Under the pieces are notes generated by a model. That model saw only the letters and a program-made list of their open reading frames with translations, ran no database searches and was not told the DNA's origin. A stretch of DNA of 40,934 nt, taken from positions 1 through 40,934 of the forward strand of contig JAJYHY010000025.1 in the NCBI GenBank assembly GCA_021784555.1, read 5' to 3'. Both the position numbers and the translations under genes were made by a program. Positions 1 through 40,934 of this stretch are shown piece by piece. Origin of the DNA: a bacterium. GTDB lineage: Bacteria > Verrucomicrobiota > Verrucomicrobiia > Limisphaerales > UBA8199. Position 1 is the first letter of the stretch, and the number at the start of each line of letters is the position of its first letter.

Positions 1-487
1 CCGATCTGTAGATACGCGTGCCGGCGTTAGCGCCGTTGGAGGCGGAGCCGAGGGCGTAAAGCGGGTTGTTGTTCGCGTTAGTGACATCCGATTCGCTGAA
101 GTAGCGCAGGTCGGACTGGCCGACACCATTGGCCTTGACCCAAAGCAGGATGGAGTAGCTGGGATTGCGCGTTATGGGCAAGCCGGTGTCCTGGGTGACG
201 TCACCGGTGAAAAAGGCGCATTGGGATTGGGAGGCGTCAAACGAGAGGGCCTGGCCGAATTTGCCGGGAACGAAGGCGCTGGAGTCGAAAATGTCATAAA
301 GCTGCATGTTGTTGCCCCCGACCATGTCGGGCGTGGTGTTGGGGAAATTGACGAAATCGGCCGTGTCCAGCGGCCAATAAGAGACCAGTCCGTCACGCAC
401 GTCCGTGGCCAAGGCGGAGGCGGCGGACAAGAGCAGGAGCGGCACGACTGGCTTGAGTTTGAACAGGTTGAGAAGGCGCTTCTTCAT
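1..487 (-). CDS. LamG/concanavalin-like secreted protein, N-terminal part (cut by window edge)
   Basis: An open frame reads from ATG at 487 off the left edge without a stop (about 162 residues visible). It begins with a signal peptide: a basic start MKKRLLNLFK, a hydrophobic run PVVPLLLLSAASALA, then a likely cleavage before TDVRDG. The next residues, DGLVSYWPLD, are the usual opening of LamG/concanavalin A-like glucanase domains in secreted proteins of Verrucomicrobiota and Planctomycetota, followed by FGQALSFDASQ and SYSILLWVKA, the conserved second and third strands of that fold. The role is probably carbohydrate or surface binding outside the cell; substrate unknown. No convincing Shine-Dalgarno is seen. 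It is divergent from the pseudopilin gene at 635. Confidence 0.8.
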   Translation of the reverse strand, partial: MKKRLLNLFKLKPVVPLLLLSAASALATDVRDGLVSYWPLDTADFVNFPNTTPDMVGGNNMQLYDIFDSSAFVPGKFGQALSFDASQSQCAFFTGDVTQDTGLPITRNPSYSILLWVKANGVGQSDLRYFSESDVTNANNNPLYALGSASNGANAGTRIYRS

Positions 488-634
488 GGTATTAATTCAA
501 TTGCCCGGAGAGTAGCAATTGACCGGCGGTGTCGTCAACAAAATTCCGACTGTCGGGGGCCGAGTGACTATCCATGCGGTGGCTGCTTCAAATCTGTGCT
601 TTAATCGGTCCCACCCCCAGCTTATAGTCCTGGC

Positions 635-1492
635 ATGAAAGCGCGCAAACCGAATTTCGAGTTCCAATCCATCAGGAGTGGCGAGAGGGGCCAAGCGCCT
701 CGTGCGCGGCGAACCGCCGGGTTTACGCTGATAGAACTGCTGGTGGTGATCGCCATCATCGCCATCCTGGCCGCCCTGCTCCTGCCAGCCCTGGGCAGGG
801 CGCAAGCGGCGGCGCGCCGGACCTCCTGCCTGGATAATCTTAAGCAACTTGGCCTCTCGACGCGGATGTACGTGGACGACTTCGGCGTCTTTCCCCCGCG
901 CGTCACAACCGGCGATTACGCCCGGTGGCCGGCGGCTCTGTACCGCTACTACCAGAACACCAACCTGCTGCTCTGTCCCACCGAGTTGGCGCTCTACCCG
1001 CGCGATCCTCCGCGCAACAGCAACGGGGGCAACACCCGCTATGCGAACTACAGCGCCGACAACGCCGCCTGCAGCTACATTATGAACGGCTGGGGCGACT
1101 TCTACGGGCCCGCGGCCTGGAACGACCAAAGCCGGACCCTCGGCGGCATGAAAGAGGCGGACATCCACGAACCGGCGGAGACGGTCATTATCGGCGAGCG
1201 GCGCCACAGTGACCAGGACGATTACTGGATGGACCTCCTGGAAAACGAGCACGGAGGTGTGGACAACCTCATCTACTGCGTCCAGCACGCGCGCCACAGC
1301 GGCGGCCTCAAGCCGCGCCCCGGCTCCGGAGGTTCCAACTTCCTCTATTGCGATGGCGGCGCCCGGTTCCGGAAATTCGGACGGACCGTTTATCCCATCA
1401 ACCAGTGGGCGACCAAGGACGATCTGACCCGCGGCGTGGACGCCATCCCCCTGCAGACCCTCATTGCCCGGACTGAACGGATCGGCGACTAA
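635..1492 (+). CDS. Type II secretion-type pseudopilin (prepilin N-terminal cleavage/methylation domain)
   Basis: 285 residues. Residues 29-48 carry the class III prepilin signal: the cleavage site before F in GFTLIELL, the conserved Glu at +5, and the hydrophobic helix [17 protein letters not shown]. The preceding leader is long and basic (about 28 residues). The C-terminal globular part contains an HSGG ... NFLYCDGG stretch, matching the H-x(n)-DG motif of the large Verrucomicrobiota/Planctomycetota family of stand-alone pseudopilin-like proteins. Such proteins need the prepilin peptidase and are inserted in the inner membrane or assembled into a pseudopilus; the specific role is unknown. 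It stands alone and is not part of a gsp operon here. Confidence 0.85.
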
Positions 1493-1511
1493 ATCCGCGA
1501 GCACGCCTTGG

Positions 1512-1844
1512 TTACTCCGCCGTGATCCCGATGAGAAACGGACAGGACGCCGAGCCTGTGGACACGAAATCCAGCGAGGTTATCACCTCATCAGGAAACG
1601 GGTTGTTCCAGGTCAGGCGGTAGAGGCGTACCTTGACCGACCGGTCCACGCCGCCCGCATAGGCATTAGTACCAACCCAGGCCACGGCCGCATGCGGCAC
1701 GGCCATCGTGTCGCCGCTGACCCACCACCAATTCTTCACCTCTTCACCGTAGCGGACCGGGACTTCCTCCTGGCGTCCATCGTAAAGGGGTCGGTTCTTA
1801 GTATTGACAACTTTCGCACCTTTGCTACCTTGGTCCCATGGCAC
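1512..1844 (-). pseudogene. C-terminal remnant of a Verrucomicrobia-type hypothetical protein
   Basis: 110 residues. The last 80 look like a real domain: YGEEVKNWWW ... VAWVGTNAYAGG ... VRLYRLTWNNPFPD ... SLDFVSTGSASCPFLI. From memory this resembles the C-terminal beta-sandwich-like ending found in many large Verrucomicrobiota proteins. The frame begins abruptly at 1844, where a RAYT transposase start lies on the other strand (1838), so the N-terminal part was probably lost at that junction. Function not known. It could instead be a short intact gene, but the lack of any N-terminal domain or signal peptide argues against this. Confidence 0.45.
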
Positions 1845-2002
1845 GCAAACTCAGAATCCAGCATCCCGGGGCCATTCACCACGTCATGGGCCACGGCGAC
1901 CAGGAACCGACCCGTCTGCTGGCGAGGCTTCGCCTCAGACCAATTCTTTGTGTTACTTCGGCAAGCGTGCGGAGGCTGAAGCAAGCGTCGGGAAGCGAAT
2001 AG
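1838..2002 (+). pseudogene. RAYT (REP-associated tyrosine transposase) 5' remnant 1
   Basis: The frame starts MARKLRIQHPGAIHHVMGHG, which matches the highly conserved opening of the Y1/TnpA_REP family (typically MARxLRxxxPGAxYHVxxRG), including the His-containing strand. After about 24 residues the similarity is lost and a TAG follows at 2000, so the catalytic tyrosine helix and most of the protein are missing. Upstream is a promoter-like TTGACA (1804-1809) with a weak TACCTT 16 bases later. RAYTs move or maintain REP palindromes, and palindromic elements occur elsewhere in this window. Confidence 0.65.
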
Positions 2003-2063
2003 GCGGCCGGCAAGAATATTGCGTTGGCTGGCAGGCACTTAGGAATGGAGGTTCATTTTTTTC

Positions 2064-2101
2064 TTGATTCTAACTACATAAATAGGTATTTAGGCTATAG
2101 T
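2064..2101 (+). promoter_or_regulatory. Candidate promoter with overlapping BlaI-type operator
   Basis: The AT-rich stretch ahead of the BlaI-like gene contains TTGATT (2064-2069), a 17-base spacer and TATTTA (2087-2092). A dyad TAAATA-GG-TATTTA (2079-2092) lies over the -10. A wider imperfect dyad, AACTA (2072-2076) with TAGTT (2104-2108), surrounds it. BlaI/MecI repressors bind short dyads over their own promoter and usually autoregulate, so this is a plausible operator. This is inference from position and symmetry. Confidence 0.45.
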
Positions 2102-2119
2102 AATAGTTGAATACACGGT

Positions 2120-2497
2120 ATGACTCTGATCCCTGAAATCTCCAAAGCCGAATGGAAGGTCATGAAACTGCTCTGGACCAAGTCCCCGCAGCCCGCCTAC
2201 GACCTGTGCGAGGCGCTGGCCCGGACAGAAGACTGGCACCCCAACACCGTCAAGACTCTGCTGAGCCGGCTGCGGGGCAAGAAGGCGGTGAGCGCGAAGA
2301 AGTACAAGAACCTATACCTCTACTCGCCCGTGGTTTCGGAGGAAGACTGCGTGCAAGCAGAGAGCGACTCGTTGCTGCAGCGGCTGTTCGGCGGCTCGGT
2401 CAAGCCGTTGTTGGTTCACTTCGCCAAGCGGCGACGGTTTACGGCCGAGGATCTCGATGAGTTAAAACGCATCCTGCAAGAAGGAAAGGAGAAGTGA
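2120..2497 (+). CDS. BlaI/MecI/CopY family transcriptional repressor
   Basis: 125 residues, the usual family length. The winged helix is clear: IPEISKAEWKVMKLLW, then HPNTVKTLLSRLRGKKAVSAKK (recognition helix and wing) and KNLYLYSPVVSEEDC, followed by a C-terminal dimerisation helix. Family members repress a downstream M56 metalloprotease sensor gene and are released when that sensor cleaves them. The M56 gene begins one base after this stop codon, so the two form the standard blaI-blaR1-like pair. In Verrucomicrobiota and Planctomycetota such pairs are numerous and are usually unrelated to beta-lactams; the inducer here is unknown. Confidence 0.9.
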   Translation: MTLIPEISKAEWKVMKLLWTKSPQPAYDLCEALARTEDWHPNTVKTLLSRLRGKKAVSAKKYKNLYLYSPVVSEEDCVQAESDSLLQRLFGGSVKPLLVHFAKRRRFTAEDLDELKRILQEGKEK

Positions 2498-2498
2498 A

Positions 2499-4670
2499 AT
2501 GAGCGCCGTCGAGATTCTGGGAACAGGGCTGGCGTGTCTCTGGCGGGCGACATGGCAGGCGTCGGTGCTGGTGCTGCTGGTCCTGTTGGTGCAACGCTTG
2601 CTCCGCGCCCGACTCACCCCGAGCTGGCGCCACGGTCTTTGGTGGTTAGTGCTGCTTCGGTTGCTGCTGCCGGTGGTTCCGGCCACCCCGTTGAGCGTTT
2701 TCAATCTGGCCAGCGCAGAGGTCCTGCGGGAGGGAACAGCGCCATTGGAATCCGTTTGGAGGCGAGAATTGCGAGGCGCCGGACCCTTGGGGGCGCCGGA
2801 CGGGTTACAGGGCGGACCGGCTGTCGCCGCGTCCAGCGCGGCTGGAGAATCCGCTACTCCGACACAGACCGCTGCGCCGGCAGCTCGACCGGCAGTTGCT
2901 TCGAGTGCTGCGCCGCGCGAGCATGTTGCCGTGTCGCCCGCCGCATACGCCCTATGGGGTGCGTTCGGTCTCTGGCTGCTTGGAGTGTTCTTCCTGGGGG
3001 CGCGGCTGATTTGGGGCAATTGGAAGTTTGCCCGGCGACTGCGGCAGTGTGCTCCGGAAACCGACCCCACGCGGTTGGCGCTGCTGGAGGAGTGCCGGCA
3101 AAAGGTCAGCCTACGCTCGAGGCCAATTCTGGTCGAGACGGCCGACGTGGACAGCCCGGCGCTCTTTGGCTGCTGGCGCGTGAAGCTGTTGGTGCCTCCC
3201 AAGATTGTCCAAACGTTCTCACCAGCGGAGTTGCGCCACGTCTTCCTCCACGAACTCGCGCACGTGCGGCGGGGCGATGTGGCGACGAACTGGCTGATGG
3301 CGGTGGTACGGATCGCGCACTGGTTCAACCCGGCGATCTGGTTCGCTTGCTCCCGGATGCGAGCGGACCGCGAGTTGGCCACCGACGCACTGGCCCTTTC
3401 GGTGGTCCACGAGCCGGAGAACCAGCGCTACGGGCAGACCATCATCAAATTGCTGGAAGGCTTTGTTCGCCCGGCTACGGGGCCGGGCTTAGTCGGTATT
3501 CTCGAAACCCAACACGAAATGAAACGAAGGATTAGTATGATCGCAAAATTCAAGAAAACGAACCGCTGGCCGGGATTGGCCATCGCCGCCTTCACCGGTC
3601 TGGCGGTGATCGCGTTGACCGATGCGCAGACGAAGACGGATTCGATCGCGTCGTCTGTCACACAAACAAGCCTGCTCAATGCCAAGCTCAAGGCTCTATT
3701 CAAGCCGGTTACCACAATTGCCGGGGCGAACGATGTGATCACGAGCGCCGACCCAGTAGTGCTCTCGCCCAATGGCAAGTTCCTCAATTGGCAAGGTTTG
3801 GTAGTGCCGATGGACGGGAGCAAACCTTTTCCGCTTACGGATCGCCGAGTGTGGAGCGAGTCGTGGGCGCCCAACGGCAAGCTGATCGCCTGTTGCGGCG
3901 TGGACGGGCTGTACGTCGTGCCCGTCAACGCCGAGACGGGGCATGCGACCGGGCCGGCGAAGAAGCTGGTCAGCGGAAGGCTGAAACTGTGGGCTGACAC
4001 TCGTTTGGATTGGACCGCCGACTCGGCCCGCGTTTTCTTTGTAGCGTGGAACCAGGATTATAGCGGTCCGGTCTCCAAGGCCGTTGTCGTCAGCAGCGGA
4101 AAGGTGGTGGACGCGCCGGACTGGGCCGAACTAGGTCTTCGTTCCCCGGACGAAAAGACCATTGCTTACTCGCCACGGGGCGATGGCGTTTGGGTTCGCC
4201 CCGCGGCTGGGGGACCGGCGAGGAACCTTGGCGCTGTGGGGGAGTCCAAGTGGTGTGAACCGCTGGCTTGGTCGGCCGACGGCCAGTGGGTGATCAGCCA
4301 GGTCGGCCCTGGCGATAACGGCGAGGAGGTGCGCCTGATCCGGCTGGCCGATAGCCAGGAGTTCCGCATCCTGGTACCGACATCGGTGGGGAGATTCGTT
4401 GGGAAGTCGGCCACCGGTGACGGGATTTACTTTTACCGGACCTCGTATGACCTGGCCTTTGTCCCCAAAGTCATGTCCGTGCAGGGAGGAACTCCGGTTT
4501 GCCTGGCCACGCGCAACCGGGGGCTCTTGGTTCAGAACAGCTCCCAATTGTTCGTAACCGCCGAGTGGGCAAGCGGAATGCCCTATGCCTACCAGCAGAC
4601 TCGCCTTCCAGGCCACGGGTTCGCTGACCGAGCAGGACACCCTGGTTGTCTGGGACACTCGGGACCGTAA
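2499..4670 (+). CDS. BlaR1-like M56 metalloprotease sensor with WD40/TolB-like C-terminal region (frame breaks near 4600)
   Basis: 723 residues as read. Residues 1-60 and 140-175 contain membrane helices. The M56 peptidase core follows, with the zinc motif HELAH at residues 251-255 (context FLHELAHVRRGD) and the downstream glutamate region MRADRELATDALAL. A further hydrophobic helix lies at about residues 355-370 (GLAIAAFTGLAVIAL). Instead of a penicillin-binding sensor, the outer part is a beta-propeller-like series (DPVVLSPNGKFLNW, SWAPNGKLIACCG, DWTADSARVFFVAW, AWSADGQWVISQV). The last 40 residues run out of frame and end in GHGFADRAGHPGC; the propeller resumes in another frame from about 4585. 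It is probably one gene of about 1,000 residues, 2499-5490, with a single indel or sequence error near 4585-4625. Confidence 0.8.
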   Translation: MSAVEILGTGLACLWRATWQASVLVLLVLLVQRLLRARLTPSWRHGLWWLVLLRLLLPVVPATPLSVFNLASAEVLREGTAPLESVWRRELRGAGPLGAPDGLQGGPAVAASSAAGESATPTQTAAPAARPAVASSAAPREHVAVSPAAYALWGAFGLWLLGVFFLGARLIWGNWKFARRLRQCAPETDPTRLALLEECRQKVSLRSRPILVETADVDSPALFGCWRVKLLVPPKIVQTFSPAELRHVFLHELAHVRRGDVATNWLMAVVRIAHWFNPAIWFACSRMRADRELATDALALSVVHEPENQRYGQTIIKLLEGFVRPATGPGLVGILETQHEMKRRISMIAKFKKTNRWPGLAIAAFTGLAVIALTDAQTKTDSIASSVTQTSLLNAKLKALFKPVTTIAGANDVITSADPVVLSPNGKFLNWQGLVVPMDGSKPFPLTDRRVWSESWAPNGKLIACCGVDGLYVVPVNAETGHATGPAKKLVSGRLKLWADTRLDWTADSARVFFVAWNQDYSGPVSKAVVVSSGKVVDAPDWAELGLRSPDEKTIAYSPRGDGVWVRPAAGGPARNLGAVGESKWCEPLAWSADGQWVISQVGPGDNGEEVRLIRLADSQEFRILVPTSVGRFVGKSATGDGIYFYRTSYDLAFVPKVMSVQGGTPVCLATRNRGLLVQNSSQLFVTAEWASGMPYAYQQTRLPGHGFADRAGHPGCLGHSGP

Positions 4671-5490
4671 ATCCCGGAAGCTGGATGCCCCAAGTCCGGT
4701 TGGGAGTCAGTGGGCTTTTGCTTGGTCTCCGGACAGCCGATGCCTGGCCTACACCTGTTTGGAACATCTCAAGACTTGCCTCGGTGGCGTCCTTTCACGC
4801 CTAGATGTCGGTGAAGCGCTCAAACTGGCCGCGAGTGGTGCGCTTCCAGCCTCGTCGTCAACCAAGTCAACGGTCACGATTCCCATTGCGCCACCGACGG
4901 CCGTGCCCCTCACCGACTTCCGATTCACGGACAACTTCGACCCCGGCGTCTCGCCGAGCTGGACTTTCTGGGAAAACCCCACGAAAGGCATGCCGCATGA
5001 GCACACGGTCAAGAACGGCGAACTGGTGCTGGAGAATAGCCGCGCGATCCTGGGCGAGCCCAATTGGACCAATTATGTCGCCCGGGCCCGCATCTATCTG
5101 GAATCGGTACCGGCTACTGGCGAGGGCGTGGCTGGTTTCAGTGTCCGGCGAACGCGCGACAACCCAAGCAATCCCGGCTCCTTCAGTTTCTACTTCTTTA
5201 TACTCACGTGCTCTAACGGGCACCCGGACGCAATTTCTCTTGGCATTCTTCACCATGGCTCAACGGGACAAACCCAGATTGGAACATTCGAGGAACAGCG
5301 ACACAGACTTGCTCTCAAGGAGTGGCACAATCTCGAATTGGAGGTCAAAGGCCACCGGTTGAGGGGATATCTCGACGGACAATTGGTCGCCGAAGCAACC
5401 GACGACCGACTGAGCCAAGGTGGCCTGCACCTGGACTCCTCCAGCACCTGTGTGCGCTTCGACGACTTCAGTGTGCAGTTGCTGCCGTAA
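4585..5490 (+). CDS. Frameshifted continuation of the BlaR1-like gene: last propeller blade plus LamG-like domain
   Basis: Frame of 301 codons in a different phase from the preceding gene. It opens inside that gene's out-of-frame tail and restores propeller-type sequence (DTLVVWDTRDRKSRKLD, then FAWSPDSRCLAYT). After a Ser/Thr/Pro linker near residues 85-110 comes a concanavalin-like sandwich: FTDNFDPGVSPSWTFWEN, VKNGELVLEN, ARIYLESV, LALKEWHNLELEVKGHRLRGYLDG and a C-terminal VRFDDFSVQLLP. This is the pattern of LamG/DUF1080-like domains. The whole arrangement suggests a periplasmic ligand-sensing extension on an M56 signal transducer. Whether the break is biological or a sequencing error cannot be decided here. 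Confidence 0.65.
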   Translation: MPTSRLAFQATGSLTEQDTLVVWDTRDRKSRKLDAPSPVGSQWAFAWSPDSRCLAYTCLEHLKTCLGGVLSRLDVGEALKLAASGALPASSSTKSTVTIPIAPPTAVPLTDFRFTDNFDPGVSPSWTFWENPTKGMPHEHTVKNGELVLENSRAILGEPNWTNYVARARIYLESVPATGEGVAGFSVRRTRDNPSNPGSFSFYFFILTCSNGHPDAISLGILHHGSTGQTQIGTFEEQRHRLALKEWHNLELEVKGHRLRGYLDGQLVAEATDDRLSQGGLHLDSSSTCVRFDDFSVQLLP

Positions 5491-5522
5491 GGGGGACGTC
5501 GCCAGATGCTTAAGAAAAGGCC

Positions 5523-5565
5523 TTGACAAAAGTCGCTCGTTATGTAATCACTTTGTCCCACATAA
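5523..5565 (+). promoter_or_regulatory. Promoter-like TTGACA with inverted repeat
   Basis: A consensus TTGACA lies at 5523-5528, with TAATCA 16 bases later (5545-5550). A short inverted repeat, TTATGT (5540-5545) with ACATAA (5560-5565), overlaps the -10 and could be an operator. It directly precedes the small reading frame at 5570 and the hsdS-like gene. Confidence 0.4.
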
Positions 5566-5569
5566 CAAG

Positions 5570-5677
5570 ATGCTGGTTCGCGAATACAAGAGCGCCCCGC
5601 CCAGCGAACGAGTGCTGGCCGCCGAACTCACCAAGGCCCGGCAGGCGCTGGAACGGAGAAAAGCGAGGGTGCGATGA
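5570..5677 (+). CDS. Small 35-residue protein overlapping hsdS, unrecognised
   Basis: ATG at 5570, TGA at 5675-5677, overlapping the hsdS start as ATGA. The product, MLVREYKSAP then SERVLAAELTKARQALERR and KARVR, is a charged single helix. It could be the C-terminal remnant of an upstream type I methylase/restriction subunit, or a short regulator translated from the promoter just upstream. The coupling to hsdS is seen; the function is not known. Confidence 0.3.
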   Translation: MLVREYKSAPPSERVLAAELTKARQALERRKARVR

Positions 5678-6483
5678 GCAGACAGTGGCCCAAGGTCACC
5701 CTCGGCGAGGTGCTCCGACGATCAGAGGAGACCATCCAACCGCAAGCCGAGGCCGAATATCGCGAAATCACGGTTCGCCTGCGGGGCAATGGGGTTGTGG
5801 CACGTCGTCGTGTTCTCGGCGCATCCTTATCTGGTCGTCGTTTCGTAGCTCGCACTGGACAATTCATCGCCTGGCGAATTGATGCGCGGAACGGCGCGAT
5901 GGGGCTTGTGCCAGAATCATTAGATGGCGCGCTGGTCACCAAGGACTTCCCGCTGTTCGAGCTGAACGCCGAACGGCTTGAACCGGCATTTCTCGGCTGG
6001 CTTTGCCGCACGGCAGGCTTTGTCGAGCTGTGCTCGCGAGCGAGCGAGGGCGCGACGAACCGCGTGCGGTTGAAGGAGAAGAGTTTTCTCGCGGTGGAAA
6101 TCCCCCTCCCGCCGTTGGCGGAGCAGCGGCGGGTGGTGGCGCGGATTGAGGAACTGGCCGCCCAAATCCACCAAGCCGGCATCCTCCGCCAACAAGCGGC
6201 CGAAGAAGCCCAGGCGGTTCTCGGCTCGCATCGCCGCCACATATTCGGCGAAGCGGAGTGTTCGACGAGCGGGAGAACAAGGCACTCCCTACTTGCTTCA
6301 GGGTGCCGCCGTCGCTACAGGGTTGAAATAGTCAGGGGCTTTATTCTGTACCTGCACCTGTCAATCGAGAACCTCCTAAAAGACCTTTTGGTTCACCGCC
6401 TAAAGGCCCAAACACGAGTATTTAGAGTCGAGCAGATAAGGCGCACGGTTGAAGATATGCGGTCCCGTGACATTGCAGAGTAA
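5674..6483 (+). pseudogene. Type I restriction-modification specificity subunit, half-size/truncated (HsdS-like)
   Basis: 269 residues. Residues 1-175 form one target-recognition domain with the usual signatures: WPKVTLGEVL at the start, QFIAWRIDARNGAMGLVP, GALVTKDFPLFEL and VRLKEKSFLAVEIPLPPLAEQRRVV, followed by the conserved spacer helix (ARIEELAAQI ... AEEAQAVL). A normal HsdS has two such halves (400-600 residues). Here the sequence after HIFGE (about residue 195) no longer resembles HsdS. No hsdM or hsdR is adjacent. Single-TRD S subunits can work as dimers, but the missing partners and unrelated tail favour a remnant. Confidence 0.7.
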
Positions 6484-6641
6484 AGTCTATCTGAAGTTGC
6501 TTGGAAAGGTGTGGAGGATTAGGCAATAGACCTGACCCGGAAGCCGGATGCTACTCGGCCCACAAGACTTGCGCGCAAAGGGTCGGCCACGTTTCCGTAT
6601 TTTGACTCGCGTTCTCGGCCGTTGCCACTCCACAGAGCAGC

Positions 6642-6791
6642 ATGGCCAGCAAGCTCCGTATTCGATATCCGGGTGCCGTCTATCTGGAAATACCCGTCCA
6701 ACCCGCTTGTGCGGGAGCCGGTGAAACGCTCCACGGCGCTCGGACTCCAACCACCGGCCAAATGAACGCCACCGCAGTATGTGGTACGTGA
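6642..6791 (+). pseudogene. RAYT 5' remnant 2
   Basis: The frame opens MASKLRIRYPGAVYLEI, again the conserved first strand of REP-associated tyrosine transposases, then degenerates and stops at TGA 6789. About 40 bases upstream is TTGACT (6604-6609), so the remnant keeps the promoter-to-start layout seen at 1804-1838. Only the first 17 or so residues are recognisable. The stretch from 6484 to 6918 holds no other gene that I can support. Confidence 0.5.
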
Positions 6792-6918
6792 TTGCGGCAG
6801 GTTTTAGGGTTCAAGGACTCTAGCGGACCTTTTTCGGCTGAATAATCCGCGTTTCGGCTCCGACTATGTGTGGACAATGAAAGCGGAACATGGTTAACTA
6901 GACTCACGCGGGTGGTTT

Positions 6919-8289
6919 ATGGAAGAAAGCGATCGAATGTTGCTGCGCCGGTTTGTTCGAGATGAGGACGGGGAGGCCTTTTCCATCCTGATGCGGCGCT
7001 ATGCCGATATGGTCTATAGCACCTGCCGGAGGGTGCTGGAAAACGATTCGCAGGCCTCCGACGCGGTGCAGGAGACCTTCTTCCAGTTCATAAAGCAGGC
7101 CGATCACATCACGGGTTCGCTGGGCGGCTGGTTGCACCGCGTTGCCACGCGCCGGGCGGTGGACCTGGTTCGCAGCAACGTCTCGCGGCGCCGGCGGGAG
7201 CAGAGTTACGCCCTGGAACTGGACAACGACCCCCGCGCGTGGACAGAAGTCGAAGGACAGGTGGACGAGGCTCTGGAGGAATTGCCTGAAGCGCTGCGTG
7301 AGGTCCTGGTGCTGCATTTCCTGGAACGGCAGAGCACGACTCAAATCGCCGCGGCGCAAGGGGTGTCGCAGCCCACCATCTCGCGCCGAGTTGCCGAGGC
7401 GCTGGAGAGGATGCGGGAGTTGCTGCGCGAAAAGGGCTTTGCGCTGAGCGTAGTTCCGCTGCAAGGCGTATTGCTGCACTACGCCCATCGCGCGCCCGAG
7501 CCCCTGCTCCGCTCGTTGGGCAAGATAGGCCTGGCCCGTGCCGTTTCGGGGAAGACTTCTTACGCCGCGCTGTTCACCACCGGCGCAAAGGCGGTTCTAG
7601 CTGGAGGGGCGATTATAATCCTTGCGGCTTCTATCCGTCCGATGCTTCCTGGAAGGGCCACAGTACAAAAGCTCGCCTCGGCCCAACCGGCATCAGCCAT
7701 GTCGAGCCCCGCGATCGCTGCCCCCGCCACTGCCGAAACGGACTCAAAAACCGGCTCTTCACCGTCCCGCCCTGGCGCCGAGCAGTTGGCGCAGACCTCG
7801 ACCGGTTCATACCAGTCGAGAATTGCCGGCTGGACGCGCCCAAGCGCTGGTCCGCCCAACAAGTCCCAGACCAGCCCCGCTCCGGCGGCCGCCCCGAAAA
7901 CGGCTCCGGAACCGCTGCCAGGCGGGACGGTCGTAAGTTCGGCGCCTCCAGGCGCGGGACATTTCGCGGCGCGGGCGCCCGTCACATCGACACCACAGGC
8001 GGCCACCTGGAACATGGCGCTGTGGCGGCCAGCGTGGTTCAGCGCGCCTCCGGCGCCACGAGCCACGCCAGCCCCTCCAGGCCTGCCTTATCCGGGAACA
8101 ATCCGCCCGAGAATTTACAGCCTGATCAAGACGCGCGCGGCCGGCTTCGGAGCGAGTTGGTATAACCGAGCGGTGCCGGCGCCTCAGAACCCATCTCACG
8201 CCTTTCGCGCCTTTAACGCGCCGGGTGCCGGGTCGTCTGCATCAGAGGATCGGCTCTCCGGCAGCCTCACCATGACCCTTGGACGTTAA
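6919..8289 (+). CDS. ECF sigma factor with transmembrane helix and long Pro/Ala-rich C-terminal tail
   Basis: 456 residues; ordinary ECF sigma factors have about 180-200. Region 2 is at about 5-85 (LLRRFVRDEDGEAFSILMRRY, DAVQETFFQF, GGWLHRVATRRAVDLVR). Region 4 is at about 115-175 (LEELPEALREVLVLHFLERQSTTQIAAA, GVSQPTISRRVAEALERMRELL). The extension contains a hydrophobic segment near 214-235 (AVLAGGAIIILAAS) followed by about 220 residues of Ala/Pro/Ser/Thr-rich, low-complexity sequence. Tailed ECFs of this kind are common in Verrucomicrobiota and Planctomycetota; the helix suggests membrane tethering, replacing a separate anti-sigma factor. No anti-sigma gene is adjacent. Targets unknown. 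Confidence 0.85.
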   Translation: MEESDRMLLRRFVRDEDGEAFSILMRRYADMVYSTCRRVLENDSQASDAVQETFFQFIKQADHITGSLGGWLHRVATRRAVDLVRSNVSRRRREQSYALELDNDPRAWTEVEGQVDEALEELPEALREVLVLHFLERQSTTQIAAAQGVSQPTISRRVAEALERMRELLREKGFALSVVPLQGVLLHYAHRAPEPLLRSLGKIGLARAVSGKTSYAALFTTGAKAVLAGGAIIILAASIRPMLPGRATVQKLASAQPASAMSSPAIAAPATAETDSKTGSSPSRPGAEQLAQTSTGSYQSRIAGWTRPSAGPPNKSQTSPAPAAAPKTAPEPLPGGTVVSSAPPGAGHFAARAPVTSTPQAATWNMALWRPAWFSAPPAPRATPAPPGLPYPGTIRPRIYSLIKTRAAGFGASWYNRAVPAPQNPSHAFRAFNAPGAGSSASEDRLSGSLTMTLGR

Positions 8290-8339
8290 TCTCGAGAGCA
8301 CTTCGGCGTGACACGCTGATGCCCCGCGGTTGGTTGTCG

Positions 8340-9518
8340 TCACGGTTGCTTACCGGTGCGGCCTTCGAGGAGGTCCTGGAATTCGGGTGAGATCTCGATG
8401 CCTTCGACCAGGTCGGCCAGCAGCCGGCTGCCGACCGCCGCCGGGGAGAAGACCAGGTCGGCTCGAGCCAGCTTCAGGCGCCGGATGACCAGGGCGGAAC
8501 TGGCTAGCGCCAGCATCTTCACGTTGGGATTGAGGTCCTTGGCCACCAGGGCGATGAAAGCGTTCTCCCCATCATCTTCGCCCGCCGCGATGACCATGCG
8601 GGCCTGCTGGATACCGGCCTCGCACAACACCGCATCGTCGGTGGGATCTCCTTCGATGACCCGGTGGCCGCCCTCCGGCGGTTCGTTTTGCCCAGTGACG
8701 ATTTGGACGAAAGGCACGCCGCGCCGCTTGAGCTCCTGTGCGGTATTCCGGGCAATGGCGCCCTCGCCGACCAGGATGACGTGGTCTTTAGGTTCCACCT
8801 TTGATTCCTTCGGTTTGAAAATGCGGTCGAGTTCGCCGGAGATCGTTGGGCCGAGCACCGAGGCGATGGCGCTGGCGAATACGCTCAGACCCACCACCAG
8901 GAGCGAGATCACGAACCATTGCGTCTCCGGTTTGTCGGGCACGATGTCCCCGTAGCCAACGGTCGAGAGCGTGACAATGGTGAAGTAAAAGGCCGTGCCG
9001 AGGTCGGGAATGGGCGGACGGAAATCCGCCCTTAACAGGTAGCTGCCGAAGGTGCCGTAGGCGAGGATGGCGAAGATGCTGATCAGAGACAGGAGCACGC
9101 TCGCCACGACGGTTCGGCGGGTAAACCGGTTCTTGAACAGGAACAACGCGATGAAGAGAACGCCCATCAACACCAGGTTGAACCCCCAATTCCGCTGGGC
9201 CACATTGACCCCGAGCGCAATCGCCAGCAACAGGACCGCCAGGCTCCAGGCAAAACTCAACCGCCGCACCAGCCCAATGCCGGCCACCACCAGCATCAAC
9301 CCCAATATCGCCTGTGCCGTTCCTCCCACGGCCGACAACGACCCGGCGATTCCATGCAAGGCCTGGACGCGCTGCAGGAGCCTCACCGGCAGCTTCAGGC
9401 CATAGAGGATGTTCAGCGCGCCGACCAGGCCAAGAATGACCGCCAAAGGAACGTGCGGCCACAGGGCCGAAACGGCGCGCCCCCAGCGGGCAATGCGGGC
9501 TCGGGTTCGCGGAATCAT
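8340..9518 (-). CDS. Kch/TrkA-N type potassium channel
   Basis: 392 residues. There are several hydrophobic helices in residues 20-165, a pore loop with the K+ selectivity filter TVGYGD (near 186-191, context TLSTVGYGDIVPDKPET), then a last helix (WFVISLLVVGLSVFASAIA). A cytoplasmic RCK/TrkA-N Rossmann domain follows, starting HVILVGEGAIARNTAQEL with VIEGDPTDDAVL and MVIAAGEDDGENAF. This is the domain order of bacterial Kch-like voltage-gated channels. The RCK domain binds nucleotide or ion ligands and gates the pore. The gene is convergent with the sigma factor gene (about 50 bp between them) and stands alone. Confidence 0.9.
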   Translation of the reverse strand: MIPRTRARIARWGRAVSALWPHVPLAVILGLVGALNILYGLKLPVRLLQRVQALHGIAGSLSAVGGTAQAILGLMLVVAGIGLVRRLSFAWSLAVLLLAIALGVNVAQRNWGFNLVLMGVLFIALFLFKNRFTRRTVVASVLLSLISIFAILAYGTFGSYLLRADFRPPIPDLGTAFYFTIVTLSTVGYGDIVPDKPETQWFVISLLVVGLSVFASAIASVLGPTISGELDRIFKPKESKVEPKDHVILVGEGAIARNTAQELKRRGVPFVQIVTGQNEPPEGGHRVIEGDPTDDAVLCEAGIQQARMVIAAGEDDGENAFIALVAKDLNPNVKMLALASSALVIRRLKLARADLVFSPAAVGSRLLADLVEGIEISPEFQDLLEGRTGKQP

Positions 9519-9994
9519 CGGGGGGCGTGTTCATCGCCTGGCCGGCCCCTGGCAGCATCGAGTTGTCTCATACGTCATCATTGCGTAAGCTCCGGGTTGA
9601 TGGAGATACAAGGCAATGGGGCATTGTCCTAAGTTGATTTTCTGCTGGCTATTAGTTTGCCGCCAGGCATGCTTGGACTCTGTAATGTCAGTGCAGTTGA
9701 GCAAGCCTGAAGCAGCGCGAAGCAGTTCGAGTCGATCTGAGAGTCCGCCAAGTCTCCCTGGCCATTGCCATCCCGCAGGTTGCACGCCTCCTGGGACCCC
9801 CCAGGATGCCTCGAAGGAACCCGAAAGGGATCGGACTGCCCTTTGCGCTCTTTTGCGGCCAGGATTGCGGCGCGGCAATGGTTTGGCCCGGCTCCTGCTT
9901 CACTCGACCCTCGGCTTAGAAGTATCCAGGTCCATGCCAACGAACACCGGCTCATTTTAAATTGCAAATTGCACATCGCAAATCCCTTGGTTTT
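9519..9994. other. Intergenic region without a recognised gene
   Basis: About 475 bp between the divergent K+ channel and beta-helix genes. I see no tRNA cloverleaf and no frame with protein-like composition. The last 40 bases before the beta-helix gene contain AAATTGCAAATTGC and CATCGCAAATC, a short AT-rich motif repeat that may belong to the promoter region. Confidence 0.5.
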
Positions 9995-12900
9995 ATGCAC
10001 CGGTTGAAACTCGCGGCTTTCTGCGCCCTGGGCCTCACGGCCAGCCTCGCCTGGGGTGATACGTTGACCTTCATCGCCCAGGCGGATCAGAACGGCGTCG
10101 TCAATCACGACTGGTTCGAGATCGGAAACTGGTTTCTATCTGACGGCAACGGCGGCTTCATCCCGGCGGGACGACTCCCACAGCAGGACGATACCGTGAT
10201 TATTACCGGGGCCGCGGACGGCGACCAGGGAACGGTGCGCGTTCAGACGCTGGTGACGAGCGCGAGTGCGACGCTGACCAATGGGACTTACTCCATGGAA
10301 GATGTCCAAATGTTGGACGGCAGCCACTTTGGAGACACAACGCTGTTCCTCCTCGGAGACATGGACATCGCCGGGACCAATTGCACCTTTTCGAATACCG
10401 ACCTGACGATTCTCTTCACCGCCACCCTTACCATCGGCTCGACCCAATCCCAGGCCTCCGCCGACCTGACGCTCAGCGGAGGCTCGCTCATCAAGAATAT
10501 GGGCCGCATGGCCTTGATCGACGGCTCGCAACTCATTGCCGGAGGTTCTCCCCAAAGTGAAATCGATATTCAATCAGGAGCCGCGCTTGACGCCGCCGGG
10601 CTCTGTGCCGTGCGCGGTTCGGGCGACAGCCCGCTGGTTCTCGACCATAACGGCATCATCCGTTCGACCGGCGGAACTTTGCGTTTTGAGGATGGCATCG
10701 ACTGGCGCTGCAGCGGGGGTTCGCAGTTCTTTGACGCCGCCGCGTCAAACGCCCTGATCTCCTTTGAAACTCCTTTCATGATTGCCACGGCCACCACCAG
10801 CGTGTTCACCGGGCCGGGGACGAGCCTTCTCGCCGCCGGGGGCACGCTGGACGGCACTTTGGACTTGGGCGGCAACGACCCTTCAGCACAGTCCTTTTCG
10901 GCGGGGAATCTGGCTATCTCGGGGCCTGTCGCCGGCGCCGGACAGCTTCGGGTGACGGGGATGACCAGCCAGGAGAGTCTGCTGACCTGGAGCGACGGCA
11001 CCCTGAGCTTTTCGAACGTTGCTATTGGCGTGGATGGCCAGATGCTCATAGCCGGAGACGCAAACACGCCCCGGCGGTTGTCTGGATGCACCGTCAGCAA
11101 CTCCGGGCTTTGCACGATGCTCAGCGGCGGCCTGGCCCTGGATGACGCGGCCCAGTTCGATAACCTGACCAACGCCGTCTTCCAGGTTCAAAACGACGGG
11201 GTTTTTACTTCGGCGGGGTCCCCGTCCGGCCTGTTCACCAACCTCGGGGGGGTCGAAAAGACCAGTCCGGGACGCACGCGGTTCGGGGCCACAGGCTCGA
11301 CTTCCGGCCCGGCCTTCAACAACAACGGCCTTGTGAAGGTCGAAAGCGGTGAACTCTGCCTGCTCAAAGGATCGAGCGCCGGGACATTCCAGACCGCCGC
11401 CGGCGCGACTCTATGGTTCTGGGGCGGGACGTATTCGCTGCAAACCGGCGCGGCGCTGACCGGCCCCGGCACTTTTCAGGTGGAGCAAGGAATCGCTCCC
11501 GCCGTCCTCTCTGTTCCCGGCGGGTTGGCCGTGGATGACCTCGAGGCCGGTTTGAACGGGTCGGTTGTGGGGATGGGCAGGGCGGCACCCAACCCGATTC
11601 GGATCGCTAATCTTTTCATGCAAGCCAACGGCATGCTCACCAACGGCAATTTCGCCCTGGGAAGCGCCCAGATGTTGGACAGCTCGACTTTCGCCGATTC
11701 CGCCGCCGCCGTGTCGAATTCCATTATCATCGCCGGAACCAATTGCCTGCTGGATTCCGCTGCCCTCACCATTGGGACCAATGCGGCGGCCAGCTTGGCC
11801 CCAATTGATCCAGGCTCCCTGGCTAGCCTGACCTTGGCTTCGGGGTCCCTGCTCGACGTTCAAGGTGAGATGCGCCTTACAAACGGCGCCCACTTGAGCG
11901 GCATCGGTCTGCCGGCCAGCACCCTCCGGATTTGGCATGGGAGCGCCTTTATCTCTAGCGGCAACGCGTTCGTGAGCGGCTCGACCAATGGCGGCCTTAT
12001 TCTTGATAACAGCGGCACAATCCAGGCAGGGCAGGGGACTCTCGAATTTGATGGCGGTATTCAGTGGCAGAGCGGCGGCGGGACGAGCACGTTCCTGGCG
12101 GCGGCGCCGACGGCCCTCATACAATTCCTGGGCCAGTTCAATGCCGACGCCAACGTGACCGCCATCGTTGAAGGACCTGGCACGTGCAAGCTGGCCGGAG
12201 GCGCCACCATCGACGGCAAGGCTCAAGTGGGCGGCACGGACCCGGAAACGCTGGTCTTTGCGCCGGGCGCGCTGGAGATCGCCGGCCCGCTGGGAGGGGT
12301 AGGCAGCTTGAGCGTCCTGGCCGGCCAATCAAGCGGCAGCGTGTTGACGTGGTCGGCCGGGAGCATCGGCCTGAGCTCGCTGGTGATTGATCAAGGCGCG
12401 GAAATGCTCATTGGCGCTTCCGGCTCCATCCCTCGCGCTCTCGCCAACTGCGTCGTTCGCAATGACGGCTCCGTCATTTGGACGGGCGCCGATGGCATCG
12501 CTGCCGGGGCGGGAGCGGTGCTCGACAATTCGAGCACGGGTCTGATCGACGTTCAGAGGGATACCACGCTGAGCGTCCTCAGCGGCCAAGCCCCGCAATT
12601 GCTCATCAACAACGCGGGCACGCTCTTGAAGTCCGGCGGGAGCGGATTGTCCGCGTTCTCAGCGGATTTTAACAACACGGGGCTGCTTCACGTCCAGAGC
12701 GGCAACTTAACTTTCAATGGCGCCTGGCAGCAGACCGCCGGCGACACCATCGTGGATAGTGGCGCCAGCCTGGGCGCCGGCACCCTCGACGTGCATGGAG
12801 GGACCCTCTCCGGCGGTGGCGTCCTCGATGCCAATTTGAGCAACTCCGGCGCCGTGCAGCCGGGAACCTCGCCGGGGACAATGACCATCGAATCGCCCGA

Positions 12901-13396
12901 TGACTACCAGCAGTCCTCCACGGGAACGCTCGCGATTCAAATTGGCGGCGCCACTCCCGGTACGCAATACGACGAGCTTGCCGTTGGAGGCGCGGCGGCC
13001 CTCGACGGGACGCTCGACGTCCATTTAATCAACGGGTTCGTCCCGAAGGTGGGAGACACCTTCCAAATCCTGACTTGCGCTTCACTGAGCGGGGCTTTCT
13101 CCGGTCTCACCGGGCAATCCCCTCCCGGCACGATCTGGGTGCCGCACTACAGCGACACGAACGCGACGCTGACCCTCGCCACTGGAGTGGCGGCCCAGAA
13201 CCCGGCCATCAAGGGAGGCAACCTGAGTTTCTTTGTTGACACGCAGCCGGGATTCACATACTTGGTGCAAGCGACAGAGAGCCTGAGCCCGCCAGACTGG
13301 CAAACGCTGGCCACCTTGGAGGGCGATGGAACCAGGAAGAGTTTTTCGGACCCGGTCGTACAGCCTCAGCGGTATTACCGGGTCATAATTCAATAA
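9995..13396 (+). CDS. Large secreted beta-helix protein with internal duplication
   Basis: Start chosen at ATG 9995, because MHRLKLAAFCALGLTASLAWG is a good signal peptide (an earlier in-frame ATG at 9962 would prefix 11 polar residues). The mature protein of about 1,110 residues is a run of short beta-strand turns rich in Gly, Ser, Thr and Asn (GTLRFEDGIDW, LDNSGTIQAGQGTLEFDGGIQW, NNAGTLLKSGG), typical of right-handed beta-helix or autotransporter-associated strand proteins. Two halves of about 450 residues repeat each other. The end is a separate sandwich module, from FFVDTQPGFTYLVQATESL to QRYYRVIIQ, found at the C-terminus of many Verrucomicrobiota surface proteins. Probably exported to the surface; ligand unknown. 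No autotransporter barrel is present. Confidence 0.8.
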   Translation: MHRLKLAAFCALGLTASLAWGDTLTFIAQADQNGVVNHDWFEIGNWFLSDGNGGFIPAGRLPQQDDTVIITGAADGDQGTVRVQTLVTSASATLTNGTYSMEDVQMLDGSHFGDTTLFLLGDMDIAGTNCTFSNTDLTILFTATLTIGSTQSQASADLTLSGGSLIKNMGRMALIDGSQLIAGGSPQSEIDIQSGAALDAAGLCAVRGSGDSPLVLDHNGIIRSTGGTLRFEDGIDWRCSGGSQFFDAAASNALISFETPFMIATATTSVFTGPGTSLLAAGGTLDGTLDLGGNDPSAQSFSAGNLAISGPVAGAGQLRVTGMTSQESLLTWSDGTLSFSNVAIGVDGQMLIAGDANTPRRLSGCTVSNSGLCTMLSGGLALDDAAQFDNLTNAVFQVQNDGVFTSAGSPSGLFTNLGGVEKTSPGRTRFGATGSTSGPAFNNNGLVKVESGELCLLKGSSAGTFQTAAGATLWFWGGTYSLQTGAALTGPGTFQVEQGIAPAVLSVPGGLAVDDLEAGLNGSVVGMGRAAPNPIRIANLFMQANGMLTNGNFALGSAQMLDSSTFADSAAAVSNSIIIAGTNCLLDSAALTIGTNAAASLAPIDPGSLASLTLASGSLLDVQGEMRLTNGAHLSGIGLPASTLRIWHGSAFISSGNAFVSGSTNGGLILDNSGTIQAGQGTLEFDGGIQWQSGGGTSTFLAAAPTALIQFLGQFNADANVTAIVEGPGTCKLAGGATIDGKAQVGGTDPETLVFAPGALEIAGPLGGVGSLSVLAGQSSGSVLTWSAGSIGLSSLVIDQGAEMLIGASGSIPRALANCVVRNDGSVIWTGADGIAAGAGAVLDNSSTGLIDVQRDTTLSVLSGQAPQLLINNAGTLLKSGGSGLSAFSADFNNTGLLHVQSGNLTFNGAWQQTAGDTIVDSGASLGAGTLDVHGGTLSGGGVLDANLSNSGAVQPGTSPGTMTIESPDDYQQSSTGTLAIQIGGATPGTQYDELAVGGAAALDGTLDVHLINGFVPKVGDTFQILTCASLSGAFSGLTGQSPPGTIWVPHYSDTNATLTLATGVAAQNPAIKGGNLSFFVDTQPGFTYLVQATESLSPPDWQTLATLEGDGTRKSFSDPVVQPQRYYRVIIQ

Positions 13397-13430
13397 CCGC
13401 TTGCATACCGCTTGCCTAAAATGAGAAACG

Positions 13431-13502
13431 CCGGGGTCAGTCCTGCGCTTTTTCCGCCACTGCGCCTTGCCCTTCCGCGGAAGAAGCGAGGACTGACCCC
13501 GG
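13431..13502. repeat. Palindromic element copy 1 (GGGGTCAGTCCT family)
   Basis: A 72-bp stem-loop. The left arm starts CCGGGGTCAGTCCTGCGCTT and the right arm ends AGCGAGGACTGACCCCGG, the reverse complement apart from small mismatches. It lies between the beta-helix gene and bactofilin, where it could also act as a transcript terminator or insulator. The same arms recur at 14391, 18757 (degenerate), 18955 and 19060. Confidence 0.85.
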
Positions 13503-13512
13503 CACGAATAAA

Positions 13513-13980
13513 ATGTTACCCAACTCGAAAGCTAAAACGACCATGACGACCGCAACTCCAAATACCAATCCGGCCCCGAACCCCGCCAAGAACGTCCTGA
13601 ACGCGGACATTGAGATCAAAGGCAGTCTGAAGTTCTCCGGCGAACTGCACCTCGATGGAAAGGTCGAGGGAGAAATCCAAACCGAAGGGATGCTTAACGT
13701 GGGAGAGACAGCCGTGATTAACGGAAATGTGACCGCCGGCAACGTCAGCGTGCGCGGCAAGATCCACGGCAACATCGTCGCCAAGGAGAAGGTTGATTTG
13801 AAGGCCAAGGCGGAGCTCTTCGGCGATCTGCGCGCCTCCCGCCTCGCTGTCGAGGAGGGCGTGACGTTTGTCGGAAAGACCGACGTGAACCCGAACAAAG
13901 TCGCTCCAGCAGCCGCGCCCCAAGCCCGCCCAGCCGAGCTAACACGCCCCCTCGACCTGTCCAGGGTAGGCGGGCGCTGA
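13513..13980 (+). CDS. Bactofilin (polymer-forming cytoskeletal protein)
   Basis: 155 residues, typical length. A disordered Pro/Asn-rich head (about 1-30) is followed by the bactofilin core, a compact beta-helix of about 100 residues with repeating turns: NADIEIKGSLKFSGELHLDG, KVEGEIQTEGMLNVGETAVI, GNVTAGNVSVRGKIHGNIVA, EKVDLKAKAELFGDL. The tail is Ala/Pro-rich. Bactofilins polymerise without nucleotide and scaffold cell-shape or envelope enzymes at the membrane. An alternative in-frame ATG lies at 13543. No peptidoglycan hydrolase gene is adjacent. Confidence 0.95.
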   Translation: MLPNSKAKTTMTTATPNTNPAPNPAKNVLNADIEIKGSLKFSGELHLDGKVEGEIQTEGMLNVGETAVINGNVTAGNVSVRGKIHGNIVAKEKVDLKAKAELFGDLRASRLAVEEGVTFVGKTDVNPNKVAPAAAPQARPAELTRPLDLSRVGGR

Positions 13981-14170
13981 CGGAAAACAACCAACATCCA
14001 ACACCGAACTTCCAAGGCTGCGGTCGGTGCATCTTGGATTCTGGCTGCTCGATGTTTGATGTTCGACGGTGATTATCCAGCGATGAGTGGAGGTAGGGAC
14101 GTCGCGGTGTGATCTCCGCTGGGGTTTGGACATTTCATAGCAACTGAGCCGACTGGAGCCAAAACGACTT

Positions 14171-14196
14171 TGAGCACACCTTGCAAGGTGTGCTCA
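14171..14196. promoter_or_regulatory. Perfect 26-bp palindrome in the 13981-14315 intergenic region
   Basis: Each half is 13 bases, TGAGCACACCTTG followed by its exact reverse complement, with no spacer. It lies 120 bp upstream of the M61 peptidase start. It could be an operator for a dimeric regulator or a recombination/attachment site; there is no poly-T run, which argues against a simple terminator. The rest of the 335-bp gap contains only an imperfect inverted motif (ACATCCAACACC near 13992 and GATGTTTGATGTT near 14051) and no gene. Confidence 0.7.
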
Positions 14197-14315
14197 TGCA
14201 AGTCAAGCCGCTCACGGCCGAGTGGGTCGAGGTTGTTGTGTTCCCGGGGGTGTCGCCTCGGCCGAGGTCGGCGCAGTTTTGAATACGCCCCCCTTCGCGG
14301 CGGTCTATAAAGCAA

Positions 14316-16292
14316 ATGGGTTCCCTTTGCTTTTACCGCCGTATTTTCGCGCTCGCGTCGGCCCTGCTGTTTGCTACAGCGGCCCGAGGCGTCGGGGTCA
14401 GTCCTACACCTTTTTCGGCCACTTCGGCTTCCATCAATGTGGGAGAAGTGAGGACAGACCCCGACGTGGGGCTTGTCCAGTTGCACGTGGATGCCACCCA
14501 TCTCTCTCGCAGATTCCTGCACGCCCGCATGGAGATTCCCGCTCATCCGGGCCCGTTCACCCTGGTGTACCCCGAATGGATTCCAGGTGAGCACGGCCCG
14601 ACCGGCCCCATCAACGACCTGGTGGATTTACGGATGCGCGCCAATGGCCAACCCCTGACCTGGCGCCGCGACGACATCGACATGTTCGCCTTTCATCTCG
14701 ATGTCCCCACCGGTGCTTCCAGCGTCGAAGTCTCGCTCGATTTCCAACTCTTGTCGGGAGCCGGGAACTATTCGGAAGGAGGCTCCGTTACCGCCCAATT
14801 GCTGGACCTCAACTGGAACGAAGTGCTGCTCTATCCCAAGGGCGTTAAGGCCGATGCCATCCAGTTCGTTGCCACCTTGCGCATCCCCAAAGGCTGGAGA
14901 TTCGGCACCGCGCTGCCTCTGGCCAAACAATCCGGAAACGAGTTGGAGTTCCTCCCGGCATCGCTCGAACGGTTGATCGATTCACCCCTCATTGCGGGCC
15001 GGTTCTTCCGCAGAATAGCCCTCACTCCAGGAGAACGTCCCGCCCATTTCATCGATATGGTCGCCGACAGCGCCGCAGCCCTGCAAATGAAGCCCGCTGA
15101 CATCGAGCATTTCAAGCGGTTGGTGGCGGAGACCGGGGCGCTGTTCTCCGCCCGCCATTATCGTGACTACCATTTCCTGCTGACCCTCAGCGATAGCGTG
15201 GAGCATTTCGGCCTCGAACACCACGAGTCGAGCGATGATCGCACGGGCGAACGGAGCCTCATCGATAAGAATGCCCGGGAACTTTTTGCCGGCCTTTTGC
15301 CTCACGAAATGGTCCATTCCTGGAACGGCAAATACCGCCGTCCGGCGGGTTTGGCCACCCCGGATTACCAAAAACCCATGAAGGATAATCTCCTTTGGGT
15401 CTATGAGGGCCTGACGACGTACCTGGGGAACATTCTGACCGCCCGCTGCGGCCTTTGGACCACCAATGAGTTTCACCAGCAACTGGCCCTCACCGCCGCC
15501 GACATGCAATCCCAGGCCGGACGCAAATGGCGCCCTCTCTCGGATACCACCGACGCCGCGCAACTGCTCTACGAAGCCCCGCGGGAAGGTGCGGCCCGCC
15601 GCCGCGGCACCGATTTCTATCCCGAGGGCCTGCTCATCTGGCTGGAGGCGGACACCATCATCCGCCAGCAAACCCGCGGCCAACGCTCACTGGATGACTT
15701 TTGCTCGGAGTTTTACGGCGGCGAGAGCGGACCGCCCAAAGTCGTTCCTTACACCTTCGACGACCTCGTTGCCGCGCTGAACCAAGTCTGCTCTTATGAC
15801 TGGCGCGGCTTTTTCCGCAAACGAGTCTATGAAATCGAGCCGCAGGCCCCGCTCGGCGGCATCGAAAACTCCGGCTGGCGCCTGGCCTATACGAATACGC
15901 CCTCGGGACTGCTCCAAGCGGCCGAAAGCCAATACAAACTCACCGATTTGCGCTTCTCTCTCGGCCTTACCCTGAATCAGGAGGGGGCCATCATCGACGT
16001 CGTCCCGGGCTCCGCCGCCGACCACGCCGGCCTGGGGGCGGGTCTGAAACTGCTCGGCGTTAATGGCCGGCGCTGGACGGCCGAACTCTTGCGCACCGCC
16101 GTTGAGTCCGCCACCACCAACCGCGCGGCTATCGCGCTCCTCTGCGAAAACGACGACTATTTCAAGACCTTCAAGCTCAATTACCACGAGGGGGAGAAAT
16201 ACCCCTGCCTGGAGCGTGACACCACCAAACCGGATATGCTCGCCGACATCATTCGTCCTCATGCCGCGTTGGAGCAGGCCCCGGGCAAATGA
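14316..16292 (+). CDS. M61 family aminopeptidase with PDZ domain
   Basis: 658 residues. A signal peptide (RRIFALASALLFATAARG) is followed immediately by a 25-residue peptide encoded by a palindromic element (see 14391), then the M61 N-terminal domain (ARMEIPAHPG, YPEWIPGEHGPTGPI). The catalytic zinc motif is HEMVH at residues 330-334, in the family context LLPHEMVHSWNGKYRRP. LLWVYEGLTTYLGNIL contains the downstream metal-ligand glutamate region. A C-terminal PDZ domain begins near FSLGLTLNQEGAIIDVVPGS. M61 enzymes (glycyl aminopeptidase type) are secreted or periplasmic and trim N-terminal residues. It is monocistronic and convergent with the pseudopilin at 16512. Confidence 0.9.
   Translation: MGSLCFYRRIFALASALLFATAARGVGVSPTPFSATSASINVGEVRTDPDVGLVQLHVDATHLSRRFLHARMEIPAHPGPFTLVYPEWIPGEHGPTGPINDLVDLRMRANGQPLTWRRDDIDMFAFHLDVPTGASSVEVSLDFQLLSGAGNYSEGGSVTAQLLDLNWNEVLLYPKGVKADAIQFVATLRIPKGWRFGTALPLAKQSGNELEFLPASLERLIDSPLIAGRFFRRIALTPGERPAHFIDMVADSAAALQMKPADIEHFKRLVAETGALFSARHYRDYHFLLTLSDSVEHFGLEHHESSDDRTGERSLIDKNARELFAGLLPHEMVHSWNGKYRRPAGLATPDYQKPMKDNLLWVYEGLTTYLGNILTARCGLWTTNEFHQQLALTAADMQSQAGRKWRPLSDTTDAAQLLYEAPREGAARRRGTDFYPEGLLIWLEADTIIRQQTRGQRSLDDFCSEFYGGESGPPKVVPYTFDDLVAALNQVCSYDWRGFFRKRVYEIEPQAPLGGIENSGWRLAYTNTPSGLLQAAESQYKLTDLRFSLGLTLNQEGAIIDVVPGSAADHAGLGAGLKLLGVNGRRWTAELLRTAVESATTNRAAIALLCENDDYFKTFKLNYHEGEKYPCLERDTTKPDMLADIIRPHAALEQAPGK
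14391..14465. repeat. Palindromic element copy 2, inserted in frame in the M61 gene
   Basis: 75 bp, exactly 25 codons, beginning on a codon boundary. The arms GTCGGGGTCAGTCCT and AGGACAGACCCCGAC are reverse complements with one mismatch. The encoded peptide is VGVSPTPFSATSASI then NVGEVRTDPD. It sits directly after the signal peptide and before the first conserved residues of the peptidase, a tolerant position. Confidence 0.85.
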
Positions 16293-16320
16293 ACAGCCCG
16301 GCCACGAACCCCGGGCTTGG

Positions 16321-16473
16321 CCAAATCCGAAATTCGAAACTCGAAATCCGAAACAATCTCGAATGCGGCAACGGGAAATGCTCAAAACCGGGACGCTCGG
16401 CCCGTTTCGGTCACTCTGGTTTTTGGAGCTTGAATTTGTTTCGGATTTCGAGCTTCGAGTTTCGGGTTTTTCC
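16321..16473. terminator. Long imperfect inverted repeat between convergent genes
   Basis: The left arm (16321-16356) contains GAAACTCGAAATCCGAAACA and the right arm (16435-16473) contains its complement TGTTTCGGATTTCGAG, with a 7-base indel. The arms are about 80 bases apart. Placement between the M61 gene and the minus-strand pseudopilin suggests a bidirectional terminator or a dispersed intergenic repeat. Confidence 0.5.
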
Positions 16474-16511
16474 GGTAGAGGTGTGATGGTCCTGCCAAAG
16501 CATGCACCGGT

Positions 16512-16973
16512 TTATCGGGGCGGGGGACGGAGCGAGAGGTCGCCTACGTTGAAGGCGTAATAGGACTTGTGATTTTGCCCAACGTGGAACGTGAGCACGA
16601 TCTTATTGGTTGAGTCCAGGTAGCCGAAGGGGACGAATTCCGTAGCCGCCGCCTGGAGCCAATCTCTGGGTTTTGGGGCCAGGCGGCATTTGTCCGCGAA
16701 ATCCGATCTGCTCACGAAGTAATAATGCGGATTGGCCGCGCAGTAACTCCGGCTTCCTCGCAGGAGCATCTCGATGACCGGCTTGGCGTCCCAATCCTCC
16801 GACACGCCCTTGACCCGGTTATAGGCCCGGAACAGGGTCGGCAATAAGAGCGACATAAGGATCGAGATGATGACGCAGACGCATAGCAGCTCGATCAGGC
16901 TGAAACCGGCGGCAGTGCGGAAACCGGCGAGGCTCTTGAAGCGCGGCGGGAATCCCGATTCGGGCCGGAACAC
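16512..16973 (-). CDS. Pseudopilin (prepilin N-terminal cleavage/methylation domain)
   Basis: 153 residues. The leader MFRPESGFPPRFKSLAGFRT precedes the processing site in AAGFSLIELLCV, with Glu at +5 and the helix CVIISILMSLLLPTL. The globular part is short and lacks the DG motif of the first pseudopilin, ending in YYAFNVGDLSLRPPPR. It probably belongs to the same class of stand-alone pseudopilin-like proteins. Nothing in its neighbourhood identifies a secretion operon. Confidence 0.8.
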   Translation of the reverse strand: MFRPESGFPPRFKSLAGFRTAAGFSLIELLCVCVIISILMSLLLPTLFRAYNRVKGVSEDWDAKPVIEMLLRGSRSYCAANPHYYFVSRSDFADKCRLAPKPRDWLQAAATEFVPFGYLDSTNKIVLTFHVGQNHKSYYAFNVGDLSLRPPPR

Positions 16974-17175
16974 GCCGGTTTGGCCACAGCCGGGCGTCTT
17001 GGAAAGCCTTTCGACCCCATTTGGCCAAAGCGCTGCCCCCCCCTTCGCGTCGCCACAAATCGCAAATCCCGCTCATCTTCCGCATGCCAATTAGACCGGG
17101 CGCCGCGGAATTCCTCACGCCCAACACGCCGGTTGCCCAAAGCCGTCAAATGGGATAGAAGGGGACATTGCGACC

Positions 17176-17733
17176 ATGAGCATCATCACCAAGACCGGCG
17201 ACCAGGGCACGACCTCATTGATGTACAATCGGCGTGTCTCCAAGTCCGACCCGCGGATAGAGGCCTGCGGTGCGGTGGACGAGCTGAGCGCCGCCCTGGG
17301 CCTGGCCCGCTGCGCTTCCCAGCAGCCTCGGGTTGCGGAGGCCATTTTGGGGATTCAACACGACCTCATCGCGTTGATGGGTGAATTGGCTACGTCAGCG
17401 GAAGACCTCGCAAGACACGAACGGGACGGCTACCAGCGTGTGCGTCTGGAACTGACCCAGCGCTTGGAACTGCTGGCCAACGCGACGAGCACCGAGACCG
17501 GCCCCTTCCGTGGCTGGGCTTTGCCGGGGAACAGCCCCGCCGCCGCGGCCCTTGATTTTGCCCGAGCGGTTTGCCGGCGCGCGGAGCGGTCCGTTGTGGC
17601 GCTATGGGAGCAGGGCCTCCTTCAGAACGTCGAGATCCTCAAGTACCTCAATCGCCTCTCGGACCTGCTCTGGCTCCTGGCGCGGAGCGCCGAGGCCCAC
17701 GCCGGCACCAAAAGTCAAACTCAAGAGTCTTGA
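17176..17733 (+). CDS. pduO: PduO-type cob(I)alamin adenosyltransferase
   Basis: 185 residues, normal length. The N-terminal ATP-binding signature is SIITKTGDQGTTSLMYNRRVSK, followed by ACGAVDELSAALGLAR. The conserved C-terminal part is WALPGNSPAAAALDFAR then AVCRRAERSV and LKYLNRLSDLLWLLAR. The enzyme transfers adenosyl from ATP to cob(I)alamin to make coenzyme B12 in the cytoplasm. No other cobalamin gene or diol/ethanolamine operon is near, so it is probably a stand-alone salvage enzyme. Confidence 0.92.
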   Translation: MSIITKTGDQGTTSLMYNRRVSKSDPRIEACGAVDELSAALGLARCASQQPRVAEAILGIQHDLIALMGELATSAEDLARHERDGYQRVRLELTQRLELLANATSTETGPFRGWALPGNSPAAAALDFARAVCRRAERSVVALWEQGLLQNVEILKYLNRLSDLLWLLARSAEAHAGTKSQTQES

Positions 17734-17833
17734 TCTCTTGGAGACTGTGATCTGCCGAATGCCAGTGCTCCGGGCCCCGAGCCAGTTGCCGTCTCCATCC
17801 CCTGGCACCGCTGACTGGTTGCTCAGCGACGTT

Positions 17834-17939
17834 CTCTGTGTGCTTCGCGTCTCTGCGGTTTGTTCAGCGTCACGTTCGACGCTCGGTTTGGGCGCCTTCA
17901 CGATGCGGATCTAACCGCCGAGACGCGAAGCGCACAGAG
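17834..17939. repeat. Inverted repeat downstream of pduO
   Basis: The arm CTCTGTGTGCTTCGCGTCTC (starting 17834) pairs with GAGACGCGAAGCGCACAGAG (ending 17939), separated by about 50 bases. Each arm continues inward to CTGCGGTT/AACCGCCG. It lies between the convergent pduO and RibD-like genes. It may terminate both transcripts; similar CTTCGCGTCTCTGCGG hairpins are, from memory, dispersed in related genomes. Confidence 0.6.
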
Positions 17940-17975
17940 GCATACGGTGGACGAGTCGGCAATCTGTTCAATGGA

Positions 17976-18749
17976 TCAGCCCTCTGTTCCCTGCCTGGCC
18001 CGAAACACCAGAAACATCTCGCCACCCACTTTCTTGGCGGATTGGAGTTGAAGCCTCGCCGCTTTTGCCAAGCTGGCGGCGCCGATGCCATCCGCAAGGG
18101 TAGGGGCCTCGCGTCCGCCCAGGATGACGGGACAGATGGTGACGCGCAGTTCATCAACCAGGCCGGCCTGGAAGAGCGCGTCGTTCAGTTCGCCGCCACC
18201 CTCGCAGACAAGTCGCTTGACTCCACATTTCTTGCGCAGCCACATCAATGCCCGGCGGAGGTTCACCTGGGTTGCACCGCAGACCTTCACTTCGTCAGCC
18301 ACCGTCCTGAGCTTGCGCAGGCGTGACGCACTCGCCTTGCGCGTGGTCAATAAAATGATTGGAGAAAAGCGCCTTTGAAAGACTCTCGCCCTCGGATCGA
18401 CACTGCCCAACCGGCTCACGACCACCCGCAGGTTATACTCCGCCAGCCCCCGCTTGAGACGCGCCTTGCGGAATCGCTCCCGCCCGGGCCCCAAATCCAC
18501 GCGGTCCGAATCCACCGTGCGCGCCCCGGCCATAACGGCGTCGGCGGTGGCGCGCAACGCGAACAACTCGAGCCGGTCCCTGGCGCTGCTAAATGAGCAA
18601 ACACGCCGGTTTTGGTTTGCTATCTTGCCATCCGCGGTCATCGACATATTGACCACCACGTATGGAAGGTCCCTTGCTCCTACTCCTGCTCTTGCTCCGG
18701 TTCCTGCTCTTGCCCTTGCTCTTTGAGTCATCGACATATTGACCACCAT
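17976..18749 (-). CDS. RibD C-terminal-like / dihydrofolate reductase-like reductase
   Basis: About 258 residues from ATG 18749. The true domain begins at YVVVNMSMTADGKIA (the NADPH-binding opening of RibD reductase domains) and continues with ADAVMAGARTVDSDR, LRVVVSRLGSVDP, RLVCEGGGELNDALFQAGLVD and VTICPVILGGREAPTLADG. Family members reduce a ribosylaminopyrimidine intermediate of riboflavin synthesis or related pterin-like substrates; there is no deaminase domain. The start is uncertain because the first 30 codons are a partial tandem duplication of the domain start with a hexanucleotide repeat between the copies (see 18637). It lies just downstream of queA on the same strand. Confidence 0.8.
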   Translation of the reverse strand: MVVNMSMTQRARARAGTGARAGVGARDLPYVVVNMSMTADGKIANQNRRVCSFSSARDRLELFALRATADAVMAGARTVDSDRVDLGPGRERFRKARLKRGLAEYNLRVVVSRLGSVDPRARVFQRRFSPIILLTTRKASASRLRKLRTVADEVKVCGATQVNLRRALMWLRKKCGVKRLVCEGGGELNDALFQAGLVDELRVTICPVILGGREAPTLADGIGAASLAKAARLQLQSAKKVGGEMFLVFRARQGTEG

Positions 18750-18750
18750 G
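18637..18750. repeat. 90-bp in-frame partial duplication with hexanucleotide microsatellite
   Basis: The 22-mer beginning GTCATCGACATATTGACCAC occurs at 18637 and again at 18727, a 90-base (30-codon) period. It duplicates the VVNMSMT start of the RibD-like protein. Between the copies are eight imperfect hexamers (18676-18723: GCTCCT, ACTCCT, GCTCTT, GCTCCG, GTTCCT, GCTCTT, GCCCTT, GCTCTT) coding for a run of Arg/Ala/Gly residues. Because the period is six, copy-number change would keep the frame. Confidence 0.8.
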
Positions 18751-18756
18751 TGCTTC

Positions 18757-18831
18757 GGGGCCGGCCCTTCACCTCTTTCCATCACTTCGCCCCCACTCCT
18801 GCGGAAAATTCCAGGACTGGCCCCGCGCCTG
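18757..18831. repeat. Palindromic element copy 3 (degenerate)
   Basis: It aligns along its length with the 18955/19060 copies: GGGGCCGGCCCTTCACCTCT in place of GGGGTCAGTCCTGCACCTTT, CCATCACTTCGCC in place of TGCCACTTCGCC, and GCGGAAAATTCCAGGACTGG in place of GCGGAAAAAGTGAGGACTGA. It lies in the gap between queA and the RibD-like gene. Confidence 0.7.
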
Positions 18832-18836
18832 TCCGT

Positions 18837-20240
18837 TCACAAAATGAGCATCGCATCGCCATAACTGAAAAATCGGTATCGCTGCCGAATCGCCTCGCGG
18901 TAGGCGGCCAGGACCGTCTCCCGCCCCCGCACACTCTTCGGAGCGGCAAACGGCATCGGGGTCAGTCCTGCACCTTTTTCTGCCACTTCGCCTTCCCTCC
19001 TCGCGGAAAAAGTGAGGACTGACCCCGCGCCCCGATCACTCCTTTGCGCGGCGAACGGCGTCGGGGTCAGTCCTGCACCTTTTTCTGCCACTTCGCCTTC
19101 CATCCCCGCGGAAAAAGTGAGGACTGACCCCGCGCCCCGATCACTCCTTTGCGCGGCAAACGCGCTGACCAGCATTAACAACGTGGAGCGCGGCAGATGG
19201 AAATTCGTTACCAGCCCATCCACCGCCTTGAACTCGAACGGGGGATAAATGAACATCCGTGTCCGCCCGGAAGCAGGGCAGGGGAATGGCCCGGGGCCAG
19301 CCGCGAGGCTTTCCAGGACCCTGACCGTTGTGGTTCCCACGGCAATGACCCGTCCCCCGCGGCGCCTGGTCGCCCGGATTTTGGCGGCGGTTTCCTGGCT
19401 CAACTCATAACGCTCCTCGTGCATCGGATGCGCCGCAATGTTTTCCGTCTTCACGGGAGCGAACGTCGCCAGGCCGACATGAAGCGTCACGAATGCGATC
19501 TCCACACCAAGCGAACGAATCCCGGCCATGAGCGGTTCGGTGAAATGAAGCCCGGCCGTCGGCGCCGCCACCGAGCCGGCCACGCGCGCGTACACCGTCT
19601 GATACCGTTCCCGGTCTTGCTCTGAAGACCCACTCGCGTTTCGCTCAATATAGGGGGGCAGGGGAACTTCACCCAACTCGGCCAGCAGCGTCGGGGTTAG
19701 TCCCGCACCCGCGGCGGCCGAGTCTCCTCGGGCGGCGTCTCGTGAGAGCGCCGATTCCTGGCTGCCGCTCCGGCAGGGCAGGGGAGCAGCGCCGTGTTCC
19801 GGGTCAACCGCAATCTGCTGAAACCCGCCAAACCGCAAGAGGCGATGGCCTTCGCTATTGGTCGCGATGACGCTGGCATAAATCCCGCTGGCTCGCTTGT
19901 CCCGCCGCAGGACTTCTATCCGCGTCCCGACGCGCGCGCGCTTGCCGGGTCGCAGCATGGCCCACCACTCATTGGGGGCGGGCTCCTCCAAGAGAAGGAT
20001 TTCGAACCTCCCACCCGTTCCGACGTTCACGCCCCGGAGCCGGGCCGGTATCACGCGCGAATCGTTGAGGACCAGCAAATCGCCTGCCCGGAGATACTCG
20101 GGCAGGTCGCGAAACCTCTGGTGTGAAATCTCGCCCGAATCGCGCCGCAATACCAGCAGTCGCGATTGATCCCGCTCTCTCGCCGGTTGCTGCGCAATCA
20201 ACTCCTGGGGCAACTCATAATCAAAATCCGTGGTCCGCAT
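18837..20240 (-). CDS. queA: S-adenosylmethionine:tRNA ribosyltransferase-isomerase with in-frame insertions
   Basis: 467 residues from ATG 20240 (MRTTDFDYELPQELIAQ, the canonical QueA start; a start at 20267 would add nine residues). Conserved blocks include RDQSRLLVLRRDSGEI, GDLLVLNDSRVIPARL, VPLPPYIER, YQTVYARVAGSVAAPTAGLHFT, FVTLHVGLATFAPV and the end RYRFFSYGDAMLIL. QueA makes epoxyqueuosine in tRNA from the preQ1 base using the ribosyl part of SAM. The family length is about 340-360; the excess is accounted for by two tandem 35-residue insertions before the last 35 residues, a Ser/Ala-rich insertion before LLAELGEVPLPPYIER, and smaller Pro/Gly-rich loops. The reading frame is intact throughout. 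Confidence 0.92.
   Translation of the reverse strand: MRTTDFDYELPQELIAQQPARERDQSRLLVLRRDSGEISHQRFRDLPEYLRAGDLLVLNDSRVIPARLRGVNVGTGGRFEILLLEEPAPNEWWAMLRPGKRARVGTRIEVLRRDKRASGIYASVIATNSEGHRLLRFGGFQQIAVDPEHGAAPLPCRSGSQESALSRDAARGDSAAAGAGLTPTLLAELGEVPLPPYIERNASGSSEQDRERYQTVYARVAGSVAAPTAGLHFTEPLMAGIRSLGVEIAFVTLHVGLATFAPVKTENIAAHPMHEERYELSQETAAKIRATRRRGGRVIAVGTTTVRVLESLAAGPGPFPCPASGRTRMFIYPPFEFKAVDGLVTNFHLPRSTLLMLVSAFAAQRSDRGAGSVLTFSAGMEGEVAEKGAGLTPTPFAAQRSDRGAGSVLTFSARREGEVAEKGAGLTPMPFAAPKSVRGRETVLAAYREAIRQRYRFFSYGDAMLIL
18955..19164. repeat. Palindromic element copies 4 and 5, tandem 105-bp units inside queA
   Basis: Two units (18955-19059 and 19060-19164) are nearly identical. Each holds a 75-bp stem-loop (GGGGTCAGTCCTGCACCTTT ... 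AAAGTGAGGACTGACCCC) plus a 30-bp linker. 105 bp is 35 codons, so queA stays in frame. Each unit encodes a peptide running from FAAQRSDRGAGSVLTFSA to EVAEKGAGLTP. The linker peptide FAAQRSDRG resembles the adjacent host sequence FAAPKSVRG, so each insertion appears to be accompanied by a copy of its target flank. Confidence 0.9.
19680..19790. repeat. Probable degenerate palindromic element in mid-queA
   Basis: The sequence GTCGGGGTTAGTCCCGCACC (19690-19709) matches the left arm of the family. It encodes GAGLTPT on the queA strand, as in the tandem copies. No clear right arm is found; the neighbouring Ser/Ala-rich codons (SGSQESALSRDAARGDSAAA) are an insertion relative to ordinary QueA proteins. 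Confidence 0.5.
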
Positions 20241-20743
20241 GTCCGCCGTGTGAAGGGACCTTGCCATTGAACTCGGTCATCTTGCCGGATACAAATTCCG
20301 CCTCCAGCGAAGGTCTTCCGTTGTTGGCGCACTCATGTATCAATAGCGCAAGAATCCAGTTCCGTTTCAAGCCCTTTTGTTTATGCCGGGAGCCGGCTGC
20401 GCTTGAACAGAAGCCTCGAAAACAGGGCCGGGCGGTTCTATCAGGCGACAAGCCGCGTCACTTGCGTGATTCTGCGCCGGGTTCCATAATGCATGGCGGA
20501 TTAGCGGAGCTGGACCTCCGCGAGGGATCGGGGCAGGGGAGGGAAGGGGAGCGCGCCCCCCTGTTTGACCCGTTAACTCGTTAGGGCCGTTGATGGTCAA
20601 GGACTTACGCCCGGCCAAAGCCGTTAGCGGAGGTACACGGAGTGGGAAGAATGAGAGGGATCGGAAGGATGAGGAGCATGAGGGTGCGGTCGGAGGGCAG
20701 CGGGACGTGGCGGAAAGCAGGCCGAACTTGCGCTGGCGGCCCC
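20241..20743. other. Intergenic region, no gene recognised
   Basis: About 500 bp between queA and a DUF6429-like gene. Frames exist on both strands but show low-complexity Arg/Pro composition and no family resemblance. It marks the boundary between housekeeping genes and the accessory island. Confidence 0.4.
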
Positions 20744-21046
20744 TCAATCGCACAAGAGCTTTTCGAAGAGTTGCCGCGCGCGTTCCTGGCCTGATTTGGT
20801 CAGCACCACGGACTTGGCCTTGCTGACGGGGTCGCCAATGAATCCCTTTTCGTGCAGCCGCGTCAGTGCGTCCCAGTCGTGCCCTTTCCAGGCGCGCACG
20901 GAGGCGAATTCGTCGCGTCCGTCGGAGAAACTGGTCAGGTGCAACAAGGCGAGGACGGCGTCATCTATTTTGTCATGGTTCGGTTTCACTTTAGGTTGGT
21001 TTGGCGCGGCCTGGCGGTCGCCGCTTTCACTGGCGATGGTCTTCAT
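20744..21046 (-). CDS. DUF6429-like small protein (copy 2)
   Basis: 100 residues. The last 75 match the second copy at 25049: KIDDAVLALLHLTSF, RAWKGHDWDALTRLHEKGFIGDP, KSVVLTKSGQERARQLFEKL. From memory this is the DUF6429 family, a small winged-helix-like domain of unknown function that is widespread next to mobile genes. The 20-residue Asn/Pro/Lys-rich head is not shared with the other copy. Assignment to the family is by recognised motifs, not by a search. Confidence 0.7.
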   Translation of the reverse strand: MKTIASESGDRQAAPNQPKVKPNHDKIDDAVLALLHLTSFSDGRDEFASVRAWKGHDWDALTRLHEKGFIGDPVSKAKSVVLTKSGQERARQLFEKLLCD

Positions 21047-21558
21047 CTACTCAGGCTGGTGGGGAGGTCGTCACAATAGAACTCAACATAGGCGTATTCG
21101 CCCGGAGACAGGGCGCCGTGTGACGCAACACCGGGCGCGGCAAGGACATGGACGCAACGCACCTCACGCTGCGCAATTTCAGGGCACAAGGTATGGAATG
21201 GGGTCATGGCCATTATCGCTGCATCCAGATTACACGGGACGCGGGCGGAATCCAAGCGGGGATTTTGGAGATCGGGAGTGGCACACGGCCAATGACGAAC
21301 TCATCGTAAAGCGGTGGAAATCAAGGGTATCGTGGCGCAGGTTGCAAATCGGCGCTACGAGTTTGTCACTGGCGGCGGGCACCGGCAAGCCGCCGCCGAT
21401 GGTCGGAAATTGCGACCGCCTTGCTCTTGCTCATGATCCTGCTCCCCCGGAGCAACTCAGACAGCAAGGGTAAGAACATGAGCAAGAGACAGGGAATCAC
21501 CCCCTAATTCAATGGCAGTGGTGGCGGGGAGGGGGTTCTCATGGGATTTAGCATAGGC
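21047..21558. other. Degraded region without a supported gene
   Basis: About 510 bp. Short plus-strand frames (for example from 21149, MDATHLTLRNFRAQGMEWGH, ending after about 50 codons) look like gene debris but match nothing I recognise. A GCTCTTGCTC stretch near 21423 resembles the hexamers in the RibD-like gene. Confidence 0.35.
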
Positions 21559-22178
21559 TCAAGCGCGCAACAAGCTTTCGGGCAGCGCGGCCAACTCGGA
21601 CTGGCTTCCATCCGGCTGCCAGGCCACACGACCGCCCGGCAACACGCTCACGATGACGCCCCGAGCTGACCCGCGGAGCGTTTTGACGCGACCTCCCGGC
21701 TTGAAATCGGCGGATTGAAACAGGCTCTCGACGATTTCCACCATCGCCTCGCGGTCCAGCACCCCGGCGACGTAGTGGGCAATGGCCGGAGCAACTTCCC
21801 GTTTGCGGCCCGGGGAAAGGTCGCTAAACAGAGCGAACGACAACTCCCGCCCGAGGGTGGCAAACGTGTTGCCGTTGAAGAAAAGGAAGGGAGCCTTGCG
21901 ATGAAAGGCGCGAAGACCATCCAGGGTTTCCGCCAGTGTCAGGACTTGTCCTTTGAGCCTTTCCCATTCCCGCGCGCACGCGCTTCCAGTTTCCGAGTTA
22001 ATTCCATGCTGTGCTCGACCTCTTTCGCACGCTCCTCGATTGACGCCGACAACAGACTGCCAGTCCCAGTTCTTGACAAAAGCGGCTCGGGCTTGAAACG
22101 GTGAACCGATTCCTCCGCCGCCTGGCGAAGATCGTCCGCCGTCAGGTGCTCCAGCAGGTCCAATCTCAGTTTCATCAT
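21559..22178 (-). pseudogene. Uncharacterised island protein, frameshifted
   Basis: Two overlapping frames look like one protein of about 205 residues. The first (from ATG 22178) gives MKLRLDLLEHLTADDLRQAA and a coiled-coil-like helix, ERAKEVEHSMELTRKLEARA. The second has no usable start and resumes as REWERLKGQVLTLAETLDGL, then FLFFNGNTFATLGRELSFAL, VAPAIAHYVAGVLDREAMVE, SADFKPGGRVKTLRGSARGV and a C-terminal SH3-like beta piece. The switch falls in an alternating GC run (GCGCGTGCGCGCGGGAA, near 21978-21995), where a two-base difference restores a single frame. Function unknown. Confidence 0.55.
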
Positions 22179-22207
22179 TCATAGATTACCACCCCCAGGA
22201 TGGCAAC

Positions 22208-22552
22208 TCAAGCCCGCATCTTACCGAGTTTGAGCCGGAAACAGGTCTCGTCAAAGCTCTCGTATTCCTCGACCCTGATGGCGTAATCCCGCCCGCCGAT
22301 GTTCCAGTCCATCGTTCCTTCGGCCCGGTTCTCCAGTCCGGCCCGCCGCACGATCAGTTCGAAGAGTCGATCTTCCAACTCGCTATCCTTGAGAATCGTT
22401 CCCGAGCCGCTGCCGGCGCGGAGAAAACAGATCTCCAACCCTTCCGGAACGCGTTCCAGTTCGATGGTGTCCGCCCCCGCTCTGGCCGCCTGGTCCAGGA
22501 GCTCGTTGAGGTAAGCGGCCGCTCGTTCGTCGTCATGTCTCTTGTCGCTCAT
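22208..22552 (-). CDS. Small protein resembling the GspE/PilB N-terminal domain, no ATPase (copy 1)
   Basis: 114 residues. The pattern AAYLNELLDQAARAGADTIE then LERVPEGLEICFLRAGSGSG resembles the regulatory N-terminal domain of type II secretion/pilus ATPases (LL..A...GASDIHIEP...G..VR.R.DG). No Walker motifs follow; it ends after FDETCFRLKLGKMRA. A second, truncated copy begins at 24161. The next gene downstream is the frameshifted 21559-22178 protein, 29 bp away. Function unknown; the GspE resemblance is weak. Confidence 0.6.
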   Translation of the reverse strand: MSDKRHDDERAAAYLNELLDQAARAGADTIELERVPEGLEICFLRAGSGSGTILKDSELEDRLFELIVRRAGLENRAEGTMDWNIGGRDYAIRVEEYESFDETCFRLKLGKMRA

Positions 22553-22570
22553 GTTGTTGAAATTCGACGG

Positions 22571-23088
22571 TCATGGAGAGGGTTGGGGTCCTTGATCAAC
22601 CAAGCGGGACAGTCCGGTTCGTCCCGACCATAGGAGCGGGCTAATGCCCGCAACGCTAAGTCGGCCCGCTCGCGGTTTTCCTTCTCGAGGTTTCATGAGA
22701 CTTAATCTACTGCGGGCGGGGTGGAAGGGAAATGAAGAAGGGATTGTACGGGGTGGGCTGGGCCCGGGCGTGGCCGTCATCGCCGCGTTGAGCATCGCGG
22801 CCACCTGCGGCCAATGCGCCGCGTGATGGCCATGGAGATAATCCCGGTTCAGGACGAGCTTGGCCGAGCTGGGCCACCACTCGGCGATAAAGCTGGGTTG
22901 CTCGAACAGCCAGTGATGTCCGCCGTTAAGCACCCGCAGCGAGCACCCGCGCCGCTCGGCCCAGGCGCGGGCTTCGTCCTCCTGCCGGGCGGTGCGGTCC
23001 ATCCGGCGCTCGCGTCGCTGCCGCTTGTAGTCGTCGGGCGTAAGCGTTGGGCGCCGGCGCCGTCGTCGTTGAGTTTGAGGCTGATCAT
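22571..23088 (-). pseudogene. Fused remnant: start of the UPF0175-like gene joined to the RRERRMDR-family gene (copy 2)
   Basis: ATG 23088 gives MISLKLNDDG, the same start as the intact gene at 26009 (MINLELNDDG). Eleven codons later the sequence becomes, in another frame, the second family: RPTLTPDDYKRQRRERRMDR, RAWAERRGCSLRVLNGGHHW and EWWPSSAKLVLNRDYLHGHH. This parallels the intact gene at 25227-25679. About 300 bp separating the two genes in the other copy has been deleted. The start codon overlaps the stop of the preceding csb2 fragment as ATGA. The tail ends in unrelated sequence containing a GCGGGC-TAAT-GCCCGC hairpin (22636-22651). Confidence 0.65.
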
Positions 23089-24161
23089 GATGTCGGCCGC
23101 TGGCCGTGAATCTGCGGCGCTGGGACGAACAGCCCGAGGCCGAAGTGGCATGAATGGCCGAAAGCCGGAAATCGAAGTGTGACGGGGTCGTCAAATTCAA
23201 CCTCAAAAAACAAGCCGACCCGGCGTTCGTGTTTTCGGCCCATGTCACTGCCGTTTCGATGCACGGCGATGGCAACAGCGTCCTTGGACGCCCCTTCATC
23301 TGATCCTGGAGCGCGGACAACGTCCCATGAAGGCAGGGGTGGCATGGATTCCAGGCGCGACACGGCGCCGTTCTTCTCACCTTGGCGCCACACAAGGCCA
23401 CCAGTCGCAACGCCGGCTGCCCTGAGGCACTCAATCAACTGGCGCTCGGGCCGGTCCTTTTCCTTGAGCGTCACCTTGCCGCGCTGACGCCGGTAGAAGT
23501 AGCGGGGCGGCACGAATGGGCTGGCGCTACGCCAGACTTTCGACGAGGTCCTGCCGGTGGCGAAAGGCGCGTCGCTTGGCGCCTCCCTGGAGAGCGCGGT
23601 CAGGATGGGGCGCACTGGGTATCTGCCGCTGCCCCAGTCGAGCCGGTTGACGCGGAGCAGGATTTCGATTTCCGCCTGCGTGAAGCCATAGGGACACCAG
23701 ATGTGGAGGTCGCTCAAGGAGCCGCGCGAGTTGCCACGCTGCGCCATCGGCAGGTAGAAGGCGTGCTGATGGTCGCCGACGGCATCGGCGGGGCGGTCCT
23801 TCGCGTGACCGAGCAGCGCGAAGCTCGGCCCGACATCCCCGCAACGCTTGCAAAAATGGTTCGTGGCGGCGGCGCGGAATTGCTCCCTGAGCGGCACGAT
23901 GAATTTCGGTTGAATTAGAATGCGGGACGGCAGAGAGAAGCAGAGATAGTGGGCCATTTTCGGCCCGGCGGAGAGCGCGCTCTCCCATGCCGCGTCCTTG
24001 AGCAGCCTCCCAGATCCACAACCAGACTTCAGAAGGCCAATCTTCAGTCCTTCGGAGATGCGCTTCAGTTCCACCGTATCGGCCCCCGCCCTGGCGGCCT
24101 CGTCCAAAAGGTCGATCAGGTAGGTGTTTGCTCGTTCATCGCCAGGCTCGTTGTTGCTCAT
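23085..24161 (-). pseudogene. csb2: Chimeric ORF: GspE-N-like protein head joined to the C-terminal half of a second Csb2 (Cas5-Cas6)
   Basis: From ATG 24161, residues 1-57 (DERANTYLIDLLDEAARAGA ... GRLLKDA) are a copy of the 22208-22552 protein. From about 23990 onward the frame is a type I-U/I-G Csb2 C-terminal half: AVGDHQHAFYLPMAQ (the GHxHAxxLP-type stretch), LDWGSGRYPVRPILTAL, VWRSASPFVPPRYFYRRQRG and the terminal FGHSCHFGLGLFVP. About 200 N-terminal residues of Csb2 are missing. This Csb2 belongs to a different branch from the intact one at 26587 (VPPR motif here; SPVVLPGHDDP there), so it is a relic of a second system. Confidence 0.75.
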
Positions 24162-24184
24162 AGAGCCGATGGTTTTGTGGGGTA

Positions 24185-24241
24185 TCAAGTATCGGGTGCT
24201 GGCGCCGCCGGCAGGAACAGCCCCAGGCCGCTCACGAGGGC
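24185..24241 (-). pseudogene. Csb2 C-terminal tail relic 2
   Basis: A short frame ending at TGA 24185 reads ALVSGLGLFLPAAPAPDT. GLGLFLP is the signature last strand of Csb2, as in the two longer copies. It overlaps the end of the PemK/MazF-like toxin gene and stops 24 bp before the next small gene. Confidence 0.5.
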
Positions 24242-24588
24242 AATAGACCGGCCTCCCGCCGGAGGTAAAGGGTCAGCCGATCCATTATGCGGAGGTAACG
24301 GGCGGGGCTGATGGTCCCTATCTGGCCTTTGATTCCACTCAGAGGTACGGCCGCCAAATACCCCGCCCGAACGACGGAGGCCGTGACCAGACCCGATCCC
24401 GCGAAGTCTTCGTCGCCTGGCTGGATCAGGTCATCGAGGTCAGCCACCAGGAACCGCAATTGGCTGCTCACCCCGCAAACCAGGACATCCCTGAAGGGCG
24501 GCAGACGCAACAGCACCAGGGCCGGGCGGTTTTTTCGCAGGCCGTCGGCCTGCGGGAGCGGAGTAACCACCAGGCTACCGGGGTTCAT
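24232..24588 (-). CDS. PemK/MazF-like toxin
   Basis: 118 residues. The pattern matches the PemK/MazF endoribonuclease fold: GSLVVTPLPQADG then RKNRPALVLLRLPPFRDVLVCGVSSQ, AGSGLVTASVVRAGYLAAVP and IKGQIGTISPARY. Such toxins cut mRNA and are neutralised by the partner encoded just upstream. The ATG lies inside the antitoxin's last codons (14-nt overlap), indicating translational coupling. Assignment by motif. Confidence 0.75.
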   Translation of the reverse strand: MNPGSLVVTPLPQADGLRKNRPALVLLRLPPFRDVLVCGVSSQLRFLVADLDDLIQPGDEDFAGSGLVTASVVRAGYLAAVPLSGIKGQIGTISPARYLRIMDRLTLYLRREAGLLPS

Positions 24589-24814
24589 AGTGCGGGTTGG
24601 GTTCCTTGATCAATGAGTCCGGATAGTCCGGCTCCTCTGGACCATAGGCGAAGGCCAAACCACGCAGGGCAAGCTCAGCCCACTCGCGATGCTCATTTTC
24701 AAGCTCGTCCGGCAGCACCGTCACCAGCAGCCGTGCGTTTTTGGGCAGCGGATAGTCTTCTTGAAGCTGAATCTTTTGGCCATCAAACCTGGCTGAGAGT
24801 GTCACTGTCTTCAT
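24575..24814 (-). CDS. Antitoxin partner of the PemK/MazF-like toxin
   Basis: 79 residues. It opens MKTVTLSARFDGQKIQLQED, then NARLLVTVLPDE and AELALRGLAFAYGPEEPDYPDSL, and ends IKEPNPHYEPR. The N-terminal beta segment resembles swapped-hairpin antitoxins, and the acidic C-terminus with EPDYPDSLIKEPNP is the typical toxin-wrapping tail. It is first in a two-gene operon. Antitoxins of this type usually autorepress, but I see no clear operator. Confidence 0.7.
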   Translation of the reverse strand: MKTVTLSARFDGQKIQLQEDYPLPKNARLLVTVLPDELENEHREWAELALRGLAFAYGPEEPDYPDSLIKEPNPHYEPR

Positions 24815-24833
24815 GGCATTTCTTTAGCACAAA

Positions 24834-24932
24834 TCAAGGCTCCCCGCCAGCACCCGGTACGAACAGGCCCAGGCCGAGCCGAGCGTCGTAACCGAAGACG
24901 AGGGAAGCGGGTCGGCTCTGCCACATTCTCCG
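24834..24932 (-). pseudogene. Csb2 C-terminal tail relic 3
   Basis: The frame ends at TGA 24834 with PASLVFGYDARLGLGLFVPG then AGGEP. Compare FGHSCHFGLGLFVP and GSGRFSGLGLFVP at the ends of the two longer Csb2 sequences. About 22 codons are recognisable. It abuts the antitoxin gene (ATG 24814) by 19 bp, the same position relative to a small-gene cassette as the other tails. Confidence 0.6.
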
Positions 24933-25048
24933 ACTGGCCAAGTTCACGGGTAGGGTCTGGTTGGTTCATAAGCGCATCCTCGGTCGGCAGGGATTATGCT
25001 ATGAGAAAGGCGAGACCTCGTTCGGTTCATAACATTGAATAGCCGTTG

Positions 25049-25294
25049 TCAATCGCAGAACAACCGGCCGAACAACTCCTCGGCCCGGCGGCGGCCGGTT
25101 TCGGTCAGGACGACGGACTTGTTCTTGTTTTTGGGATCGGAAACCGGTCCCTTTTGGTGCAGGCGGTCGAGGGTGTCCCAATCGTGACCTTTCCACGCGC
25201 GCGTGACGCCGAACTCGCCCTTGCCTTCAGTGAACGCCGTCAGGTGCAACAAGGCCATCACCGTGTCGTCTATTTTGTCGAAGCCAGGCTTCAT
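25049..25294 (-). CDS. DUF6429-like small protein (copy 1)
   Basis: 81 residues from ATG 25294: MKPGFDKIDDTVMALLHLTA, RAWKGHDWDTLDRLHQKGPV, KSVVLTETGRRRAEELFGRLFCD. It is clearly paralogous to 20744-21046 over the full domain. The gene overlaps the upstream RRERRMDR-family gene by 68 bp, so the two are co-transcribed and probably translationally coupled. Unknown function. Confidence 0.72.
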   Translation of the reverse strand: MKPGFDKIDDTVMALLHLTAFTEGKGEFGVTRAWKGHDWDTLDRLHQKGPVSDPKNKNKSVVLTETGRRRAEELFGRLFCD

Positions 25295-25679
25295 AAAGCG
25301 AGCGGGGAGGCCGGACCGGGCGTACCGGGGCGGCAAGGGGAAGCTCGGTTTGCACGGCCGGTGAATCGGCCAAAAACCGTTGCAGCACCGCGGCAACCTC
25401 TGGCCAGTGCGGCGCGTGATGGTCGTGGGGGTAATCCCGGTTCAGGACGAGCCTGGCCGAGCTGGGCCACCACTCGGCGATAACGCCGGGCTGTTGGAAC
25501 AGCCAGTGATGTTCGTCGTTGAGCACCCGGAGCGAGCACCCGTGCCGCTCGGCCCAGGCGCGGACTTCGTCCTCCAGCCGCGCCGTCCGGTCCATCCGGC
25601 GCTCACGTCGCCGCCGTTTATATTCGTCAGGAGTGAGCGTCGGGTGCTGCCGCCGACGTCGGTGGGATCGGGATTTCAT
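25227..25679 (-). CDS. Uncharacterised basic protein, RRERRMDR family (copy 1)
   Basis: 150 residues. It has a very basic head (MKSRSHRRRRQHPTLTPDEY, then KRRRRERRMDRTARLEDEV) and a compact domain RAWAERHGCSLRVLNDEHHW, FQQPGVIAEWWPSSARLVLN, with a Pro-rich tail. The basic head would suit nucleic-acid binding. The core appears again in the fused copy at 22571-23088. I do not recognise a characterised family. It lies between a UPF0175-like gene and a DUF6429-like gene in a tight three-gene cassette. Confidence 0.6.
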   Translation of the reverse strand: MKSRSHRRRRQHPTLTPDEYKRRRRERRMDRTARLEDEVRAWAERHGCSLRVLNDEHHWLFQQPGVIAEWWPSSARLVLNRDYPHDHHAPHWPEVAAVLQRFLADSPAVQTELPLAAPVRPVRPPRSLYEAWLRQNRRHGDGLVAPDGVH

Positions 25680-25688
25680 TGGTGAGTG

Positions 25689-26009
25689 TTAATTTTGGCG
25701 GGGATTCGCGTTGTCGCCCGGGCTTTCCGGCTTTGGTTCGCCAAGGAGTGAAAGCATATTGTCCACCTCCTCGGCCGCCTGTTCGGCGACAGACTTCGCG
25801 GAGATGCCGTGCTTCGTAAGCCACTCCACGCGCGCCACACCCGTGACCTGGGCGCACGCTGAGGAGGACAGCGCACCGATGTCGTATAGCGCGCGGCAGA
25901 GCACCTCGCGCAGAAAACGGTCCACGTCTTCGCCGCAGCCGTGCTCCCGTGCCGCCTCGCGAATCTGGTGGCCAACGAAACCGTCGTCGTTGAGTTCGAG
26001 GTTGATCAT
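25689..26009 (-). CDS. UPF0175-like small protein (possible antitoxin)
   Basis: 106 residues. The middle, FLREVLCRALYDIGALSSSA then CAQVTGVARVEWLTKHGI, resembles the UPF0175 antitoxin core (ALYREGKLSLGKAAELAGVSRWEFL pattern): a helix, then a short helix-turn-helix. The acidic tail ends PESPGDNANPRQN. The stop codon lies 9 bp before the next gene's start. No PIN-domain partner (the usual UPF0175 toxin) is adjacent; the RRERRMDR protein takes that position. The first ten codons recur at 23088. Confidence 0.5.
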   Translation of the reverse strand: MINLELNDDGFVGHQIREAAREHGCGEDVDRFLREVLCRALYDIGALSSSACAQVTGVARVEWLTKHGISAKSVAEQAAEEVDNMLSLLGEPKPESPGDNANPRQN

Positions 26010-26027
26010 GATGTCGGCGGCTGAGCG

Positions 26028-26381
26028 TTATTTGCTTTTGGGCGAATCGGGTCGTGCCAGCAGAGCCTCCGCCTGCTGCAGCAACAGCGGCAGCTTCTCC
26101 TGTATGACGCGCCAAACGATCTCGTCGTCAACGGAATCATAGCCGTGAATGAGGCACCGCTCAAAGAGGTCCTCAAGACCCTCGGCCAGGGCAAGATAGT
26201 TGTCCAGCGTGGTGAATCCGTCCTGGAAACCGACCAGAAAATCCAGATCGCTGTTCTTGGGGTCGAAGCGGTCGAGGGTGGCCGAGCCGAACAGCCCCAG
26301 GTGCCGCACGTGGCAGCATTTGCAGAGCCGGCGGATTTCGGCCCTTAGGCTTTCGAGTTTTTCGCGAATGACGCTGTTCAT
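26028..26381 (-). pseudogene. mntA-hepT in-frame deletion fusion
   Basis: 118 residues from ATG 26381. Residues 1-70 are a minimal nucleotidyltransferase (MntA antitoxin): VRHLGLFGSATLDRF then DPKNSDLDFLVGF, the GSX(n)SDLD active site, and LALAEGLEDLF. The sequence then jumps directly to the end of HepT: ERCLIHGYDSVDDEIVWRVI then QEKLPLLLQQAEALL. Intact HepT has an RX4-6H RNase motif (usually RN..IHGY); here the spacing is RX3H. A deletion of roughly 350-400 bp across the mntA/hepT boundary explains this. MntA normally AMPylates HepT to neutralise it; this product is unlikely to do either completely. Confidence 0.75.
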
Positions 26382-26586
26382 GACGCAGTCGTTTGCATGG
26401 CCCAAGCTCGGTCCGAGACCCTGGTCTGAGGTGGCCCTGGATTTGCTCGGCAAAGTCCGCCTCGCGGCTCGTGGCGACCCCCCGTTTCATGCAACCTTCC
26501 GTCGGGGTCTGCCGATGAATTGTCGTTGTCCATAATCGTGCGCCTTTCACGGTTTTATCGGCATCGTCCACGCCGATTTGAGCGGT

Positions 26587-28233
26587 TTACTCCACCAAAG
26601 GCACAAACAGGCCGAGGCCCGAGAATCGCCCGCTTCCGATACAAAGAGGTCCGTTAATCCTCTTCAGATGAAAAGTGCCATCGGGCAATCGCTCGCGCCA
26701 GACTACGCGAACATGCAAGCGACGGAATCGTCGGCATTGATTGGGCGCGGAATACCGCGATGCAAGGTCCACTCCCGGAAGAAAGCCTGTGCCGCGCCAT
26801 TGCAAATCGGCATCGGCGACAAGCGTAGCTGAGAGACCGGAGTCGATAAGCGCCTTCCTCAAGAGACGCTCTATGCGTGTGTCGAGCTTTCGGATTATCT
26901 GCGCTTTCTCAGCAACTGAGAGAGGGGTTGCGGCATCGCGCAGACGGCGGCGCACTTTGCGTGGGTCGTCGTGGCCAGGGAGTACCACTGGGGACACGGT
27001 TGTCCAAGCGGCGGACTCGGCGAAGTATCCGGCAATCGCATTATCCTCGTCTGACTGACGGCGGAGAAAGGCGACTGGCTGCTTGCCATCCTCGTCGGTG
27101 AGTTCCTGGCCTTCGAGCGCGCGAACAATGCGCAGGAATTCAGAGGCATCGCAATGGCCACTGACAGTGACCAGCACGCGACGAATCGCGCCGACTGTGC
27201 TTCCGCGATCTTCACCGCGCCATTCAATCGAAGGTAGCGGGATGAAGATGAGCCGGGGGCTGCTCGCGGTTGGTGTTGTCTTAGTCGGATCGCTCTTGTC
27301 GTGCCCGAGCACGAAAGCGTCAACTTTGGATTTGTCCCAGCCAAGCGCACCGGCGAACTCCGGGCGGCTGGCGGCGTGGCGAAGCATGCCGGCGAGGTGG
27401 AGGCGGCGCCATTGCGGATCAAATGCTACAAAGCCCGAATCGTCGGGGCGACGCAGGGCAAAGACGGCATAGGGCGGCTGGCTGACTTCGGTTGCTCGGC
27501 GGTAGGTGACGACGCGGAAGGTCGAGAGTGGCGATACAGGGACGAAGATTTCGCGCCCATCGTCGAGGTGCTTGATCCGGCCCAGAAACGCGGCATGGTG
27601 TTCATCCAGCGCGGCGAGCGTGCCGACGATGGGAACACGCAATGATGCGCCTCCGGCCGTTTCGACGGGTAGCCAATGTTCGCCAGAAAATGACGTGGAG
27701 ATTTCGCGCTTTTCGACTGCGGCGTCGGCGACGACAAGGTCAACACCCCATCCGAGGCACGTAATGGCGCGGGCAAGCGCGATGAGCGTCTCGCGGTGTT
27801 TGGCGAAATCGGTATCGTCGAGCGTCCAAAGGTAGTGGACAGCGGCGGCGCCTGCCAAACGTCGTGGGCGAACGCGCTTTTCCGTGCGGTAGCCGGAGAT
27901 GTCGATGGGGTGATTCTTGCTGTCGAAAAACTTGCCCGCCGACCATTGTTTCGCAACGAGATCGCCAACATTATCAGGGACGTAGAGTTGGTATCCATTT
28001 GTCGTGGCGGCGCTGTCGGCAATTATTTGTGGCGGCGGCTTAACCGCTTCCAACCAGCGGAGAGCGTCAGCGTTTTGCGAGTTAATCCCGTTGCCGTCTA
28101 ATCGAGCTGCGGCGTTGGTGAGCGCCTGAAAGAGGCGCAGGGGCGAAGGCGGCCATTCGGATTTGCCGTTGTCGCCGCGTCCATGAAATTCTCCGTCGAG
28201 AAAGCGGACGCTGATGCGGAGATGTTCGGACAT
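26587..28233 (-). CDS. csb2: Type I-U/I-G CRISPR Csb2 (Cas5-Cas6-like fusion)
   Basis: 548 residues. The N-terminal RAMP half begins SEHLRISVRFLDGEFHGRGD, then SEWPPSPLRLFQALTNAAAR, the WPPSPxRLFQALxxA signature of Csb2 (GSU0054 type). The second half has TTVSPVVLPGHDDPRKVRRR and ends GSGRFSGLGLFVPLVE, the glycine-rich terminal strand of the family. Csb2 binds the crRNA 5' handle and processes pre-crRNA within Cascade. It starts 8 bp after csb1 and is the last gene of the operon; the usual next genes (cas4-cas1, cas2) are absent. Confidence 0.88.
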   Translation of the reverse strand: MSEHLRISVRFLDGEFHGRGDNGKSEWPPSPLRLFQALTNAAARLDGNGINSQNADALRWLEAVKPPPQIIADSAATTNGYQLYVPDNVGDLVAKQWSAGKFFDSKNHPIDISGYRTEKRVRPRRLAGAAAVHYLWTLDDTDFAKHRETLIALARAITCLGWGVDLVVADAAVEKREISTSFSGEHWLPVETAGGASLRVPIVGTLAALDEHHAAFLGRIKHLDDGREIFVPVSPLSTFRVVTYRRATEVSQPPYAVFALRRPDDSGFVAFDPQWRRLHLAGMLRHAASRPEFAGALGWDKSKVDAFVLGHDKSDPTKTTPTASSPRLIFIPLPSIEWRGEDRGSTVGAIRRVLVTVSGHCDASEFLRIVRALEGQELTDEDGKQPVAFLRRQSDEDNAIAGYFAESAAWTTVSPVVLPGHDDPRKVRRRLRDAATPLSVAEKAQIIRKLDTRIERLLRKALIDSGLSATLVADADLQWRGTGFLPGVDLASRYSAPNQCRRFRRLHVRVVWRERLPDGTFHLKRINGPLCIGSGRFSGLGLFVPLVE

Positions 28234-28241
28234 GGCGTTCG

Positions 28242-29462
28242 TTAGGCGGAAGGTGTTGTTCGAGAGGCGGTTTGTTGATCGGTGGCCTCGGTGGAGGTTT
28301 GGGATTCATCAGGGGCCGCTGTTCCCTTTCCTCTCTTGGCTTTCTTCGCCGCTTTTTCAGCAGCTTTGCCCGCGAGGTCGGCTTTGGCGGCCGCAGGAAC
28401 AAAATCAACGAACCTCCCTTTCCACACACCCAGCGCGTTTTTGTCTTCGTCATTTTCCATTTTGTCCTTCCAGAATGCCGCCGCCGCCACTTTCGCATAT
28501 TCCAACGCGATTTCGTGCGTGACCTTGGCATCAGTTCGTGTGCCGTCCGCCGCGATTTCTTTGAATGAATGCTCTCCATCTTCCTTCTTCACCAGAATCG
28601 TGCCTTGGCGCAGGTAGCCGCCGGGAAGTTTGGTGAACGCGACCAGTGCGAGACCGAGGATATACCGGCGGAGTTTCAGCGTTTCCTCGTCGCTCGTGGA
28701 GGAAATCAAGCGCAGTGCCGCCAAGGCGAGCGTCGCGTCGCGACGAATTCCCCTTTCACCGGCGATAACGCCGCCGTGGGTGGCCGTCGCTGGAACGTGG
28801 GTGAATCCGGAAGTGGAGCGTTCTTTCCGGTCCTTCTCGTCCTTGATTGGACCGAGAACGCTTTCCTTGTCATATACTGTGACGGGATCGGAACTGCCTC
28901 CCGCCCAATACTGTGCGGATCTCGTGAGGCTTTTCACGTCGTAAGCGCGGATAATGGAGGCAATGAGGCGAGGTGCCTTAGCCTGGGTGCCGCGGGAGTC
29001 CCAAACGCCGAAGACGAGCGATGTGGGCGCGATTTTCGCGAGAGGCAGCGCGTCGCCTTTGAGAAGGGCTTTGAACGCCGCCTCTAATTCGCTTTGCAGC
29101 GATGAGCAGCGCACAATGGCGTCCCCGGCGCGATGTCCGGCATCGAGCAGGTTGATTTCCTTCTCGCCCGCCTTTATGACGATTTGTGGCACGAGCGCAG
29201 CGTAGTCGCCGGTTTTGAAAAGCGGCTCGATGCGGTTGGACTGCGAGCCGACACTGTCAACGAGCGCGATGTTCGTGCCGTCGGCGAACGCATCGATGTT
29301 GTAGCCGCCCTTGAAGGTTTTGTCTTCGGAGGGGGCATAAGTCGCGGGGAAGAAGACGCCGTCGGCGCCTTCTACAGGAATGAGTTGCTCGCGGATGACG
29401 AGGGCGGCGGGGCCAGCGGAAGCAAGGTAATTGTCGAATTTTGAGAGGACATTTTCGCTCAT
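28242..29462 (-). CDS. csb1: Type I-U/I-G CRISPR Csb1 (Cas7 backbone subunit)
   Basis: 406 residues. The recognised GSU0053-type pattern is: IREQLIPVEGADGVFFPATY, ALVDSVGSQSNRIEPLF, ALVPQIVIKAGEKEINLLDA, GHRAGDAIVRCS, KIAPTSLVFGVWDSRGTQAK, PRLIASIIRAYDV, LTRSAQYW, then ERGIRRDATLALAALRLI. Csb1 forms the helical backbone along the crRNA. The last 60 residues are Lys/Ala-rich (EKAAKKAKRGKGTAAPD), an extended tail. It begins 32 bp after the Cas3-Cas8-like gene. Confidence 0.9.
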   Translation of the reverse strand: MSENVLSKFDNYLASAGPAALVIREQLIPVEGADGVFFPATYAPSEDKTFKGGYNIDAFADGTNIALVDSVGSQSNRIEPLFKTGDYAALVPQIVIKAGEKEINLLDAGHRAGDAIVRCSSLQSELEAAFKALLKGDALPLAKIAPTSLVFGVWDSRGTQAKAPRLIASIIRAYDVKSLTRSAQYWAGGSSDPVTVYDKESVLGPIKDEKDRKERSTSGFTHVPATATHGGVIAGERGIRRDATLALAALRLISSTSDEETLKLRRYILGLALVAFTKLPGGYLRQGTILVKKEDGEHSFKEIAADGTRTDAKVTHEIALEYAKVAAAAFWKDKMENDEDKNALGVWKGRFVDFVPAAAKADLAGKAAEKAAKKAKRGKGTAAPDESQTSTEATDQQTASRTTPSA

Positions 29463-29494
29463 AGTCGAGTTTTGTTAATTGTTGGCAGTGAAAA

Positions 29495-32400
29495 TTAACG
29501 GGGTGAAATGGTTCGCGCCGTGAGGAACGCCTTATGTTTTCTCTGCCCTGTGCGGAACCAGCTCTCGAAGCGGAGAATGGAGCGGGAATTGTCAGGCAGG
29601 AGGCCATAGACGGCGGCGGGCAGCGGCGAGATGGCCAGGGGACGCGTCCAAATACTGTAATCAAAATTGCGCGGCGTATCTCGCACGGGCACGGGAGTAG
29701 CGCGTTGCAGTCCGACGAGTGTGAGCAACTCGACGGCGGGAGAAGCGAGTGTCTCCAGCTTTAGGTCGTTTGCAGAAAAACCGACATCGCGGGAATGCGC
29801 GTTGGGGCCGCGGTTGGCGTCAAAATAGAACGGTTCGACCTTTTCGCCGTTTGCGATGTCGCCGAGGCTCTCTTCGCACCTTATTTTGGCCTTCGACACA
29901 GACTTCTCATATCTTGCGGCAATCTTTGCTTTCTCGGCCTCAAGTTCCTTTTCGGTCTTAGTTGCAGACGCCTTTTCCAGATCTTTGGCTCTTTTCTTCA
30001 TCGCCTTATGCACCGATTTTTTGAGGGTGTCTTGTGGCGGCTCAAAAGCTATGCGTGCGTCAAAGAGGATGTTTCTGCTGTCGGCCGGGGACTTCGAGAG
30101 GGTGTGTTTTATTGTGTAGTTCATGGAACGTGCTATGCGCGTCACCTTCATTGACCCGGCCCAGACTTTTAGCGCGGAGGTTTTGGCTGATGCAGTAGTC
30201 CACCAGTCAAGCCGCAGCCCGAAATCGGCCCCGACTATGAGCGGCGGCGCGGAGGCGTCACCTTCCTCATTGTCGCCTTTCTCTTCCGGCGCTTCCTGGA
30301 TTTCGCTGTCTTCGTCTTCGTCCTGATCGTCAGCTACGATCTCAGCAGACGTGATTTTTCCGAGGATGTCGCCGAGTGGTGGCGTATTGGCCAAATGGAA
30401 ACGCCATTGGCGGGTGGCGGGATCTTGCTCGAACCAAGCGAGAGCAGGCTCTGCGGTGTTGCCCTTGGCAGCAAGGCGGTCGGCGAGTTCAAAAAGGCCG
30501 CAGCAGGCGAAGTAATGGCCGGGATTGGCGGGATTGACCGCAAGGGTGGCGGTGGGAGCTATCTTGTTTCCGGCGTTTCTTACCGGAGCTCTGAATCCTG
30601 TATCCCGCCCCGGGTGGCCACTCGAGAAATTAGCGGCGTCACCGGTAACGACAATCCCGGCGCTGGCCGCGTAGTCGGCAGCGCGCAGTATGGATTCCAG
30701 CCAAGCGAGACCCCAGCGCCCGAAACGCCTTTGGAGCCGGCCAAAACGGCGTGGAACTTCTGTTGCGAGCGACGCCAATTCTTCGAGCGAACCGGAGGCA
30801 TAGTCAAGAATCTCGTCCGCAGGGAAATGCGGGCGTGCGCGTCCGTGGTGGGCGGCAACGATGTGCAAGACGATGTCGCGCTCGGTGTCATCGAGCGCCG
30901 CAAATTCGGCGTCGCAGGCGGCGTCGTTGAGCGAGCCGAACTCGTGTCGATAGTGCTCGGCGACGTTCCGCATGCGCATGCCGGGTGTGGATTTGGCAAG
31001 GATGGTTTCCGGCTTGGTGGAGTCGTAATCGAGATTACCGAGGTTGCGCTGCCATTGTACCCGGTTCTTCCCAAGGTCATGCAAACGCGCGGCAATTGTG
31101 ATGCAGCGGCGCAGATCAGGTTTGCCGACGGCGAGCGCGGATTTATCAGGGAAACATCTCGCGGCGATTGCGGCAGCGTTGGCGGCGACGAGGCCGGTGT
31201 GATCGGCGAGCGTTTCGGCGGAGGCGCGGTCGGCGCGAGCGCCGATGGCGTTTTCAGCTATGGGTTTGCACCAAAGCAGGAAACGAGGCTCTTCGGCGGC
31301 CTCGTCGGAGATTTCGATGGCCCGAACGATTTTGGCGGCACCGTCGGGCAGATCATCACGTCTGACCTCCTCATGGCGGATTATGGCGGAAACGTCTTCG
31401 GCCGCTGTGTCGTCATTTGCACTGAGGAGCCCTTTCGCATCGAGGCCGCCGATGCTGGCGGGAAGGATGAGCGTGGCGTCGGCCAAGCGGGTAAGGGCCG
31501 CGGCGGCGTCAAAATCGGAGAGCTTAAAGGACGAAACGGAGCCGTTGTCAGCAATGAGCCATGCGTTGGGAAAACCTTGTGCGCCCAGCAGGCGCTTCTT
31601 AAGCAGCGCGTCCAGCGTCTTGACGATGCGAGCGGTTGTGTCGCGCAGGAGTTCGGCTGGCTTGAGAGGAAAGTCGTCGAGGAAGGCGTCTGGATTTTCG
31701 ACGTACTGAAAATCGCGCTCGTCGCGCCACGCGAGGTGAGTCTCTGGCGGCTGCCACTCGGCTTCTCCGTGGAGGTAAGGTGCGACTGGCGGGCGCGCGG
31801 CGATGGGTTCGCGGATCGAGGTGAGCGACCACGCATCGAACTGGATTTCCGTGGCAACGCGCCTGTGCGGCTCCGGGGAAAATGCAGCAGCGCGTTCGGA
31901 GGCGGGTAGCTCTTCGAGTGCTGCGGGGCTGGCGGAACCGCCCACTTGTTTTAGAAGCGCGAGGGTGCGTTCGCGGCGGACTTCGAGCGGGTTGGAGGGA
32001 TCAAACCTCGTTTCGTGGACAACGGTGATCTCACTGTCGTCACCGTCCCCGAAGCGGTTCACGCGTCCGAAGCGTTGAGCCATGCTTTCATAGGTCGAAA
32101 GGTCGCAAACGAGGTCGTCGGCAGAGATATTGACGCCAACTTCGCCGGCACTCGTTGCCACGAGAAAAACGGTGCCGGGGGTGGGAGTGACGTCGACGGC
32201 GCGGTCCTTTTCGGGAAGGAAACGTTGGAAGACGGCATTTTGGGAGACGAGTTCGTCGCGCTCCTTGCCACGCATGGTGCCGGTGAGCGTGGCGACTTTT
32301 CCGTTGCGCTCGCCTTTATCCAATTCAGCGGCAACCTTTACGGCGGTTTCAACGGAGCGAGTGAAAACGAGCACCGCCCGTTCACCGGATTTCTGTCTCG

Positions 32401-33217
32401 CGAGATCGACAAGTTTCTCGTCCAATTTTTCTCCTTCGCCGAGCGCCTTGCGCGAGAGCCGTTTGACGGCGTTGACGCGTTTTTGGACGATCTCGTTTTC
32501 ACGGTCGGCTTCGGTCAGCGTGAACGGCGGGGCGCTGTCTCCGTTGGCGGCGCGGCTGGTCGCGGTGAGTTCAATGATGCGCAATTTGCGCGGATCGGCG
32601 GCGGCGTTTTGTGCGTTGGTGATGCTTTCGAGCAGTTTTTGGAAGGAGGGTTCGAGGTGGGCTTCGTCATGGACGATCAGCGCGTCTTGACCGAGGAAAC
32701 CGGCGTGGAGCGGTCGCGTTTTGAAACCGCGCGTGTAGCGGCTGAACAGCAGTCCGCTGCCAATCATGTCAACGGTGCCGACTATGACGGCCGGCCGGGT
32801 TGGGTCTGCGCACCACTCACCGTTGTCGGCGAATTGTCCGCGCAGTGTGCTGATAGCCAGCGGCGGCGCCTCGGGCGTCGGCAGTGGCAGAGCGCACAGG
32901 GACGCGAGCGCACCGCGAACTTCAGCGAGCGCCGCTTTGTTGAGCGCAGCACGCAGTCGTTCAGCCTCTGCGGTAGTTTGGTCCACCACCGTGCGACGAT
33001 TGACGACGTAAACGAGCCGACGGGGAGTTTTCCCGGGCACGATGGCAAGCGCGGAGAGCCAGATGGCGACGATGGAAGTCTTGCCCAAACCTGTGGGCAG
33101 ATTGACTGATTCCGGAATCTCACCCTCGATGAAACGGGCGAATAATGCCTCTTGCCAAGGAAAGGGCAAAGAGCCGGTCAATTCCCTAAAGAGCTCAAGA
33201 AAGTTTTTTGACTTCAT
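29495..33217 (-). CDS. cas3: Type I-U/I-G Cas3 helicase-HD fused to a Csb3/Cas8u2-like subunit
   Basis: 1,240 residues. The helicase has PTGLGKTSIVAIWLSALA (motif I, about 42-50), VHDEAHLEPSFQ (motif II), VFLVATSAGEVGVNISADD and MAQRFGRVNRFGDGDD (motif VI). The HD nuclease lies C-terminal to the helicase, as in this subtype: LHDLGKNRVQW near 712 and IVAAHHGRARPHFP. From about residue 885, after a linker, a further domain begins TATLAVNPANPGHYFACCGL then FELADRLAAKG. This is the characteristic start of Csb3/Cas8u2, normally the next separate gene. The tail has a Lys/Glu-rich coiled coil (about 1080-1140). The frame is continuous, so target binding and DNA cutting appear joined in one polypeptide. 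AAAGG lies 4 bases before the ATG. Confidence 0.87.
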   Translation of the reverse strand: MKSKNFLELFRELTGSLPFPWQEALFARFIEGEIPESVNLPTGLGKTSIVAIWLSALAIVPGKTPRRLVYVVNRRTVVDQTTAEAERLRAALNKAALAEVRGALASLCALPLPTPEAPPLAISTLRGQFADNGEWCADPTRPAVIVGTVDMIGSGLLFSRYTRGFKTRPLHAGFLGQDALIVHDEAHLEPSFQKLLESITNAQNAAADPRKLRIIELTATSRAANGDSAPPFTLTEADRENEIVQKRVNAVKRLSRKALGEGEKLDEKLVDLARQKSGERAVLVFTRSVETAVKVAAELDKGERNGKVATLTGTMRGKERDELVSQNAVFQRFLPEKDRAVDVTPTPGTVFLVATSAGEVGVNISADDLVCDLSTYESMAQRFGRVNRFGDGDDSEITVVHETRFDPSNPLEVRRERTLALLKQVGGSASPAALEELPASERAAAFSPEPHRRVATEIQFDAWSLTSIREPIAARPPVAPYLHGEAEWQPPETHLAWRDERDFQYVENPDAFLDDFPLKPAELLRDTTARIVKTLDALLKKRLLGAQGFPNAWLIADNGSVSSFKLSDFDAAAALTRLADATLILPASIGGLDAKGLLSANDDTAAEDVSAIIRHEEVRRDDLPDGAAKIVRAIEISDEAAEEPRFLLWCKPIAENAIGARADRASAETLADHTGLVAANAAAIAARCFPDKSALAVGKPDLRRCITIAARLHDLGKNRVQWQRNLGNLDYDSTKPETILAKSTPGMRMRNVAEHYRHEFGSLNDAACDAEFAALDDTERDIVLHIVAAHHGRARPHFPADEILDYASGSLEELASLATEVPRRFGRLQRRFGRWGLAWLESILRAADYAASAGIVVTGDAANFSSGHPGRDTGFRAPVRNAGNKIAPTATLAVNPANPGHYFACCGLFELADRLAAKGNTAEPALAWFEQDPATRQWRFHLANTPPLGDILGKITSAEIVADDQDEDEDSEIQEAPEEKGDNEEGDASAPPLIVGADFGLRLDWWTTASAKTSALKVWAGSMKVTRIARSMNYTIKHTLSKSPADSRNILFDARIAFEPPQDTLKKSVHKAMKKRAKDLEKASATKTEKELEAEKAKIAARYEKSVSKAKIRCEESLGDIANGEKVEPFYFDANRGPNAHSRDVGFSANDLKLETLASPAVELLTLVGLQRATPVPVRDTPRNFDYSIWTRPLAISPLPAAVYGLLPDNSRSILRFESWFRTGQRKHKAFLTARTISPR

Positions 33218-33290
33218 TTACCTTTAACAAAGACACCAAGTTGACAGCTCTGAGACCCTAGACTACTCTGTTCCAGATGCAAGAGAATTC

Positions 33291-33536
33291 TTACTGGTTT
33301 GCGAACAAGACCCGGCGGTCGTCGGCCAGGGCACCATCCAGGAGAAACACCGTCCAGTGCTCGTGCCGACCATCCACGGAAAGCTCGATTACGGCTTCGG
33401 AGGTTGGAAGTTCGTGAGGCTCGTGAAGGATGAGGAAGTCCGGACCAAGCTGCGCAACAGGCAACGTGCATCCATTCAATCGGAGCCCTATTCGGACTTC
33501 CGCTGAATGACCGGCGGCCTGATCGTGCAATTCCAT
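33291..33536 (-). CDS. Small beta-rich protein of unknown function, divergent from the kinase-like gene
   Basis: 81 residues. EVRIGLRLNGCTLPVAQLGP then DFLILHEPHELPTSEAVIEL and SVDGRHEHWTVFLLDGAL look like a compact beta-sandwich. The ATG lies one base from the start of the divergent kinase-like gene at 33538. From memory such small proteins accompany kinase-like genes in related genomes, suggesting a pair. It is followed by 73 bp and then the Cas3-Cas8-like gene on the same strand. Confidence 0.55.
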   Translation of the reverse strand: MELHDQAAGHSAEVRIGLRLNGCTLPVAQLGPDFLILHEPHELPTSEAVIELSVDGRHEHWTVFLLDGALADDRRVLFANQ

Positions 33537-33537
33537 A

Positions 33538-34068
33538 ATGTTGAAAATGGACCTCGCCGAGAGAATCCAACATTACGCTCAAAGTTTCGGCGTGACGCTT
33601 GGCAGTAATCTCGGCTCCGGACATCATGGTAACGTGTTTGTTGCGCGAAGCAACACGAACCAAGCGCGTTTTGCAGTGAAATTTTGCAGGGATGAACCGC
33701 CGTATGTTCGCGAGTGCCGGGCCTACCGAATCCTGAAGGAGCGGCGTGTGTTTGACATCGAAGGCTTTTCTATTCCGCAATTTCTCGGGAGCGACGACGA
33801 ATTCCTCGCGATTCAAATGAGCATCGTCGAACCGCCTTTTTTGCTGGATTTTGGGTCGGCGTATAGCCGCGAGTCGCTCCCGGAATTTTCTGAAAGCATC
33901 TGGGCGGAGTGGCGTGAGCAAAAGCAACAAGAGTTCGAAGAACGCTGGCCTCTTGTGGAAAACGCGCTGATGGTCCTTCGCTCTTTTGACATCTTCATGC
34001 TCGACATTCATGCTCGAAACATTGTCTTTCCGCGACCGACGATGATTCATTGGTCGCGGCCTCGTTGA
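33538..34068 (+). CDS. Kinase-like protein 1 (minimal protein-kinase fold)
   Basis: 176 residues. Kinase features in order: a Gly-rich loop GSNLGSGHHGNVFVARS (about 22-38), a lysine strand ARFAVKFCRD, an alpha-C glutamate in YVRECRAYRILKE, a hinge region FLAIQMSIVEPPFLLDFGSA, and a catalytic-loop-like LDIHARNIVF near the C-terminus (D...N as in HxDxxxxN kinases, the His replaced). The protein ends within 11 residues of that Asn, so no DFG segment or activation loop is present. In-frame ATG at 33547 is an alternative start. The stop overlaps the next gene. It runs opposite to the cas genes. Confidence 0.6.
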   Translation: MLKMDLAERIQHYAQSFGVTLGSNLGSGHHGNVFVARSNTNQARFAVKFCRDEPPYVRECRAYRILKERRVFDIEGFSIPQFLGSDDEFLAIQMSIVEPPFLLDFGSAYSRESLPEFSESIWAEWREQKQQEFEERWPLVENALMVLRSFDIFMLDIHARNIVFPRPTMIHWSRPR

Positions 34069-34580
34069 AGAGTGTCGTTGTTGAAGGTATCGGTTCCCAT
34101 ATTGAGAACCCTCTCCGCGCTCACGTGAGCGCGGCCCCTTTCGGCTTCATGAGCGTGGCGCCGAGCGACTGGCCTTTGGGACGGTCGGAGAAACACAAAG
34201 CCCAGCCGGCGAAGGTTGCCCTCAAAGTCCTGCGCTGGAGCGAGGCTTACGAACGGGAGAAGCAGGTGTACGCGCGGCTCCGACAAGCCGGAGCGGGCAG
34301 CGTGCTCGGATTCAACGTGCCGCAACTCCTCGCATCCGATGACGAGTTGCGGGTCCTTGAGATGACTATCGTCAGGCCGCCGTTCATCCTGGATTTCGCG
34401 GGCGCATACCTTGACGCGCGGCCGCAATTTCCTGAGGAGGTGTGGAGGGACTGGGAGGCGGAGAAGAGGGAGCAGTTCGAGGAGCGATGGCCGACCGTTC
34501 AGGCATTGCTTGACGCGTTTGAGGCGCTGGGGATTTACCTGCTGGACGTGTCCCCGGGCAACATCACGTTCGGCGATTGA
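34050..34580 (+). CDS. Kinase-like protein 2, paralogue of the preceding gene
   Basis: 176 residues from TTG 34050 (other candidates: ATG 34149). It aligns with protein 1 from the lysine strand on: AKVALKVLRW, EAYEREKQVYARLRQ, NVPQLLASDDELRVLEMTIV, RPPFILDFAGAYLD, EEVWRDWEAEKREQFEERWP and YLLDVSPGNITFGD. The last element again resembles the kinase catalytic loop (D..PGN) and the protein stops immediately after. The Gly-rich loop is not evident; its N-terminus may be displaced by the overlap. It ends 28 bp before the cas3 5' stub on the other strand. Confidence 0.58.
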   Translation: MVAASLKSVVVEGIGSHIENPLRAHVSAAPFGFMSVAPSDWPLGRSEKHKAQPAKVALKVLRWSEAYEREKQVYARLRQAGAGSVLGFNVPQLLASDDELRVLEMTIVRPPFILDFAGAYLDARPQFPEEVWRDWEAEKREQFEERWPTVQALLDAFEALGIYLLDVSPGNITFGD

Positions 34581-34608
34581 GTCGAATCTCTCTTGCAGCG
34601 CAGCAGCG

Positions 34609-34788
34609 TCACCGCAGGCGAGGCGGCATTGATAAGCGTAGGGCGAGTGCCCGCCGGTGGCTACCGTGAAGAAGTCGCGAAAGTTCATGTTGCCTCAGAT
34701 TCTCCCAATTTCCGAATTCGCCGTTGGGGATGTTTTCCCCTATTTCAGCAGCGGTGACAAGAGAATTCTGCTTCGCCGCCCGAATTTG
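34609..34788 (-). pseudogene. Duplicated 5' end of cas3 (upstream region plus about 26 codons)
   Basis: About 180 bp nearly identical to 38621-38797. It includes the ATG (34688) and MNFRDFFTVATGGHSPYAYQ then CRLACGD, against MNFRNFFTVATGHEPYPYQC then RLACGEK in the full gene, plus about 100 bp upstream (TTGCCTCAGATTCTCCCAAT on the plus strand in both). The similarity ends at GTCACCGCAGG in both copies. The frame then runs into antisense sequence of the kinase-like genes. It is the stub of a second cas3 copy. Confidence 0.8.
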
Positions 34789-34821
34789 GGCGCATCCCCA
34801 TAAGGCCCCCCCGCAAGAGCG

Positions 34822-37800
34822 CTAAAATAGCCCCGAAAAGGCGCAAAAAGCGCAAAAGCCGGCGTTGAAAGGGGCTCTTTGCACCCGCCCCTGCCAGGCG
34901 CGGGGTCCTGGCGGGATGCGCCCCCGAATTTGGCCTTGCTCGGCCGCCTGAGGAGTTTCCAGATGGGCTGGGCTCCCGTTGAGGGGACCGCTTGAAAGGC
35001 CGGTCCCATCTGAGCTAAACTGTATGCGTGACGAATATCCAGGAAATCGAGCAGGCCATCGCACGGCTGCCCAGGGACGAATTCTTCGAGTTGGTCGAGC
35101 GTTTGCGCGAGCGCTACGCCGACGAGTGGGATCGGGAGATAGAGGAAGATGCTCGGAGCGGGAAGCTGAGGAAGCTCTACGAGCGGCTTCAATCCGAAAA
35201 TCAGGGCCAGCCGGAGGTGCCGCTTGATCAAGTCCTCGACGACCCAGAGCTTTCGTAGCCGGCTCAAGGCCTTGCTTTCGGAGGTGCGGCGCCTTGCCGG
35301 CAAGGATTTCAAGCTCCGGCTGCGGGATCAGCCGCACCCTTCGGTCCACTTCAAAAAGGCGGGCGAGTTCTGGGCGGCGCGAATTGGCAGCAACCATCGG
35401 GCATCGGCGATCTGGAGAGGCGATAGAGTCAGGTGGTTCTGGATCGGCACACATGATGAGTACCAGGAACTTATCAAATGAGCCCGCTCCCCGGCCATGC
35501 CCGTCACCGCTCACTCCTATTCGCTTCCCCCGGTCGGCAGCCTCGATTGTCCGCCACCGTCCCGCCCAGTCTGGAACCAAATCCCCGCAAATCGCCCGGT
35601 GCAGGTCCAGAGTCAGCTCGGGGTCGCTTAGCGAACGGCTAGCGAAAACTCCCGAGTAAATCTCTGTCTCGATGCGTGTAACCCGTTCGGCCAGTAACGG
35701 GGCTAACTGCGTGTAGGTGAGGAGGCCCCGGGTCGTCTGGATGAAGCGGGTGGAGCGATCCGGTCGAGTATCTCGCGGATGGTCGCTTCCGCCACCGGCT
35801 CCCTCTCGAAAGCCATACTCTCCGCCACATCCGCCGGAATAGCATCCCAACGCAGCCGTTGCTTTGTCTCCGCCGGCAGAGCGCGCCACTTGAGCACGGT
35901 TTCGATCCAGTTCATCACGCACACTATCACGCACTCCTTCCCTCTGTGCAAGAATCGAAGCGCGGATGTCCGCCGCCCGAAAGACCGCCTCGAAAAACGC
36001 CAGGCGAAACGGACCGTAACGCTCGAGGAGTCGGAGGACGCCGCGGGTGTAGCTCTCGTGCGGGTACTCGCCACCGGATCCCGGGCTGGCACGCCCCATC
36101 TTCCGGCAGTCAGTGGAAAGCGATTCGCAGCCGAGGCTTTGACCTCCGAGACAAACGGCTGGGACACCGTCCCCGTTCGCCACGCCCCGCACAGTCTCCG
36201 TGTCTTTCGCGGCATTCGGGAATTTCGGGATCTCATCCCGGAGGACTTTTCGCACATGGCCGTGGTGGCTCATGATGACATACTCGGAGAGGAGGCTGCC
36301 GAGGTTGATGTCGCGGTCTGGGCCAAGCCGCTTTTGCTCCGCCTGACGAAAAGCGAGCGCGGAGGCGACTTCGTGGGCGATGCCGGGACGAAACAGACGG
36401 CGAAGCTCCCGCACTTTTGCTTTGAGGGCGCGGCCTCTGAGCGGCTGGCCGTTTTGGTGGAGGAGGGGGCTATCGGAGAGCGAAAACTTCGCGAAGGGCC
36501 GGTGCTCATCTTTGCCGTTGACGTTCGCCTTGGCCAGAGCGTCGAGCACGGCTTGCTGCCAAGCGGGATGGCTCTTGCCGATGTCATGCCAGGGAACGGC
36601 AGCCAGGAGGGCGTCGCGCTCGGCTCCGCGCCTTGCGTCCGAGAGCATGCCGTCCAAAAGTGCGCTCAATTCGCGGCTCACTTCCTCGGTGTGAGCCGCG
36701 ATGCTTCGCCAGCCGTTCTCAAGGCAGGAGAGCAATTCCCCATCTGGCGGGTCTGCCCCCGGCTGATAATGGGAGGCGTGCTTGTTGTCGTCCTTCTGTC
36801 CCGTCCAGCCTGCGGCGTCGTCGTATCCGCCTGCTGAGAGCGGCAGCAGAACAGTCATGCCGGGCGCAAGGCCGGCGTCGCGGACGCTGATCCAACCGCT
36901 CACCTTTCCGCGCCAAATCCAACCTCGATTCAGCACGTCCCGCGCCTCCTTGGCCTTGCTGACGGGCACGGAGCAAAGCTCGTCGCGCTGGTAACCGGGC
37001 AGGAAGTCCGGGGCTTCGTCGTTCTCCGACCACGCCTCGCGCCAGCAGACCTGGATATCGGTGTCCTCATCCAAGCCGCGAACGAACGGCGATACGTCGG
37101 TGAAGCCCAGCGAGAGGTTCGCGTCGGTATCGAAGAAGTCGAGCAACTCGTGCCGCTGGAGTGAATATGGGCAGCGGGAAATCGAAGCAGCGACGGCCTG
37201 TCGTATCTGTTCATCTTCAAATGCTGCGGGAGAGGCACTAGTTTGCTCTTGCAGAGGCTCCCACGCTTTTTGGCACGCGGCCGACGCGTACGGCAGGCAC
37301 CGTTTGGCATTTTCCCTCTCGCGCTGTTCACGAGCCTCCTCGTTTTCACGCGCAGGCGCTCCTCTCATCCCCACCCCCACAACAATGGCCAAGGGCTCCC
37401 ACGGCGACTGGTTGAATTCGCCTGCGCGGTTCAGCCTTCCCAGCCGCTGCACGAGCGAAGCGAGAGGGGCCACTTCGGAACAGAGAATGCCGCTCGAAAC
37501 GTCCACGCCCGCTTCGACAACCTGCGTGGCGACGACGATCTGGCCGTTGGGAAAGACCGCCTGATCGAGTGAGCCGAGGCGCCGCATCTGTTCTTTCCGC
37601 TCCGGCGGGCGGAAACGCGAGTGCATGAGCAGCAGGTCGCAGGCTTCCGGTTTCCGAACGTCAAGTTGCCGATACACCTCCACCGCTCGGTCCACGGTGT
37701 TGCAGATGATCAGCGTCCGGGGAGGAAGATTCGGGTCGCCGCCGACCTTCGCAAGCATCTCGCCGTGCTGTCTGAGGATGCACTCGATTAGCGTTGCAGC

Positions 37801-38697
37801 GGCCCTGGCGTCGCCAAAGTTGGAGTCTTGTTTCGGTTCGAGTCGCTTCACCGCGCTGCGGCGCTCGTGAATGGGACCAGTCGTGGCAGATTTTTCGTCC
37901 GCGCTGAGCCTGAACTCGAAGTTGTCCGGGCGCTGGACGTTACGCCATTCCCGCGTCCGCAGGTGGTCGGGATTGTGCGTCGCCGAGATATACCACGTCA
38001 CCGAGCCGGCGGCGCCGAACGAATCAAATCCCGCTGGAGCAGCTTGTCCGTCTCTTCGGAAGGCCTCGAGCTGACACGCCGTGCTCAATCCCGGTCCCAT
38101 CAACTGCGTCTCATCCATCACCCAGAGGCAGTCGTTGTTTAGCAGCCCGAAGTGCATCGGCCAACGGTAGCGGCTCATGCCATAGCCGCGGTTGAGCGCA
38201 CGGCTCAGGAGCATGTCTTGCGTGCCGATGAGGATGGCGGGTTTTTCGGGCCAGATGTCCCCGTCCCGGTCCGCTTCCTCGCCGCCCATGAGGATGATGG
38301 GAGAGTGGCTGGCCAACCACGCGAGCTCGGCGTCCTCTGGAAACGCTCCGACGAGGTTTTGGAGCCAGGCGGCAACATTATCGCGCGTCTGCTCCACGAG
38401 CGTCCGCATCGGCAGGCAATAGACGAGGCGGCGGGGCCACGAGCCGTTTACGATTTCAGATTTGCGATTCTCGATTTGGTATGCGACGCGGTTCCAGAGC
38501 CAGGCGAGGACCACGGCGGCGGTCTTGCCGAGGCCGGTGGGGACGTTGATGAGCCGGGAGCGACATCCGTCTGGGTCGGGGTTGGTGAGCCAGTCCACTT
38601 CGGTTTGGTCGTCCATCTTCTCACCGCAGGCGAGGCGGCATTGGTACGGGTACGGTTCGTGCCCTGTGGCTACCGTGAAGAAGTTGCGAAAGTTCAT
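34822..38697 (-). CDS. cas3: Second type I-U/I-G Cas3 helicase-HD protein (homology to about 35940; frame runs on to 34822)
   Basis: 1,291 codons are open, but Cas3 similarity covers about residues 1-920. Motifs: INVPTGLGKTAAVVLAWLW (motif I, about 50-60), RRLVYCLPMRTLVEQTRDNV (Ia), VMDETQLMGPGLS (motif II, DETQ), ISATHNPDHLR (III), QVVEAGVDVSSGIL, and LVQRLGRLNRAGEF (VI). The HD domain is C-terminal (HTEEVSREL, WHDIGKSHPAW near 703, YVIMSHHGHVRKVLRDEIPK), ending RLAFFEAVFRAADIRASILA then QREG. Beyond that the frame has no stop at the expected place: it passes out of phase through the start of fic, in phase through the rest of fic, and antisense through the toxin-antitoxin genes. A normal stop has probably been lost. 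It is distinct from the Cas3 domain at 33217. Confidence 0.85.
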   Translation of the reverse strand: MNFRNFFTVATGHEPYPYQCRLACGEKMDDQTEVDWLTNPDPDGCRSRLINVPTGLGKTAAVVLAWLWNRVAYQIENRKSEIVNGSWPRRLVYCLPMRTLVEQTRDNVAAWLQNLVGAFPEDAELAWLASHSPIILMGGEEADRDGDIWPEKPAILIGTQDMLLSRALNRGYGMSRYRWPMHFGLLNNDCLWVMDETQLMGPGLSTACQLEAFRRDGQAAPAGFDSFGAAGSVTWYISATHNPDHLRTREWRNVQRPDNFEFRLSADEKSATTGPIHERRSAVKRLEPKQDSNFGDARAAATLIECILRQHGEMLAKVGGDPNLPPRTLIICNTVDRAVEVYRQLDVRKPEACDLLLMHSRFRPPERKEQMRRLGSLDQAVFPNGQIVVATQVVEAGVDVSSGILCSEVAPLASLVQRLGRLNRAGEFNQSPWEPLAIVVGVGMRGAPARENEEAREQRERENAKRCLPYASAACQKAWEPLQEQTSASPAAFEDEQIRQAVAASISRCPYSLQRHELLDFFDTDANLSLGFTDVSPFVRGLDEDTDIQVCWREAWSENDEAPDFLPGYQRDELCSVPVSKAKEARDVLNRGWIWRGKVSGWISVRDAGLAPGMTVLLPLSAGGYDDAAGWTGQKDDNKHASHYQPGADPPDGELLSCLENGWRSIAAHTEEVSRELSALLDGMLSDARRGAERDALLAAVPWHDIGKSHPAWQQAVLDALAKANVNGKDEHRPFAKFSLSDSPLLHQNGQPLRGRALKAKVRELRRLFRPGIAHEVASALAFRQAEQKRLGPDRDINLGSLLSEYVIMSHHGHVRKVLRDEIPKFPNAAKDTETVRGVANGDGVPAVCLGGQSLGCESLSTDCRKMGRASPGSGGEYPHESYTRGVLRLLERYGPFRLAFFEAVFRAADIRASILAQREGVRDSVRDELDRNRAQVARSAGGDKATAALGCYSGGCGGEYGFREGAGGGSDHPRDTRPDRSTRFIQTTRGLLTYTQLAPLLAERVTRIETEIYSGVFASRSLSDPELTLDLHRAICGDLVPDWAGRWRTIEAADRGKRIGVSGDGHGRGAGSFDKFLVLIMCADPEPPDSIASPDRRCPMVAANSRRPELARLFEVDRRVRLIPQPELEILAGKAPHLRKQGLEPATKALGRRGLDQAAPPAGPDFRIEAARRASSASRSEHLPLSPDPTRRRSARANARPTRRIRPWAAVRWPARFPGYSSRIQFSSDGTGLSSGPLNGSPAHLETPQAAEQGQIRGRIPPGPRAWQGRVQRAPFNAGFCAFCAFSGLF
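34992..35021 (+). promoter_or_regulatory. Promoter for the RelE/ParE-like toxin-antitoxin pair
   Basis: TTGAAA (34992-34997), an 18-base spacer and TAAACT (35016-35021). The antitoxin GTG follows at 35028, only 6 bases beyond the -10, which suggests a leaderless or nearly leaderless transcript. Confidence 0.5.
35028..35258 (+). CDS. Antitoxin of a RelE/ParE-like pair
   Basis: 76 residues from GTG 35028: NIQEIEQAIARLPRDEFFEL then VERLRERYADEWDREIEEDA, SGKLRKLYERL and an acidic tail VPLDQVLDDPELS. This is a standard layout for small antitoxins: an N-terminal helix that includes LPRDEFFEL, a DEWDREIEEDA segment, and a C-terminal toxin-binding part. It overlaps the toxin start by 35 nt. The cassette lies antisense within the run-on reading frame of cas3. 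Confidence 0.75.
   Translation: MTNIQEIEQAIARLPRDEFFELVERLRERYADEWDREIEEDARSGKLRKLYERLQSENQGQPEVPLDQVLDDPELS
35224..35481 (+). CDS. RelE/ParE-like toxin
   Basis: 85 residues from TTG 35224. SRLKALLSEVRRLAGKDFKL then HPSVHFKKAGEFWAARIGSN, HRASAIWRGDRVRWFWIGTH and DEYQELIK follow the RelE/ParE/HigB barrel pattern (helical hairpin, then RIGxxHRA and a WIGTHDEY ending). Family members block translation or gyrase. Insertion of this cassette appears to have cut the fic gene on the other strand just after its WAGRWRTIE motif. Confidence 0.75.
   Translation: MIKSSTTQSFRSRLKALLSEVRRLAGKDFKLRLRDQPHPSVHFKKAGEFWAARIGSNHRASAIWRGDRVRWFWIGTHDEYQELIK
35540..35915 (-). pseudogene. fic/DOC-family gene, N-terminal part, frameshifted and truncated
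   Basis: The start is ATG 35915 (MNWIETVLKWRALPAETKQR), preceded by GGAG and in-frame GTGs. The inhibitory-helix-like region SMAFEREPVAEATIREILDR follows. A one-base shift near 35748 (reading CTCCACCC; one extra C would restore phase) leads to FIQTTRGLLTYTQLAPLLAERV, then IYSGVFASRS, LDLHRAICGDLVPDWAGRWR and TIE. This is the typical entry to a Fic domain. The catalytic HPFx[D/E]GNGR loop is absent; the gene is interrupted by the toxin-antitoxin cassette. Fic proteins transfer AMP to target proteins. It lies directly behind cas3 in the same orientation. Confidence 0.65.
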
Positions 38698-38797
38698 GTT
38701 GCCTCAGATTCTCCCAATTTCCCGAATTCGCCGTTGAGGATGTTTTCCTCTATTTCAGCGATGATGACAAGAGAATTCTTCCTTAGCGCTCGAATTT
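38621..38797. repeat. cas3 5' region, parent copy of the 34609-34788 duplication
   Basis: Contains the cas3 ATG (38697) and about 100 bp upstream. It matches the 34609-34788 stub at most positions, including CCGTGAAGAAGT, TTGCCTCAGATTCTCCCAAT and GACAAGAGAATTCT. Any cas3 promoter lies within the duplicated piece, so the stub should carry it too. Confidence 0.8.
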
Positions 38798-38928
38798 TTG
38801 CTTGTCGCGGCGGTTCCCCGGGTCTGCGGATGGGTACCGCTCCGGCCGCCCTGCATCGCGCGCGCTGCATAGCGGGTGCATCACGATTGGACCACACTTT
38901 ATGCTCATCCGCGCAGACGCGGTTCTCT

Positions 38929-39099
38929 AGCTCCGGTAGGAGCGGCATATTTGTAGAACAATCCCCGACAAAACCTCCGCCAGCTCCGTGAGGAGCGGCA
39001 TCTGACGAAGCAAGCGCTGCCCGCATCCCATGCCGCTCCTACCGGAGCTTGGAATGCTGGGCGGTTGCTGACTACAAATATGCCGCTCCCAGCGGAGCT
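38929..39099. repeat. REP/BIME-like cluster of four AGCTCCG...GGAGCGGCAT units
   Basis: Units: AGCTCCGGTAGGAGCGGCAT (38929), AGCTCCGTGAGGAGCGGCAT (38982), the inverted ATGCCGCTCCTACCGGAGCT (39030), and an inverted ATGCCGCTCCCAGCGGAGCT (39080-39099). The outer pair extends to ATTTGTAG/CTACAAAT. The two direct and two inverted units can fold into nested hairpins. The cluster lies in the 600-bp gap between cas3 and lptF/G, which holds no gene that I can support. It is a different family from the GGGGTCAGTCCT elements. Confidence 0.8.
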
Positions 39100-39301
39100 T
39101 GGACAAAGCCCCGCGCTGTGCCGAAGCGGTGCCGCCGCTACGCTTTGCCACCGCACTCCACGACCTGGCGGAGGTTCCAGCGGCCCACGCGAACCGCGCG
39201 CCAGTTCGTGCGGAGGGCAGGGGACGGCCACGCCGTCTTGCCGAGGCGTTGCCGCCATCCACCCGCCATGTTAGCATGCCGCATACGATGACGAGAAACA
39301 A

Positions 39302-40456
39302 TTGAAGACGTTGCATTTTTACCTGACCCGGCAGGTTCTGGGTTCGCTCGTGATGGCAGTGGCGGTGTTCACCGGTGTGCTGCTGCTGGGGAATGTGCTC
39401 CGGGAACTGCTGGCCCTGCTGGTCAACCGCCAGGCCACCGCGGGCATGGTGGTTGAAGCGGTGGGGTTGTTGATTCCCTTCGTGTGGGTGTTCGCTTTGC
39501 CGATGGGGATGCTCACGGCGACGCTGCTGATTTTTGGGCGGTTCAGCGCCGAGCAGGAGTTGACGGCGGCGCGGGCCAGCGGGATAAGCCTGCTCTCAAT
39601 GGCCGGTCCGATCCTGCTGCTGAGCCTGGCCCTGTGCGCCTTGAGCGCGTGGGTGAACATGGATGTCGCCCCGCGCTGCCGTGTCGCTTATACGGGGCTG
39701 ATTTCCCGGCTCAAGCTGGAGTTGGCAAACGCGCAACTCCCGGAAGGGCGGTTCGTCAACAATTTTCCGCCTTACATCTTCTATGTGGGGAAGAACCGCG
39801 GCGGCCACCTCCAGGACATTATTGTCTTCCAACTGGAGAATGGAACAAACGTGGTGTGGAGCGTTCATGCCCCGACAGGCGAAGTGGACGTGGACACGGC
39901 AGCGCGGAAGGTTATCGTGCATCTCCACGACGCCAAAGCCATCTCGGATAACGGCGCGCTTAGTGGGGGAGGCGACGTCGGCCTAACCCTGGACCTGAGC
40001 CCAGTGCATAAGAGCGTCCCGGAAATCAGCGATATGACTTTCAGCCAGCTTTGGGACCTGTGGGACGAGCTGGAGAACCAGTTCCGGATGCCTGGCGCCA
40101 TCAAGGGGCTTTCGCCGGCGGTGGTGAGCGCCCGCCGGCGGGAATGGGAGAGAAATCGCGATAAACTTGCGTCGCACATTCGATTCGAAATCCATCGGCA
40201 GGTGGCGTTTTCATTTGCCTGCTTTGGGTTCACGCTGATGGGCATTCCGCTGGGCATTCGGGTGCATCGCCGGGAGAGCAATGTGGGCTTTGCCATCGCG
40301 CTGCTGCTGGTGGCGGTGTATTACGGCTTCATCCTGATCGGGCAGAGCCTGGAGGACAAACCGCAATACATTCCGTACCTCATCCTCTGGTTGCCCAATT
40401 TCCTGTTTGAGGCGGTCGGCGCGGTGCTGTTGTGGAAGGCGAACCGGGGAATCTAG
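39302..40456 (+). CDS. LptF/LptG family permease (YjgP/YjgQ)
   Basis: 384 residues from TTG 39302 (KTLHFYLTRQVLGSLVMAVAV, the typical first helix). Membrane helices are at about 12-35, 55-75 and 100-120, then a periplasmic beta-jellyroll (about 125-290, including DIIVFQLENGTNVVWSVHAP), then three helices (FSFACFGFTLMGIPLGIRV, NVGFAIALLLVAVYYGFILI, LWLPNFLFEAVGAVLLW). This is the LptFG layout: part of the LptB2FG transporter that extracts lipopolysaccharide from the inner membrane. It implies a Gram-negative envelope. The partner permease is not in the window. Confidence 0.9.
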   Translation: MKTLHFYLTRQVLGSLVMAVAVFTGVLLLGNVLRELLALLVNRQATAGMVVEAVGLLIPFVWVFALPMGMLTATLLIFGRFSAEQELTAARASGISLLSMAGPILLLSLALCALSAWVNMDVAPRCRVAYTGLISRLKLELANAQLPEGRFVNNFPPYIFYVGKNRGGHLQDIIVFQLENGTNVVWSVHAPTGEVDVDTAARKVIVHLHDAKAISDNGALSGGGDVGLTLDLSPVHKSVPEISDMTFSQLWDLWDELENQFRMPGAIKGLSPAVVSARRREWERNRDKLASHIRFEIHRQVAFSFACFGFTLMGIPLGIRVHRRESNVGFAIALLLVAVYYGFILIGQSLEDKPQYIPYLILWLPNFLFEAVGAVLLWKANRGI

Positions 40457-40495
40457 GTGATTTTCGATTTGCGATTGAAGAAGGAGATCTGACAC

Positions 40496-40934
40496 TCACT
40501 GCTTTTTCAGGCGATAGAACATGGAGGCGCCTTCAATGGCGTTGGTCAGGAAAAGCTGGTCTCCGGCGGCGACCCAGCCGTTCGTGACGGAGTTCCAGGT
40601 TGGACTTGAAGACAACGAACTGGTCTCCTGAACGACGAATCCCGCCGCGGAGGCCGGCCAGGATAAAACGACGTGGTTCCCGTTCAACGATACCCGGAGC
40701 GGCGGGCCGGCCGGCGGGGCCGGGACGCCCATGCGCACCGTGTCATTGGCGAAATCAGCGATGTAGAGGATGCCGCCGGGGCCGACGGCGATTCCCCAGG
40801 GACGGTTGAACAAGGCGTTGGCGCCCGTGCCATCGGCGCTGCCAGGCACCTTCGGGACGCCGCCAATCGTGCTCACCACCCAGCCGGCGCCTTCCGGTGT
40901 GAGCTTTCTGATAGTGTCGTTGTCCTGATCCGTC
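40496..40934 (-). CDS. NHL-repeat protein, C-terminal part (cut by window edge)
   Basis: About 145 residues are visible up to the TGA-side end at 40496; the frame continues past 40934. An NHL repeat reads DQDNDTIRKLTPEGAGWVVS then TIGG, and NRPWGIAVGPGGILYIADFAND begins the next. After this comes a Pro-rich joint and a C-terminal sandwich (RVSLNGNHVVLSWPASAAGF, VVQETSSL, TNAIEGASMFYRLKKQ), the FYRL-type surface module also seen at the end of the beta-helix protein. Probably a secreted beta-propeller protein; ligand unknown. It is convergent with the LptF/G gene. Confidence 0.82.
   Translation of the reverse strand, partial: TDQDNDTIRKLTPEGAGWVVSTIGGVPKVPGSADGTGANALFNRPWGIAVGPGGILYIADFANDTVRMGVPAPPAGPPLRVSLNGNHVVLSWPASAAGFVVQETSSLSSSPTWNSVTNGWVAAGDQLFLTNAIEGASMFYRLKKQ

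Follow-up and report, generated by a model that had tools for sequence, protein, structure and literature searches.

We read an operon in the 40,934-nt stretch of verrucomicrobial DNA analysed here (the window) as a type I-G CRISPR effector in which Cas3g and Csb3 (Cas8g2) form one protein, with Cas3 built into the complex 1:1 through Csb3, and we give this reading a probability of about 0.75. The novelty lies in the covalent Cas3-Csb3 link of this type I-G effector, a link that evolved more than once; the joining of Cas3 to a large subunit is already known in type I-E.

The initial annotation, made from the sequence, had proposed that Cas3 and a Csb3/Cas8u2-like protein share a single chain. 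This was borne out by an uninterrupted frame of 1240 amino acids, by the NCBIfam profiles TIGR02621 (type I-G Cas3, Cas3g, GSU0051; 622.6 bits against a cut-off of 400) and TIGR04106 (Cas8g2/Csb3), and by the PADLOC Cas3g and Cas8g models, which divided the protein in the same way (Table 1). In agreement with the annotation, no stop codon interrupts the fusion's frame at 30560-30580. The annotation had Cas3 stop around residue 880; the TIGR02621 match stops at 853, and the residues from there to 889 are linker. Walker A (PTGLGKTS), DEAH, QRFGRVNR, HD, HH and final AAD motifs are all present in the Cas3 half, and their key residues are kept across the eight fused proteins of alignment A3. TIGR04106 matched residues 890-1045 and a second stretch (E 4.6e-33), and residues 896-915 read PANPGHYFACCGLFELADRL. 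The score, 115 bits for the fusion and 119 for the domain alone, lies below the curated cut-off of 125, probably as a result of inserts; all eight other fused genes passed the cut-off, and the profile matched all 80 members of the Csb3 alignment A2. The predicted helical insert, which corresponds to helices 176-201 and 204-232 of the AlphaFold2 model, occurs in some fused relatives and is missing in others (alignment A3). No Cse1/Cas8e family match was found among the matches listed for the fusion protein, whose C-terminus is Csb3.

Table 1. Features of the fusion gene and its operon, in window coordinates.
Feature	Position	Strand	Details
cas3g-csb3 fusion gene	29495..33217	-	1240 aa, one ORF open from ATG to stop
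Cas3g helicase and HD nuclease part	30659..33202	-	residues 6-853; TIGR02621, E 1.7e-186
Inter-domain linker	30551..30658	-	residues 854-889, ~36 aa (about 40); no in-frame start codon
Csb3/Cas8g2 domain	29498..30550	-	residues 890-1240; TIGR04106; AlphaFold2 model
Predicted long helical (coiled-coil-like) insert in Csb3 domain	29867..30037	-	residues ~1061-1117
AAAGG Shine-Dalgarno-like sequence	33221..33225	-	precedes ATG of fusion gene
cas7g (csb1, GSU0053 family), backbone subunit	28242..29462	-	TIGR02570, E 2.8e-47; PF09617
csb2 (Cas5-Cas6 fusion, GSU0054 family), crRNA processing subunit	26587..28233	-	TIGR02165, E 1.2e-82; PF09609

The Csb3 domain (residues 886-1240) was modelled with high confidence (pLDDT 90.8, pTM 0.91), and a search of the PDB with this model returned no fold match at E < 0.001, the CRISPR proteins listed being non-significant matches of Cse3 (Cas6e) type. 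Makarova et al. (PMC3150331) describe Csb3 as resembling Cas6, with a helical C-terminus similar to that of Cas8, and its Cas8 label derives from published assignment and from where the gene lies in the operon. An hhalign comparison between Csb3 and Csx17 was non-significant (probability 0.8%, E 0.068), with a short match that pairs N-terminus with N-terminus. A full-length fused model, made for L050 from an eight-sequence alignment, was too poor to show domain packing (pLDDT 49.7).

Downstream of the fusion, Csb1/Cas7g (TIGR02570, 160.8 bits, cut-off 38) and Csb2 (TIGR02165, 278.6 bits, cut-off 45) complete a type I-G effector whose genes run cas3-csb3-csb1-csb2. No CRISPR array with 36-nt I-G repeats (..GGCCCCATTGAAGC) was found in the 40.9-kb window, and a search for cas1 (Cas4-Cas1 fusion) and cas2 beside the effector genes found no cas1 on this contig; the cas1 genes of the genome lie on other contigs. 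CRISPR activity in this strain would thus depend on arrays elsewhere. These absences, together with remains of other I-G genes nearby (a fragment of csb2 at 23085-24188, a cas3 whose C-terminus is altered at 34822-38697 and a second copy of a cas3 5' end at 34609-34720), raise the possibility that the operon in the window is an orphan or is decaying and has ceased to confer immunity, whatever the fusion does elsewhere. We regard this as unlikely, although it deserves weight, since none of the three operon genes is truncated, the catalytic motifs are intact, protein similarity to the fused relatives is high, and other arrays in the genome could act in trans. Myxobacterial I-G arrays have been reported scattered away from the cas genes, and in some cases these systems have no adaptation module (PMC11237760), so that a missing adaptation module does not decide the effector subtype.

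To place the fusion among its relatives, a GTDB contig set was scanned with a three-sequence Csb3 alignment, and the best 80 of the 143 relatives recovered, together with the window and G042, gave 82 csb3 loci for comparison. The initial annotation had stated that csb3 is normally a separate gene after cas3, and 73 of the 82 loci are indeed not fused; the remaining nine are fused, a proportion that is not an unbiased frequency because a fused query was used to rank the set by similarity. The search for the same fusion in other genomes thereby yielded eight further fused genes: L029 (Opitutaceae), L030 (Deltaproteobacteria), L032 (Verrucomicrobium sp. BvORR106), L045, L047, L048 (Desulfobacteraceae), L050 (Verrucomicrobiota) and L098 (Gemmataceae, on a 4.9-Mb scaffold), from records assigned to Verrucomicrobiota, Planctomycetota, Myxococcota and Thermodesulfobacteriota. 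They are full length in seven genomes (45-80% identity among them) and partial in the eighth, where the gene of L047 is cut at the contig start. The annotation had also considered that close relatives might all carry two genes, and we found instead that the closest homologues are fused too, while more distant ones are split. Cas7g and then csb2 follow the fused gene in all eight loci. Cas1 genes in long frames (575-867 aa, typical of Cas4-Cas1) lie on the fusion's contig in six of the eight relatives, their Cas4-Cas1 identity being confirmed by alignment in two, L030 and L098. Repeats of I-G type make up arrays beside or close to the fused operon in L098 (55 copies), in G652 (27 copies, on the fusion's contig) and in G649 (four copies, at the contig end). 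Given these cas4-cas1 genes and arrays, the fused systems are complete CRISPR systems in several genomes. No second, stand-alone csb3 was found in the window's genome or in the eight other fused genomes, and no Csb3 was found in viral contigs and plasmids.

We evaluated the junction by the spacing between the conserved Asp that closes the HD region (RAAD) and the Csb3 NPG motif. This spacing was 129-150 nt (43-50 residues) in all nine fused genes, in frame every time, and lengths were alike in all three fused lineages. In contrast, in the 41 of 73 split loci where the two motifs could be located, the spacing was 62-131 nt, with one outlier of 214, and csb3 was in another frame in all 41; most of the split junctions inspected overlapped in an ATGA-like manner. 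Fused linkers are therefore longer than the split-locus spacing, and fusion required a frame change and extra linker rather than mere loss of a stop codon. No ATG, GTG or TTG lies in frame in the 70 codons upstream of the window's NPG motif, indicating that csb3 has lost its own start there, and an internal start that would release free Csb3 was rejected for the window on the same grounds. A possible start does lie near the junction in L030, L045, L047, L048 and L098, and in some of these relatives free Csb3 may be made from it.

The history of the fusion was examined on Cas3 and Csb3 trees, both from quick searches. The Csb3 tree required four state changes, three of them forced by well-supported branches; in the Cas3 tree, a branch with low support (22%) set seven of the fused genes together, with L098 apart. 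A single origin for all fused genes was rejected by AU tests on both proteins (p 1.8e-4 for Cas3, p 3.7e-38 for Csb3), as was the joining of L047 to the main fused group (p 4e-5), whereas a single origin of the main seven fused genes was not rejected (p 0.48). The rejections, of all fused genes together and of L047 with the main group, imply that the fusion arose at least three separate times; because L047 lacks most of Cas3, its separate origin is a result from Csb3. For the two closest fused pairs, dN/dS was about 0.19 in Cas3 and 0.20 in Csb3 (L045/L048) and about 0.15 and 0.24, respectively (L050/L029). Judged from such comparisons, both halves are under purifying selection, and the linker is less constrained.

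The weaker constraint on the linker bears on a second alternative, that fusion is a convenience of translation or assembly, which fixes expression at 1:1 before a host protease cuts the linker and Cas3 is recruited as usual. Poor linker conservation (pN 0.22-0.46, versus 0.09-0.27 for Cas3 in the same pairs) would fit this, as would low model confidence at the linker in the poor full-length model, and split relatives already couple cas3 and csb3 through their ATGA-type overlaps. However, the distance from the conserved Asp to NPG stays within 43-50 residues over three independent origins, suggesting that linker spacing matters, and no conserved cleavage motif is found in alignment A3. We therefore judge this explanation improbable. 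That sequencing, binning or assembly joined two adjacent genes is scarcely credible: although the window is one of 658 contigs in a fragmented assembly (87% complete), other assemblies, such as those of Verrucomicrobium sp. BvORR106 and the 4.9-Mb scaffold, carry the fusion too, with linkers that diverged independently, and a frameshift or indel near the junction, raised by the initial annotation, left no signature and is ruled out by the eight other fused genes, by a linker longer than in split loci and by the loss of the csb3 start, which an indel in a normal cas3/csb3 pair would leave in place.

With Cas3 built in through Csb3, the whole interference complex would consist of three gene products, Cas3-Csb3, Cas7g and Csb2, with crRNA. 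The Csb3 half would dock on the Cas7/Csb2/crRNA backbone in place of a separate Csb3, so that every assembled effector would carry one Cas3, and the immune machine would have its blade fixed on for good. Once a crRNA-guided R-loop has formed, the tethered HD nuclease would nick the displaced strand, and the helicase would reel in and degrade DNA within reach of the flexible linker, with Cas3 presumably retained during degradation. Published work on other effectors provides parallels. In the Thioalkalivibrio type I-G system, Cas3 is purified together with Cascade ahead of target binding, provided that Cas8g is there, and R-loops form efficiently only with Cas3 (PMC9638904); by analogy, the fusion may be a permanent, covalent form of the Cas3-Cas8g contact that is non-covalent in this characterised effector. 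The Bifidobacterium interference complex has been described as Csb1-Csb2-Csb3 (PMC12915315). In E. coli type I-E, an engineered Cas3-Cse1 fusion entered Cascade and conferred resistance, which indicates that a Cas3-large-subunit design can work (PMC3890593). Counting against the mechanism, the Cas3-Cas8g contact is known for the Csx17-type large subunit and not for Csb3. It is plausible that fusion would remove the need to recruit Cas3, although this would be less dramatic in type I-G, in which Cas3 is reported to be a stable effector subunit through Cas8g before target binding (PMC9638904).

The families and the order cas3-csb3-csb1-csb2 are shared with type I-G (formerly I-U) of Geobacter (GSU0051-0054) and Bifidobacterium (csb1-csb2-csb3), in which cas3 and csb3 are separate; in the window the two form one gene, which has gained an in-frame linker and lacks a start codon for csb3. 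The type I-F Cas2-Cas3 fusion likewise joins Cas3 to another Cas protein, but to the adaptation protein Cas2, and HD-Cas10d of type I-D likewise joins a nuclease domain to a Cas protein, but only the HD domain, and to Cas10d. The Thioalkalivibrio sulfidiphilus effector also has a Cas7 backbone and Csb2, and its Cas3 is held through the large subunit; there, however, the contact is non-covalent and the large subunit is Csx17/Cas8g, which has no detectable kinship to the window's Csb3 (PMC9638904). Close in design are natural Cas3-Cse1 fusions in type I-E, cited in passages of PMC3890593 and PMC9241507, in which Cas3 is likewise joined to the Cascade large subunit, but in another subtype and to Cse1 rather than Csb3; we infer that the two arose separately. 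The initial annotation, which named no characterised example, did not cite this precedent. Our literature search, largely confined to open-access papers, found none that describes a Cas3-Csb3 fusion, and an earlier mention is possible; a term search of the main text of the 2025 classification (PMC12669027) gave no hit for I-G or Csb3.

A central point of control in type I immunity is whether Cas3 comes to Cascade by recruitment or resides in it, and a natural, repeatedly evolved Cas3-Csb3 link offers a ready-made experiment on this choice. The fusion also argues that, in the Csb3 branch of type I-G, the closest subunit to Cas3 is Csb3, a protein with a poorly understood role. A further step, which we put forward tentatively as possible without leaning towards it, is that Cas3-Csb3, Cas7g and Csb2 make a compact, pre-armed type I effector of three proteins from which Cas3 is unable to leave, repeatedly evolved in type I-G. 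If so, Cas3 would either degrade DNA while tethered or strip Csb3 off on leaving, and target recognition, nuclease loading and prespacer supply would be linked unlike in characterised type I systems. As a three-gene, roughly 6.6-kb effector that contains Cas3, the fused system may also suit genome engineering.

Several other features of the window and its genome were observed. The csb2 fragment is C-terminal (TIGR02165, 59 bits), and a 281-nt repeat, 86% identical, lies downstream of both csb2 copies (22791-23071 and 25384-25664); fragment and repeat suggest that the I-G operons of this genome have undergone duplication and recombination. Downstream of csb2, small genes at 26028-26453 and 25689-26009 encode an MNT-like nucleotidyltransferase (HepT-like C-terminal match) and a UPF0175-like protein, and an ORF that shares the C-terminal sequence of the latter recurs near the I-G operon of contig C164. 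The further cas3 at 34822-38697, also of type I-G, has its 5' end and upstream region (38621-38797) in a second copy ~4 kb away (34609-34720), at up to 97% identity over 60 nt, and two small plus-strand ORFs at 33538-34068 and 34050-34580, one of which has a weak kinase-like match, adjoin the second copy. In the genome (G000; contigs C111, C164, C189 and C476), five cas3 genes are of type I-G and csx17 is present twice, apparently an unusual load for one subtype. A second type I-G operon, L018 on contig C189, encodes at 2399-5743 on the minus strand a Cas3g with a C-terminal Fic domain (PF02661, E 2.6e-11, residues 958-1060, motif HPFQDFNGR), followed by csx17 at 177-2402. The further cas3 of the window is 43% identical to this Cas3-Fic protein over its residues 1-988, homology ends near the start of the Fic domain, and the final ~240 residues seem either to be out of frame or to have no relation to it. 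The Cas3-Fic fusion may merit separate study.

Follow-up and report, generated by a model that had tools for sequence, protein, structure and literature searches.

A predicted short kinase-fold protein and its PilZ-like partner form a divergent two-gene cassette often found directly upstream of type I-G cas genes

Background

A short kinase-like protein is already known as a CRISPR-linked kinase through PADLOC, where profile PDLC01137 (‘ST_Kinase’, 162 positions) describes the same protein family, at the same short length, as the one considered here (hereafter K). The PADLOC entry names K alone and places it beside I-C systems in Rhodopirellula, whereas the cas-linked loci reported below are of type I-G or V-B. 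In the window (i.e. the whole stretch of 40,934 nt that was analysed) the family is represented by K1, a compact and intact member of 176 aa with a predicted kinase fold (33538..34068, + strand; assigned by PDLC01137, structure model and hhalign). Head-to-head with it lies P, an 81-aa partner modelled as a PilZ-like beta-barrel (33291..33536, − strand), which reads towards the cas genes. Hanks-type Ser/Thr kinases (PF00069) have in common with K the Gly-loop, the AxK lysine, the helix-C Glu and the DxxxxN loop; their DFG, activation segment and C-lobe helices follow the catalytic loop, whereas K is devoid of these and carries a DFG-like segment before the loop.

Among two-gene systems, type II toxin-antitoxin modules consist of two adjacent, co-conserved small genes, as is the case for P and K (59 of 62 loci), and are organized as same-strand operons, whereas P and K are divergent in all pairs. 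In HipBST (HipT-HipS) a compact kinase is neutralised by a small non-kinase partner (PMC8262856). The arrangement that we propose for P-K is similar in pairing a compact kinase with a small partner, and differs in that HipS stems from the N-terminal part of HipA and the genes form same-strand operons, while in P-K the partner is PilZ-like, the genes are divergent and the kinase is shorter. The type I-G locus of T. sulfidiphilus is reported to contain two toxin-antitoxin systems between csb2 and cas4-1 (PMC9638904), so that cargo of this kind is nothing exceptional in the vicinity of I-G genes. The literature searched, which extended to few subscription papers and included PMC10910872, PMC9638904, PMC8262856 and PMC12599244, gave no account of P as the partner of K, of their shared start, of the limits of the cassette, of its constant orientation at I-G and V-B loci, of the prevalence of orphans or of the displaced DFG.

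Two kinase-like open reading frames in the window

An earlier note on this DNA had described two overlapping paralogous genes running against the cas operon. Two open reading frames of 176 aa each are indeed present (33538-34068 and 34050-34580, both +); their products are paralogues (38% over 128 aa, E 3e-34), and both run antiparallel to the type I-G cas genes. The overlap did not stand, as the homology of the second (K2) begins only at 34179-34194 (K profile 35-164) and the apparent overlap therefore rests on an arbitrary TTG start. Both proteins match PDLC01137, K1 over the full length of the profile (E 1.7e-44, positions 4-162 of 162) and K2 (34179..34580, +) over 37-162 only; the latter retains the Lys strand, the Glu, an LDFA and the catalytic loop, and lacks the Gly-loop part as well as a P of its own. 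In Pfam, K1 yields a weak match to the kinase N-lobe only (PF00069, E 0.025; 14.4 vs a cut-off of 31.7 bits). All K rows (40/40, best 1.2e-60) match the PADLOC profile, which ends just past the catalytic loop as the K family does, and this common end indicates that members of the family are normally this short.

K2 is 72% identical to the K of a related genome, and in the phylogenetic tree (54 rows, with ten decayed or partial loci left out) it falls within a starred clade of eight rows together with L013 (from the window's own genome), L018, L025 and L039, while K1 stands alone on a long branch. A tandem duplication giving rise to K1 and K2 was rejected on account of these positions. The insertion of a dispersed repeat between them was also dismissed, since no second copy of 34056-34190 occurs in the genome, and none of its palindrome in the window. 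K2 is a kinase relic that has lost its 5' end, and we consider that it may stem from an older K copy; decayed copies were also recorded at L013, L036, L047, L051, L059, L062, L066 and L131.

The 3' end of K2 is touched by a 5' fragment of cas3g (34563..34688, −; detected by tblastn and as a DNA repeat of 38621-38797). The cas3g 5' end is duplicated along with its upstream DNA (34563-34787 and 38621-38797, 82-97% per block), and a cas3g 5' fragment is likewise located at the 3' end of K in L013 and L033.

The earlier note had also proposed that the two proteins act together as truncated kinases, in the form of a heterodimer or an inhibitor pair. Their adjacency as paralogues speaks for such a partnership; against it, K2 is without its 5' part, without P and in another clade, it borders on a cas3 fragment (the broken K of L013 does so too), and no such K-K tandem without P was encountered elsewhere among the 62 loci. 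We regard this proposal as hardly credible.

Fold and active site of K

The prediction of a kinase fold made in the earlier note was borne out by both structure and profile comparisons. The K1 model (built on an 11-row alignment; pLDDT 89, pTM 0.82) has kinases as its best Foldseek matches (E 8e-4 to 6e-3). In structural alignments, which span residues 2-167, RIO kinases rank best (Z 8 to 10 over 124-130 residues; RIO1 Z 10.1 over 124 residues, rmsd 4.2), other kinases (Z 7-9) lying within about 2 Z of them. Only kinases appear among the 60 matches listed for the K profile against PDB sequences (best 2.9e-4, in the N-lobe), and hhalign paired this profile with 14 local Hanks kinases at a probability of 96.9 over 117 columns (with an E-value that refers to one comparison). 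On these models and profiles, K has a kinase fold.

The kinase-type lysine, alpha-C glutamate and catalytic-loop D...N that had been pointed out from the sequence are all found in K1 (K48, E59, D156 and N161), which also carries the Gly-loop. Within the family, the Gly-loop (G26, G28, G31), the AxK lysine K48 and the helix-C E59 are kept in 39-40 of 40 rows, and the catalytic loop (DxxxxN, K1 residues 156-161, 34003..34020, +) in nearly as many (D156 in 38/40, N161 in 39/40). The chain ends at most 23 residues past the catalytic-loop Asn in the 58 loci listed (15 residues in K1), and a DFG, an activation segment and a C-lobe are absent after the catalytic loop in all 58. RIO proteins keep their metal Asp after the catalytic loop, where K has none.

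The statement that K lacks both DFG and C-lobe was thus correct for what follows the catalytic loop, and failed for what precedes it: residues 99-109 of K1 (PPFLLDFGSAY; 33832..33864, +) are a DFG-like segment, N-terminal to the loop, that represents the invariant family motif PPF[LV]LDF[AG]xAY. In its LDF[A/G] core D104 and F105 are invariant (40/40 rows), and a P[FY]x[LV]DF[AG] segment is found in 61 of 64 K sequences (missing in L047, L066 and L129). The segment sits between the hinge and a long helix (119-149), and the K1 model contains two-residue strands at 101-102, 108-109, 153-154 and 162-163, which would correspond to beta8, beta9, beta6 and beta7, provided that the segment occupies the DFG position.

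When columns 98-113 were moved to the C-terminus, the hhalign score to kinases reached 83.2 (vs 74.4 with these columns deleted); shuffling the moved columns gave a mean of 74.0 (sd 2.6), with none of 100 shuffles as high, and 1 of 100 in a second set of 23 kinases. The ten rows with LDFG behaved similarly (0/40 shuffles as high in both kinase sets), the 28 rows with LDFA gave a weaker outcome (2/40 and 1/40), and a fine scan of all segment start points returned 95 and 98 as the top two. With hmmsearch, the move was not separated from the shuffles (8.51 vs 8.12, sd 0.46).

The better hhalign match after relocation of the segment suggests a permuted kinase, and, judging from sequence profiles and the model, we lean slightly towards the view that K is one, with its DFG-type segment moved before the catalytic loop. 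Its metal-binding segment would then probably lie between the hinge and helix E and the chain would end after the catalytic loop, so that all five active-site residues (K48, E59, D104, D156 and N161) would be present. If this is right, K would be, to our knowledge, the shortest kinase-fold enzyme family.

P and the limits of the P-K cassette

K relatives were collected from the window's own genome, 97 relatives, a scan of 84,980 species genomes (44 K loci, in Verrucomicrobiota and Planctomycetota) and samples of 387 and 392 genomes, and the K and P profiles were run over six frames of the loci. This resulted in 62 distinct loci (with the window entered a single time and two loci from each of several genomes), at 59 of which, distributed over both phyla, P adjoins K; the 81-residue gene at 33291, which had received a passing mention in the earlier note, is accordingly the conserved partner of K. 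The three loci without P are L062, L065 and L131, and K is incomplete at L062 and L131.

The P model (42-row alignment, pLDDT 86) shows six strands in a PilZ-like barrel. PilZ structures are among its best matches (Foldseek E 0.035-0.05; several at Z 6-8, with non-PilZ barrels mixed in), whereas P has no Pfam PilZ match (no Pfam match at all in 11 rows) and no match to PDB sequences. The c-di-GMP motifs of PilZ domains are RxxxR and [DN]xSxxG; the second occurs in only 3 of 42 P rows, the first in 24 of 42 when counted regardless of position. P is, on its modelled fold, best called PilZ-like, and is probably a barrel that no longer binds c-di-GMP and binds and holds K instead.

P and K are head-to-head in all pairs, and their start codons are fused as one CATG in 50 of 60 (by a rough estimate, frame and preceding C would produce this by chance in about one pair in ten). 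The window belongs to the ten pairs that deviate, its junction reading CATAATG (33534..33540). Among modules at 64-90% DNA identity, most pairs lose their similarity at, or close to, the stop codons of P and K, which sets the conservation limits at about -246 and +494 (counted from the K start; a unit of ~740 bp); with similarity ending at these stops, no third conserved gene (such as the HTH protein HipB) was found. The dN/dS values (NG86; the 40 most similar pairs listed, where defined) range between 0.06 and 0.24 for K and between 0.13 and 0.37 for P. Furthermore, the identity matrices of K and P are correlated across 53 loci (r 0.79; at most 0.27 on permutation), an agreement for which common descent by itself may account. 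Taken together, K1 and P form one self-contained two-gene cassette under purifying selection in two phyla.

Judged by where DNA similarity stops, the cassette seems to carry no outside control DNA. As conservation ends at both stops, we infer that the transcript start of each gene would lie largely inside the other, unless transcription comes from outside. Promoter-like sites (1 found vs 0.5 expected) and terminator signals did not exceed chance, no RNA family was detected in the region, and Shine-Dalgarno-like words upstream of the shared start were in slight excess (K 11/47, P 15/47 vs 13% of control windows inside K genes).

Association with CRISPR-Cas loci

The CRISPR-Cas system of the window is of type I-G, with all of cas3g, cas8g, cas7g and cas5/6g present on the − strand: cas3g joined to cas8g (29495..33217; 77 nt downstream of P by match ends), cas7g (28242..29462) and cas5/6g (csb2; 26587..28233). 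A second, different cas3g (35998..38700, −; the rest of its open frame unmatched) lies on the other side of the kinase-like genes, as does the 5' cas3 fragment at 34563-34688, and the placement of the pair between two cas3 genes, as first described, is therefore accurate. In the window (which is the entire contig), no cas4-cas1 match and, by a crude scan, no CRISPR array were found; either may lie elsewhere.

The neighbours named in the earlier note had mixed fortunes. An MntA-HepT remnant is supported by a nucleotidyltransferase-like open reading frame with a HepT-like tail (25689-26453, −; PF01934 E 2.1e-7), which lies beside a weak UPF0175 match and looks like an MntA-HepT relic; the putative RelE (35224-35478) has no Pfam match. 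The window also contains a PemK/MazF-like toxin gene (24232-24814, −; PF02452 E 4.1e-6, above cut-off) preceded by a 79-aa open reading frame, and the two are likely a toxin-antitoxin pair near the cas genes. An open reading frame at 23085-23700 (−) resembles by eye the C-terminal end of csb2 and was unreported by tblastn.

Linkage to cas genes was assessed by tblastn with the Cas proteins of the window, a csx17, two Cas4-Cas1 proteins and a Cas12b, and cas types beyond I-G and V-B were thus detectable only via Cas1 or Cas3 similarity. Of the 59 loci with P, 19 have cas genes on the P side, always on the P strand and at a distance of 77-1947 nt (18/54 among loci with at least 1 kb beyond P). 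K-side cas matches were found in only 4 loci, all four of which also have them on the P side. The linked loci comprise 18 of type I-G (L042 by a partial csb2 only) and one of type V-B (L049). In the 387-genome phylum sample, K occurs in 3 genomes (the window's own and two others) and Cas3g above cut-off in 19; in both other K genomes K lies close to Cas3g (4.2 and 2.2 kb). The link to cas genes that had been suggested from this single locus is real: in many cases P-K immediately precedes cas genes of type I-G (once V-B), and P is then transcribed in their direction.

Several linked loci show further particularities. In L033 (8478-11308), two P-K modules of different subfamilies share one I-G region with two cas3g and the 5' fragment of a third, and in L025 a Fic-domain gene (PF02661) and a PADLOC PDC-S05 match (4283-5446 and 8740-9315) occupy the stretch of the I-G locus that separates P from csx17.

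Such a constant orientation could mean that P-K regulates cas expression and is no toxin-antitoxin pair, with K sensing or phosphorylating, P relaying and the divergent start region driving the cas operon. All 19 linked loci have P facing the cas genes, and genes divergent from an operon often regulate that operon. Against this, 40 of 59 modules lie away from cas genes, no match to a DNA-binding domain attained its curated cut-off for either P or K, and the promoter-like site is not above chance. We rank this explanation second and deem it rather unlikely.

Alternatively, K could help in CRISPR adaptation or aid the effector, either as a pseudokinase or as a subunit that binds ATP. The PADLOC description ties the family to an adaptation operon, and Cas4-Cas1 matches occur in nine loci (L026, L037, L039, L041, L045, L049, L064, L101 and L102), among them the only V-B case (L049:492-9724), in which the module lies between a Cas12b (an open frame of 1888 aa, after P) and a Cas4-Cas1 fusion beyond K. 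The catalytic residues are, however, strongly kept, and orphans dominate the Planctomycetota sample, so that K is retained without cas genes: K was found in 13 of 392 genomes (16 places), the 13 regions examined there had no cas match (G837 left out), and L049 was the sole linked place seen. A role of this kind appears decidedly improbable.

The earlier note had set a defence role against homologues occurring mostly as orphans away from defence genes. In number orphans do prevail, with cas matches absent (tblastn) at 40 of the 59 modules, but the third that is linked to cas genes greatly exceeds what chance would give and has a single orientation. Around the loci without cas, neighbours are ordinary genes, and no neighbour family recurs in more than 3 loci (137 ORFs, 37 loci). 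One orphan K has a Gp49/HigB-like gene with an HTH partner at its 3' end (L019:8568-9426). In two related genomes (L125 and L126) an orphan P-K is found in the same gene order, with flanks at 81-84% DNA identity, and this shared order points to vertical retention of the module.

On the tree, cas linkage is clustered and has been gained or lost several times (10 label changes vs 17 when shuffled, at least 3 forced). These several independent cas placements, together with orphans scattered among housekeeping genes and many decayed copies, would suit a selfish or neutral cassette which merely survives near cas loci and has no CRISPR function. The one orientation in 19/19 loci and the constraint on both proteins argue against it, as does the failure to find a relative in 2.9 million viral contigs (searched with one pattern only) or a plasmid match for K1, and we consider it improbable. 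A phage or plasmid origin was rejected on the same viral and plasmid searches.

A possible guard of the CRISPR locus

The reading that we rank first, and hold with somewhat more doubt than confidence, is that P-K guards the CRISPR locus in the manner of a toxin-antitoxin pair. In this scenario K would be an ATP-dependent effector, probably growth-arresting or regulatory, which P binds, restrains and keeps off. As the start codons overlap, the upstream control DNA of each gene would lie inside the other, and the expression of P and K would thereby interfere and create a switch; the overlapping starts may even render their expression mutually exclusive. At the head of the cas operon, P would be made together with the cas genes, so that the cassette would guard or gate the CRISPR locus. 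Several observations stand against such a guard. At the 40 of 59 loci without a cas match, the neighbours are ordinary and share no recurring family. Most two-gene toxin-antitoxin pairs are same-strand operons, whereas P and K are divergent, and P is no known antitoxin. Moreover, the distance from P to cas varies from 77 to 1947 nt, which makes their co-transcription a guess.

Joining the guard reading with the predicted active site, P-K may be a new two-gene switch, read both ways from one CATG, in which a permuted kinase (beta8-DFG-beta9 moved from after the catalytic loop to behind the hinge) with a complete active site in ~164 residues, and without activation loop or C-lobe, is held by a PilZ-like antidote, and which was repeatedly co-opted for the guarding or control of loci of types I-G and V-B. 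We regard this joint reading as possible and, taken as a whole, doubtful. If true, it would represent a kinase active site reordered in an uncommon way, and a switch under the control of a partner that is linked to type I-G CRISPR, the accessory genes of which are little studied. P-K furthermore raises the testable question of how two divergent genes are expressed when their start codons overlap and no DNA separates them. Should the CRISPR role fail, the near-obligate P-K pair, present in two phyla and undescribed in the literature searched, would still constitute a definable new gene family.
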